Shown here piece after piece: positions 1 to 64,000 of a stretch of DNA of 64,000 nt (the first letter of the stretch is position 1; each line of letters starts with the position of its first letter). The translations under genes and the position numbers were made by a program. Under the pieces are notes generated by a model. The model worked only from the letters and a program-made list of their open reading frames with translations. It had not been told where the DNA came from and did not search any database. The stretch covers positions 38,808,470 through 38,872,469 of the forward strand of contig NC_053146.1 of NCBI RefSeq assembly GCF_016808335.1. Direction: 5' to 3'. This DNA is from Panicum virgatum. Lineage: Eukaryota; Streptophyta; Magnoliopsida; Poales; Poaceae.

Positions 1-419
1 TCTTATTTTTGCTTCGGTCAGAAACAGGCATGACAACCATATTGGTTTTCATGCCTCATCTAGCATTATCAAATGATTAAGCACAATGCTTAGCCACCAA
101 ATAGAAAACATATTTCAGTATCAGATGATATGTCAAAGATCAATATGGGCACTCGCTTCCATTTCAACAGAGTCCGTGTTTGAATTGTACATTTGCAATG
201 CAGTAAACATCATACTGCCAAAACACATCCTGATCTGCATCACTTATTCCTTTTTACATGAAACATTGGATAATTTGGGTGCACAGCTATTGTGATGACA
301 TGTGCCATGAAACACTGAAACGTCCTTTGCCATGGAAGGAGGACATCTCAACGCATATACCTTTTCTATTGATCCTTTTCCTCCTGCTCTCTTCCATATT
401 CTATGATTCCTCTCCTATT
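1..419. other. Non-genic AT-rich flank
   Basis: No coding exon, RNA gene or clear repeat boundary is visible here. The short open frames have no recognisable domain and no supporting splice context. Confidence 0.5.
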
Positions 420-2430
420 TTTTTTAAACGAACAACACTCGACGAGTGTGTTTCTATTGATATAGTAGAAAAAAATACAAGGTTATGTTTCTGGGAGACC
501 ATAACTAGGCAAAAAAAAAGGAAAAAAACACACACAAACGGCGGGTTGGATTGGGACATCAACGCGCGCCAACGACAACTCAACACCGGCCGATCGGATT
601 GGGACATCGACACAAGCCACAGAATGCATCTCCACAAGACAGCTCTGTCCAGTCGGATTAGGGCATCGACTCGGACCCCGACAACCGCCTCGTCGAACAC
701 GGCAACCGCCAACATTCCGCCCATGTAATCGTGGAAACCTGCAAACGCAACCTGCGTCGACAGAGATCCAAAAGAAGCAGACCGCACCGCACCGAGAAGG
801 CCACTGCTATGCGGAACCCTCCGCCGTAGTGCCGCTGCAACACCACACACCACCTGATAGGAAGAAACCACCGAATCCAGACCTCTCACAGGCTGCCTCA
901 CAGTCGCCACCGCGATAACACAACGCGCGGGGGCCTCGCCACTTCCGCCGTTGGACTCCACCTTGCTCTCGTCGCCTCGGGGAAACACCGCACGTGGGGA
1001 CCTCGCCACGCCCACCTCAGTCTCCACATCACGGATCCGTTTTTTAAGTTGCCGTCAGGGTGGTGGGCGAACTTGCCCCGCCTCCCCGGATCTCCATCAA
1101 ACCGTTGAGTCATCGCTGCATGTCGATCTCACTTCCTTGCTTCACCCGCGCACATAGTCTCCGGTGCCATGTCAGCAAGTCGAAGAAGTCGCTTGCGCCA
1201 TCTTTCGACGATGTACCGCACCGGGTAGCCCAGCCAAGCTAGACAACCCGCCGCAGTCTGCTGCCAGCCAAGTCGTCCCACGATGCCGATACCGCTAGCG
1301 CCGTCCTTCGACGCAGTCCCACGCCGCACTGACGGTTGCCAAGCAACGCCAGCCGCCGCGGTCCGCTGCAAGCAACCGCAATCGACAATTATGCGGCAAC
1401 CTTCAACCGCCACCATAGCCGCGAACACCACCATATGGGCTCAACAACACCCGTTCAGCTTGTCAAACGGCGAGGTTACCACCACTAGCCGCAGCCGCCC
1501 ATGACTAAAGAACCAGAAATGTCCAGAGCTGAGATGGGTCTCTAGAAGTGTCGCCTCCAAGAAGGGCACGACGCCGATGGCGCCGCCGACACTCGTCCAG
1601 GTTTTCACCTAGAAACCCGTGTAGTAGGGTTGGAGCTCCGACATGACGCCCCCAGTAGGGAACGACGCCTTGGGGCGCCGCCCTCATGTCCAGAAAACCG
1701 GTAAGGGCTTTCGCCCGGAGTATCTCCTCCCATGCTGCACGCCCACAGCTGGGCACTCCCGGATCGCAGCCCAGCTAGGCGGCGTCGCCGCCGCTCCTCC
1801 ACCCGCCCAGCCACTGCCGTTCCACCTCTACTGCACATTCGTCGGAGCACAGTCGTCGCCGTAGGCCATCGCCGCCGCAAAATCTCGACCCCTCACCACC
1901 ACCGGCGAGCAAACTGCACAAGCCAGCCACCCCAGCTGGAGCACAGCTGGTCAGCCCCCACCGGCGCACCTCCTCTGCGCCCGCCGCTCGCGCGTGCACC
2001 CTGGCCGCGCAGCCCCAGGCCAGCGCACCTTCTCCGTGCCCACACATCGCCGTCGCGGGGCATCGGCCAGCCGAAGCACGCGCACTCGCGCCGCCGAGGC
2101 CGGCCAGCCGCGCCCACCGGCGCCGGTAGAAGCCCGGGCTGCCTTGATCGCGCGCCTAGGCGCCGCGGCTCCCGGATCCGGAGCCCCACGAGCCCCGCCA
2201 CCACGGGGCGCCGCCCGCGCCGGCGGGCTCTCTCCAGAGGTCTCCTTCCCCGGGTCCGGTGGCTTGCTGCCTCGGGGCAGGGCACGGCAAGGGGCGCCAC
2301 CTCCGCCCCCAAGCAAGCCCGCCGCCGCGCCGTCCGCCAGTCGCTACAGCACGCCCTGCGCCCAAGCCTGGGCCCCAGGCCGTGCAGCCCCTCGCGCCGC
2401 GTACCAAGCCACAGCCTAAGCGAAAATTGA
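420..2430 (-). mobile_element. GC-rich LINE-like or non-autonomous retroelement block
   Basis: On the minus strand the left end reads as a plant LINE-type 3' tail: ACACTCGTCGAGTGT followed by a T/A-rich run near 420-440. Upstream of it (540-2430) the DNA becomes very GC-rich, with phrases such as ACGACGCCGATGGCGCCGCC near 1569 that I recognise from grass transposons. Long open frames on both strands here have proline/arginine-rich translations, as expected of GC-rich DNA, and no domain. I could not find a matching target-site duplication at the right edge, so the boundaries are approximate. It could also be several overlapping elements. Confidence 0.35.
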
Positions 2431-2469
2431 AACTATAATGAGATTCAACTAGTCGAGATAGCATAAATT

Positions 2470-2780
2470 TGACACTATCTAGATCATTTTGCCAAAATTT
2501 TTTTGAAAAAGAATCTTGTTAATTTGGAGTATTTAATAAAATCTATTTATAATTTTTTTTGCACGCATGTGTTGTAAATTGATTGACGAATCTAATGAGC
2601 CTAATTAATTCGTGATTAGTCCACAATTAGCGGATGATTACTATAACATCACTGTTTCAAATCATAAATTATGTAGGCTCATTTGATTCATCCAGATTTT
2701 ATTTAATACTCCATGTATGTGTTCAAACATTCAATGTGATGTTTTTTGGTGTAAAGTTTTGGATCTAAACACAGCCTAAC
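2470..2780. mobile_element. MITE remnant with the grass core 'aatctaatgagcctaattaatt'-type arms
   Basis: Two arms around 2590-2630 and 2665-2700 are inverted versions of each other (TGAGCCTAATTAATTCGTG on one side, TAGGCTCATTTGATTCATC on the other). Between them sits the usual 'tactataacatcactg' centre. The right end, AAACACAGCC at about 2769, looks like an intact terminus. The left end is not recognisable. This is a common small grass DNA transposon that has lost one terminus. Confidence 0.55.
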
Positions 2781-2991
2781 TAGAGTAACATTTTGTTGTA
2801 TTCCAAACCTGCTCTCCCTCGTAATTTAGATTTTGACACAGAGTAATTATACAATAATGCTACTTAATTCTTCACGCTTGTTACCATCATCATCGTGATA
2901 CGAAACCAGCAAACTGATGCAATTTCAGCATCAGAAATCATCGTTTTAGACACTCACAAAATCCGTTACAAATAATTTACAATCCTCTTCA

Positions 2992-4128
2992 TCAACTTGC
3001 TGCCTGTTCCGTGTTTGATTTCCCGCCATCCTCCGCGCTCTTACCGCCAGCACCACCGCCGTCTCTCGCCCTCGCCGCTGCCGGCGCATGATCCGCTACG
3101 CACTGGAACCGGCAGGCGCCGGGCCTCGGCTTCCGCGCCGCCTCCGCGTGGCTCCCGTTCTCCATCATCAGCGCGCGCAGGCACCGCCTCCGCCTCGCCG
3201 GCCTCACCGCCTCGCCGCCGCCACCCGCCGCCGCGCTCTTCTCCCGCGGCGTCACAACGAGCGGCGGTCTTCTCACGGGCTCCTTTGGCTTATCTTCCTC
3301 CTTCGGGGCCGGCGTCGGCTTCGCCACCTCCGGCTCCTCCGGCGCGCTCTTGATGTCCACGTGCACGCCAGGGCTGCCGGCGCTGAGCGTGCTCCCCTCC
3401 ATGGACGAGTTGTTCACGCTCTGCACGTTGCTGTTCACGTTCGCGGCCACCCTCGGCGTCGAGCCCGGCGGCTCCGGCTCCCCGGCTCCCGGCGGTGGCG
3501 CGTTGCCGAGCACCATGCTCGCGCCCACGTTGTGGCCGGCGAGCGTCACGACGCGGTACCCCTGGCCGCTCTCCGGTCTCGGCGCCGGCGTCTCGCGCGC
3601 GGCGAGGCTCTTGAGGCCGTCCTCGATCTCGCGCCGGTACGGCGCGCGCGCGCCGTCGAAGAGGCGCGACCGCGGGAAGCCGGAGATGGCGATCTTGGTG
3701 TCGCTGCCGCGGTTGCCGTCGGCTCTGCTCGAGCTCTGTTCATGGCCGGTGGGCGGTTCTCCGGAGAGCGTCAGCTCCAGGTCGGCCACGGACGGCCTGC
3801 CCCCTCGCAGCTGCGACGAGTCTGAGCTTTGGACCGGGATCGTGCCCGACTCATCGGATGACTCGGTTTGGAGAGGGATATCTTCCACCACGGCGTGTGG
3901 CGCCGACCGCTGCGGCAGAGGCCATGCCGGAGTTGGCGGTGGCGGCGGAGGCCCTGCCGGAGTTGGTGGCGACGGCGTAGGTTGTCGAGGTCGAGGCAAC
4001 GATGGCATTGGCTGCGACGGCGGCCGTGGTTGCTGCCGCCACGATCCCACATTGCTTCTGTAGGGAAGCCAGAAGCGGAATGGCTGCGGCTGCGGCGGCA
4101 ACGACGACGGTGGCCGTTGGCCAGACAT
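2992..4128 (-). CDS. Proline-rich conserved plant protein, intronless
   Basis: One uninterrupted 378-codon frame runs from ATG at 4128 to a stop at 2992. The N-terminal ~75 residues are proline-rich, including runs of PPPPPP near residues 60-65. An acidic/serine-rich stretch follows at about residues 85-110. The centre holds more conserved-looking sequence: FPRSRLFDGARAPYRREIEDGLKSL in short pieces around residues 150-175, and VTLAGHNVGASM at about 195-206. An Asn/Ser-rich segment with GVHVDIK follows at about 250-260, then a basic/acidic low-complexity tail. No signal peptide or membrane segment is evident. The 'TLAG.N.GA.M' block resembles uncharacterised plant hydroxyproline-rich-type proteins; no biochemical role can be assigned. 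The frame is far longer than chance and starts within a good context (GCCATGTCT). The competing open frames on the plus strand are GC-rich shadows. Confidence 0.75.
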   Translation of the reverse strand: MSGQRPPSSLPPQPQPFRFWLPYRSNVGSWRQQPRPPSQPMPSLPRPRQPTPSPPTPAGPPPPPPTPAWPLPQRSAPHAVVEDIPLQTESSDESGTIPVQSSDSSQLRGGRPSVADLELTLSGEPPTGHEQSSSRADGNRGSDTKIAISGFPRSRLFDGARAPYRREIEDGLKSLAARETPAPRPESGQGYRVVTLAGHNVGASMVLGNAPPPGAGEPEPPGSTPRVAANVNSNVQSVNNSSMEGSTLSAGSPGVHVDIKSAPEEPEVAKPTPAPKEEDKPKEPVRRPPLVVTPREKSAAAGGGGEAVRPARRRRCLRALMMENGSHAEAARKPRPGACRFQCVADHAPAAARARDGGGAGGKSAEDGGKSNTEQAAS

Positions 4129-4779
4129 GGCTGCTTCGGGGGCGATGTGGATGGCCTTGATGGAAACGAAACGACTGGAGGTGTTTGCGTTGAATTGGCC
4201 ATGAAGCTATGTACTGCTGAGTTTCATAGGTTTCCATTGTCCTCTGATTGCTGATTGCTTGCAACAAGGTGCTGCTTTGAGCATGTCAAGAAAGGTAAGG
4301 AATTGGGGCTTTCCTTGGCTTGCAGCTTTGGAGAAAGGAGGAAGCGGTTGATTGTTATCTGGCTTGGACATCTTAGCAATTGGTATCTAGCCATTTAACC
4401 ATCTCATTTTTTTTTACCAAATATCAATTTACACGTTCCACAATATCAAAATAATGCTGTAATGTTCATGCTCATGCTAAAGATGAAGGTATACCGTGTG
4501 GTTAAAGCAACTAGAGTTGTCCTTCAGGCAGTTGACAGTCAAGAGAAGTGTTCAGAAAGATCACAATGGAGTAAAAGACAATCAGAACCACTGGCGAGGG
4601 GTCGATTCTGAACTCATCAGAAGTAAAATTCTATTCATATTAGACATACATACTGTTGAACAACCAGCTCAGTACATGTTCACAAAGAGCCATCTTACGC
4701 CATATCATCTACAACAACATTAGGATATTGCCCTAAACTAAACCTGTTCTGAAATGAACATTCATTCATAGCGTTTATC
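4129..4779. other. Intergenic: 5' flank of the proline-rich gene and 3' flank of the DUF220 gene
   Basis: This stretch contains the upstream region of the minus-strand proline-rich gene (4129 upward) and the downstream region of the next minus-strand gene. I see no separate gene. The short plus-strand frame at 4496-4723 has no domain or splice support. Confidence 0.5.
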
Positions 4780-6818
4780 TTACAACATTTGACTCGTTAA
4801 TCTAAGGGAGTTTCCATGCCGTCCCCTTCTTCTCTGACGCCACCTTTCCTTAATGTCACCAAACTCACTTCCTGGAGGACTTTCACTCGCACCGCCTATT
4901 TCCTCAGCATCTTGTTTGCCATCTGCATTGAATGAAATGCCTCGCAACCGAGCAGTTTCTGCTATCAGGTCGTTCACCAGCATCTCAGTTGTTCTTGAAG
5001 TGATCCCTCTCAAATACCATGAGATGGGTGGCGGGGGTAAAAGGGCAGGCTCGATAAGATGATCCAGGGTAATGGCAGATGCAACTCTGCCCCTACCACC
5101 AGTACAGGATTCATATTCTTCTAGAGTACATGGATGAAGAGGAAGGCATACTTCCTTGTCAACAAATATGGGTTCTATCTTCCAGCAACCCTCAAACTTT
5201 CTCATAAAACCTGTTCGTCCTTGTTTAAACTTAACCTGCAAAAGGCATTGCACGAAGACACGAATCAGGCAACATATAACATGTGTTGACCAAACGGACT
5301 AGCAGGCAGTGTTTCAAGGTTTTACAGTATGATTTTTTCTGTTCTGGTCAACAAAAACATGAACTGACAAGATGCCAGACCACCAGAGGAATTTCCAGAT
5401 TGCTGCCTGCTCCGCTTCAACTACTTGCCTCGACCCTTCATCAAGCAAGACTTTTCTTGATATTACTTCCTGAAAACGAAACATTATCCTTGTCATGATA
5501 CCTGCCTCTAGGGTGAGATTTTAGTTCCTTTCCTCTTATGAGAAAATTCCTTGGCTTACTATTAATACCAATTTTATGCAAGAAATAGTATGCCTGGCCC
5601 TCATTTTTTATGGAATACCCTCATAATCATATTTTATGTCACACTATTCAAAGTTCCATTCCCTATTCAGTATTACAGAACAACCTAGCACTTTGCCGAA
5701 TATCACATTATCTCACTAATTCAAACCAACAAAAGAATTGTTTTGCCCTACCACTCAAGTGAGATCCTGTTAAGTTAAAACTGGAAAGACCTCCAAGAAA
5801 TATATGATGAATGAACATCATGTAAAAGTTTGGGGTTAATGCTTTATCGACAAAATATAGCACGGAACTATCACATTCCACACAATGTTACACAAGAAAA
5901 AGCCATTAACAGATCAGTTCTCCTAAGTAGAAGTACCAAGATTTTGCTCCCAACACACATGTACCAAGAAAACAGAGCTAATGTATTTTCTAAGCTACCC
6001 TAAGAAGTCAGAAGAACATTCCAGCTTAGTCAATCTTCATAAGAAGTAAAACCACACACTTACCTTGATATTTTTGAACACTCTCTTGTTCTCTGGGTCA
6101 ATTATGATGTTGTACACTGCATCCGGTGGTAATCCTGCTTTGAATCTTAGATTGAGGTTGCAAAGGGAGCCTTCTGGTACAGTCACCTGTAAATAAATTT
6201 GATCATGTAATGTTAAATGCTTAAATTATATGAACAATCTAGTAAGTACTACTATCACATACATTTTTTCCATCACTGGAATTTCATACAAAAGGCCAAC
6301 TTTTCCAGAATCGCAGGCAACTCTAATGCATCTTCATTCTTCAATGATGACATGAGTCGAGAGAATATGTAAACAATCACTTTTGATGCTCAGAGACAAG
6401 TGTCCAAGTGCATCAACAAATTATCGTGGATACCTTGATTTCTGGCGGCTCGTCAGTCCAACTAGGATTGTTCCTCCAAGCTTGGAGCTGCCTGTCCAAG
6501 CTAACCTCAGCAGCAGCAGCAGTGCACGACTCTTTCCCCATCTCTGATGACATTTCAGCATTCATACCGTGGCTAGCAGCATCCTTCTTCAGGAAACGCC
6601 CAAAATGCACCTATTGCATCACCCAACCCCAACCAATTCATACCTGCGCAACCAGTTCCGTACATCTCGATTTTTTTTAAAAAAAAGAAACCAACCTTGA
6701 AAGAGTTCTGAATCTTATCAGGAATCTGCCAAAAGCTATTGAACCCCAGCGCAGGCTTCTGCGGCAAGCCATCCGCTAGGCGGCTGACGCCGGGTTCTTG
6801 CCTACCACCGTCTCCCAT
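4780..6818 (-). CDS. DUF220-family START/polyketide-cyclase-like protein, five exons
   Basis: Exons read on the minus strand are 6818-6696, 6610-6434, 6186-6064, 5469-5326 and 5235-4780 (stop). Every junction is GT-AG and phase 0, giving about 339 aa. Exon 1 has [16 protein letters not shown]. Exon 2 has a Gln/Trp-rich [15 protein letters not shown]. Exon 3 has [15 protein letters not shown] and [19 protein letters not shown], typical of the plant DUF220 lipid-binding fold. Exon 4 has [18 protein letters not shown] and [18 protein letters not shown]. Exon 5 has [14 protein letters not shown] and [17 protein letters not shown] recognise the family from these blocks; its molecular role is not established. 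The ATG at 6818 is the first in frame, shortly after an apparent acceptor (CTCCAG at about 6835), so a non-coding first exon further upstream (near 7000) is likely. Gene order and orientation match the neighbouring proline-rich gene, with no sign of a shared function. Confidence 0.82.
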
Positions 6819-7258
6819 CAAGAAAGCCAATGCCCTGGAGCAAGTCACCGGAACATGAATGAATTGAAAGAAGAAAAAACTGACGCATCGCAAGCAAACG
6901 GACGCAGCGGCTCGCGTCGCAAGCAGTAAAGAAAAGGAGAGCGAGATGTTTTATAAAATTGGTGGCGGGGTAAAAGGGGGGGAGATCTAACCTCGGAGAG
7001 ATGGAAGAACTGGAGCTCGTGTGTCAGGTGGCGATTGACTCGGGAGCCGGAGGGCCGTTGAGGCTATGACAGAAGGGAGCAAGGAGTGAGTGACCAAGCG
7101 GAGATGGAGGCCGCGAGAAGCGACGAGGAAGGTTCCGTCGCCATCTCGCCGAGCTCGGCCACTTTTCCTCTCTAGTCCAATCTCCATCCACCGGCTACGG
7201 CGTTTTCCTCCGACGAAGCTGGTGGAGTCTGATGGGCTTTGCTGATTCCTGTTGGCCC
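6819..7258 (-). promoter_or_regulatory. Probable 5' UTR exon and promoter region of the DUF220 gene
   Basis: A 3' splice acceptor (minus strand CTCCAG, about 6835) just upstream of the start codon implies a 5' UTR intron. A candidate donor/first exon lies near 6985-7010, where the minus strand reads CTCTCCGAGGTTAGATC. The region beyond is moderately GC-rich. No TATA box could be assigned with confidence. Confidence 0.35.
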
Positions 7259-7631
7259 TAGACCTGGGCATCCTCCGGGCCGGGTCGGGTTCGGGTCGGG
7301 CCAAAAAAATCCCGGTGTTTTTTCTAGCGGCCCGTGCCCGACCCGACCCGGTGGCCGGGCCGTAAAATTGAGCCCGCACCCGACCCGACAGCCAGTCGGG
7401 TCGGGTCGGGTTCGGGTCGGGTCGGGCCGGGCCTATGTAAAATGTCGGGTTTCTTCGGGTTTTTCGGGTTTCGGGTGAAAATTTTTAGCCCGTGCCCGGC
7501 CCGTCAGTCATACCGGGTCAAAAATTTTGACCCGAGCCCGCCCATCAAACTCTTCGGGTCGGGTCGGGTCGGGCTATTTTCGGGCGGGTTGGGTCGGGTC
7601 CGTCGGGTCGGGCAGCCCATGCCCAGGTCTA
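7259..7631. mobile_element. hAT-type MITE with GGGTC tandem arrays, perfect 8-bp TSD
   Basis: Terminal inverted repeats are TAGACCTGGGCAT (7259-7271) and ATGCCCAGGTCTA (7619-7631). They are flanked by an identical 8-bp duplication, GTTGGCCC, at 7251-7258 and 7632-7639. The interior is built from GGGTC/GGTTCGGGTC tandem units in both orientations, so it can fold back. The 8-bp duplication indicates hAT-superfamily mobilisation. It carries no gene. Confidence 0.85.
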
Positions 7632-8127
7632 GTTGGCCCCCCCACAGAGCAGGCCTGATAGAGTCTGGTGTTAGATTGGCTGCGGCACACCTACCTGACC
7701 TTTTGCTAAAAAAAAAAGAAAAAAATGAGTACCTGACGAAACGCTAACAAAATCACAAAGATCGCCGTGTATGTGACACATCACTCAAAAAATTACAACC
7801 GCATATGATGCGTCGATGATATGTATATGTACTTTATGTACAAGCAGCAAGCAAAGTTTATAAATTACGATGAATAGGGAAAATCACTAACATATATATA
7901 ATTCTCTGCTGCTCACTGGCACAATTCTTTTTTTTTCTTGCTAATGGTCCGTGAGGACTCAGGACGCATATGCTTTTCCAACGACGAGACTGAAGAAGAG
8001 ATTTCTCTGCTCCTCCACCGCAGGCAACTTAACTCTGTCAAAAGCAACGGCTTGCGGCTCTCTTCTTTCATGCGAGTACCGCATGAACTTCCATCCATGG
8101 AAAATTTCTTCCAGTTGGTTTGCTGCA
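7632..8127. other. Intergenic and NLR1 3' flank
   Basis: This is the region downstream of the NLR1 stop codon. An alternative minus-strand frame overlapping the last NLR1 exon stays open to 7959 (see findings). Otherwise nothing is identified. Confidence 0.4.
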
Positions 8128-11100
8128 TCACACAACCCCTTGGTTCGACCCATTGCACTGCGCAGTGAAGTGATGTTCTCCACTGCAGTCAGCAATATGG
8201 TTGTCAATGCTTCGTTTGGCAGGGGCCACTTCATGCCGACGCGACGGCATGTGTGATGAAGATGCTTCATCATCATCCTGTTCCGAAATCCGGCCATCTT
8301 CTGCCGGCACTTGAGGTTCCTTGCATTTCTTTTCGGGATGTAAACCTATTGAAAGTCCAAAGCCAACATAAGAAACTAAAATTTAAATGGACCCAGTTTA
8401 CTTGTAGTTTAATTATAACATTCTTTTCAAAAATTTAGGAAATGACTCGAATTATCTTTTCCAAAAGAAACCACTAGTTCCTGAAATCCCTCTTGACCCT
8501 ATCATTAAGTTTTCTAATGTACATGCTGGAATGTTCTTCTGATATGCTATTAAGTAAAACTCAGATACATATAATTATGTACTTCTGCTTATGATGAAGA
8601 ATTGTCATTTTCATGTGACAAAACTAAGTGCTCTTGTGGAACAGCAGTGACGAAAGTTTAACAGTTTGACTACATGCATTACGGGACAACATTAATTTTT
8701 TTTGAAATAAAGGGACAGCATCAATTTTGGACCATAGTTAGTAGTACAGTATAGGTTCTGCTATGCACAAACCTTAAACTCAATTTGTGCTCTATTCACG
8801 CCTATTTTCATGCGGTTGAGTCTTCCTCTCTTTCAAAGGTTACCTTTGACCAGTTACCATTCATAAATATCTATCCCCCCCCTAATTGATAAATATTTAT
8901 ATTTATGGGAAAAGTAAATATATGCGCACTTGTGATGCTATTACTTTCATAGCAGGTAAAACTGCTCTAAATCTTCTAAACCTTGGAACACGTCATATTC
9001 TTGGAAACTTCAGAACCACTTTAGTTGAGCACTAAATCAACATGCGAAGTTTCAAAAAATTTGGAGATATATTAATTTGTCAGACTACACATATAAGTTT
9101 GAAACTGCAAATTACATATTTCAAAAATATATTTAAAAAAAGCTTGCATTTCTAAGATAGTGAAGAGTATTTTGAACTGAAGGTGATCCCAATTTGCACG
9201 TTAAGATGCTTTCAAAATAAAAATATAATATTTCATTCAAAATTTCAGATAGATTTTCAAACCTGATGTTTCATCATTGGACAATGGATGGTCGGCTATT
9301 GAGACATCCGAGGAGGAGCCAGATACAAACACTGCACTCGAACTTGATGCAATGGAAGAAAGGCGAGATGGAGAGGATGAGAACTGTTGTCCAGGGAATA
9401 CTTGTACTATCTCTCCATTTGAGTTTGGCTACAAAAAGAATAAGAACATTGTAAACTACTATCATCTGCTATGATAATTTCATGGAAATAAACTTTGGTG
9501 ATACATTGAATTTACCTTGTTAATAAATTCAGGTTCTTCACTTTTCTGTCCATTATGATAAGCAAATGTCGATTTTTGCTTCATATTGTTTCGTGGATAA
9601 TCAACTTCATCAACATCTGATGCACTTATTCCTTCTTCCTTGTCTCTGTTTGCAGGCTCTTCAGGAGTGATATCTGAAATAGCACTACTTGTTCCAACTT
9701 CCTCAACTTGCTGTGACCATTGATGGGATTGCGAACTTCCAAAGCTTAGCGAACAGGACTGCACTACACAATCCTGGCACCCCAAAACCTCAATTTGGAG
9801 CTTTTTGTGGTTTGAAAGTGACTTAGGTAATGCTTTGAGTCCAACACATTGTGATAAATTAAGATACTCCAGATTCCTAAGTCTGTCAAAAGAAGATGGC
9901 AAATATTCTACACTAGGACAGTGTGAGAGATTCAGAAATTGAAGAGAAGTAAGGTATTTGAAAGATTCTGGGAGTTTAAGATCAGAGCAGAACGAAAGGT
10001 TCAAGCCTTTCAAATATGCAAGCTGACCAAATGATTGGGGTAGTAGCTCAAGTTTAGAGCATTTTGACAGATTCAAGAACTGAAGTGAACAAATGTTGCC
10101 AAAAAAGTCAGGGAGCATTCGGAACTCAAAACCACTTAGGTCCAAATCCACAATGGAAGAAAAGCTAGAGAATGATTGCAATAGTTCGTCAGGCAATGTT
10201 GGAAGCTTAGAACACTCCGAAAGGTTCAAGAAACGAAGTTTCCTGAGACTTTCCAAAGATGCAGGAAACCTTCTAACTTCAGGGCAGCATGATAAATTTA
10301 AATATTGTAACTCGTGCAGCAGATCTAGGTTATTCAATTGCTGAAGTTTCTGGCAACCATGGAGATTCAAATACTTCAGCGTCTTTAAGTTACCAATGAA
10401 GGCTGGTAGCTCTGTTAATTCAGTTTCTGACAGATCCAATGTCTGCAGCTTATGAAAGCCACTAATTTGGGGAGGCAGATCTGTAATGGGCAAAGTTGAA
10501 GCGTCAAGGTATCTCAGCTGTTTCAGCTGAAAAACGGGAGCAGGTAACTCCTTAACAGAACATCCACTGAGATCCAAAACACGCAAATATTTGTTCACTG
10601 AAAGAACTTCACTGACATGCTGCAATTCTGCACCGCTTGTCTTGAAAATTAGAGACCTTGCCTTGGAAGGCCAAGCCTTGCTACCTATTGATTGCAAGCT
10701 AGAAGCGCACACTTGTGCATAACGGTAATCATAATTTCTATTGCAGCGTTCATTCTTGGCATCTAAGATCACAAGGATATCTTCACCAGAAACTGACCTA
10801 GCAAGATCATGTGCCAAATTATCCATGCAGAGCATTTCATCAGAATTATTGGAAATTCCTCCATTAATCTGTAAATGAAAACGATGTTAATTAGCTAGCT
10901 TACTCAACCAAATAGCTAAATTGTCATGGTGCAATAATCTTATGGTTGATCTTAGGGGAGAATAAAGGATTGGAAAATGAACTATCTCAAAAGAAAAAAA
11001 TGCACAATTTTTAATAAGAGTTCATTTCAAATGTATTAATATCATGATGGTTTATTCAAATTATTAAAGCCAATCTTTGCAATATATACTGCGCATTTAA

Positions 11101-14100
11101 TAAAATTTTAGAAATGTTATTAAACAAAGTCTTAAAACTAAATCAGATGGGCATGATTTGGTCATCAACATAAGTCCTGAACCCAAATATTTTTTAGGTA
11201 TTAGTTCAAAGCAAAAGCAAAATGATACCTGAGTCAAGAACATTATATATGTGATGTTGTTTGTCCTATCTTATCTGTAAAAGTATATGAATGCTCATAG
11301 ATATTTAGTGTGTGTCCATCTCAACGGTGTAGTGTGAGGTCAGGTCGGCCGTTGGCACAAGATTTGTTTTTTTTATTTTGGCAACTAGGCCCCTTTTCTG
11401 TTTGTGGGGTGTGAGTGTGTCGGTCTGTGTTTTTTGAGTCTCTGTATGACTCCATCTTCTATCAATACAATGCTATGCAGCTCTCCTTCGTGTTCGAGAA
11501 AAAATAAACATACTGTTTCCATATCCATTATCGTTCATAACACATAACAGGATTTTAATATGTTAACCTTCTTTCATGGAAATGTTTTTACTAAAGCTTA
11601 TTAAGATGGATGTTACTGTGTTGCTTGTAAATTATACATGAGAAAACAAGAAATATAAGTATTTACTAAAGCTTACTTGAAGGAAATAAATATCTTTAAG
11701 TTCTTCAATGTATTTCTCAGCAGTAACATCAAGCGGCAATGTTCCATGTTTGGATTCAATCATGTCAAGTGCAATCCATTGCTGAATAAGCTTTTTCTTA
11801 TCAATGACATATCCTTTAGGGAAGATTGAACAATATACAAAGCATAACCTTAGCTCATGGGGCATATTGTAGTATATTATCTTGAATGATGGAAATACTG
11901 GCAAAATTTTGTTTTCGGGGTAGTCTTCCTCTATCTTCCACATGTCATTATCCTTTGCAGCTTTCCATATCTCACGCCTATGTCTTTGAGCATTCACCAC
12001 AGATCCAAGAAAGTTGGCTACCAATGGTATGCCTTTACATCTCCTAACAATTTCTTCTCCATATTCCCTGAAAAGTGGGTCACTATGACCTGTCATTGCC
12101 CTTTGAGATAATATACTTGAACAATCATCTTCTGACAAGACAGACAATTTGTATGGTGGCACAGTGGATATCAGCTCAGCTACTTTACTGCTGTGAGTGG
12201 TCACTATGATCTTGCTTTCTGTCTTTCTACCTGTAAGCAACATCTGCTTGAGCTCATTCACTTCTTCATCTTTGCCCCACAAGCTATCCAACACTATTAA
12301 GCAGCTATACCGATTAAGTATGTCTTGAACAGCATTCTTGATTGATTGCATCTGCATGCTTCCCTCAATCCTTTCTGTAGTTTGCAAAACTATATCTCTC
12401 CCAATTCTTTCAAGGTTGATATTGCCCATGGAAACATGAACCCATATCCTGAATCTAAATGTCTCTGCTCTTGTATCATTGAAAATAAGTTGGGCAAGGC
12501 TTGTCTTCCCAAGACCCACTGGTCCAACTATGGAAATAATGGTAAGCTCTTTCACATTTATCTGCATTAACATGCTCATAATACGTCCCAATTCTTGCTC
12601 CCTCCCAACAATTTGGATATCATTATTTCTGTATGATGTTGTCTGCTTCTCATCAAAATTTACCACTGAGTTAATATGTGAGATGAAATGATATTGGGTA
12701 GGTAAATGTTGTCTTGTCTGTAACAACTCCCTCTTGGATTTCATCTTATAAACCATGCCGACTTTTGAAAGCATCGGATTGGATAAAGAGCAGAGCATCG
12801 ATCCCTGAAAACTCACCATCACATTACTCTGTAAGTTTGCAATCACTGTGCGGGAAGCAAAAGACAATGAAGAAGTCTTGGTGCATTATTTAGAAACAGA
12901 GGCCCAAGGCCCAGGTGTATTAGAATTTAAAAAGGTAGGTCCTTTTATTATTTCTAGAATTAGATTGGTGATAAATGGATCTTGTATACTACTATATTAG
13001 TGTAGTCCGCAGGTTATGAGTCAAATCCCCAGATAGTCACATTGGAAACTCAATACAAACAAGCCACCCAACATTGTTAGGCTATGCAATTGTTGCTAAC
13101 TTGCTATTCTGAAGCCAGGTCATAAATTTAGCAGATGATAGCTTGCCAAGGTTTACAACTTTGTCATTGAATTGGGAAGAGTCTGCAGGCTAAACTACCA
13201 CGCAGGTCGATAAGTGAGGAGAAAAAAAAACAACCAACAAAATTCCTGTAGCCAAATGAGCATCAAACTGCTGTAATTGTAGTCCTCGACTAATGAAAAT
13301 CAACAAAAGTGGGCTAAAATTTTGAGTTGTATGATTATAAATTGCTTTTTATATAATACGAAAGGCCCATGTTATAAAAGCAGATTAACTGGAGCTGTTA
13401 TGAATCTACAACAAATATAACTGAATTCCAGTCCTAGGTACCGTGGGGCATGCGTAGTTACTGGAGTAGCATTTCTTAAATAAAAAAAGACCAAATACTA
13501 CTATATTCCAATCACAATGTTGGAGTAGTATAGCAAATAATACTGTATGTTGAAATTGTAGAAATAGATTGCGTATAATAGATGATATTAGCGTGAGCCT
13601 TAGGGCTGAATATATAGGGGTACATGACTTGGAGGGAAATGAGCCTCTCCTATAGATATGGTAGGAAGTAGGATACAGATACAATTCTAATCTACCTAAT
13701 ATAGAGATATCTCTAATATACTCTAATATCCCCCGCAATCACAGCAGGAGCATCACAGAAGGTGAGACTAGAGAGAAGTCGGTGAGCTGACATCCCCCTG
13801 CAGTCACAATGGTCAGTGCGTCGCAGATACTGTGGTTGGAGTGGAAACCCACCAGGTTGCTCAAGCAAATGGTAGCCCATTGTGCCAATGTCGAGGTAGA
13901 CCGAGCGTGAGGGTGAATAGCTGTAGTCGAATATGCCATGCGTAGGATAGTCGTGGTCGACGTAGTAGTTGAGGATGCCAAAGTTGAGATAGCCGCATAT
14001 GGAGCCACGGGCGCACGAGGGGAAGCCAAAGATGGTGGCGGAAAAGAGAAGGCACCGGAGACGAAGATGGCAACGCGTCGAGGCAATCATAGGGGGGAGT

Positions 14101-15539
14101 TGCCAAAGTCGATGTAGTCAGGCCATCGAGCAAGGCATTCCTGGGTTAGCCAACCCCGGGAACGTGTCGGGGACTATGACCATGCACCGGTGTTGCCAAT
14201 ACTGGACATGTAAGGTAGGGTGCACAACCAGACGTTGTCTTCTGAGGGACCAGCAGAGAAGGCCTCCACGGTGGTTGCAGGTGCAGAAGAACGGCGGGGT
14301 AGAAGATGCTGACGTATCCTGCTGTTGCTAGAGTAGACGAAGTAGTCGGGGAGGCGACAGCGATGCTGGCGATGTGGTTGTGCTAGACGAAGTGAGGAGG
14401 TGAAGCTAGACTGTCTAGTGTAAGGCCGAATGTTCCGGATAACACGACAGCGGTGCTTGAAGGAGACGACGAATAACTCGAACAGTTTGATGAAGACCAT
14501 GCGCGTAGGGCGCATCGACGCAAAATTGACGACGAGATCGTGGACATGGTCGGGGCGGTGAGGATGCAACGGCGAACAAGACCACGGGTGGTGCCGCTTC
14601 TGTCCGAAGAGGCCACGTAGCAGCAGCCTTCCATGCTCGGGGAGTAGACGCGGACGACGAGGACAGACGTCATGGGAGCTGGGTGGATCACGCACGTCGG
14701 CTGATCAGACCGAGTATGCGCAAGGCGAGGCAACGATGGGCGAAGTCGGCGGAGGCGTCCCGATCGGTGGAGGCGATGATGAGCTTGCGAAGATTGTCGT
14801 GCGGACGAAGCGGCCAAGATTGCGTATGATGGATGAGCCTTGAGGCTGAATATATAAGTACATGACTTGGAGAGCAAAGAACCTCTCCTACAAATATGGT
14901 AGGATACAAATACAATCCTAATCTAACTAATATAGAGATATCCTGGTATACTCTAACATAAATCTATCTGCAGGACATTCTCTAAATAATAAATCAAACT
15001 ATAAAACTGCAGGAATGTTGATCCCCCAAGTGTCCCTATCGATGGTTAGGTGTGGTGTATGCATTTAGATCCCAAAATCAAATGCGAATAATAAAAGGTC
15101 TACTTCTGAAAAGGATAACTTTTATCTTCTTTACCCATAGAACTAGTTCATTGCATTTAGTCGGAATTAAAGAAATTGCCAACTTAGGAAGAAAATTAGA
15201 AGGGAAAATCCAAAATCGTGTCACCTTCTGAGCGTAGCTGCTTCCCTCATATTGCTCCTTGGACGAGTAGTATCCATCAACGATGTCTTCGATGTCGTAA
15301 GCCAGGCACTTGATCTGGCCGAGCCAGTGCCGAAGGTTCGCCCTCTCGCTCCCAAAGGAGTTGTTCTCCGCGTTCTTTAGCAGGCCTTCCAGGTACACCA
15401 TGGTGTCCTTGATGCTCTCGAGGTCGTCGCTGAAGCTGCAGCACAGCTTCACCTCGCCCTGCGCCACGCCGATGACCTCGTTGATCTTCCGGGCGACCTG
15501 GTTCACCGCCGCGGCCACGAGCATCTCGGGGCCAACCAT
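8128..15539 (-). CDS. NLR1: CC-NB-ARC-LRR disease-resistance protein, head-to-head partner
   Basis: Five exons read 15539-15225, 12804-11677, 10868-9516, 9428-9263 and 8345-8128 (stop). They total 3180 nt, about 1059 aa, and all junctions are GT-AG and frame-consistent. Exon 1 is an Rx-N/CC domain with the EDVID-type motif YDIEDIVDGY. Exon 2 is the NB-ARC: P-loop GPVGLGKTS, Walker B CLIVLDSLWG (the second Asp is Ser), RNBS-B KIIVTTHSSK, GLPL as KGIPLVANFLG, and RNBS-D CFVYCSIFPKGY. Exon 3 opens with the MHD motif altered to CMDNLAHDLA (10826-10818). It continues with about 11 LRRs of the LPxxIGxLxxLxxLNLxxC type. A Ser/acid-rich tail fills the end of exon 3, exon 4 and exon 5. The protein would act in the cytosol/nucleus as an immune receptor. 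It lacks the second LRR block seen in NLR2. The exon 5 frame is the least certain part, because another frame there is also open. Introns 1 and 2 carry retroelement insertions. Confidence 0.82.
11285..11512 (+). mobile_element. LINE 3' fragment in NLR1 intron 2 (antisense to the gene)
   Basis: The plus strand ends as a typical grass LINE tail: 'tcaatacaatgctatgcagctctcc' in part, then TTCGTGTTCGAGAAAAAATAAA. The upstream sequence is T/G-rich 3'-UTR-like DNA. Only the 3' end is present (5' truncated). A related tail lies in NLR2 intron 2 at 22027-22160. Confidence 0.5.
13570..14958 (-). mobile_element. Small non-autonomous LTR retroelement in NLR1 intron 1
   Basis: Two direct repeats read on the minus strand run from T(G/A)TTAGAGTATA to ATACGCA: 14958-14821 (138 bp) and 13728-13570 (159 bp). 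Both contain a CTATATATTCAGCC TATA-like stretch or its close variant. A polypurine tract (TTGCGGGGGA) abuts the second copy. The flanking 5-bp duplications are TAAAT (14959-14963) and TAGAT (13565-13569), 4 of 5 matching. The ~1.1-kb interior has no gag or pol homology that I can see. It lies in the same transcriptional orientation as NLR1. Confidence 0.65.
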
Positions 15540-15779
15540 GGCTGCACGTGGCCCCGTGGGCGTGGGCCGTGGGTGAGGGGAGTGATAATTGATGAGAGTA
15601 AGAGAAAGTGAGGAGCAAGAGCGCAGTACGGGAAGACAGCTAGGATTGAGCGAGGCGATGGGCTTCTTGACTTTGACTTGTCAAGTCTTTAGTGGGTGTC
15701 ACGCAAAAAAAAAAAAGTCTTTAGTGGGTGGTAAAAAAAATGGTAAAAAAGGTGGCAACTGCCACACGATACTAAAAAA

Positions 15780-16036
15780 GTCTTTAGATCATGTTTATAG
15801 TTTCCAAAAGGCAAAATTTCTAGGATCATGTTATATCGAATTTTTGGACACATGCTTGTAGTTTTAAATGCAGTTAAAAAATAACTAATTACACAGTTTA
15901 ACTATTTCATACAAAATAAATCTTTTAAGTCTAATTAATTTATGATTGGACATTAATTATTAAATAACAACTAAATGTGCTACAATATCAAAACCTAAAT
16001 TTTTTGGCAAACTAAACAACCTTACTATCACACACT
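15780..16036. mobile_element. MITE remnant
   Basis: The right half has the recognisable grass MITE phrase 'gtctaattaatttatgattggacattaatt' in short pieces, 'tgctacaatatcaaaacc', and a GCAAACTAAACAACC end near 16011-16026. The left end (ATCATGTTTATAGTTTCC at about 15788) is an approximate inverted match. It is degenerate, with no clear TSD. Confidence 0.45.
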
Positions 16037-16659
16037 ACAATTCAGTATTAATTTGCTGCTGCACATTACAACCCTTACAATAATATATCCTTCTCAAACA
16101 GCTATCAACACAGACAAGTATACTACCTAAGTACAGTCTAGGTACGGTACTTCCTTCATCCTACAAAAATGCAATTCTAGTGTTTAAAATAATCTCACAA
16201 AAGAGTTTCGGTATTATAAGTTGGACAATAACTACTTGTTGAATTAAGTGGTTAGATTTGATTTACATGTCAAAACTAACTTCTAGCCATCTTTTTAGAA
16301 AGTCTAGTTAGTTGCATGAGTCAACAAACTCACCATATGTCCATGTTTTTCATGCCACCACTAATCTATTTAAAACAACTAGAATTACAATATTTATTTC
16401 ACAGAGAAATTAGCTTGTAAGTTAGTTAAAACTATGAATGAAGGTAATTCATACTTTCTTCGTCTACAAATTGAACACATAGTATTTACGAAAAATCCAA
16501 TTATATACATGTTTAACGTATGGAGGAATTTGTTCATAATTTACTTAAAACTATGAATGAAGGTCCTAGTTCATACTTTCTTCATCTATCGATTTGAGCA
16601 TATTTTATTTGAAAAAAAATCAAATTATGTACATGTTTCCCTCACTAGATTTATATCAA

Positions 16660-16977
16660 GCGAAAGGGTCTGTAGCCTAGTGGTTATATGATCCTCAGTA
16701 GCATCTTAGTTTCCGGGTTCGACTCCCTGTGGGAGAAAATATTCTAGAATTTAATGACGTTGTGCTTTCAGTGAAGGCGACATTTTTGTCGATAGCGAGA
16801 CTGACGTTTCTATCGACAGCAAAACACCTGTGGTGACTTCGTCAATCTTGAGAATTTGCCGTTTCAATCTTCGAAGATGTTCATATAGGTAGGCTTTGCG
16901 TATGTGTGGTGACTTCGTCAATCTTAAGAATATGCGTATGTTGTGAATGTATGAATTGTACTGTGTAATCTAAAAAA
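16660..16977 (+). mobile_element. tRNA-derived SINE with 13-bp target-site duplication
   Basis: The 5' part looks like a tRNA gene with pol III promoter boxes: A box TAGCCTAGTGGT (16674-16685) and B box GGTTCGACTCC (about 16718). The body continues for ~250 bp and ends in CTGTGTAATCTAAAAAAA, as in grass Au-like SINEs. A perfect 13-bp duplication, AGATTTATATCAA, flanks it at 16647-16659 and 16978-16990. It is not a functional tRNA gene. Confidence 0.85.
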
Positions 16978-18054
16978 AGATTTATATCAAAAACAATTTT
17001 GGGGTAGCAATTGATGTTATGGGTAAAGTTTAAAGTGGAATCTTGATTTTGAACATTTTCCCCCATAAATTACGCTTGTGTTGATCCGTGAAGAGAGTAA
17101 ACCACAATACATAATTCTTAGGCTAAAGATTAGTCGAAGAATATGACTTTTGATCCGTGTGAGTCCTATAAAATAAATGGAGGGAGTAAATCCTTGATTC
17201 AAAAATTACAAAATGTTTAATGCTTCCAATCTACCTTCATTTACAAAGATGAGCGGAGGGAGAATCTCCTTAGTTAAAAAAACATTATTTCAAAATACAC
17301 CTATAAGCTATCCAACATTTTGTTTGAAAGTATGCTAGGAGGTCCAGGCTGGGCTTTGGGTAATAGGGTTTGAGTCTTGGCCGTGTGGAGTATTTGAAAG
17401 CGCCTCGTAGAAATTTGTACATAGACCATTCGTTGACTTCTTGTGGACTAGCGGTCACACACAGCTTAGGCTTATCGTTACCTTATCAGCTACGGGTGGA
17501 TGAGATTGATACTTCATGACCTCTTTGAATAAAGAAATGTACCTTACTTTATGGTGTTAGTTATTCAACCAAACACTAAGTAGCTCACTTAAAGTTAAAA
17601 TTTTGCACTAATTAGGGTTGAATCCAACCAACTTAACCAAATTTAAGTTGCTGGTTAAGATGGAAGGATGCATAATTTTGCATTGTTATATATTCTTATA
17701 TCAATTCACAAGCAAAGTGCTGCTTGTCATGGTAAAGTTTTCCTATCAAAATTCAAACTAAATATTTCTCAATAACCCACTAATCGAAATGTCCCTATAT
17801 TTCTTTCATTCATGATTATTGAAGGAGTTGCTTTTACAATTACTCAATAATCTCATCCCAATCTAACTATTATTATATTAGGAGAGTCTCAACTTCCTAT
17901 CTATTTGGGAAGAGTTGGGGTAAATTATTAATTTATCCCAATTATTTTTAGAAAAATAGAAAGTTGAAGAGATTTGGTGGAGCACTATTTTTATGTAAAC
18001 TCTTCCAATATGATAGTTGGATTGAAAAACAGAAATGTGCTGAAGATACTACTC

Positions 18055-18205
18055 TAAGGCTGATCACAGCGGAGGGAGCAAGAGCAAATTTGTTCCCTCC
18101 TCGTTTCCCACGCCCTCTCTGTCTACAGTGCCAAACAGTACATCTACAGTGTCAAACAGTGTATTTGCTCCTTCATTTGTTCCCTCCACTGTGGACGGTC
18201 TAACT
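18055..18205. mobile_element. Small MITE-like segment upstream of NLR2
   Basis: The left end is GGCTGATCACAGCGGAGGGA and the right end, read in reverse, is GACCGTCCACAGTGGAGGGA. That gives ~15 matching positions of inverted terminal sequence around a centre with repeated 'acagt' and 'caaacagt' units. It resembles Tourist/Harbinger-type elements, but the 3-bp duplication is not clear. Confidence 0.4.
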
Positions 18206-18498
18206 ACACTTTTCTGAGATCACATTAAAATACCTTTGCGTATAGGTTGGCTCTGTGTATTCCCTGAAAAGTGGAAAGTATCCCATTCCGGAAGACTAAG
18301 ACCAGACTAAACGTTGTCATTAATTAAAGAAAAAGAAAACTAAACGTGGAAAGGCGTAAACAATCGTCAGTGTCATTAATTAAAGAAAAAGAAAGCGATA
18401 CTTACTTCTCTGGCCTCATCGCTCATGGCTCATTGAGTCGGAGAGCCGCCTACTACTGGTCAATCTTCTTGTCTCTGCGCTCCTCCGCCGAAACCACC

Positions 18499-21400
18499 AT
18501 GCCGCACACCCACGCCGCCGCCGTCGTGGATCGGCTACTACGCCGTCTCGCCGTCGACGCTCGCCGACTAGAGCTGCCCCCCCATATAGACGATGACATG
18601 GCGCATGTGGGCCGAACTCTGTCGAGGTTGCAAGATGTGCTGGTTAGCCTGGAGGTTCGTCCCGAGGCGCAGGAGTGGATAGGGGATATCAAGCAGGTCG
18701 CGTACGATGCGGAGGATCTGCTGGATGAATTTGAAGACCACAGTAGCACCCAAGCTCAGACGAGCGGCTGCTTTGCTGAGGTTTTTAGTTCGATATCCCT
18801 TGCCAATGCATTTGCTTTGATTCACTCTTTCCATTTGGGAGTTTTTTTCCCATTATATAGAGATGAATTTTGTATAAATTCTAGTGCGAATTACCAGGGG
18901 ATGTTTGCTTCATTCCAAATCTTGTCATTAGTAACTCAAGCTAGGTAAGTTTTGACCTTTTGACATTTTAGGTCACATGGCAACTTTATGAATTGAGAGT
19001 GCATATCCGGTAAAATGCGCCGAATATTGCAAATGTGTGCAAAATTGTTGTGGAATTTTTAAAAGTTTCTTTGAAAGTACAACTGATATGGGAGGCCATG
19101 TTCTGTACTACTACCTCCACAAAGCATTAAAAGAAAACTTTGTTGATACGAAATCTGTCTTTATTTTTCTATCGCTTGAGTTAACTCAAGCTTGATCTCA
19201 AAAATGAAAGGGGATACATTGACCACGGTTCAAAAAGGCGGAGTTAGGCGGGCGCCTAGGCGCGACTAGGCTCTAGGCGAGGGGTTCCCGCCTGGCCTAT
19301 GGGGGTAGGCGGACCCCTAGGCAGCGCCAGCTCGTCGGCGCCGGTGAGGGAGGAGGCAGAGGGAGGAGAAGGAGGCGGGGATGAGCGCCGGCGGAGGAGG
19401 AGAAAGCAGGGGACGGGCGGCGGCCGAGGTATGGACGGGCGGCGGCAGCGGCGGAGGAGTAGGAGGAGGAGGTAGGGGCAGGCGCGGAGGAGGAGGAGGA
19501 AGGCCGGCAGCAGAGGCGCGGAGGAGGCAGCGGCGGCGGCGTCGGGAACGAGCGGAGGCAGGGGCGTCGGGAAGACCGGAAGGGGAACGAGAGGAGAGGG
19601 GAGGGGATAAGGTGGGCTGTTGGGCTGCTGGGCCGGATGGGCCGGAGGAGAGGGGAGGGGATAAGGTGGGCTGTTGGGCTGCTGGGTTGTTGGGCTGCTT
19701 TGATTGGCTTATTTTTTAACTCAAGGCTTAATTGTCCTCTGTTTTTCTTTTTTTTAGAGGTATATGATGTATATGACAAGGTATACGCATGTATATGGCA
19801 CCGCCTAGCAAACCGCCTTGAAACGCCTAGGCTCGCTTAGGCTCGCCTAGGCTCTAGGCGGTGGGTCACTGCCTAGAAACCGCCTAGCGCCTTTTTGAAC
19901 ATTGACATTGACACAACATGGCCTCTCCTGTTTCTAATAATTTATCAGGAAATTTTTTGCAAAAATAATTATTGCAAAGTTTTCAAGATCGTTACTCGAT
20001 ATGATTTTCATGCATATACAAGCACAATATTTGGAGTTTCACCAGCTTTACATATATCTACTAATTGGTTTGCACTTTGCAGTCCAAATTCTTGTCAAAC
20101 ACTGTCAATGTCAATTTTTCCCTGAACATGAAGCATAAAACCTTATTAAGCTAAGGATAATTGGCTTTCATAGGATCTGGATCAAGTCTGCTCTATCCAC
20201 ACGAGTGCCTCACTTTATGCTAAGCATATTAACTTAATGACATGACAAATTTATCATCTGAACTTAAATTCAGGCTAATGTATTGTGCATTACTGCAACA
20301 ATTTGGTTCCACTTCAGAAGTTTAGTAATTCTATTTAAAATTTGTTAGTTATTACTAGAAACTAATTATCTTTGTTTTTGTTTGGAATAAATATACAGGC
20401 AGCAGCATGTTGTCATGCATGTCCATTTCTCCTGCATAGTCCTAGCGCAAATAGAATGAAAGCAATTAGAAGAAGATTGGACTTTTCAGCAAAAGATTCC
20501 ATAGTTTTCAGTCTAATGCAGTACTCTTGTCCTAATGATGAGAAATTCGATAATAGAGTATTTGATACAGCTGCAATCGTTGGAAGAGATAATGACAAAG
20601 CAAAGATAAAGGACATGCTCTTGCAAGGTAATGCAGACAAATTCTCAGTCATTGCTATTGTTGGCATGGTGGGGTTGGGGAAAACAACTCTTGCTAGATT
20701 GATTTTCCTTGACCAGGAAGAACGGTGGAATTTCGATTGTCGTATATGGATATGCTTAAATAGGAAACTGGACCTGAAAAAGGTTGCTCGTGATATAATC
20801 TTGGAATGTAATCATAGAGAAGGAAATCTCCTAGATGTTCATACAGATTTTGAGATCCAGGGAAACTTGCAGTTGCTAAAGAATTCTTTGCAACAGGCAC
20901 TTCATGGAAAACGATGTCTACTTGTCTTGGATGACCTTTCTAGCACCAATAAAAGCCAATTGGATGAATTGAAGGAAATGCTGAAGGCTACGAATGAGTG
21001 CATCAAGGTTTTAGTGACCACCTCAAGTAAAATAACTGCAGAGCTAGTGCACACCATTCCACCATACAAGTTGCGTCCTTTGTCTGAAGATGACAGTTGG
21101 ACAATATTTTCTCAGAAGGCTTTTGGGAATTTGGATGGTAATAATGCAAACCTTACAGAAGTTGGGAAGGAAATAATGAAAAGGTGTGAGGGAATACCAT
21201 TATTAACTCATTCTCTTGGTTCAATTGTACAAAATCAAGTCACAAATGTGTGGTTAGCTGCAAGGGATGAAGAAATTTGGAAACTAGAAAGAAGACTTGC
21301 CACTAAAGTAGAATTGTTTTCACCATTATATCGAATATACTATGACTTCTCCTCAACAATTAAATTGTGCATTCTATATTTATCCATATTTCCTAAAGGA

Positions 21401-24400
21401 TCTGCTATAGATAAGGAAAAACTTATTCGTCAGTGGATTGCACTTGAGATTATTGGATCAAAACATGACTCCTTGCCTCCTTACGTGCATGGGGATATGT
21501 GCATTCAAGACCTTTTGTCAACATATTTTCTCCAAGTTGAGAATATGCACTCAGTAAGTCATTACATACTTGTTAGCTTGGTAGTATTACTCTTCATGTT
21601 TGGACTATGCCTTTAGGCCTTTAACCAATAACAAATTAAGTTGCATATTTAATTATTTAACTGCTAATTCCATTCTCTTGTAAATCTTTCACATTACAAA
21701 AATTTATTGAACAACAAATACATAATAATAGTATAATTCCAATAATCTACTTTTGTATTTATAGAATACATGGCCTATGATCCATTGTGAGGAGGTATAG
21801 TACTTTAGTTTCTCATATACATTAAGTTCATTATGAAACATATGTAGAACAACCTGCTATTAAATTTTGTAGGGTTTGTTGAGTTTAGGTAACAAATAAA
21901 TATTTTATTTATACTTTGTGGAAATCACCAGAAATAGGATGAGAAGTATGGAAATAGTATGAGCATGAACAATTAGAAATTTGAAACAAACATCTTAGAA
22001 AATAATGCAACTACAAGGAAGTCATGTGATATGTTGCCGAGCGTCTAATAGCCAAATCAGCACTGTGTGGTGTGTGTGGGTGTGTTCATAAGGGTTCTTA
22101 CCCCATTTTGCTTTGATATAATGATACGAAGTTCTCCTGCCTGTTCGAGAAAAAAAAAGTCACATGACATCTAGTGCTTAAATTTATTAATGTGCTATTT
22201 ATTTTCAGGTTTATGGCATGTATGACGGAATAGTTCCTACATCACTCTATATTCATAACTTCATCCACGAATTTACAAGACATGTTGCTTGCGATGATAT
22301 TATAATTTTGGATGGCAGTGAAATGCAAAAGTACAGTGGAAAAAGGCAAGCCTTCCAGTATGCACTGTTGACATGTTACAGAGGGCAATCAACAATTCCC
22401 CTTTTACTGCTGACCAGGACAAAGGCACTACATCTCAGGAGCTCTGAGGCTATAACGATCCATAGTGAAGCATTTGAATTACTGAAGCACTTGCGTGTTT
22501 TGAATCTTAGTGGATGTTACATTGGAGAATTGCCAGCCTCTATTGGTCATTTAAAGCATCTAAAATATCTTGATGTTTCTGGCGTACAGATTCAAACATT
22601 ACCTTCCTCAATGAGTAGGTTGACAAATCTTGAGGTACTGGATCTATCAAAAACTTTTCTCAAGGAATTACCCTCTTTCATTGGTAATTTCCAAAATCTA
22701 ATATATTTAAACATGCACGGCTGTAATAAACTTCAAAATCTGCCTTCATCCCTTGGTCATCTACAAAGACTGCAGAATCTTCGGTTGTCATGCTGCAACA
22801 TTGCTGCACTACCTGACTCCATGTGCAACCTTCATGATCTTCGAAGTTTGGATATATCTAAATGCACTGAGCTGCTACACTTACCTCCTTTATTTGGTAA
22901 CTTAATGAACTTGGAGGATCTAAGCCTATCTAGTTGTTTCAACCTTAAACAGTTACCATTATCTTTTGGTAACCTTTATTTTCTCAGGTTCCTGAACCTA
23001 TCAAGCTGCTATGAACTTCAGCAGTTACCTGAGTCTTTTACTAACCTCGAGAAACTAGAAGTTCTTATACTCCGAAGATGTTGCAGGCTTCAAAATCTCC
23101 CTCCCTCCTTTGCAACAATTAAGTATCTTAGAATTTTGGATCTGGCTGACTGTGAAGCAGTTCATGTAAGTACTGAGATGTTAACAACAAGTCTGGAATA
23201 TCTGAACCTACAACGGTGTCTAAATCTGCAGACTCAGCCATACCACTTTGAAAACTTCAATAAGTTGAAGTTTCTGAATCTTTCCCAGTGCCTCCCTACC
23301 ACTGAATGCCTGAAATCTGTAAGTTACTTGTTCAACTTAGAATATCTAAACCTATCAGGAAATTTCCTTGACATACCTATTTCTTTCTCAAGGCTTCAGA
23401 AGCTGCACACATTGGACCTCACTGATTGTGCTCCAATAAATCAATCCTCTAATGTACATCAAATATGGCCAGATATAATAGGCAAAATTACAGGGCTCAG
23501 ATTTGTGCTGACAAAAGATCCAGTGTTAGTGGCCTCTACTCCAGAACCTATCAGGTGCTCTGTTGGCTATGATGAACAATCACTCATAAATACTGATGAG
23601 CTTGTTATTACTGACACCACAGGGGATTCCAGAGGCCTCAGTATTGCTAACAGGTTGAACCTGCAGAATCAACTGGAGCTTCGTTTCCTTAAGCTGGAGT
23701 GGGCTCTTACATCTCAGTCAGCTGCAGATGAATTAATTGAATATGTAAATGAAGAGGAAGTGCTGGAAAAATTCCAACCAAATCAGACTTTAGAGCAATT
23801 TGAGCTAGTTAGATATATGGGTTGTGCATTTCCTACATGGATGATGAACAATCTGGTGACTTCACTCCCATACCTTGTCACTCTTCGTTTGTTTCACCTG
23901 CATAACTGCACTGCTCTTCCTCCACTTGGCTGCCTAAGAAATTTGCGCTACTTGCATATTAAAGATATGCCCAATCTCATACACCTAGAAATGGGTCTTT
24001 CTGGGGGGCCAGAATCCTTCAGGAAATTAACTCACCTCAAATTGGAAACACTGAATTTAAAAGAGCTGCCAATACTGTTGTCTGCCAACAAGGAGAATCC
24101 CTGTTTCATGTTTCCCGCTCTTGAAGAATTATCCATTCTATTTTGCTCTAATCTTATCTTCAAACCATCTCTGCCAAAGTGTGTGAAATACGAAATAAAA
24201 GAAAGTAACATGGTTCTGCAATGTGGAGAACCCCTGGGTCCATTGTCATCTCCATCACCGGCAAAATTTGAGATAAGTGGGTGCAGAATACCTTCCGATT
24301 GGTTGCAGTGGTTTAAATCCATGCAGACTATTGTGAAGGTAGTAATGGACGGTGAAGCACTTACATCTTTAAGGCTCCTAGAGATAGAAGGCACTCAAGA

Positions 24401-27400
24401 ACCATCTGGTAGTACGATTCCAAATGAAAGTGTAAGTTCATCTTGGATGACAATGCCACGTGAATTGACCACTTGTCGTCCTATTTACTTTGGCAACATA
24501 TCTATCTTTTCTTTTCTGTCCAATAAAGAACACTTATCTCTTGTCAACTATAGGACGGTGCCACTAAATATACTGGTATTGACAGCTCAAGAATAGTGAA
24601 ACCTTCTCCGAAGTGTAGCACCGCTTCCGAACACTCAGGTTAGCACAATAGCACATAATTTTTTCCACATTAGATTGAATTGGAAACCTCTCCACTTTTA
24701 AGGAAAATGATTGGAGTTTTTGTTGTTAGTTATTTTATCTAAGTAAGTTAATATATTTGGATTTTTTCATGCACACAATTGCTATCTGGTGGTTAGAAAT
24801 TACTTGAATTTGTTCTTGAAAGAGAGTGGTCTAGGAATCCAACACTAGAAAAATATAGTTCAAAAGGGCCTAAAAGTCCCTTGTTATATCACTACATCCA
24901 AGAATGTGGAGCTAAACTGTCAACTACTACCACATGGTAGGGTACAAAAGTCGATGGTTCAGTATCGTTTTTCCATGTACAATTTGCTACTTAAAACTGA
25001 TAATGTGTGTTGCCACGTTTGTGACTTCAAGCATCAATAGGATAGTTTCTGTGCTTTGCGTGTCCATTATGGAAATAAAATTAAAAGAAAAACTGCTATA
25101 CCTACGTTATATAAGCCGTATGGACCACCTCGACATGGACTAGGGCATTGCATGCTTGTCAAACAGGATGGAAAACCCAGTCTATGCATCTAGAGGACCT
25201 TGTTTTTACATCTTATTAACATTACATCTCAATTACTTAGTTTACAATAAAGAAACATGACCAAAAAGTAAGCTTCAAGGGGTGAGAATGATTGACCTGA
25301 CACTATGCTTGTGAATCTGGTTAAGTGTGTGTTAATATTAGTGTAAAAGAATATTAATTGGAAGTTTTATGTTATACTGCATCAGAAATTATTGAGGGGT
25401 AAAATAAGTTTGTAGAATCAGTTCTAATTAAATTCATTAGTTCATCAACCTTTTGTATTATTAGAGGTCCTAGGCTATACTTCCAGCTACTACAATGGAA
25501 TAACAAGCATTCCATTCTACACTAATGATGTTGAATCTCCTATATCAATGAATTATGCATCTAGTAGTATACTTTTGTTTACAAAAATGAATGCTTACAA
25601 TTAAGATTTTAATGCAGATATGTAATAATATTTTAAATAAAATATATAAATTTATCTAAACTGTAATATAATAGACCTACATAAGACCACCAATTTTGTG
25701 CTCTTTCGCTTTGTATACAGGCTGTTTCGTGATCGTGCGAGGCATTGATTGTTCGAGTTCCGATTGGGACTTCGATTGACTTGTCCGGGTTCCGATTAGG
25801 ATTCTGATTGACGGACCAAGGAATTATTGCTTGTTATAGAAATATAGTAGAGAAATTGTAATTAGCATAATTTACTCTCATGGAGTATGAATATTATTGA
25901 AAATATATTTATTTTAAAATATATAGGGGTACTTTTGGTAATTTTTTCTCATAATTGCATATGTTGGTAATTTAGATGTAAATTAGGGGGTTACTTTATA
26001 TTATCTTTCATAATGGCAAATGTGGATAATTTAGATAAATATTAGGGATTATTTTATATTACTTTTGTAGTGGTAGTGGTGGGTAATTTAGATATAAATT
26101 TAAGGTTCACTTTTCTACTGTTATAATGCAGCAGTGGGTAACTTTATAGAACAATAATTGAGGTCGAATGTTTTTAACTTCTATGAGAATTTTTAGGATC
26201 ATCCTTTTGATAACAACAATATGGGCTTGTATTGGTGGTATGTTGACTTTAGGTATGCAGAAAGACCATCTACTTCATGTTAATCAATTTTTTAAGTTGC
26301 AAAGCATTAGATTTCATAGGCTCTCGACTAATCTTTAACTGTACCCTCACTTTCTAATCCAATACTCCAAGTGCCATTTCTATTTAGAATGTCAAAAAGC
26401 AAACTTGAAATAAAATTTAGTATGAGATATAATTAGTGACACACGATGAACATTTTTCAATATCCTGCCTTATCAGTTTACTTTTTCAGTGGATCCTATT
26501 TCGTCCTCTAAGCTAAGCATGCCATCCAAGGAGATCCCATCAACTTTAGGCATGCTGGAGAAGTCAGAAATGTTTGCACAAATACGTGGAGATGGATCTT
26601 TAAACTTAAGCCTTGAGCAGGTTCGAAAGGTTACTCGGAATTTTTCATCTTTATTAAAGTTAGGTGAAGGAGGAATCTGGACAGTCTACAGGGCAGTATT
26701 ACCTGATAACCAGATTGTTACCATCCGAAGAGCTAAACAGGTTGTTCCAAATTCTCTTATTTTCTTTCTCTGTGTCCTTGCTTATCAATTGGTTATTCAT
26801 CAACGTCATATTAGTCATCCATGTGCTTGGTTTTTCTGACAAGATAATTCTTGTTGGGCTACTTTTTTACTACAATTATTAATTGAACTGTTATTACAAT
26901 GAATTGAGGTAATCTCCAATCTCCACAGAGATAAAGGTAACCTGTTTGCATTGTATGAGTTCTGGTTAAAACGGCCAGGAACTGAAGGACAAGCTAAAGA
27001 GTACAAACCAGTACATTTACCACAGGGTTATAATTGATCAACCTGATTGAACCAGTACATTTCAGTATATTTAATGTAAATACTGCATAATATGCACTTG
27101 AACTAGCTAGTAATTACAGACTGTATAATCTGTTGCCAGGGTCACATGAAAGAGGCAAGACATCTCATGAAAGTGAGTCTCCTTACAGAAATTAATCACC
27201 AGAGTCTGGTGAGGTTCCTAGGTTTTATTGATGAAGGAAATGAATGTATTAGGATTACAGAGTATGTTCCGAATGGCACTCTTAGACAACACCTACACGG
27301 TATGTAAAGTTTTGTAACTTGTTCCTTTTTATGGGATAGTTTGAATTACATCAATTATTTCTTAAAACATATCTGCAGATCAACATAAGAGAATTCTGGA

Positions 27401-30400
27401 TTTTAATCAACGGATAGTGATTGCCCTTGATGTTGCAATTGCATTGACTTACCTTCATTTATCTTGTGGTAAGAATGCTGTATTCATTGCTTGAACTATT
27501 TTTTTGGGTGAAATATGTGCTTGCTTGAATGTTGGTTCACTATGCTTTCATGAATTTGCACAGTTCTCATATTTTACAAATACTAATCATAGCATGAACC
27601 AAATGGAACAAAGGTATCTCATAGGAACATCTATTGCAATTTTCTCTTCATTACTAATTACAATTTGATATGGAAATCTGTTAGAGTATATTTGGCAGTA
27701 TAGGAAATATCTCAAGGAGGCTTCCTTCCCTCCAAGTGTTGTACCCCTATATATTCGCCCTCTAGACTCAATGCAATACAATCCACGATTCATATACAAT
27801 CTATCCTTCTTATATGGTATCACGAGTCTAGGTTTCTGAAAGCTAGTAGGGCTCAGAATAATTGATTGATTAGGTTGCAAAGCACATGTACAAGATATAT
27901 AGGCAAGGATGTTCTAGGGTTTATGGAAACAATACCAATCAACGGAGATCCTTGCCCAAGGATGTCCTAGGGTTTATGGAAACAATACCAATCAATGGAG
28001 ATCCTTGCCTAATCTAATACTTGACCTAGAAGTCATCCCGGGAGGGGCCGGCACATGGCACATAGGCCCGTGTGGCCAGCAGGGCTAGGAGCCATACAGC
28101 CCAAAGGGCCAGCTGAACCATGCTACCCATGTTATCTAACACGCCCCCGCAGTCTGATCGTCGGTAGCGCAAACGTTCAAGATGGACCTGAACTCCCTGA
28201 ACACTGAGGACGGAAGGCCCTTGGTGAAGATGTTGGCGTACCGTTACGATGTAGGAACATGCATGACGCGTACATCACCAATAGCAACGTGCTCTCAGAC
28301 GAAGAAAAGATCAATCTCAATGTGCTTGGTGCGCTGATGATGAATGGGGTTGGAGGACATGTAGACAATGCTGATGTTGTTGCAGTAGACCAACGAAGCA
28401 TGCTGAGGCGGAGCATGGAACTCGAGAAGAAGCTGTCGCAGCCAGGTGACTTCAACAATGCCATTAGCCACAATGCGATACTCGGCTTTGGCACTAGATC
28501 TGGAAACCGTGTTCTGCCGCTTCGACGACCAGGAAACTAAGTTGTCCCCGAGAAACATAGCATAACCCGATGTGGATTTGTGAGTATCTGGACAACCTGG
28601 CCAGTCAGCATCGGAGTATACAATCAGCTCACTCTGCGAAGACGGACGAAGGAGAAGGCCCAGGTGTAGAGTCCCTCTGATGTAGCGAAGGATAGTAGGA
28701 TACGCTTCAAAGTGGCTAGGTGTGGCTCACGAGGATCATGCATGCGCAAGCAAACATGCTGAACTGAATAAGAAATATCCGGCCTGGTGAAAGTGAGGTA
28801 GTGAAGAGCACTCGCAAGACTCCAAAAATCTGAAGCATCCTAAATAAGTGGACCATCAGCCGCCAATTTGGGGTTGGTGTCCACAATAGTAGAGCACGGA
28901 TTGCACCCAGCCATACCAGCATGGTCCAGAATATCCAGCATGTACTGCCACTGATAGAGGAATAAACTAGAGCCATAGCGCTATACGTGCATACCTAGGA
29001 AGTGATGAAGCTCGCCAGGATCCTTCATAGAGAACTGCTGCAAACCCTGAATGGTGCACTGGAGAAGATGCTGTGAGGACAATGTCATCAACGTAAAGGA
29101 GCAAGTAGAAGGTGTCGACTGTAGCCGAATAGAGAGGTGTCTGACTTGGCCTTGACAAATCCCAGATTGAGTAGATATGCAGAAAAGCGACTGTACCAAG
29201 CACAAGGAGCCTGTTTCAACCCGTAGAGAGATCTATTAAGGCGACAGACAAAATTTGGGTCAGGCTGAGTGTAGTAGATAGCCTCAGACAGGATCACGTG
29301 AAGGAATGCATTCTTGACATCAAGTTGATGAATAGACCATCCACGAGAGAGATCCAGGGGCAGTAATGTGCGAATTGTAGCCGGCTTCACAGCTGGGCTG
29401 AAAGTCAAGATAGTCTCAGACAGGATCCCGTGAAGGAATGTATTCTTCACTTCAAGTTGATGAATAGACCATCCACGAGAGAGATCCAGGGGCAGTAATG
29501 TGCGAACTGTAGCCGGCTTCACAGCTGGGCTGAAAGTCTCAGCAAAATTCATGCCTGGCCGCTGAGAGAAACCGCAAAGAACCCACCAACCCTTATAGTG
29601 CTCGCTAAGAGAAACCGCAAAGAACCCACCAACCCTTGTAGTGCTCAAGAGAAACATTAGACATGAACTTGTGCTTGAAGATCCACTTCCTAGAGACGAC
29701 AGGGCGCTACGGAAGGTCTTTGGGATGGGCGACAAGGGCATAGCATGGTACAGTGTCGGAAGATGAAAACCATGCTTGGCCCTATGTCATCATGGGGTGT
29801 TAGAGTGTGCAGCGGAATTCGGTCCAACCCTCTATACCCATGAGCTAGCGTCGTACCAGGCCTTAGGTCCACCGGAGCCCAATCAACCAAGGCCTCAAGC
29901 CCAACTCAATCCAAAAGACTAGCCTAATGGGTGAGGACTGCCCCCACCTTATATATTGGGCTCCCCACCATCAATTTTCGATGTGGGACTAAATCTAACA
30001 GTCTATCCCGTTACACATCAGGCCCAACTCTTCCATCACATACAACCCATGCAATCTTCCGGAAGACGTTCTCCAGACCCCGAGTCACTCTCCAGCCACA
30101 CACAACCCGTGCGACCTTCCGGAGACGTTCACAGGCTCTCCCGTCACCATGTGACCCCGGAGATATTCCTGATTTCCCGACCTTCAGCTTGGATACCACT
30201 TGTTAGAGTGTGCAGTGGAATCCGGTCCAGCTCGCTATACCCACGAGTTGGCGTCCTACCAGGCCTCAGGTCCAACAGAGCCCAACCAACCAAAAGCCTT
30301 AGGCCTAACTCAACCCAAAGGACTAGTCTGATGGGTGAGGACTGCCCTATCTTATATATTGGGCCCCTACCATCAATTTCCGATGTGGGATTATATCTAA

Positions 30401-33281
30401 CATGGGGTGCTGGTTCACGACAGGTGGAACTGGAATGGCAGCTTCGGGAGAGCCGGAGGACCGGCTGCTAGAGCAGACAGGGAGCGCCGAGTGTAGACGT
30501 AGCGGAGCTCGCGGGTCAGCACCAGAGGTCGGCAGTCGGTCGTTGGAGAGCCAGTCAGAGCCGGCTACGGACTAGCAGAAGTTGGTTGGGGGCCGGTCGC
30601 AGCTGGTTGCCGAGGGCCAGCCGGTGCACCAGCGGTGGTCGGCTGTGCAGCAGTGGGGGCCGGGGGGCTTTTTGGTGGCATAGCCGTGCCTGGGAGGAGG
30701 GGTGCTGCACTTGGCATCGGGCTGGTCGCACTTGGAAGAGGCCCGGCCTGGCGCAGGCATGCCATTAGAGGCCACAAGCGGCTATGCAGAGGCAAGAGGA
30801 GCGCCGTTGGGGGGTCCTGCAGGGTGTAAAAAATGTGTCGATCCTATGGGGGCCAGCAGATGATTAGTGAAATCATCCAGAAAATCAAAATACACCTGGT
30901 TGGATGAAGGGTGATGCTCAGTGAAGGGAAACACCATCTCATCAAACGTGACATGGTGCAAGATGATGGCGGTGTTAGAGATAAGATCAAGGCAGCAGCA
31001 TCCCTTGTGGTGAGTAGTATAGCCAAGGAAAATGCAAAGAGTGGAGCGAGGTGCGAGTTTATGGCTAGCTGTGGCGGAAAGGTTGGGGGTAACACTTGCA
31101 CCCAAAGACGTTCCTTAACCGTATGACGGAAGGATGCCATGAAGGGCGAAATGTGGTGTGCCGAACTGGAGCGTCTTAGTGGGCAAGATGTTGAAGAGAT
31201 AAGTGGCCGTGGTGAGAGCTTCATCCCAATAGGAGGACGACATGTTGGCCTGAAATAGGAGTGAGCGAACAACATTATTATTGGTGCGAATAATGGGGAG
31301 CTAGGCTGGTGGAGTGGGCTAGCAAGCCACGACCCATGGGGGAAACGGTGCGCGTGTGGGGCCAGGGTTCAGGGGGGTTTCTCGATCGGGGTCATATGGT
31401 CCCTTCTTAATGCAATGGAGTGGGGGTGGTTCTTCCCCCACCGGTCGAGCTTTTTTTCTTTCCTTTCTCAATAAAGTAAGAAAACGCTATAGAGTCCAAA
31501 TATAATACTCGGAACTCGTGAAAAGATTGTCTAGAAGCTTCCGAAAATTGGACTTTGCTCTAAGAAAATTGAGAATAAATGCCAGCATAATCTAGAAGAT
31601 TCTCAGAAGGTCTAGAAGATGGATAAGAGTATTTGAAAAGATACTCACATCCCAAAATTGAATATTTAGGGGTGTGACTACAGGCTCTTGTAAAAGAAGG
31701 AAGTACTTAATTATGGAAATTTCGCTACCTTGTGTGTGCTATCCTCAGATGGAGGGATATTTGGAAGCCTTTTAGTGAGGCACCAGTCTTACGCTGTTGT
31801 TCTTTCTATTCTGAGGGGATCGTAGAGGGCTGAACTTTGGTTCACCCTTTCTGCGTCTTCATCTCTATATGGCATGATGTCATGGGTTGGTGTTCATCGG
31901 TTAATCTCAGAAGTTCACAGGTGCAATTTGTTCCACATGAAGATCGGACCGCAATGTTGCGCTTGCACATCAGTTTGCTACCTTTGAGACCAACAATTTG
32001 ATTTACAAGACATATAGGTAGATATGGAATTTTGGAACATTATGAAAAGAAAAGGAAATGTTCATTTTCTTTCACCTCCCACTTTCCTGAATAAAATCAA
32101 ACTAATACATCAAATTAACAGAAGATGAGAACATTCTGAATCCCAATAGCATTACATGACTGTATTAGATGATCTATTTTATATATTTTCTACAGTGATT
32201 TCTGTCATATGATCCTGTGATATGTGTTGCGGGCATGAATGTGTTGCCAGCATTCAAAGACCATGTTAGAAAATTATTCTCACTATAAAAGAGAACAAAA
32301 TAGAATAGGAGAAGCCAATAATGGACGCAAATTTGTGATGCGAGTTGTTGGACAGAACTATTTGTTATGGATAACATAAATAAGCTGGTGAAGTATTTAT
32401 ATTATGTGTTTTATGGCTTCTAATTTGTATGTGCTTATTAACAGGGCAAGCTGTAATCTGTTACAATTTGAAGACATCAAACATTCTACTGACAGAGAGC
32501 TACAGAGCAAAAGTATGCTGTTCTATACTGTCAGAAAGTGGTTACGTTATGCCAGCTAGTGGGGCAGTAGGCTACAGTGATCCAGAGTACTTACGGACAT
32601 TTGAGCTCACTGCTAAATCTGATGTGTACTCTTTTGGAATAATACTCTTAGAAATCCTATCTTCTCACGGGCCGCAAGATTGGAATGTATTGATGAACCA
32701 CCAGAATAGCTCCAGTTGGACAATGGAACGTGTTGTACAATGGGTAAGTTTCAAGCCTGATCAAATTGCTGTGAAGTATTGGTTGTTGAGAATAATTTTA
32801 GTAGTGTAGTTGGCCTTGGGCCATGAAAATGTGGAATGCTGCTCCACTCTATGTTCTTAATTCTGTATGCTCGCAGGCTCTCGAGAAATTTTATGACGAC
32901 CTCATGAACGAGGTACTGGATTACCGTATGGAGGACCGTGTGGCCGGAGAAGTGCTTAGAGACTGGCTTAGCTTGGCATTAAGTTGCGTGGCTCCACGTG
33001 GCAATGATCGCCCAAGCATAGAAGTGGTCGGGGAGCGTCTATGGAAAATATGGAAAGACCATCGAAGAAACATAGGAGAGACGCACGAGTACCAAGGAAG
33101 TTGGGAAGAGTTCGTTGAACAAGAGGGAATTCTGAGGCATCAAAAGTCTGCGCCCAAGAGAATTTGGGGCCCTTCGGCAGCAGAGGAGGAATGGTCTGGG
33201 TATATTAAGCAGATTGAATTGGTCCAACAAGGTTACTCACGATCTGCTTCATTCGACGATATGACAGTATCTCCTCGGTAG
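18499..33281 (+). CDS. NLR2: CC-NB-ARC-LRR with C-terminal integrated pseudokinase
   Basis: Nine exons: 18499-18780, 20399-21553, 22209-24431, 24554-24638, 26490-26740, 27140-27299, 27379-27468, 32445-32743 and 32877-33281 (stop). They total 4950 nt, about 1649 aa. All junctions are GT-AG and the phases (0,0,0,1,0,1,1,0) stay in frame. Exon 1 is a short CC with [11 protein letters not shown]. Exon 2 is the NB-ARC: P-loop GMVGLGKTT, Walker [28 protein letters not shown] as [11 protein letters not shown], and [17 protein letters not shown]. Exon 3 starts with MHD altered to YIHNFIHEF and carries ~13 LRRs plus a second C-terminal LRR block with FPTWMMNNL and [13 protein letters not shown]. Exon 4 is a 28-residue linker. 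Exons 5-9 encode a CRCK-like kinase fold lacking catalytic residues. Intron positions around the CC, NB-ARC and MHD match NLR1, so the two are inverted paralogues. The chief doubt is whether the exon 4-exon 5 junction is used in vivo. Confidence 0.8.
19226..19900. mobile_element. GC-rich TIR element in NLR2 intron 1
   Basis: The left end is CGGTTCAAAAAGGCG (19226-19240) and the right end is CGCCTTTTTGAAC (19888-19900). Subterminal GGCGCCTAGG/CGCCTAGGC repeats lie in both orientations. The flanking 8-mers ATTGACCA and ATTGACAT match at 6 of 8, consistent with a hAT-type duplication. The middle is G/A-rich, with a ~50-bp tandem duplication (19610-19700: GGATAAGGTGGGCTGTTGGG units). The long glycine/arginine frames are compositional. 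Confidence 0.6.
22027..22160 (+). mobile_element. LINE 3' fragment in NLR2 intron 2
   Basis: The sequence ends 'tgatataatgatacgaagttctcc' (in part), then TGCCTGTTCGAGAAAAAAAAA, a grass LINE-type tail with poly-A. The flanks AAGTCATGTGA and AAGTCACATGA are an imperfect (9 of 11) candidate target-site duplication. It is 5' truncated. Confidence 0.5.
27682..27812 (+). repeat. Copia-type LTR remnant in NLR2 intron 7
   Basis: It starts TGTTAGAGTATATTTGG and contains CCCTATATATTCGCC. TGGTATCACGAGTCTAGG follows, a close relative of the initiator-Met-tRNA primer-binding site. The start and TATA-like region resemble the LTR of the element in NLR1 intron 1. Confidence 0.5.
27840..31300 (-). mobile_element. 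Decayed Ty1-copia element (RNase H, RT, integrase remnants) in NLR2 intron 7
   Basis: Minus-strand fragments are in order for a copia pol. Integrase C-terminal pieces lie at 31275-30782 ([14 protein letters not shown]). RT pieces lie at 29741-29088 ([39 protein letters not shown]). RNase H lies at 28558-28295 ([20 protein letters not shown]). Frames are broken by stops and by two local tandem duplications (about 29285-29530 and 29577-29650). A TRIM (29798-30402) interrupts it. LTR-like sequence beginning TGTTAGATAACATGG on the minus strand lies near 28141; it contains a 53-bp tandem duplication (27903-28008). No second LTR was found at the right end, so the element is truncated. Confidence 0.75.
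29798..30402 (-). mobile_element. TRIM (terminal-repeat retrotransposon in miniature) with perfect TSD
   Basis: Two ~203-bp direct repeats (29798-30000 and 30201-30402) begin TGTTAGAGTGTGCAG and end ATCTAACA. Only 200 bp lie between them. The flanking 5-bp duplication is TGGGG at 29793-29797 and 30403-30407. On the minus strand the LTR contains CCCACATCG and TATATAAGGTGGG, and is followed by TGGTATCCAAG, a Met-tRNA-type primer site (about 30188-30198). No coding capacity. It is inserted in the copia remnant, so it is younger than that element. Confidence 0.9.
31300..32444 (+). other. Remainder of NLR2 intron 7
   Basis: It starts with T-rich, LINE-tail-like sequence (CTTTCTCAATAAAGTAAG at about 31464) and continues as AT-rich intron to the acceptor TTATTAACAG at 32435-32444. 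No gene. Confidence 0.45.
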
Positions 33282-33345
33282 AAAGTTTCAGTTTGATTAG
33301 AAGGTATAACATGTGTGGATTAGAAGGTAACTAGCTAGGTGCACC

Positions 33346-36300
33346 CTTTTTTTAGATAAAGGAATATTGAACAATATCCTAGCCTTTATATCAAGTGATA
33401 TATCCGGCCCTTATTACAAACTTTGAGAGATAAACATGAAGCAAATTACAAGCCACAAAGCATATTACTAAACTGCCACCCGTTCCGCGCAAAGATGTCC
33501 ATCGCCGTCACTTCCAAGGCGCGGTATGCATCTGCGATCAAGCCTCTGTCCTCCTTCTTTTGCAAAATCGCCCATGTCCTGGTAAGATAAGTGGCCCTGA
33601 AAAGGATCAGGAGAACAGTTTGTTTTTGAGTATTATGAAAAACTACATTATTTATGGATAACCAAATTGACGAGAGAAGCGCACATAAGTCCGTGAACAT
33701 AACTTTTTCCTTTTCCCACATGAAACCCTGCAGTCATGACCCGAATAAGTGCACAATATTATTAGGTTTTGTAAGACCGAAGGTGATAAAAATTATCCTC
33801 AAAAGTAACCTAGCCATATGACACCCGAAGAAGAGATGTACAATTGTTTCATTATTTATGCAAAAATAATATTGTTTGCTCCTCTTTCAATTGGGCTTGG
33901 CTAAATTATCCTTTGTTAGGATAACCACACGGTGGAGTAGCCAAATAAATATTTTTACTTTCAAAGGAATTTTCAATTTCCACACGGGTTGGTTTGTATG
34001 TAGAATTCGAACATCTAATAGAGCTGAGTACATAGAATGAAGTGAAAATTGGCCGCTTTTGTGAAGTTGCTAGATTTCAATATCCTTATTATCTCTCAGC
34101 TGAATGTTAGCAACGCGATATCCCAAATCCATCCAGTCCCTTAGGTTATTTCCCGTAAGGTGTCCCTTAAACGAGACATTCAAAGGGTCTCCATTAAATA
34201 CAGTATGAACTGTAGCATGTTTGGACCAGCACAGGAAGAGAAGAGTCTCGCCCCCGCGTCGTCTCGCCCAGAGGCGACACGGGCGGCACCCACCCCCCTC
34301 CTGACCTCCCCCGCGACCTCGCCGCTACCGGAGCAGGGCGCCGGAAGCCCGTGCACCTGCGGGGAAGGCGGCGGCGGGGCTTCTCTTCGCGGCGAGCAAG
34401 CGCAGCCTGCGCTCGACGCGCAGCGCCAGGTGCCGGCCGGGCGCGGTGGCGGGTGGCGGCGGCGGCCCGGGGCTACGGATCCGGCGTCTAGGGGATCGGA
34501 TCCGGCGCCCCGGGGGCTGACGGCGGCGGCTCCCCCCCTCCGGCAGGCTCGTGGCGGTGCCGGGCTTGGAGGCGGCGACGGCGGCTCGGGGTGGCGGATC
34601 CGGTGTCCTGGGGTCTGGATCCGCCCCCCCGGCGGTGGACCCTTGGCTGCAGGTCGTCGGGGACGGCGATGGCGACGGCTTGTGCCGACGGCCTGCGGCG
34701 GGTGGTGTTACACGACAGGTGGAGTCTGGTCTGTCTCCGCGTGCTGCCTTGTCGGATGGGGTGGCGGCCGACGCAGCTTTGCGGCTACCGCGTGCAGCTG
34801 GCGCGTCGACGCCCGTCTGATGGGGCTTTCGTGGGGTAGCGGGACACGGCGTTGAAGGTGTTGGATGGTGAGTGGGTCGGCTTCTTGGCCCAGCATCTGC
34901 GCTTGTGGGTTCTTGGCGAAAGCTTGGGCGACGGCGATGCCGTAGGGCGCCGCTTTCCCTGTTGGGGGCGTCGTGTTTCCCTAGCGTTGACATCCAAGGG
35001 AGAAATCCCAGTCCATTGGGGACGTGCGATGGTGGCGCCATTGGCGTCGCTCCCTTCCTGAAGACATCGCATTTGGATTGTGTCGTGGCTTCGATGTCCC
35101 TCTGGACGGATGTTCTTGCTTCCCGATGCTTCGGTGTGGGTCTTGTGAAGTCGGGGTTGTTGCGTGAGGGACGTGGCTCGGCAACGATGACATGCGGCGA
35201 TCTTCCCTGAAGCTAGGGGTCTACATTCGCTGGGGACGGGGTGAGGATTCATGATCGGAAGTCGGAGCTGCTCTTCGTGATGTCGAGTTTGGCAACGATA
35301 ACCGGTTGTGGCCGCTTGCTTCGGACCCGTCGGTGGGTGGCTCGTGGGTGGCTTGCCATGGGAAGTTGGAGCTGCATAGCTTGCTCTATGCTCGGCAACG
35401 ATGACCCATGGTGGTGCGTCGTGTTTGTACTCAACTGTGTTGCGTGGGTTGGTTAGCCCCTCGAATGCCTCCTTTCGGCATCTTGTTGGGTTAACCTTTC
35501 TTGGAAATAATTTCTTTTGTCTTAATTGAGCGGCAGAGCTCCTGCCTTTATGTTAAAAAAAATGAACTGTAGCATGTTTGCGAGGAATCAGATTGAACAA
35601 ATTGGGATATTGATCTTTAAGGGCCGAGTTCCCCAACCACTTGTCTTCCTAAAATCTGGTTTGTTTCCCATTCTGTACCTTAAACATCATCCATTTAAGA
35701 AAATATTGTTTTACTGACATAAGCCCTAACCAAAACTGTGAATCACCAGATTTTTTCTCAACCTGGGTGACAGTTTTGGATTTAAGGTATTTATTCCTGA
35801 GTATCTGTTGCCAAATGCCATCTTCATTAGTAAGTTTGAACAACCATTTACTTAAAGGACACTTGTTTTGGACTTTTAAATCCATAATTTCCCGACCACC
35901 TTGTTTTTTTGATCTACATAATATATTCCATTTGGATAATCTATATTTTCTTTTGTGACCATCCCCTTACTAGAAGAATCTAGATCTATAAAAACTTAGT
36001 TTTTTGAGAACTTCTTTAGGGATTTCAAAGAAAGAAAGTATATAGACAGATAGGTTGCTTAAAACTGAGTTTATGAGAGTAAGTCTGCCACCATAGGAGA
36101 GCAATTTGCCTTTCCAAGTATGTACTCAGTTTACGTTCAAAACCTATCTTCTATGATCTTCCAGTCTTTATTACTTAATCTCTTATAGTGTAACGTTATT
36201 CCCAAATAAGTTGGATGAGTTTCTGCCACCTGACATCCAAAAATATCCATGTAGTCAGATTCGACCTCCTGTGGTAATTTATTTTGAGGCCAGATAACTG

Positions 36301-36425
36301 CTCAAAAAATAGTCAATATGAGTTTCATGTTCTTGGCTTCATCGAAATTATGATCTATAAAGATAGTAGTATCATCTGCATATTGTAGATATATTGTAGA
36401 ATTGAAATACCATTTCCAGCTGCAC
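33346..36425 (-). mobile_element. Decayed LINE (RT and zf-RVT remnants), interrupted by a later insertion
   Basis: On the minus strand the 3' end is CCTTTATCTAAAAAAA (about 33350). Upstream fragments read as plant LINE RT C-terminal sequence: 33721-33446 (LSSIWLSINNVVFHN, ATYLTRTWAILQKKE) and 35885-35649 (KWLFKLTNEDGIWQQILRNK, DSQFWLGLM). Further pieces around 36050-36200 (minus) match the 'SYGGRLTLINSVLS'-type RT block. Many frameshifts and stops. A related phrase, TGCACCC, lies at both outer edges (33338 and 36421) and may be a remnant of the target-site duplication. Confidence 0.7.
34224..35561 (+). mobile_element. Non-LTR insertion (GC-rich LINE-derived) with 19-bp TSD
   Basis: A perfect 19-bp duplication, ATGAACTGTAGCATGTTTG, lies at 34205-34223 and 35562-35580. 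The insert ends in TTATGTTAAAAAAA, so it arrived by target-primed reverse transcription. The body is GC-rich with no RT domain. Its 3' part (CAGAGCTCCTGCCTTTATG) resembles grass LINE tails. The long open frames on both strands inside it are compositional. Confidence 0.8.
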
Positions 36426-36841
36426 CCTAGCCCTGTTCAAATCCAGTTTCCAGCTGCTTGACAGAAAACCCAACCCCGGGGTGCGCGGTGTGGCCCAGTC
36501 CATTGCTGTGGCTTTCGTATATTGTAAGTTTATATATTCCTATAGATATTATATAGAGGCACACAGGATGCTTGGATTATAACTTGGTGCAGTGATATAT
36601 ATTGATATGGGCAGCTGATCTAGTGGTTCTGAGGTTTCCATAGTTACGAATGTCAGTGCTAATTAAAGATAGTAGCAAATAATGCACCATCTTGAATATA
36701 AATTTTCATCCGTGAAAACGCAAGTTTGGCACCAACTCCAGCAGAGTACTCCAACGAAATCGGCACTATATTCTCAGGTGACAACACAACCAAGGGCCAA
36801 GGATGCAGGTCATGGCGGTGGACCTCCGTCCCAATGGCCAA
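36426..36841 (-). other. Gap with a possible orphan exon (36659-36838)
   Basis: A minus-strand frame contains HDLHPWPLVVLSPENIVPI and SAGVGAKLAFSRMKIYIQDG, which reads like a conserved exon. I cannot name the family. The copia element 36842-47086 inserted at its upstream edge. Across the insertion the host sequence (47087 on) offers an acceptor-like TTAAACAG just before this frame. It may be a fragment of a disrupted gene. The rest of the stretch is unassigned. Confidence 0.3.
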
Positions 36842-36953
36842 TGTTGGTGTAAATGTAATATTTGTAGAGGACCTTTGTGTGAAAGTATGGAATAAAAAGG
36901 AGTGTGTGTGAGTGGAGGATAACACAAGCCAGAAAACTTCCCCAAATTTAATA
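36842..36953 (+). repeat. 5' LTR of the copia element
   Basis: Runs from TGTTGG to AATTTAATA. The expected terminal CA has become TA, and the primer site follows immediately. It differs from the 3' LTR by a few substitutions and short indels, so the insertion is not very recent. Confidence 0.85.
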
Positions 36954-39131
36954 TGGTATACAGAGCTAAGGTTAGGGTATCGAGCTTGATCGAGCCCCGG
37001 CGATGTGGCTGGCGCGTAAGGTCGCGGCAGGCGCAGCTGCGCGCAGGCGCGCGGCGGCGTGCAGGCGGGCCGCAGGTAGGCGCGCCGCGGCCGGCGCTAG
37101 CAGGTGCGCGTGCTGCAGGCGGCGCGAGCAGGCCCGTTGTCAGCACAAGCAAGAGGCAGCAGGCGTGAGTGCAGGTGCCTGCTCGTGGGGGTGGCTGTGG
37201 GCCCGGATTGTGCAGTGCCTAGGCGTGAGAGGGTCTGCAGCAACTTGTGCATGTTTTGCAGAGCTGGCTGGTGCAAGTGAGATGAGGGGGTGGCGTGAGA
37301 AGTATGGCTAGTTTCGTGCCCGTGTGTTGCTACGAGATAGCTATAGCTAAACTTTTGAAAACATAAGGATCGCAAGATAAAATATTAATAATGTGCAATT
37401 AAATACCGATGCAAGTGACATTTAATACAGAAAAGCTTGTCAAATTAATAGTCAAGGAAGAGCGTGGTGACAAAAGACTCACCAACTCTACTTTATAGAC
37501 TTTTGCATGATGCGGCTAAGATAATATTTTATATCAACAAAAAATCTGCAATATCCATCTCTTTCTTGCATTATCTTCCCTTCTTTGGCAGTTTTATATT
37601 TCCTAATGGTGCACACGGTACCAAGTTGTCAAGGGCGTCAAGCCCCCGACCCGCGACGTTCTGTGATTGCGCGAGGGCGTTGCCTCGGCTTGAGATCGGT
37701 AGGGGAGAGATAGAAGAGGTTTTGGTAAGATAATATATTGCTTAATCCTTCCTGAAATCTGTTTACAAGTATAAATAGGCCCGTGGCCAACTAACCAGAG
37801 CAACTTGCTCCTAAACTTAGGGACTCCATACTTCTAAACTTAAGGACTTTATTAGATAACTTTCCTATTAGCCACTTTGGCCTGCCTGATCAGCGTGCAT
37901 TCCACGCGAAGGAGCCGCGCCCTCTGCTGCCCTGCGCAAGTCACGAATCCTGCGCCGCCTTGAGTAGGTCTGGCCCCACATGACATGTTAGAGCCACAGT
38001 AGTTGCCACTGAACAACCATGTACATATGGTGATTTATCTAGGTAATGCAGCTGAAAATTAAACCTCATGTCTAAGTTTTCCAGGTTGACCATAAGCTCG
38101 TAATCCATGGTCAATGCAGTGTGTTTAAAAGTGTCTCACGGGTTGCCTGAGGGGTATTCTAGCTTCAATGGTCGCACGATGTGTTAAGCACCCATGGGTA
38201 CTGAGTGCTATAACTACTGCCTCCCCTCATTGTTGCACATAGTAGCAGCTCACAGTTGAGAGCCAGCTCACCCTAGGGTGACGGCCATCAAGCGGGCGCA
38301 TGTGTCTCCCAATGGCTCTTCCCATCCTCAGGTGCTGCACCCTCTTACTGCAACATGCATTATATAGATAATAACTTTTTTTTTGCGAGGATATAGATAA
38401 TAACTTATGTTGGAATAAATACAAATTTTAACCAAAGTTTAAGGTTGGTTCTAAATGAGTTGCTCTCTAATATCTATGTAGGAAAGAAAGGAGGTTTGCT
38501 TTACGAATGAGCTAAATGATAGACTGGAGTTTAGCTCCAAATGCAAGGCCATCTAGGCATCTGGAGCATAGATTAAGAGGCAAACCACAGTGAGAGTAGA
38601 AGCAAACAGACATAGCAAGCAATGGCGCACTGCGAGAGCGAGCATGTCTTGGTTTCACTGTGTGTGTTGTCCTCCAACTTCAATCCTGATACCTCTGATG
38701 ATGTCTTTGAGCCAGAACTAATTGTTATATGAATTATACGGAATCAACGTGTTGGACCAAAGATCACTTAGTGTTAGTTTGCTCTGACGGCAGTGAAAAA
38801 CATTTAGTCTTGCTCCTAACAAACCCAGAATTACTTTCAGAACGACCTTTTTAAGTATAGAGCTCTTGCCGCCCTGAGAACATGTTGTTTGTATAAGTAC
38901 AGTTCAGATTCAACAAAAAGACATGCTAATAAAACCAAGCACTCCTCTTTACCTGTCAGATTGAAATTATCATGATGATTCAGTGCTCTTGCTGGACAGG
39001 AAACAATACCACCTACAATTCAGGTCTTGTTGATGACAGTGAGCATTGCCTTACAAAAACCTGAACACAAACAGCAAAAGAAATCCCATCAAAATTTTAG
39101 CTTTCAATTCTGAATCGGAGAAATAGAATAC

Positions 39132-39201
39132 AACAACAACAACATAGCCTTTTTCCCCAAGCAAGTTGGGGTAGGCTAGAGATGAAACCCGAAAGAAATA
39201 A
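39132..39201 (-). mobile_element. 70-bp RTE-type LINE tail with 19-bp TSD
   Basis: The minus strand reads CCCCAACTTGCTTGGGG then AAAGGCTATGTTGTTGTTG, the RTE 3' end with a (TTG)n tail. The duplication AATCGGAGAAATAGAATAC lies at 39113-39131 and 39202-39220, perfect over 19 bp. Confidence 0.8.
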
Positions 39202-39299
39202 AATCGGAGAAATAGAATACAGATTAAAATTTAAAGTCCATAAATTATGTCCAGAAATCACGCCTTAACACATTAGTAGTATTCTTGTAGCTAAACACT

Positions 39300-39397
39300 T
39301 ATCTATTAGATTTGTGATTTAGTTAGGAAGGGAGAACCTTACCAGTCGTATCTATTAGATTTGTGATTTAGTTAGGAAGGGAGAACCTTACCAGTCG
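39300..39397. repeat. 49-bp perfect tandem duplication
   Basis: Two head-to-tail copies (39300-39348 and 39349-39397) of a unit starting TATCTATTAGATTTGTG and ending CTTACCAGTCG. The unit includes a minus-strand splice-donor-like CTGGTAAGG. Confidence 0.85.
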
Positions 39398-40170
39398 CAG
39401 AAACTCTTCCCATGAGTAGATATTAGATGCTATGGGCTTTCACACGATATTGAATAATGGTCTTAGCTTCAAGCACTTCATCTAGAGTCATAAACACAAG
39501 TATCGGTGTATTTAAGATCTGTGATTCTGCACATTCTCATTCAGAATCCCATCGGCACATGGAGCACACTAATGCTAAGTAGTGGAGGCACAATGAAGGT
39601 ATAGTGGATATCGTTCAGAGTAAGTTGTGTTGTATAAATGTAAATATATACAAATGGGAAATTTTAATGACTATCGGTGTATTTAGTTTTTAATGACCAC
39701 AAATGTTGTAGCTCTATACGGTCAGTTTAGAATGGCCATGAATGTTGCAGCCTCAAAGAAAGTACTCAGGAAGTCAACCTTCTGGAGAAACATATACTTA
39801 TTCTGGGGTGGGGTGTGTGTGTGGGAGGTGACTCACCAGGTGGCTGTCAAGGATGACATTGGCGTCCTTCTCGAGAAGGAACTTGACTCAGATTAATGTG
39901 TGGGGCAACCAGACAATGGCGAAACCAGAGTACCAGTCTGTAGATGAAACTGGACAAAAACAAAGAAGCAATGAACAAACTAAAGAATGTAGATGTTTTT
40001 TTGCCTGTTCTTCCATTAACTTGAGTAAGAGGAGGCCAAGATTTTAAATGTAAGAGTATCAAAGCAGCAGTTACATAGTAGCTAGTGATGAGATATCAGT
40101 TTTTTTATTCGATTATTGTACCTTGGAATGAACATATTTAGGCTTCCAAAAATAGGTTCATGGGCGTTGG

Positions 40171-40374
40171 ACAACTGAAGCCCCATCTCTCCATAAGGCA
40201 CAGTGCCTTGCTACAACTGAATTTGCTGAACTCTAACAAACAAGCATTTAGTCTGAGAATTGAAAGAAAAGGGCAGTGGTGGCTAAACTTACGGCATTGA
40301 GCAATTGAAGCCCCATCTCTCTATAAGGCACAGTGCCTTGCTACAACTGAATTTGCTGAACTCTAACAAACAAA
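40171..40374. repeat. Direct repeat pair of ~74 bp with internal palindrome
   Basis: Copies at 40171-40244 and 40301-40374 differ at only a few positions. Each contains AAGGCACAGTGCCTT, a short perfect palindrome. It lies in the Helitron-like interior; its function is unknown. Confidence 0.75.
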
Positions 40375-42244
40375 GACCAATTCCATCGCCTGAGTTGTCG
40401 CCACTCAGGCCCTCTTGTCTAGCAGGATCAAACAAGAATACACCAGGAGCTGTCTGCAGCAACGCACGGCTAAGTACAGTCTCTCGCTGAGTCATAACAA
40501 GACAGCAAAAAAGAAAGATCATATTATTAGGTGGCTCTGGAGGGGAAAACATTCATTTTCTAAACTGATTACCACACATGACAAGGTTGCCTAATAGATT
40601 TGCTAAGTACTTTTCATGCAAAACTGGCCAATGTGAATCTAGATTAAACATGCTATTTTTTAATATTAACATGCTTCAGTTCTAAAGTCTTTCCCCAACT
40701 ACAAGGCCTAACAACAGATATATAATGAACAAATACCATACAAGAACAAATGAAGGTTATTAAAATTTTGACAACTGTTTATGTCCCCTTCCTAACCACA
40801 CTAAGATTGATGCCCCTGTGAGTAACCAAAAAACTACAGTAGCATATCTATCAAGATTTCTTTGATCTTCCTGACCCAAGCAAAATAAGTGTAGTTTTTG
40901 CAAGGATATTCTTGGATGCCACTAAAAATAGGCTGAGTTCTAAGATTGATCTAGGAACTGATTTTGCAGTTGCAAATCCATGTAACTACAACAATCTTGT
41001 ACGTATCTGTATAACTACAACATTCTTGCAACCCGTGTGCTCAGTATAACCCAATCTTGCACTCGTATTTTCACAGTCACAGGTTGCAGATTCACCAGGC
41101 AACCATACATAAATAAATAAGCAAAACGTAAACCAAAGCAAGTCCCATGTAACAGTAATAATCTTGAATTAAAACCGTGGACACTGAAAATTGAAATTCG
41201 AAACTGAGCCCGGCCTGACAGAATTTGACAACAAAGTTGAGCAATATTCAGAAAGCCAGAACTTTTGCTATATTCAACGAAAAATTATGTTTAAATACTC
41301 GTTGGAAAGGTCTTCAAAAGCACTACAGCTTCCGTTCATATGTGATTCTCTAATTTGGCCGGTAAAGATCTCAAAAATAAACCGAAGCTACTGCTGTAGA
41401 GGGCGACAAAGTTCTAGAGCACACGGGTCGGAACCAGCCATGGCGCAGGAGGTGCACGACACTACGTACCTGGTGCCGGGGACGCGGCCCTTCAACAACG
41501 TCGGCAGCCCTGCCCAGCTTAACTTCGCGTGATCTTGAACGGATCGAACCTTCTCCCGCCCCTAGTGACGCCCTGCCCAGCTTCGATTCGTGCGATCGTG
41601 GTCGTCTTGCTGGGACACGACGTCCGACCGCCACCAGCAGCCCCAGGGCCCCGCGGCGTTCTCGCCTCTCCCAGTCGCGGCCTCTCGCGCGATGTAGGTG
41701 TGGAGGGCGGCGGCTGCACGCACCGCGCGTGGGGGATCCGTGCCGGCAGGGCAGCCGCGTGGTGGGGTCGTCGAGCATGGCGGAGATGGCGGCTGCCGCG
41801 GCGGGGCGTCGCACGCAGGCGCGGAGAAGCGGAGACCGGAGAGGGGTAAGAGAGGCGCGCACGGCAACGAGCGGGCGGGGAGAGATGGCGTCGGGGCTTC
41901 GGGGACGGCGGTCGCGCGCACCGCGCGTGGGGGATCGATGCCGGGAAGTCGCGGATCCGCAGCGCGCATCGGCGCGGGAGCGGGGGAGGCGAGGGCGAGG
42001 GCGGAAGGGGGACGGCGGAGCGGCGGCGGAGGCGAGGTGGATGGAGGGCGGCGGTTCTGCGAGGGCGGGGGCGGGGGCGGGGTTGAAAGCGTAGTGCGAA
42101 CCATTGAAAAAGCGTAAAAGATGAAAAAAAAAACCTTTTTAGGGTCTTTTTAGTAGTAAGTAGAGATAGAGATACAGATACAGTTGCTGCTTGAAGAAGG
42201 GGGAAGCAAGTCTGATTGGTGGGTGTTTATCAGGTGGTGGTGAG

Positions 42245-45200
42245 ATGAATCCAGAAGAGGTAGAAGCAAAAAAGATGGAAGAAGAGGCTGCAATGAAGGC
42301 AGCAACTAGTGGTGATTCAGGGGGAATTAAAAAAGTGAGATGAGGAATGAGATGAGATGTATGATCCAAGAGCTTATGGGTTTGGGTTTAATTGGTGCCA
42401 AAGCAAATGCGGGTCCATCTGAGTTGAAATTGGAGCTCATGCCAAATGATGTGAAGCTAGATGGTAGTAAGAATTATTTGAGCTGGTATAGGAGAGTACG
42501 TGTCCTTCTAGGAGCTAAGGGAGCGGAGCATTATTTGGAGGAGACCTGTGTTGAGCCGGTTGATAAGCTCAGCACCGAGTGGAGCGTTTGGCATGCAACA
42601 AACTCGGTGATAGTGGCATGGTATTGGCATCAATGTCTCCCACTGTTAGCAAGAGGGTAGAAGCCATGCGCACTGCATCACAGATATGGAGTAACATATA
42701 CTCTCAGATGGGAAATGTGATGATGATGATGGAAATTCAGGGCAAGGCAGATGCAGTGAAATAGGAAGGAAGACCAGTGGAGCAATATGCAAGTGAGCTT
42801 CAGTACTTGTGGGAAGAGCTAGATCACTATGCCCCACTCCAAATGGAGACTCCACGGGATGCTCAGGCTGTTCATAAGTGGGTGGAGGATAGGAGAGGGA
42901 CCCACTTTCTGAAGAATCTAGACTCGGAATTTGAGAGTAGGAGAGCTGCCTTTTGTCATCAGGAGAGTCTTCCTACCATGGATGAGGCCGTTTCAGCCAT
43001 GATTGATGAAGATAGTAGGCTTCGAGTGATGGGTAGTGGCAATTCTATGAAGCCGGCCTATATTGCAGTTGAAGACAGGGAATGCTATAATTGTGGAGAA
43101 AAGGGACATATGAGTTATAATTGTCCTAATCCAAGAGGTAGTGGTGGTCGAGGTGGAACTCGTGGAGGTCGTGGTAGTTCTCGTGGAGGATATGGATGAG
43201 GCCATGGTTACCGTGGTGGAGGCCGTGTAGAGGCCGTGGTGGCCCAAGGGCCAACATGGCGGTCAGTGAGGATACTCTGTCTGTCACTTTGACAGGAGAG
43301 CAAGTCAAACAATGGGAGCAATGGCAGAGAGGCAAAGCTTCTGAGAGCTCCACCAGTACCTCGTATGATCGTATGACTTCAACCTCCAACAACTTCGGTA
43401 ACTTTGCCGACTACACCCGCATGGACGAAGGTACTCGAGCACAGGCACTTGCATCTTCATGTAGGCATCACATAGATTGGGTCATAGATTCAGGAGCATT
43501 CAAACATGTTACTGGCATGTCTAGTTCTTTCAAAACATACAATCCTTACACTCATTCTGAATTCATTCAAATTGCTGATGGCACTTCCCAACTTATCCAT
43601 GGTGTAGGGTCTTTAGAGTGTACACCTTCTCTTAGCCTGTCATCAGTTCTGCATGTTCCATCATTTCCAGCCAATTTCCTTTCTATGAGTTCAATCATTG
43701 ATCAATTCAAGTGCACAATAACATTTGATAAAAATTCTTGTGTCTTTCAGGAGAGGACTGGGAAAAGGATTGGGACTGGAGTCAGGCGTAATGAGTTCTG
43801 GTTCATCAGTCATGAGGAGTCAGCATTGAAAGCAGCTGCTGAAGGAGATGTGAAGGAAATTCTGCTACCCCATTGTCGGTTAGGACATGTATCTTTTGAA
43901 AGCTTAAGTCGGTTGTATCCTGCTATGTTTAAGGGAGTGGACAAAAGTAAACTTGTTTGTGATGCATGTGAGCTTGGCAAGCATACTAGATCCATCTATC
44001 CTAGTATTGGTCTTCGCAGTTGTGAACCATTTATTCTAATACACTCAGATGTTTGGGGTTCCTGTTCAGTCACTTTTGTGAGTGGTGTTAAATGGTTTGT
44101 CACCTGTATTGATTGTTACACTCGTATGACTTGGATCTACATGTTTAAGCATAAAAATGAGGTGTTCCAGTCATTAGTGGCAAATCAGTTCAATGCAAGG
44201 GTTCAAGTCATTCGAAATGATAATGGAACAGAGTATGTGAATAATGAATTCAGATTATATCTTTCAGATCAAGGGATCATTCACCAAACAGCTTGCCTAG
44301 GAACTCCACCTCAGAATGGTGTAGCTGAGAGGAAGAATCGTCATTTGTTGGAGGTAGCAAAATCTCTAATGTTTCAGATGAATGTACTCAAGTATTTATG
44401 GAGTGAGGCAGTGATGACAGCTACATACCTTATCAATCGAATGCCATCAAGAATACTTGGTATGAAATCACCTGTTGAGCTTCTGTTGGGAAGGCATGAC
44501 TTCAAAGTCCCACCCAGGGTCTTTGGTTGTGTTTGTTTTGTGAAGGATCATCGGCCAATGGTGGGAAAGTTGGATCCTCAAGCTGTTAAGTGCATATTTG
44601 TGGGTTATGCTTCTACTCAGAAAGGGTACAAGTGTTGGGATCCTATTGGTAAGAGGTTTGTGAGCATGGATGTGACTTTTCATGAGGAAGAACCATACTA
44701 TATAAGGAAGGATGACCTGGATCAATTTTTGGAGGAGTTCTCTCCGATCAATGAGAATGACCATAGAGAAGGGGAGGCTAGAATAAATAGTCAAGGTAGT
44801 GATCCAGCGAGTGGGGTTTCAGGAGTGATTATTGGAGGAATAGTTCCACAAGATGTGGAGGTGATAGGCCCGGAGATATCAAGTAATGATGAGAGTCATG
44901 ATGAAAGAAATGGTGAAGGTAATGGTGATGATGAACCAAACATTGATAGTCAGGAGGAGATGGAGGACAATGATGTTGTGGTTGTTGGGACAATTCCATG
45001 CCCAATGGGTGAGAAAGTGAATGAGAAGCAGGAGGAGCAAACCAGGTAGAGAGAGCAACCTATAGTGTACTTTCGAAGGCGGTTTAAGAAGCAGGGGGAG
45101 CAACCCAGGTAGAGGGAGCAACCTATAGTGTATTTTCGAAGGCGGTTTAAGAAGCAGAGGAGCAACCACAACCTGAACGTATTGAAGCTCCAGTCCCACA

Positions 45201-46870
45201 TCCCTCTCCAGACTCCTCTCCAGCAAGCTCATCAATCCCGACTGGTAATATTCCTTCCACCCTTGAGCATGTAGAATTGCCCCTCGCACAGCTTAAAGAT
45301 CCTAGAGCTAATGCTGGAAAACCTCCTTCTCGGTATGGCTTTGAACATGACATTGCTAAGTATGTCTCGTATTCTAGTGTCTCACCTGCATATAGGGCCT
45401 TTGTTGCTTCACTACAAACAATGTCTACTCCGAAGGATTGGAGGGGTTCTAAACAGGATCTGAAGTGGAAGGATGCAATGAAAGAAGAGCTACTTGCCCT
45501 TCTAAAGAACGAGACATGGAAAGCTTGTTCATCTTCCAGAGGGAAAGAAGGCAGTTGGTTGCAAGTGGGTCTTCACAGTAAAGCAGACCCCTGAAGGAAA
45601 GGTTGATAGGTACAAAGCAAGGTTGGTTGCAAAGGGGTATAGTCAGACATATGGAATTGACTATGATGAAACCTTTACACCTGTGGCAAAAAATGGGCAC
45701 AGTAAGGACCCTGATCTCATGTGCGGCCAACTTTGGGTGGCCACTTCATCAGCTGGATGTGAAGAATGCATTTCTCTATGGTGATCTGCAGGAGGAGGTC
45801 TATATGGAAATTCCTCCTGGATTTGCAAATGAACAAATTCTTGGGAAGGTATGTAGACTCAAGAAGTCACTCTATGGCCTGAAATAGTCACCACGTGTAT
45901 GGTTTGATAGGTTCAGGCAAGCAGTATGTGATATGGGGTACTCTCAATACAATGGAGATCACACTGTCTTCTATAAACATCAGGGCTCTCGTATCACTAT
46001 TCTAGCCGTGTATGTAGATGATATAGTGATCACTGGAGATGACGTGGAGGAAATCAAGAAACTAATGGAAAGGCTCGGTAAAGCTTTTGAGGTAAAGGAT
46101 CTTGGACCACTTAGATACTTTCTCAGAATTGAGATTGTTAGGTCACCAAAAGGATTGATCTCTTCTAAAGGAAGTATGTCCTTGATCTGTTGGCGGAGAC
46201 GGGAATGCTTGGTTGCCGTCCATGTGGTTCACCTATTGATAAGAACCATCAAATATGTGCGGAGTCAGGTGACCTAGTGGATCGGGATAGATATCAGAGA
46301 CTAGTTGGTTGGTTGATTTATCTTTGCCATATAAGACCCGACATTTCTTATATAGTAAGTGTGGTGAGCAGGTATATGCATGATCCTAGAACTGGACATA
46401 TGGAGGTGGTTTATCAAATTTTGAGATACCTGAAAGGAACCCCTAGAAAGGGGTTATGGTTTAAGGCAAATCAACATCTGAATCTGGAAGGCTATTGTGA
46501 TGTTGATTGGGCAAGTAGTAGGGATGATCGGAGATCTGCATCTGGATATTGTGTGTTTGTGGGTGGTAATCTTGTTTCATGGAGGAGCAAAAAACAAGCT
46601 TTGGTGTCTCGGTCTACTGCAGAGGCCGAATATAGAGCAATGGCATTGGCTCTGTGTGAGATGATGTGGTTAAAAGGTCTGTTAAAGGAGCTTCGGGTGT
46701 TGAAGAATGAAACTATATTGCTCCATTGTGATAATGTAGCAGCGATCAACATAGAGAATAATCCAGTTCAGTTTGATCGTATGAAGCATGTGGAGATTGA
46801 TAGGTTTTTTATCAAGGAGAAAATTGTTAGTGGGACTTTAAAGCTAGAGGATGTCAAGTCTTGTAATTAA
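42245..46870 (+). pseudogene. Copia gag-pol, broken by frameshifts and stops
   Basis: Gag starts at ATG 42245 (MNPEEVEAKKMEEE) and is frameshifted near 42345 and 42640. A zinc knuckle, CYNCGEKGHMSYNCP, lies at about 43083-43127. A stop at 43197 precedes the protease (DWVIDSGAFKHVTG, about 43477). Integrase follows with the HCRLGHVS zinc region and catalytic D-D-E contexts (HSDVWG, RNDNGTEY, PQNGVAERKNR). A stop at 45047 and several frameshifts follow. RT includes [12 protein letters not shown] (about 45750) and the YVDD active site (about 46011). RNase H ends with SRSTAEAEYRAMA (about 46608). The domain order protease-integrase-RT-RNase H fixes it as Ty1-copia. At least four disruptions make it non-autonomous. 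Confidence 0.9.
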
Positions 46871-46970
46871 CTAGCTGATAGTCTCACAAAGGGTCTAGGT
46901 CCCAAGGATAATGAGTTAGCATGTAACAAGATGGTTATGTTAAATATATTTAGCCCATCTTGAAGAGGAG

Positions 46971-47086
46971 TGTTGGTGTAAATGTAATATTTGTAGAGGA
47001 CCTTTGTGTGAAAATATGGAATAAAAAGGAGTGTGTGAGTGGGGGGGGGGGTACGACAAGCCAGAAAACTTCCCCCAAATTCAACA
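46971..47086 (+). repeat. 3' LTR of the copia element
   Basis: TGTTGG to CAACA, with a run of G at 47041-47051 where the 5' LTR reads TGGAGGATAACAC. It is followed by the TSD copy GCCAG. Confidence 0.85.
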
Positions 47087-48499
47087 GCCAGCCCTGTTTA
47101 ATCCCTGGTGGTCGCTCAAATCATTTACGATGTCAATATCACGCGATCTACAGTGCCTTGTCAACCCCTTCAACACTACGACAATGAATACTCCTATAAA
47201 CTTTGACTAGTGCATGGACTCTATTGTGAAAGCAATCGGGTGCCCGTAATAGGGGGAAGGGGTAAATTAGCCAACTTAAAAACTTAACATATGGGGCCGA
47301 CTAGATTCCACAAAACTTAAACTAAAACATGCTATCTAAACGTGCAAGTATGGTTCTTTTAGTGTTAAACCCTCATCCCAAAAGAATTTTGCAACCTATA
47401 GTCAATTCTAGAAAGATACTAAACTAAAAATGTAAAAGGCATACAAGTTGCAAGTATGAATTGCAGAAACATAAAGAGTGAATGGGTGGAAGCAAAGTCT
47501 TGATATGAAAATTTATCTCGTGGTATCTGTAGGCAATAAGTCACCCCTAGTCTACATTGTTGAAACCCCTAGTCTACATTGTTGAAGCACTCAATCGAGA
47601 GTATTGCTTCTCAGCAATCAAGTCCCTTTCGGGAACCCTTGACTTACCACAAAGGGTAGACCATCAAGGCTCACGCCAAGTTCCCGGTCATCTTGATCCT
47701 GCTTGCTTCTCTATGAAGGATGGGGATCTCCACGTCTCTTGCACAAAACCGTCAACGCCGCTTCACACCAAACCGGAAGGTCAATGACTTGCTGGTGTGT
47801 CTTCACGACTCCAAGGGTCCGGCATACCAAGATACAAGTTTGAGCAGCTCTCAAGCACTTTAAACAAGGTACAACACCTTGCTCTAACACTCAATTTTGA
47901 GCTATTCTAGCACTCTCACTTAGAAAGCTTGTGCTAAACAAGTGTATGATCAATGAGCTCTTGGAAGGTTTTGAGAACTTCTTCAGTATGTGGGTAGATG
48001 CGCACGAACTCTTGCAATCTTAAAATGCTCGGGGTGAGACCATATAGCAAAATAACTCAAAGTAGCCGTTATGCCTTTTCTGCGCAAAGCATCGGTTTAA
48101 CCGGTGATGACCATCAGTTCAACCGGTCAGACATAGTTTGAAACTGGTCATTGAGGGCCTGACACGTGTTGCTACTAACTCATCAATCTGTCGGTTGAAC
48201 CAACATTTAGACCGCCAAAGTACCGGTTTAACCGGTCACTATAGAACCTTCTTCTGCAGCTAACAAGCTCTTTGGACAATAGCCAAGGGTACCATGGTCA
48301 CAAATAACGTGGAGTTCACAGATATGGTGAGATTATAAGAAATGTCATGTTTTGATGATATATGTCTATAGTTGATTCTTTTGATGGTACGTATCTAAAG
48401 TTTGGATCTTTTGATGTTATAATTCTTATTTTTCCAAGAAATGTCTTATACCCTTTGCATTTTTCAATGGCTCAGTGGATATTGTTGAAGAAAAATCGA
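47087..48499. other. Unassigned repeat-like DNA
   Basis: No gene is recognised. 48080-48240 carries several 'ACCGGTTTAACCGGT'-like phrases, common in grass LTR sequences, suggesting an old retroelement fragment. No LTR pair was found. Confidence 0.4.
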
Positions 48500-48508
48500 T
48501 TAATTTAA

Positions 48509-49393
48509 AGGAAAATTGGATCCGTGACACCGAAAGATCCCAGTTTTAGAAATATACCATCAAACTGACTCAGTACACTTTAATACCATCGAAACATGGA
48601 TCCATTCCGAAATTTACCACTCTGTCACTTTTTTTCCATACATGTTGCCGTCTTCCGTCTATTATACCGGAACTTGTCTCCAGCAACTCCGGCGACCACA
48701 CCTGTCGCCGCCACCACCCTCTGGAGCTCCAGCGCCGCCCCTCTGCAGACCCAAGACCGCCGCCCACAACAGCTCCTGCTGCAGTGCCGCCACCTGCTGC
48801 TCGACTTGACCACCTCCGCCATGGTAGGGAGGTCAGTTTCTTCAGCAATTGCAACCGGTGGTGATGTTGCTGCGTTGGACAGGCGGGCGGCACGGCTCCT
48901 GCGCAGATCTGGAAGAAGGACGGGCGGCGGCGCGGCTACGCAATACGGGCTGCGGCTGCGGCGCTCCAGCGAAGGACGCGCGGCGACGGCGGGGCTCCTG
49001 CGCAGGATCAGGCTGGGCGGCAACAACTGAAGGGCGATGGCGATGCTACTGGAAGGGGCGGTAGGATGGAGTACGCCGGTGGTTGGCCTGCATGAGGCTA
49101 CGATGGTAGCTTTGTAGGAGGTAGCGACGGGGTGGAGTAGGTCGGTAGTGGGTCTGCAGGGGAGACGGCGGCGGCGGGTGGAGCACACCGGGGGAGATGA
49201 CGGTTGCTGCTCTATAGAAGGCGAGCGGGTGGCGTCTTGAGATGACGGAAAAAGTGACGGGTGGATGGAAAACGTGACAGAGTGCTAAATTTCTAAACGG
49301 TGAGATCTTTTAGTGGTATTAAAGTGTGCCGAGTCAGTTTGATGGTATATTTATAAAATCGGATTCTTTCAGTGTCATGGATCCAATTTTGCC
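48509..49393. mobile_element. Pack-MULE-like element with long TIRs
   Basis: The outer ~110-160 bp at each end are inverted copies of each other. The left has GGAAAATTGGATCC and ATATACCATCAAACTGACTC. The right, reversed, has GGCAAAATTGGATCC and ATATACCATCAAACTGACTC. A 9-bp direct duplication, TTAATTTAA, flanks it (48500-48508 and 49394-49402), as expected for Mutator. The interior (48650-49200) is GC-rich with no transposase, so it probably carries captured sequence. The open frames there have no recognised domain. Confidence 0.75.
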
Positions 49394-49402
49394 TTAATTT
49401 AA

Positions 49403-50193
49403 TTAGTGCTCAATTATTTGTAATTGATTAATGATTAATTTATACTATAAAAATCGAGAACAATTGAAAACATTTGTTACTCAAATCAGATCTGCTGTAC
49501 CCCTCACGCCGGACCCACCTGTCGGGGCTGAGAGAGGTAGAAGGGGGCGTAGACATATAAATTCGCATGTTGAGAGATGTTTCTGCCCCCAAACCGATTG
49601 TTTTTTCACCGGCACCAATCGTACCCGCCCCCAACATCCAAAGGGCGTGCGGTGCGGATTGGATTGGATTGTAGCAGTTCACAGTGTCTCAATCAAATCC
49701 AACTCTCATTGCTTGCTTCTCTCCCAATGAACTGTCGACCCGTTCCTTGCTTATCTCCCAAATTAGGGACGAATAAGCATCGTGAGCCGTGAGGAGATTG
49801 ATTTGGGAGAGAAGCAAGCAATGGGCATGGGCGGTTCGTCCCTAACGGTGCTTGTTTATCGATTCAAGCCAACATGCCCGCCATATGGAAAGGAGATGAT
49901 GAGGCCGATCGATGGATCCAGCCACCGGCATGTTGCTTGCGGTGATGCTCGGTTTGTAATGGACAGGCACAGATTCTGTTTGTCTTGGAGCCGAGCGCAG
50001 GGCAGGCAAAAGGGTGATTAGCAGATGGGATTAGTAAGGTAATACTCCAAGATTAGCACTTTAGCAAGGCTAGGGTAGGAGCAGCGTGCGTGCATCACCG
50101 TGACCGCCAGCCGCCGGACACGGCGAAAATCACCGCTCGCCTGCCACGGCACCCCATGCCCGAGCTCCCTTTCCTGCAACTGTCAACCTTATC
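49403..50193. other. Non-genic stretch with a fold-back segment
   Basis: A perfect 20-bp inverted repeat (49707-49726 and 49804-49823; CATTGCTTGCTTCTCTCCCA and its complement) is present. A second 11-bp pair, TTAGGGACGAA (49763-49773) and TTCGTCCCTAA (49835-49845), overlaps its span. No gene is seen. Confidence 0.65.
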
Positions 50194-51172
50194 TAGGGAT
50201 GGCAATTGCACCCGTGGATGTGGGTATTTGTGGATTTCAGACCCGGTGGGTGCGGGTCCCAAATTTAATCCACGGGTGCACCCGTACCCGCAATATGCGG
50301 GTGCAGGTTTAGAATATCACCCGCGGGTGAACCCGCAACCGCACCATACCTATAAATCCCGACCCAGATAGCATTGGCCCAGCCCATTTACAATGTCCAA
50401 TGTATAAATATCTAGATGTAAACCCTAAATTCCAATCCCCATCCTGCCATCCACCATTCCCCACCCCTGCACCTCACCCATCCCAACCCGACACCCCGAC
50501 CCGGCGGCAACGAGCGGTGACCCCGACAGGCGCCTGCTCGATGGCTGTGCCGCCCGCCCTCTTCCCCTCCGGCTCTCCGCATCTCGGCGGCTGCGCCCCC
50601 CGCCCCCGCCCCCGCCGGCCTTCCCCATCCCGATGGCCTGCAGCCAGTGCCCGTGCCCGCACCTCACCTTAGCCCCCCCTCCCTCGTAGCAAGAAGGCAG
50701 GCCGCCGCCGCAGCACAGCAGCAACCCTACACGGAGGCCAGCAGCCACGCGGCATCGACGAGCGGCTGCAGTCGGGCAAGCAGATCTACAACGGTGAGAC
50801 GACCTGCAAGCCAGCGAGCAACACCACTACACTGTAGTAGTTCTCCTTATGTGGCTATGTTGATTGTTTATTGCAATGTAACACTTGATTGTGGATTTGT
50901 GGTGCTACTGTCATGCTGAATTGTCATTTGTTACTTTGGACTTATGAATTTGTTGTTAGCTTCCCCTTATTACTTATGAAAATGTGCATTTTTATTATAT
51001 CAGTGCCACACCCGCGGGCACCCGAAACCCGCCCAAAACCCGGCGGGTGCGGGTGCGGGTGCAAAAATGCTCCCGCGGGTCTGCCTGCGGGCGGGTTTTC
51101 CCCAACATTGCAGGTCTGGCTGCGGGCGGGTTTTTGCAAAACCCGCACCCGCATCCGCGCGTGCCATCCCTA
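50194..51172. mobile_element. hAT-type TIR element with subterminal GGGTGC arrays
   Basis: TIRs are TAGGGATGGCA (50194-50204) and TGCCATCCCTA (51162-51172). Flanking 8-mers are ACCTTATC (50186-50193) and ACCCTATC (51173-51180), 7 of 8 matching. Both subterminal zones are rich in CCCGCGGGT and GGGTGCGGGTGC units. The middle (50450-50850) is GC-rich non-repetitive DNA, possibly captured. No transposase. Confidence 0.8.
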
Positions 51173-51453
51173 ACCCTATCCCCCCATCGATGCAGTGCTC
51201 TTGCTCCTACTCGCGCTCCCCTGTCTGCCGCGTGCTACAGTCCTCGGTTGCCGGGCGTGCTCGACACGATGTGTGCACGTGCTGCAACTGCGAATGGAGA
51301 AATTGGATTGGAAAATAAAACAGAGGAGAAATTGAATTGGACTAATATGAGGTATTATTGATGTCTGTGATGCGGCACTGGGTGACCACGAGGCATGGAG
51401 AGCTGATGCACCTGCTCGTGCAGCATCCCTACTACGCCGTTAGCAATACTAGC

Positions 51454-51767
51454 GCCTTGTTTGGTTTGTTTCTTGCTAGGGAATAGTAACATTTTGACCG
51501 CTAATTACGGTGCCAAACAAACTCATTTTACAAAACCAACTTCAGAACCCCACGCTAGGAACCCTGAAGAATCTAATGAGGCCTTTGACTAGGCAATTAG
51601 AAAATGATTACTATAGCATCACTGATTATCATCATTAGATTCATCGCGGAAAGTTACATACGTCCCTGAAAAGGTTTTGCAAATAGATTTCATTTAGGCC
51701 ATTATGCATGCGAGATTCTCTTCTCGAAAAACGTGCGCGCTAGGAAAGAGAGATAACCAAACAAGGC
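51454..51767. mobile_element. MITE with GCCTTGTTTGGTT ends
   Basis: Inverted termini are GCCTTGTTTGGTT (51454-51466) and AACCAAACAAGGC (51755-51767). The centre has the usual 'gattactatagcatcactg' phrase. The nearby flanks share CTAG, a possible short duplication. Confidence 0.7.
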
Positions 51768-52015
51768 CTAGGATGGAGCACCCTGAAGCCACCTCGACAA
51801 GGCCTTCAGCCAGTCTTGAAGTGAGGAACGGATGAGCTCCGTAGCCCCAACATGGAGCTGGGCATGAGGTTGCCACCTCTGTCACAGCCCAAAACCCTCT
51901 TCGACTTCATGACTGAGGGTGCGTTGAGGCGACGACACTACAAGAGGGGGCGGGGGTGGCCAATGCAGATTTTAATGTGAGTGGTGGTGTAGGAAAAAGG
52001 CAAGAAGATAAGAGA

Positions 52016-53640
52016 AAATTGGAATTTTGCCATTCTCAAAAGTGGGCTTCACCCGTTTGCCATCCCGCAAATGGGATTCACTGGACTACCATTTTCAAAC
52101 GATGCCAACACGCTAGAATGCCATCCGGAGAGATTTGGAAATAAATTTGATTTGTTTTTGAGCAAACCATATTTTCTTTCCCATTTTGCCCCTAACCTCA
52201 CGAGCCTTATCCTGGCCATCTCTCTCCCGTAGCATCTCCTTCCTCGACTCCTACATCTGAGATGTCTATGCAGCCCTAGCCGCCACATCGCTCGCCCTGG
52301 AGCTTAGAAGTGGTAGAACGTCCTACACAGCAGCTGCAGGCACCTGTTGATTGGGACACGCTAGTGATTGAAGACAATCGAGATGATGTGGGAAGATCAG
52401 AGATTATTGACGATGAGGTGATGTATGATTTGCTCGGGTTCAGGACTGAGGATGAGGCCGTTGAGAAGGCTAGGGAGGCAGTCAACAAAGCTTGCAGTGA
52501 ACAGACACCTAATAGTATGGAATTTGATACAACTGGGGCAACCATTGTTGTTGATGACTACTTACCAGGGGAGATGACTGTGGTTCATGACCAAAATCGG
52601 CCTAGTATGGCGCTTGGCACAGTGTATCCTAACCAGTAGGAGTTTAGATTGGCTGTGAGACAATTTGCTATAAATGAGGAGTTTGAACTGCACACTGCGA
52701 AACTGACAAAACTAGGAGCATTTGCGATTGGAAAGCAGAAGGTTGTCCTTGGCATCTTGTTGGGCGTACGCAGCCAGGTGGTAATGTTTTCCTAAACGTT
52801 AAATGGTAAACAGCTGGTCACCCTTTGTTTAGTGTTTAGGCCATTTAAACGGTGTTTAAACGGAGTTAAACGGCCTAAACGGTTTGGCATAGTAACATTA
52901 AAATATGGGTATTTATGTACGTAAATGTCAAATATGCTAGAAAGTCTACATATTTACACATCTAAAAATGTAACTATTCTGCCAAATAATCTTTCAGGAA
53001 GAAATTTAAATCCCACAATATTTTGTTTACTTACGGTGCTACTTGGTTCGGTATTGATTGTGGTAGTTGTAATCCTCCTATTGATTAAATTATGAATTAA
53101 ATGATCATCTAGCTCATTTAATCATGATTAACTCGACTCTGTTTAGATGATTTAGACGGATTTTAATGGTTTAAACTGGTTTAAACAGTCCAACCGTTTA
53201 ATTCACCGTTTAGGGCCTAAACGACATGGGTGACCTCTGTTTACCATTTAAACACTGTTTAAATGGACTAAACGGCTGTTTAGGCGAATAGAGCCTGGTG
53301 GACACACCGTAATAGTACTAACTTCGATGCTGTTAACCTTTATTTGTTGCCCCTTTATTCAGTTGAGAGTACCAATGTTACCAATGTATTTGTACTTCAC
53401 TAATTGCATATTTTTTCCCTGCCGGTGACAAAGGTTATTGGGAATCACACATGTACATCAAGTGCTAAGAGGAAGACTACCACACCAACCAGTGCCTGGG
53501 TTGCTTTGTTGGTGTCTCTTATGCTCAATCTGAATAGATATTCTGCAAATGCACAGAATTCACCGGTGTAGCACTTCACCTTGGAGTATTCCAGGGTATC
53601 GTGAAATCCTTAGGGAAGCACTATGGTAATGTGTATCGTA
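52016..53640 (+). pseudogene. Decayed Mutator-like transposase (MULE) with its TIR
   Basis: TIR-like DNA at 52018-52110 (GGAATTTTGCCATTCTCAAA, TTTGCCATCCCGCAAATGGG) precedes a coding remnant. The open stretch 52310-52639 ends in a stop, but the frame continues as EFRLAVRQFAINEEFELHT and, after a +1 shift, WKAEGCPWHLVGR. Both are typical MuDR N-terminal blocks. After an interruption at about 52790-53300 the frame resumes with TCTSSAKRKTTTPTSAW (about 53445). The catalytic DDE region is not seen. Confidence 0.7.
52790..53300. mobile_element. Fold-back-like insertion within the MULE remnant
   Basis: Both ends carry inverted, TTTAAACGG-rich sequence. The left has TAAATGGTAAACAGCTGGTCACCC. The right, reversed, has TAAATGGTAAACAGAGGTCACCC (each given only to its first 20 or so bases). 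The arms are ~100 bp and the centre AT-rich. It splits the transposase frame. The exact ends and duplication are unresolved. Confidence 0.5.
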
Positions 53641-53649
53641 AATTGTAGT

Positions 53650-55185
53650 GACAACCTTTACTGAGTTTATCGATCGACTAATTCAGCAGGGGTAAGCCAG
53701 ATAACGAGTATGATAAATAGCCAGTCTATGACCGCATGACACACATGAGATTCGATACCTTAGAGAGGTAGCAGCTGGGAGGACAACGAGCGAGAAAGGA
53801 CTCCTGAAACACTTCTAAACTACTGAACTAGCCTATCTAGAATTAATCTAGGCTTCTATTTTGATGTCGGAACCAGGAGCTTACTTCGGCGGCCTAAGAG
53901 AAGGGCGCAGACAGGGGTGCGAAGGGGCCCAACATACTTTTGGCAACTTACTGCTATGAAAATACCCGAACTTGGTGGACTACAAGGAACGGATAAGGCT
54001 GTCACCACTTGCCGCCTACCATTGCGGTACCGTGGGGTGGAACACACTTTCTAGCTAGCACTGAGTCAGACACCACGTATGCTCTCGGTACTAGGATTTC
54101 TCTTGAGGCCTTCAAGAGAAATCCCCCTCAACCTAGTGAACTAACTTGAGTTACACTAGTACGGGAGAGAAAACCCGTAAGACTAACTCCGAAGAGCAAG
54201 GAAGAGAACTTAAACTGGACTAGAGGTAAAGCTTACTCCCGCAGACAAGTACTAGTACTCGGAAAAATAAATACTTGTGGAAAGTAAAGCTGACTCAAGT
54301 AAATGAATAAGATTATTTATATTAAAATAGTCAAAGGAAAAGGTACAAGAGCTTATACCGAGCTCCGATGATGACTCCGGATCCCCGAGACATGCTCGAC
54401 TCTACTCTAACTCCCAACTACTAACCTACTCTAGACTTGAGAAGAGAGAATTGCTCCTTTTGAGTGTGTCTACAAGTGAGGATGGGGGGCCTATTTATAG
54501 CTGCTCAAGGTCGGTAATCAGGTAACCGCTGCAAGATTCGCTACCCCTGACTTGGCTTGAACTTCATGCGAAAGAGGAGCTCCAGTGACCGACTTGTGGG
54601 GCCGGGCGGCCTGGCCCTGCTGCCACCTGTCCACCGACTTCGTGTGGACGGCTTCTGTTCACTCCAGGAGGTCGGTAAGTCGGGTGGTTTCCTCGGATAC
54701 TAGAATCTTAGGCCGGGAGGCCTGGGTTGGGCTGGGTGGCCTGCCTCTAGCACTCCTCGGCCCTCCATTTCGCCGACATTGCACATCAACGCTCCACATT
54801 ACTTCTGGACTGGGTGCTTTCCTCATTTGACGTTCTTGGCACTGGCATGTGGGTCTTTGGTTTGAACCTTGTGCTTTCCGGGTCCATCAACATGATATGA
54901 GATGTTCGCCTTGTTCTGGAACCTTATGAACATGTCACATTGCTCCAGTGAAAGTTTTGGACCCATGTATGTGGAGGTGTCAGGCCGGTCGGCACAGAAT
55001 GTGCCGGGCAGCCGGGATCTTCTCTGATTTCGACCATCTTTGGACAGTAGATTCCTGCAAGCACAACTCATCCAAAACTTGTGGAACTTATTAGAATTAT
55101 ATAAAATATGCATGGAACATGGTGCAAAACTCAATTTATTTCCGAAAAGTTGACGGTCAAAATGTGAGATAATGGCCGTCAACAC
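53650..55185 (-). repeat. Ty3-gypsy LTR fragment
   Basis: On the minus strand it begins TGTTGACGGCCATTATCTC at 55185, directly after a purine tract (AAGCTTGGGGGG). It contains a TATA box, GCTATAAATAGGCC (about 54500). The far end, near 53650, is unclear. 55186-55333 is the adjoining internal 3' end of the same element, including GGATGAGCAAAAGATTAAGC. The second gypsy element inserted there at 55334. Confidence 0.6.
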
Positions 55186-55333
55186 CCCCCAAGCTTAATC
55201 TTTTGCTCATCCTCGAGCAAAGCTTAATACTGAAGCTCTGTGGATCAGGAGTTGCGTCGATGTTTGCCCTCTGTAGGTACCCTGTGCACAGCATATTACT
55301 CTATCCGTATGTACTTCGAGTAAGTTGGCTCAT

Positions 55334-56790
55334 TGTTGACGCTCATTAGCGCCCCGATTTGTATACCGCAAGCGCACGGTTCGTGTAGCTTTTCCCTTAG
55401 AGTATTCCCCCAAGGTTTATCAATCTGTGGATCGACAAAGAATACCTAAGGTTTTCCATCTAATCTAACGGATCTATCTTAACATGAAGCATTGATTGCA
55501 TATAAAGGGTAAACCTTTGACAGATATGAGTGATGTGTAAAGGTTGATCTCATCCATGAACATAGGCTTAATCATAGCAAAACCAAAGACATGACTAGGC
55601 CTATCGTCATCTAGTTGTAGTTCAAGCTAACGAGCAAATAAGTCATGCATCTCAATCAAAAGCATCATTAAACCCAAAATCTCCAATCCGATCCCTCGAT
55701 ACTCCACCTACTCAGTGGGAACGGCCTGTCACGATGCCCCGCCTTTGAACGAAATACCCTGAAGCAAGTCGAACCCCCTTTGGTAGTTCCGCCATGAACC
55801 TCAAGCCACCATGACTACAAGATCATGCTAAGCGATCTATCTCGATAATCGATCTAGGACGAAGCAAACCCAAAGAAAAGAATGAAATCGAAAAAGAGAA
55901 CATGGTCCCTAAAAGATTCGGAAGACATGATTATCATTACTCACATAATAGATTCGTTTGGATCGTCACCACCGAGTACATACCATCGACGACTCCAACT
56001 AGCTCATGAACTCCACCATGACAAAACACGCAGGGAGGCCATGGCGGCTAGGGGTGGCCTAAGCCATCTCCTAGACAACTTCGAAGACTTGCGGCGGCCG
56101 TCGTCCCCCTCCGGTCTTGGCTCTAGGTTTTCGTGGAGTTCTGGGTGGATGGATGCTTCGAGTTGAATAAGGTGCGAGCTATTTATAAGCCGAGGAAGCC
56201 ACCGGTCGAAGTGGAGGCCGAACCGCCTCAGAAACGGGTTAGGCCAGCCAGCCCCATGGGCCTAGGCCGGCCGGCCTACCCCCTTTCGGGCTCGCCTCGG
56301 TCTCATCTTTCGCGTGTAGACTCCTCGCATCTTCTAGAGTTTCTGTCCTTCACGATTGCACCCCTTTGGACGTTGTTATCTTGGAGATATATTCGAGGAA
56401 AGGATAGGATAGGGAATCCTTCCTTAAATCTTCATTTGCTTTGCTTAATCCCGAAGTATCTTGATCTCATCTTCGTGGGCTCGGTCCTTTGGGCTCTCTT
56501 GGAGGATGGATGTGCGTGAATGTGCTTCGAATCAACATGGGCTTTGGTCCTCCCTTTGGGCTTTGGCCTTCGTCTTTCTCCGTGTTAGCGCTCGATCACG
56601 GGCCTCGTCATTTCATGCTCCAAAATAGGCCAAAAATCTGCAGAAACGAAGTTCCTCCAAAATATATGTGCAAGTGTGAAAATGACCAATAATTAGACCG
56701 GGGTTAGGACGGTTAGTGATTTTGATATTAAATTCATGCCATTATCAAGGATAAACAAGGGATAAAATGGGTACTTAAGGAGCGCCAACA
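55334..56790 (-). repeat. 3' LTR of the gypsy element, 1457 bp
   Basis: It runs from TGTTGACGC to GCGCCAACA (plus-strand view). A minus-strand TATA box, CTTATAAATAGC, lies at about 56180-56191. The open frame at 56133-56519 recurs in the other LTR and is not a gene. Confidence 0.85.
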
Positions 56791-59700
56791 TTCCCCCATA
56801 CTTAAACCTTGCTCGTCCTCGAGTAAGTCCAGGAGCTTTGCTTATAAAGAAATCAGCGTTGCCCCTCAATGTCCTCTCTACACTTAGTCATACATAACAA
56901 GACATATTGCTCTCTCAAGTATTTAGCATTTAAGTTCATGTTTTGACCGGCTACTTTTTCATTATGGATGATAGACTAGCAATTAAAGAACAAGCCACAA
57001 TAATAGATAATGCAATGCTCTCAAACTTAAGCGAACTTCAAACCTTTACCTTATTTCATCGTGAAGAGTTTTCAAAAGAATGCATATCAAACATAAGTGA
57101 GGTTCTCTTGCAAAAGATCATGGAAATACTCATCTCATCAAGTCGCTCAAGCCTACATTAGATTGTCTTCAACCTATTCTACTCATATGTAAAAGTGGAA
57201 GGCTTATGTGGAGCTTGGTTGGTAAAAACAATCCTAGCAAAACATTATATCTGAAATATTGTCAAACTAAGAGAGAGATCTATTGGATTTACTGAGACTA
57301 GTCAAAAAGGCCATTGGGAAATAATGTTGGAGAGGGAGAAAGATGAAACACACACATTTAGATAGGTGGACATGTGCAAGTGGCAAATGAATGATCCCGA
57401 GACATAAATGAAGTTCTCGTTATCGGATTGCACATGGTTGGAAGATTTGAGTATGGAATAGTTCTTCAAAGTAACTTAGAAAATTAATGAAGCCAAAAAG
57501 AACTAAGGAGCATTTTATTCTTCTCTTTTTTTTCTTTCATTTTTCTTTTCTTTTCTCCTTTTTTTCATTTTTCTATTTTTCTATTTTTCTCTTTCTTTCT
57601 TTTTTTCTTTCTTTTTGCTCCTTAGAACTTTTGATAGCATAGGATACTTACCCAGCCATCCCCCCATGCTTGAATGAATGCTCGTCCTCGAGTATGAATA
57701 GTGGGAGAACCAACTAGCTAGGGTAAGTATCTCAAATTCACCTTCTTCTTCGTAGAACCTCTTGAATCTCCGGAAAGCCTTGTCTCCCAAAACTTTTCTT
57801 TATATGGTGCCCTTGATTCTTTTGATTCCGTCGAAATGATAATCCATACTCAAATTGGGTTGTGGTCAAGGAGGTAATCACAAAAAGATATTTTTGGTTT
57901 AGGGTGGATATCCAGCGAGGTTTGCAAAATTCCCGAAGTAGAAACTCACAATGCATGGATAAATAGGCTAGCAAAAAGAAGGTTACACAAAAAAAATAGA
58001 ATGACCAGCTTCTTAGTCTCATACCAAAGAAATCAATCTTAATCCAACTCATCAAAATATAAGTTTGCAATCTAAAGGTTTCATCATGAAAGAATATATA
58101 TGTATAGGCTTTGGTAGGTAGAACTTTGCAAGAGATTCACAAATGTAGATAGCATAGGAATTAAGTTTTCAAATTAAACAACACAAGGTGTAAGGTCATC
58201 GATAGACTTAAATCAAAGAGCAACATAGAATATGTGGGTTTAGAATTTAGTCATTTAACCTCCACAAATAAAAGAGCCGGTATTTAATCATTTTAATTCC
58301 ATTTAATTGAGAGCAAATGGTCAAGTCATATGCAACATAGCGTAGGTAAAACAAAGCAGCAACTTTCATCATTTTTCCATAAGCATAAGGCATTGCCAAA
58401 ATGTATCAATGTGGTGAGCACAAAGTGATGGTGATCCTACACTTATTGAAAACAAAAACAAAACTAGGTTGTCCTCCTAGAAGCCATGTGATAGGTTGAG
58501 AGATATATACAAAGGTTGCATCTATGGTTGAAGGCATATATGTGCAAGCATTTAGAAAAAGAGAGAGTTGAGGAAGAATTACCATCCTTCTCGATGCCCG
58601 TAATGAAGTGTAGCATGGCCTCCCCCCATACTTAAGCATTGTGCTAAGCATGGAAGAAGAATCATGAGCATCTTGTGGCAACCGTGATTATCTTACCCCA
58701 TGAGATCTTTCTTCCTTGTCCACGAAATCCTCCCCCATGCTTAGCATGATGCTAGGCGTGGAAGGAGAAGATGGACCATCTTGAAATTCTTGAAGTCCTT
58801 CCCTCATGTGTATGAATATCATATTCAATGTGTATTCACCTTTGTTGCCTCAATTTCCTTCAACTTCTTCTTGTACTAAGTCATGGTCCCAATTATTGCT
58901 TCACATCATCGTCGCCTCCTTCAATTCCTCGTTGTCCTATTGCTGCCTCATCTTCAAGAATTTTTCTTTCAATTTCCAGAACAAAACATGTACTGAAACA
59001 TTGCTCCATTGCGAAAGTGCACGAATTTTTCTTTCCAACGAGTCCTCATTCGCCCAAAACTGATTCCAAACAAGAGAGTTATGTCCATTGCATCCCAGCG
59101 CTGCAATCTGTCTCGACGAATTTCAGAATGCGCAACGTCCAATGTTCTTGCCATATCTCCTTGTACGGGTCTTCAAATTCATTGATTTTGGATGCATTGG
59201 AACGGGAATTTCATGGAGCTTCTGAATATCAACTTTTTCTTCCTTGTACGTCTCTGTCCATGTGCAAAATCTGATGTAAACAGCGGGGCTTGCTTTTGAA
59301 CTTTGGAGATGTTGACGAATTTGATTTCTTCTTTGATCACGAATTCATGGGAACGCTTTGTCATGCCTGCAAAACAATTCAAGTGCACAATCTACCCCCA
59401 AGGTGACAGTCGGGAGTAGAGACAATTGCCAACAAACCTACCATTTCTAAGATCTCAAATTGTGGCATAGCTAGCTTAGCGAAAAAAAAACCTTGTGAGT
59501 GTACGTGTGTGCTAGTGTAAATGCAAATGAGAGGAAGGTATATAAACAAAGACAATGTTTACACCTAGTTCTAAACACCATGTTTACAACTAGGTTGCCG
59601 AACTTCTCCATAGCCACAAAGACTTATTTAACCAAGGTCAAAACACCATGTCCATCCCAAGATCAATAGGCCTTCATAGCACAATAAAAAATAAAGCGCA

Positions 59701-62624
59701 TTGCAAAGCTTATAAACCAATCAAATGCAACCTCATAGCTTGGTAACTAAATGATGATGGTCTGCAATCATGTCTAAACACCATGTTTACACAAGATTGC
59801 AAAAGGTAAATGCTATCATGATTAGCATTACATAGATAGGAAAGCATACATCAATAAGATTGAGACCAAGCTAGCAAAATGAGGGCATGAACGATGGAAT
59901 GGATGCAAAGTGCAAATGCAAAGTTAGCAAAAACAAGTGTTAGCAAGGTTGAAAGGACCTTTCGATGTTGTTCCGCAACTAGTTTATTCAAAAACAATTG
60001 CTAAGAGTGACAAAAAGCCTTCGCGACACTTCATAAGAAGTGAGGCTTTTGTCAATGAAAAGGTTATTTATCGAAAAAGGATCAAGCAACCGAGCTAACA
60101 AGGTTTTAGAAGTAGGTTTATGGGTTTCCTATATTTTTGGCTTAAAACAGAAATTTTGAAGAGAGAGAGTGTTGGGTATAGAAATTCTATCTAAGGTGGT
60201 TTCAAAAAAAAACTAGAGAGAAACAAAAGTTAGATTTTTTTTGAATGAAAAACATACCCTATGGTTTTGGGATTGCTCTATGAGTGGTTTTCCTAAGGGT
60301 TTTAGGATCTCAAAAGCGAGGCTAGTCAATGTTTTTAGAAAAGGTTTTTTTTAATGCAACATGCAATGCAATGCAATGCAAGGGTGAGACGAATAATATG
60401 GTATGCAATGCAACACGGGGTGGGTGAATAAAATGATATGACATGATGATGTGGTCTAAAACAAAATAAAAAGTTAGCCTAAGTTAATTAGCCACAAGTT
60501 TAGAATCAAAGGGGGGGTGCAATGCTTCATAAATCTCTCTAAAAAGACACAAAGAAAAAGACTCAAAATACTAATAGGCACACAAAAAGGTCTACAAGTT
60601 TCCCAAGATCAAATAGCAAAGTGCTCCCTCAATAACATTTAGAATGAACAACATGAAGTTGTGGTTTTTGTTAGAGCAATGGTACAATGTTACTTGATAT
60701 TCCGATTAAAGAGTGCAATATAGACGGTCATATTAATATATATAAAATAAAAGATCGGATTGCCTCCCGCAAAGTGCTTCATTTAAAGTCATAGAGCTCG
60801 ACTTTCTCACATACCTTCTCATTGATGTGAAGCCATGGTCCTTCGTGCGAGAATCCGAAGTGTCCATGCAGCTTGATGTCGCCTCTTGTAATCCATCGTG
60901 GTTTGCTTGCAACATCTTCATTTGTCGAAAGTCGACCGCTTGTGCGTTCATTTGCCAATGTCATTGGGGTTCTTCCTCTGCTCCAAGCCTCTGAATTTTA
61001 TCATGTACGCTTGATGAAAGCATCGCCCAAGCTCCCCTTCATTGTTGTCATCGTCATCTTCTCTATCTTGTTCTCATCGCGTTGCTCCTGCCTCTTCTTT
61101 GTGAAATCTCTCCTGTATACTCAACAGAACATATACCAAAATATAGATCTATTGAAAAGTTTATGAAATTACCTTTCCAACAAGTGGTCATTTGCTTTAG
61201 ATGGAGTCCAAACGAGAGAGTTATGACCGTTTTACTTTAGCGCTGCGTTCTGTCAGAAAATTTCAGAGTGCACGACCTTCGATGTTTTGGCCATAACTTC
61301 TTGTAGGAAACTTCGATTGGCTTCATTCTTGATTCATTAGAACCGGAACTTCATGGGGCTTTTGAATATCCAAAAATATGCCACTATTTGTTTCTGAGGT
61401 CGAGCAGAATATTGATGATAACAATGACTTGTTACGAATCGATCCGAAGATGTCGATGATCTTGATCTTGTGGTCTTCGGAGCGTCTTGTTGTGCATCCT
61501 TGGCTTCAAGGTCATCACCATTGATTCACCAGCAAATATCACGGCTTCAATGATGTGTCTTCTCTGTTGTTCTTGCTTTACCCAAGGTATCGGGATTGGA
61601 AGATGCTCCGGTGCTTCGTGTTGATGATCCGAACAGTTTCCTTCCTTGATAGCATTACTCGATTAGAAGTATATCGAGCATCTCACTGGAGAATATAGGT
61701 GGTGTCTTGGTTCTTCTAATCTTTTTGCCTCCAGCTTTGGTTAACTTCAAATCATCATCTTTCGCGTACACAACCTTCCAATCATCCTTTGACATCATCA
61801 TCACCTTCTTCGTCGGTTGCTACTGCCTCTGTCCTCATTGAATTCCCCTTCATCCAGTGCAGAACATGTACCAAAATTCTCCTCCATTGCAAGGAGCATC
61901 AAATTATCTTTCCAACAAGTGGTTATTCACCCCGATTAGACTCCGGATAAAGAAGTTATGCTCGTTTTATTACGGCGCTGCAATCTGTCCAGAGGGATTT
62001 CAGAACGCGCAGCGTTGAAAGATTTTATCATAACTATTCACACCGATCTCAAAAGCTGATGGTTCTTGATCCGTTGGAAAGAAGACTTGATGGATCTTTA
62101 AAATAATCTATTATTTGCTCATGGTACTTCTCTGATCTTGGACAAAAAACTCATTGCAATAGTAACACTTTATAGATGATGATGATCGCACGATTTTCTT
62201 CGCGGGCATGCTTCATACCTATTGCTTGAACAAACAATTTTTCTCAAAAACATCAGTCTTTAAAATTAATTGACACGGCGGCGTACCTTATTTATCATCT
62301 TTTGCTTTTGGGGAGTGGGGACTCGATAGCGGATGCTGGGCCACTAACAAAAGTTAGCACCTACAACTAAAGAGTGAATCTTGATGTTGTTGCCGTCATG
62401 TCGATGTGGACGTTGTCGATGTTCCATGTCGAGGCTCCTCGATCATCTTGTTGCCGATTTTTGAAATTTGTCGAAGTGGATTATGGACTTCTCGAAGTCC
62501 AAGTTTGGTGTCTAACTTTTTCCACCTGCTTTCAAGGACACAAAAAAGAAAACAAGGGTATATGCAATAATAAAATTAGGGTTAGTCCAAAAACTAGATA
62601 GATCGCCCTACGGTTCGTGTTGCC
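56791..62624 (-). other. Internal region of the gypsy element, non-coding
   Basis: The region is AT-rich with a ~100-bp pyrimidine tract (57520-57625). Three diverged ~330-bp repeats lie near 58860-59220, 61025-61380 and 61805-62110. Several purine-tract-like modules (CCCCCATGCTT-type on the plus strand) lie at 56791, 57659, 58620 and 58730. A (TGCAA)n microsatellite lies at 60358-60383. No long conserved frame. Confidence 0.6.
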
Positions 62625-62644
62625 GATCCCCGGCAGCGGCGCCA
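62625..62644 (-). other. Primer-binding site of the gypsy element
   Basis: The minus strand reads TGGCGCCGCTGCCGGGGATC, eight bases from the LTR end. It is the typical tRNA-complementary start site of Tat/Athila-like plant gypsy elements. Confidence 0.85.
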
Positions 62645-62652
62645 GAAAAGCT

Positions 62653-64000
62653 TGTTGACGCTCCTTAGCGCCCCGATTTGTATACCACAAGCGCACGGTT
62701 CGTGTAGCTTTTCCCTTAGAGTATTCCCCCAAGGTTTATCAATCCGTGGATCGACAAAGAACTACCTAAGGTTTTCCATCTAATCTAACAGATCTATCCT
62801 AACATGAAGCATTGATTGCATATAAAGGGTAAACCTTTGACAGATATGAGTGATGTGTAAAGGTTGATCTCATCCATGAACATAGGCTTAATCATAGCAA
62901 AATCAAAGACATGACTAGGCCTATCGTCATCTAGTTGTAGTTCAAGCTAACGAGCAAATAAGTCATGCATCTCAATCAAAAGCATCTTTAAACCCAAAAT
63001 CTCCAATCCGATCCCTCGAAACTCTGCCTACTCAGTGGGAACAGCCTGTCACGACGCCCCCCTTTGAACGAAATACCCTGAAGCAAGTCGAACCCCCTTT
63101 GGTAGTTCTGCCATGAACCTCTAGCCACCATGACTACAAGATCATGCTAAGCGATCTATCTCGATAATCGATCTAGGATGAAGCAAACCCAAAGAAAAGA
63201 ACGAAATCGAAAGAGAGAACATGGTCGCTAAAAGATTCGGAAGACATGATTATCATTACTCACATAATAGATTCGTTTGGATCGTCACCACCGAGTACAT
63301 ACCATCGACGACTCCAACTAGCTCATGAACTCCACCATGACACAACCACGCAGGGAGGCCATGGCAGCTAGGGGTGGCCTAAGCCATCTCCTAGACAACT
63401 TCGAAGACTTGCGGCGGCCGTTGTCTCCCTTTGGTCTTGGCCCTAGGTTTTCGTCGAGTTCTGGGTGGATGGATGCTTCGAGTTGAATAAGGTGCGAGCT
63501 ATTTATAAGCTGAGGAAGCCACCGGTCGAAGGGGAGGCCGAACCGCCTCAGAAACGGGCTAGGCCAGCCAGCCCCATGGGCCTAGGCCGGCCGGCCTACC
63601 CCCTTTCGGGCTCACCTCGGTCTCATCTTTCGCGTGTAGACTCCTCGCATCTTCTAGAGTTTCTGTCCTTCATGATTGCACCCCTTTGGACGTTGTTATC
63701 TTGGAGATATCTTCGAGGAAAGGATAGGATAGGGAATCCTTCCTTAAATCTTCATTTGCTTTGCTTAATCCCAAAGTATCTTGATCTCATCTTCGTGGGC
63801 TCGGTCCTTTGGGCTCTCTTGGAGGATGGATGTGCGTGAATGGGCTTCGAATCAACATGGGCTTTGGCCTTCATCTTTCTCCGTGTTAGCGCTCGATCAC
63901 GGGCCTCGTCATTTCATGCTCCAAAATAGGCCAAAAACCTGCAGAAACGAAGTTCCTCCAAAATATATGTGGAAGTGTGAAAATGACCAATAATTAGGCC
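62653..64000 (-). repeat. 5' LTR of the gypsy element, cut by the window edge
   Basis: It matches 55334 onward with scattered single-base differences and a short deletion near 63860 relative to 56545. The open frame at 63465-63839 is the counterpart of that at 56133-56519. About 110-130 bp of the LTR should lie beyond 64000. Confidence 0.85.

What the first reader, a model, noticed from the sequence alone, without database searches (positions are those of the whole stretch)
24554..33281. NLR-kinase fusion: a CRCK-like domain spliced onto an LRR protein
A 28-residue linker exon (24554-24638) ends in phase 1 and the next exon (26490) starts in matching phase with VDPISSSKLSMP, leading into a receptor-like-cytoplasmic-kinase fold. 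No independent promoter-proximal start was seen. NLR-kinase fusions are rare; barley Rpg5 is a known case, but a fusion with a calmodulin-binding-RLCK-like domain is not one I recognise as described.
Basis: partly seen in the sequence, partly recalled or inferred. Interest (0 to 1): 0.9.

Follow-up and report, generated by a model that had tools for sequence, protein, structure and literature searches.

The report
Immune receptor with built-in dead kinase
A grass immune-receptor gene really is fused to a copy of a host signalling kinase, CRCK3; [quoted passage not shown]

Summary
The fusion is real. Nine exons (18499-33281, +) join in frame into a 1649-residue CC-NB-ARC-LRR protein with a C-terminal kinase fold. 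Database proteins on contigs too short to hold the introns match it: P0141 reads across exons 1-5, including both joints in question (6 differences in 1286 residues), and P0001 equals part of exon 6 through exon 9. The kinase derives from CRCK3 (RLCK-IV), the protein guarded by the Arabidopsis NLR SUMM2.

(1) It is a pseudokinase: the VAIK lysine, HRD and DFG are gone and the activation loop is shortened, as in most fused relatives. (2) The fusion is found across grasses (Setaria, Urochloa, maize, Eragrostis, Phragmites, wheat, barley, oat, Lolium), with an apparent second, catalytically intact CRCK3 in the same place in Festuca. (3) It lies head-to-head with an intact NLR (15539-8128, -) orthologous to rice Pi5-1; rice Pi5-2/Pii-2 is reported to carry a NOI domain instead.

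Best reading: sensor of a Pi5/Pii-type pair with a CRCK3-derived pseudokinase as integrated decoy. Anatomy shown; decoy role inferred. New variant of a known kind.

The parts
18499..18780 (+). Fusion exon 1: coiled-coil (Rx_N) start
   Evidence: Model; Rx_N; the joint to exon 2 is read through in P0141
20399..21553 (+). Fusion exon 2: NB-ARC and part of the winged helix; P-loop GMVGLGKTT
22209..24431 (+). Fusion exon 3: end of winged helix and LRRs
24554..24638 (+). Fusion exon 4: 28-residue linker ending in phase 1. If intron 4 is kept, the next codons are Gly-stop (EHSG*), giving an NLR-only product
   Evidence: the maize model P0168 ends the same way (TSELSG)
26490..26740 (+). Fusion exon 5: CRCK3-type juxtamembrane stretch and first part of the kinase N-lobe (VAIK Lys replaced by Arg)
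   Evidence: joint 4-5 read through in P0141
27140..27299 (+). Fusion exon 6: kinase
   Evidence: P0001 starts inside it (residue 1356)
27379..27468 (+). Fusion exon 7: kinase
   Evidence: in P0001
32445..32743 (+). Fusion exon 8: kinase C-lobe start; HRD is CYN, DFG is CSI, activation loop shortened
   Evidence: in P0001
32877..33281 (+). Fusion exon 9: kinase end plus a C-terminal tail ending TVSPR-stop
   Evidence: in P0001
27469..32444 (+). Fusion intron 7 (4976 nt), with copia-type retrotransposon pieces on the - strand
   Evidence: RVT_2 at 29088-29786; absent from P0001
8128..15539 (-). Partner NLR, head-to-head, orthologous to rice Pi5-1: 5 exons (15539-15225, 12804-11677, 10868-9516, 9428-9263, 8345-8128), 1059 residues
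   Evidence: frame; Rx_N, NB-ARC, LRR; Pi5-1 P0254, 72%; tree. Last exon chosen by eye and phase; no transcript of the partner examined
15540..18498 (.). 2.96-kb stretch between the two start codons of the divergent pair

Best explanation
This is the sensor gene of a head-to-head NLR pair at a Pi5/Pii-type locus. Shown here: a CC-NB-ARC-LRR protein carries, after a short linker exon, a CRCK3-derived domain whose catalytic residues are gone; its neighbour is a Pi5-1 ortholog. Inferred: the pseudokinase is an integrated decoy. A pathogen effector (or a host module tampered with by one) that normally acts on CRCK3-type cytoplasmic kinases binds or alters the domain, this releases the sensor, and the Pi5-1-like partner carries the signal to defence and cell death. 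Having lost catalysis and the MAPK-type Ser/Thr-Pro sites of CRCK3, the domain can offer a binding surface without interfering with normal CRCK3 signalling.
For: Intact spliced frame and matching short-contig proteins; a maize-type protein P0125 holds NLR and kinase in one 1621-residue frame on a 5240-nt contig. 27 of the 120 rows listed (307 hits) carry both NB-ARC and kinase domains. One fused clade of 18 rows, 100/100, in the kinase tree, with shared catalytic losses: VAIK Lys is Arg in 23 of 29 fused-side rows (isoforms included) and Lys in 15 of 15 free CRCK3. Kinase fold predicted for the maize ortholog. In Festuca the same NLR lineage carries an intact CRCK3 nested among free grass CRCK3s, so the same host kinase seems to have been taken up twice in the same place. 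Reviews list Pi5-1/Pi5-2 as head-to-head with an integrated NOI domain at the C terminus of Pi5-2 and CRCK3 as guarded by SUMM2.
Against: No effector, interactor or phenotype is known to me for this gene. No Pi5-2/Pii-2 sequence was available, so orthology of the fused NLR to it rests on position alone. Truncated isoforms exist or are annotated (P0141, P0168, P0002). Neither gene has a canonical MHD (IHN in the sensor, MDN in the partner, MHN in Pi5-1), so sensor and helper roles cannot be read from motifs. The Festuca case rests on one gene model. Some relatives carry a different kinase (RLCK-VII type: P0161, P0163, P0289), so the slot is not specific to CRCK3.
Confidence: 0.62

Rival explanations
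1. Built-in guardee: the domain is a fused version of the SUMM2-CRCK3 arrangement and reports the state of a MAP-kinase cascade through its own phosphorylation or its native CRCK3 partners, rather than by binding effectors.
For: Same kinase family as the SUMM2 guardee; MPK4 phosphorylation of CRCK3 keeps SUMM2 silent (passages). 13 of 29 fused-side rows, window included, end in a Ser-Pro-Arg tail that a MAP kinase could use.
Against: The Ser/Thr-Pro sites before the kinase (3 in 12 of 15 free CRCK3 rows, 2 in one, 4 in two) fall to 0-2 in the CRCK-pseudokinase fusions and to 0 in the window; under the SUMM2 model a form that cannot be phosphorylated would be permanently active.
Confidence: 0.2
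2. Catalytically active signalling kinase, as Sarris et al. proposed for NLR-integrated kinases.
For: The Festuca relative P0144 keeps VAVK, HRD and DFG.
Against: The window lacks the VAIK lysine, HRD and DFG; of 29 fused-side rows only the Festuca row has Lys, HRD and DFG together.
Confidence: 0.04
3. Passenger in decay: the fused tail has no function and is slowly degrading.
For: Long stem branch (0.71) of the fused clade and catalytic loss; three fused rows are cut short within the kinase (P0145, P0147, P0176).
Against: Full-length frames in panicoid, chloridoid and pooid grasses, shared derived motifs, retained KSDVYSFG-type core and an added tail; decay would have produced stops.
Confidence: 0.08
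4. Two adjacent genes joined by annotation or read-through.
For: Maize P0002 is annotated as a separate kinase; maize P0168 as an NLR without it.
Against: P0141 and P0125 read across the joint without the intron; phases match and the 1.85-kb intron 4 is GT-AG.
Confidence: 0.04

Closest known systems
Rice Pi5-1/Pi5-2 (Pii-1/Pii-2) NLR pair
   Same: Head-to-head CNL pair with a C-terminal integrated domain in one partner (review table); the window partner is a Pi5-1 ortholog
   Different: Rice sensor reported to carry a NOI domain that binds Exo70-F3; here a CRCK3-derived pseudokinase. Sequence of Pi5-2 not compared
Barley Rpg5 with RGA1
   Same: C-terminal kinase on a CNL, head-to-head with a second NLR (review table)
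   Different: Listed as a serine/threonine kinase fusion; recalled, not tested: of RLCK-VII type. Here RLCK-IV/CRCK3 type with the catalytic residues lost
Arabidopsis SUMM2 guarding CRCK3
   Same: An NLR whose watched protein is CRCK3 (passages)
   Different: There NLR and CRCK3 are separate proteins and CRCK3 is an MPK4 substrate; here the CRCK3 relative is part of the NLR
NLR-kinase fusions surveyed by Sarris et al. 2016
   Same: Kinase as integrated domain
   Different: That survey reports catalytic Lys and Asp conserved in all fusions (passages); here they are lost in most fused rows examined
Free CRCK3 (RLCK-IV)
   Same: 50-52% identity over the aligned kinase part in the nine free grass rows
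   Different: N-terminal and membrane part absent, catalytic residues lost, added C-terminal tail

Membership tests
NLR with integrated domain | NB-ARC and LRR plus a non-canonical domain in one open frame | tested here: met
NLR with integrated domain | One transcript covers NLR and extra domain | tested here: met
   P0141 (exons 1-5), P0001 (exons 6-9), maize-type P0125 (NLR to kinase end); contig DNA not read, so RNA origin is inferred; no single window-species sequence covers the whole
Head-to-head NLR pair | Two divergent NLR genes with a shared intergenic region | tested here: met
   2.96 kb between starts
Head-to-head NLR pair | Functional co-dependence of the two NLRs | not testable with these tools
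   Needs genetics
Pi5/Pii locus | Partner is a Pi5-1 ortholog | tested here: met
   72% to rice Pi5-1; one clade of 7 rows, 100/100
Pi5/Pii locus | Sensor orthologous to Pi5-2/Pii-2 | not tested
   No Pi5-2 sequence in the results; position only
Pi5/Pii locus | C-terminal NOI domain in the sensor | tested here: not met
   Kinase instead; a narrow NOI-like pattern scan of the 343 database proteins held gave no hit
CRCK3 / RLCK-IV | Sequence relationship to CRCK3 | tested here: met
CRCK3 / RLCK-IV | Active kinase motifs | tested here: not met
   VTIR, CYN, CSI
CRCK3 / RLCK-IV | Calmodulin binding | not testable with these tools
   Needs a binding assay
Rpg5 type | Orthology of NLR and kinase to Rpg5 | not tested
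   No Rpg5 sequence at hand
Integrated decoy | Domain bound or modified by an effector | not testable with these tools
   Needs a binding assay

The most novel reading that the evidence does not exclude
Grasses independently put the SUMM2 guardee CRCK3 inside an NLR: an ancient CRCK3-derived pseudokinase has served as the built-in bait of the Pi5-1-paired sensor since before the main grass lineages split, was renewed from CRCK3 in Festuca, was exchanged for RLCK-VII kinases in some copies and perhaps for NOI in rice. CRCK3-type kinases would then be a central effector target in grasses as in Arabidopsis.
Probability: 0.45. Interest if true: 0.85.

Novelty: new variant of a known kind. Interest (0 to 1): 0.7.

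Why it matters
It links two textbook arrangements: an NLR guarding a separate CRCK3 (SUMM2) and an NLR that carries its bait (Pii-2, RGA5). It gives a counterexample, found in many grasses, to the printed view that NLR-integrated kinases are catalytically intact, and it makes testable whether the Pi5-1 partner works with sensors bearing quite different baits. The fusion is present in maize, wheat, barley and millets, and some public gene models split it (maize P0002) or name it as a receptor kinase (Setaria P0122).

Tried and rejected
Active signalling kinase: rejected for the window on its residues. Two genes joined in error: rejected on P0141 and P0125. Pseudogene: rejected on the intact frame here and in other genera. 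A NOI domain: a narrow pattern scan of the 343 database proteins held gave no hit. Rfam gave nothing above gathering scores. The sorghum RMES1 paper (passages) proved unrelated. My first exon-9 start was one base off and was corrected.

What the counts rest on. The 29 fused-side rows are the window plus 28 database rows; they include four maize rows, two Setaria rows, P0001 (the window's own sequence), two RLCK-VII rows and three rows cut short in the kinase. Two maize isoforms (P0132, P0133) and P0081 were not put in. So 23 of 29 counts rows, not species. The NLR tree holds 36 chosen rows; the tool warned of long branches joined among the outgroup rows. One search listed 120 of 307 hits and one search listed 120 of 249, so absence of rice or Brachypodium fusions is absence from those lists.

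Full report
WHAT IS THERE. The finder's joint is present as described. Exon 4 (24554-24638) ends in phase 1 and exon 5 opens at 26490 in the matching phase. The complete model has nine exons from ATG 18499 to TAG 33281, eight GT-AG introns, no internal stop and 1649 residues (the first version had exon 9 off by one base). Pfam gives Rx_N, NB-ARC, winged helix, LRRs and a protein kinase (PF07714, 6.7e-26 in the full protein). A rough control that drew 20,000 same-length stretches from introns 4, 5, 6 and 8 found none open for exons 5, 8 or 9, and a product of at most about 4e-16 over exons 5-9.

EXPRESSION. Two unnamed database proteins of JGI origin match the model. P0141 (1318 residues, 33 member sequences, contig 5649 nt) follows residues 47-1332 with 6 differences in 1286 and passes all four joints from exon 1 to exon 5; it then reads into intron 5 and stops. 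P0001 (294 residues, 21 members, longest contig 1219 nt) is identical to residues 1356-1649 and lacks the 5-kb intron 7. The window distances, about 8.1 and 6.1 kb, exceed the contig lengths, so both should come from spliced RNA; this is an inference, as the contig DNA was not read. No single window-species sequence covers the whole fusion, but P0125, nearly identical to maize rows in the trees, carries NLR and kinase in one 1621-residue frame on a 5240-nt contig; it has some 15 extra residues at the exon 3-4 joint, as if a later donor were used. Against this: maize P0168 ends TSELSG at the intron-4 donor, and in the window intron-4 retention would likewise give EHSG-stop, so an NLR-only isoform is likely; and maize P0002 is annotated as a separate kinase that seems to begin in intron 4.

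WHAT THE KINASE IS. Fused relatives and a few composite kinases lead the list; [quoted passage not shown] In a tree of 47 rows, 18 fused kinases form one clade (100/100, stem 0.71) inside the Poales CRCK3 group; the node joining them to the free grass CRCK3s is weaker (92/64). The fused copies have lost catalytic residues: in the window the VAVK of CRCK3 is VTIR, HRD is CYN, DFG is CSI, and about eight activation-loop residues are missing. Among 29 fused-side rows (28 database rows, some of them isoforms of one locus, plus the window) the VAIK position is Arg 23, Lys 3, Ser 1, Asn 1, gap 1; the three Lys are the Festuca row and two RLCK-VII rows. The HRD Asp is Asn in 21, Asp in 5 (among them wheat and barley), Gly 1, gap 2; the DFG Asp is kept in 2. 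All 15 free CRCK3 rows examined keep the Lys, HRD and the DFG Asp. The Ser/Thr-Pro sites in front of the kinase, 3 in 12 of 15 free rows, are reduced to 0-2 in the CRCK-pseudokinase fusions (0 in the window), and 13 of 29 fused-side rows end in Ser-Pro-Arg, an ending none of the 15 free rows has. A model of the maize ortholog P0002 has mean pLDDT 74.4 with a well-predicted kinase core and poorly predicted ends; the best PDB match is the SYMRK kinase domain (TM-score 0.89 by target length, 0.63 by query length).

CONSERVATION. Of the 120 rows listed, 27 carry NB-ARC and a kinase. They name 17 species in Urochloa, Setaria, Paspalum, Eragrostis, Zea, Phragmites, Triticum, Aegilops, Hordeum, Avena, Alopecurus, Lolium, Festuca and Eleusine; three rows (Eleusine, Aegilops tauschii, Lolium rigidum P0147) are cut short in the kinase. 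Since these include both great grass lineages (BOP and PACMAD, recalled), the fusion should predate their split. Some rows differ. Festuca P0144 has an intact CRCK3 that falls within free pooid CRCK3s although its NLR part falls among the pseudokinase-bearing pooid NLRs: an apparent second integration or replacement, resting on one gene model. Lolium P0161 and Alopecurus P0163 carry another kinase, of RLCK-VII type by its motifs (recalled), on NLR parts 62-64% identical to the window's. P0289, an unnamed sequence close to Panicum virgatum P0294 (905 of 918 residues), shows the start of a similar kinase.

THE PAIR. On the minus strand, 2.96 kb from the fusion's start, begins an intact second NLR of five exons and 1059 residues (domains). 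Its relatives include rice Pi5-1 at 72% (P0254) and Panicum hallii at 92% (P0241). In the NLR tree the Pi5-1 clade (7 rows, 100/100) is sister to the clade that holds the fused sensors (23 rows, 100/99). The two genes have the same exon plan: the partner's fourth exon also ends in phase 1, where the fusion changes to CRCK3 exons. Orientation was seen only in the window. A review lists Pi5-1/Pi5-2 as head-to-head with a NOI domain at the C terminus of Pi5-2 and Pii-2 (PMC9528088, passages). No Pi5-2 sequence was available, so 'same slot, different bait' rests on position and on the Pi5-1 orthology.

MECHANISM. The likely working is that of known pairs: the gene with the integrated domain senses, the partner executes. 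The bait would be CRCK3. In Arabidopsis CRCK3 is phosphorylated by MPK4 and watched by the NLR SUMM2 (passages: PMC10698375, PMC13307163; the original paper is not held). Loss of catalytic residues and of the phosphorylation-type sites favours a binding decoy over a reporter of MAPK activity. Effector binding, helper function and disease relevance are inferred. Motifs do not help to assign roles: neither gene has a canonical MHD.

PRINT. Sarris et al. 2016 call NLR-integrated kinases frequent and intact, with the catalytic Lys and Asp conserved in all (PMC4759884, passages); this family departs from that. Bailey et al. 2018 list Rpg5 and other NLR-kinases and do not mention Pi5 in the main text (PMC5819176, passages). 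In ten searches of open-licence papers no title, abstract start or passage that I saw describes a CRCK-NLR fusion; subscription papers, supplements and preprints were not searched.

ORIGIN OF THE WINDOW. Not given. A Panicum species, perhaps P. virgatum, is likely: partner 92% to P. hallii, near-identical JGI proteins, and a JGI relative close to a P. virgatum protein. The held-genome search did not complete.

Noticed in passing
window 4780-5298 (-), perhaps part of a longer gene to about 6.9 kb: DUF220 domain next to the Pi5-1-like partner; in Leersia a Pi5-1-like protein (P0255) runs into the same domain, so the neighbour is conserved or was mis-joined there.
   Followed up: partly
window 28026-31368 (-): Copia-type retrotransposon pieces inside intron 7 of the fusion, with short internal duplications; absent from P0001.
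   Followed up: partly
window 42765-46870 (+): Copia-type element with zinc knuckle, integrase and SH3-like domains.
   Followed up: no
window 55443-56323 and 62763-63643: Direct repeat about 0.9 kb long, 96-97% identical, 7.32 kb apart.
   Followed up: no
P0161, P0163, P0289 (database proteins): Relatives of the fused NLR carry an RLCK-VII-type kinase instead of CRCK3, with altered catalytic motifs in P0161 and P0163.
   Followed up: partly
P0144 Festuca glaucescens: Same NLR lineage with an apparently intact CRCK3: a possible second, younger integration.
   Followed up: partly
window 24635-24643: The intron-4 donor itself holds an in-frame stop (TCA GGT TAG), so keeping intron 4 gives an NLR-only protein; maize P0168 ends the same way.
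   Followed up: yes
window about 13.6-13.75 and 14.8-15.0 kb (-): Two similar stretches inside the partner's intron 1, seen by eye; perhaps the ends of a small retroelement.
   Followed up: no
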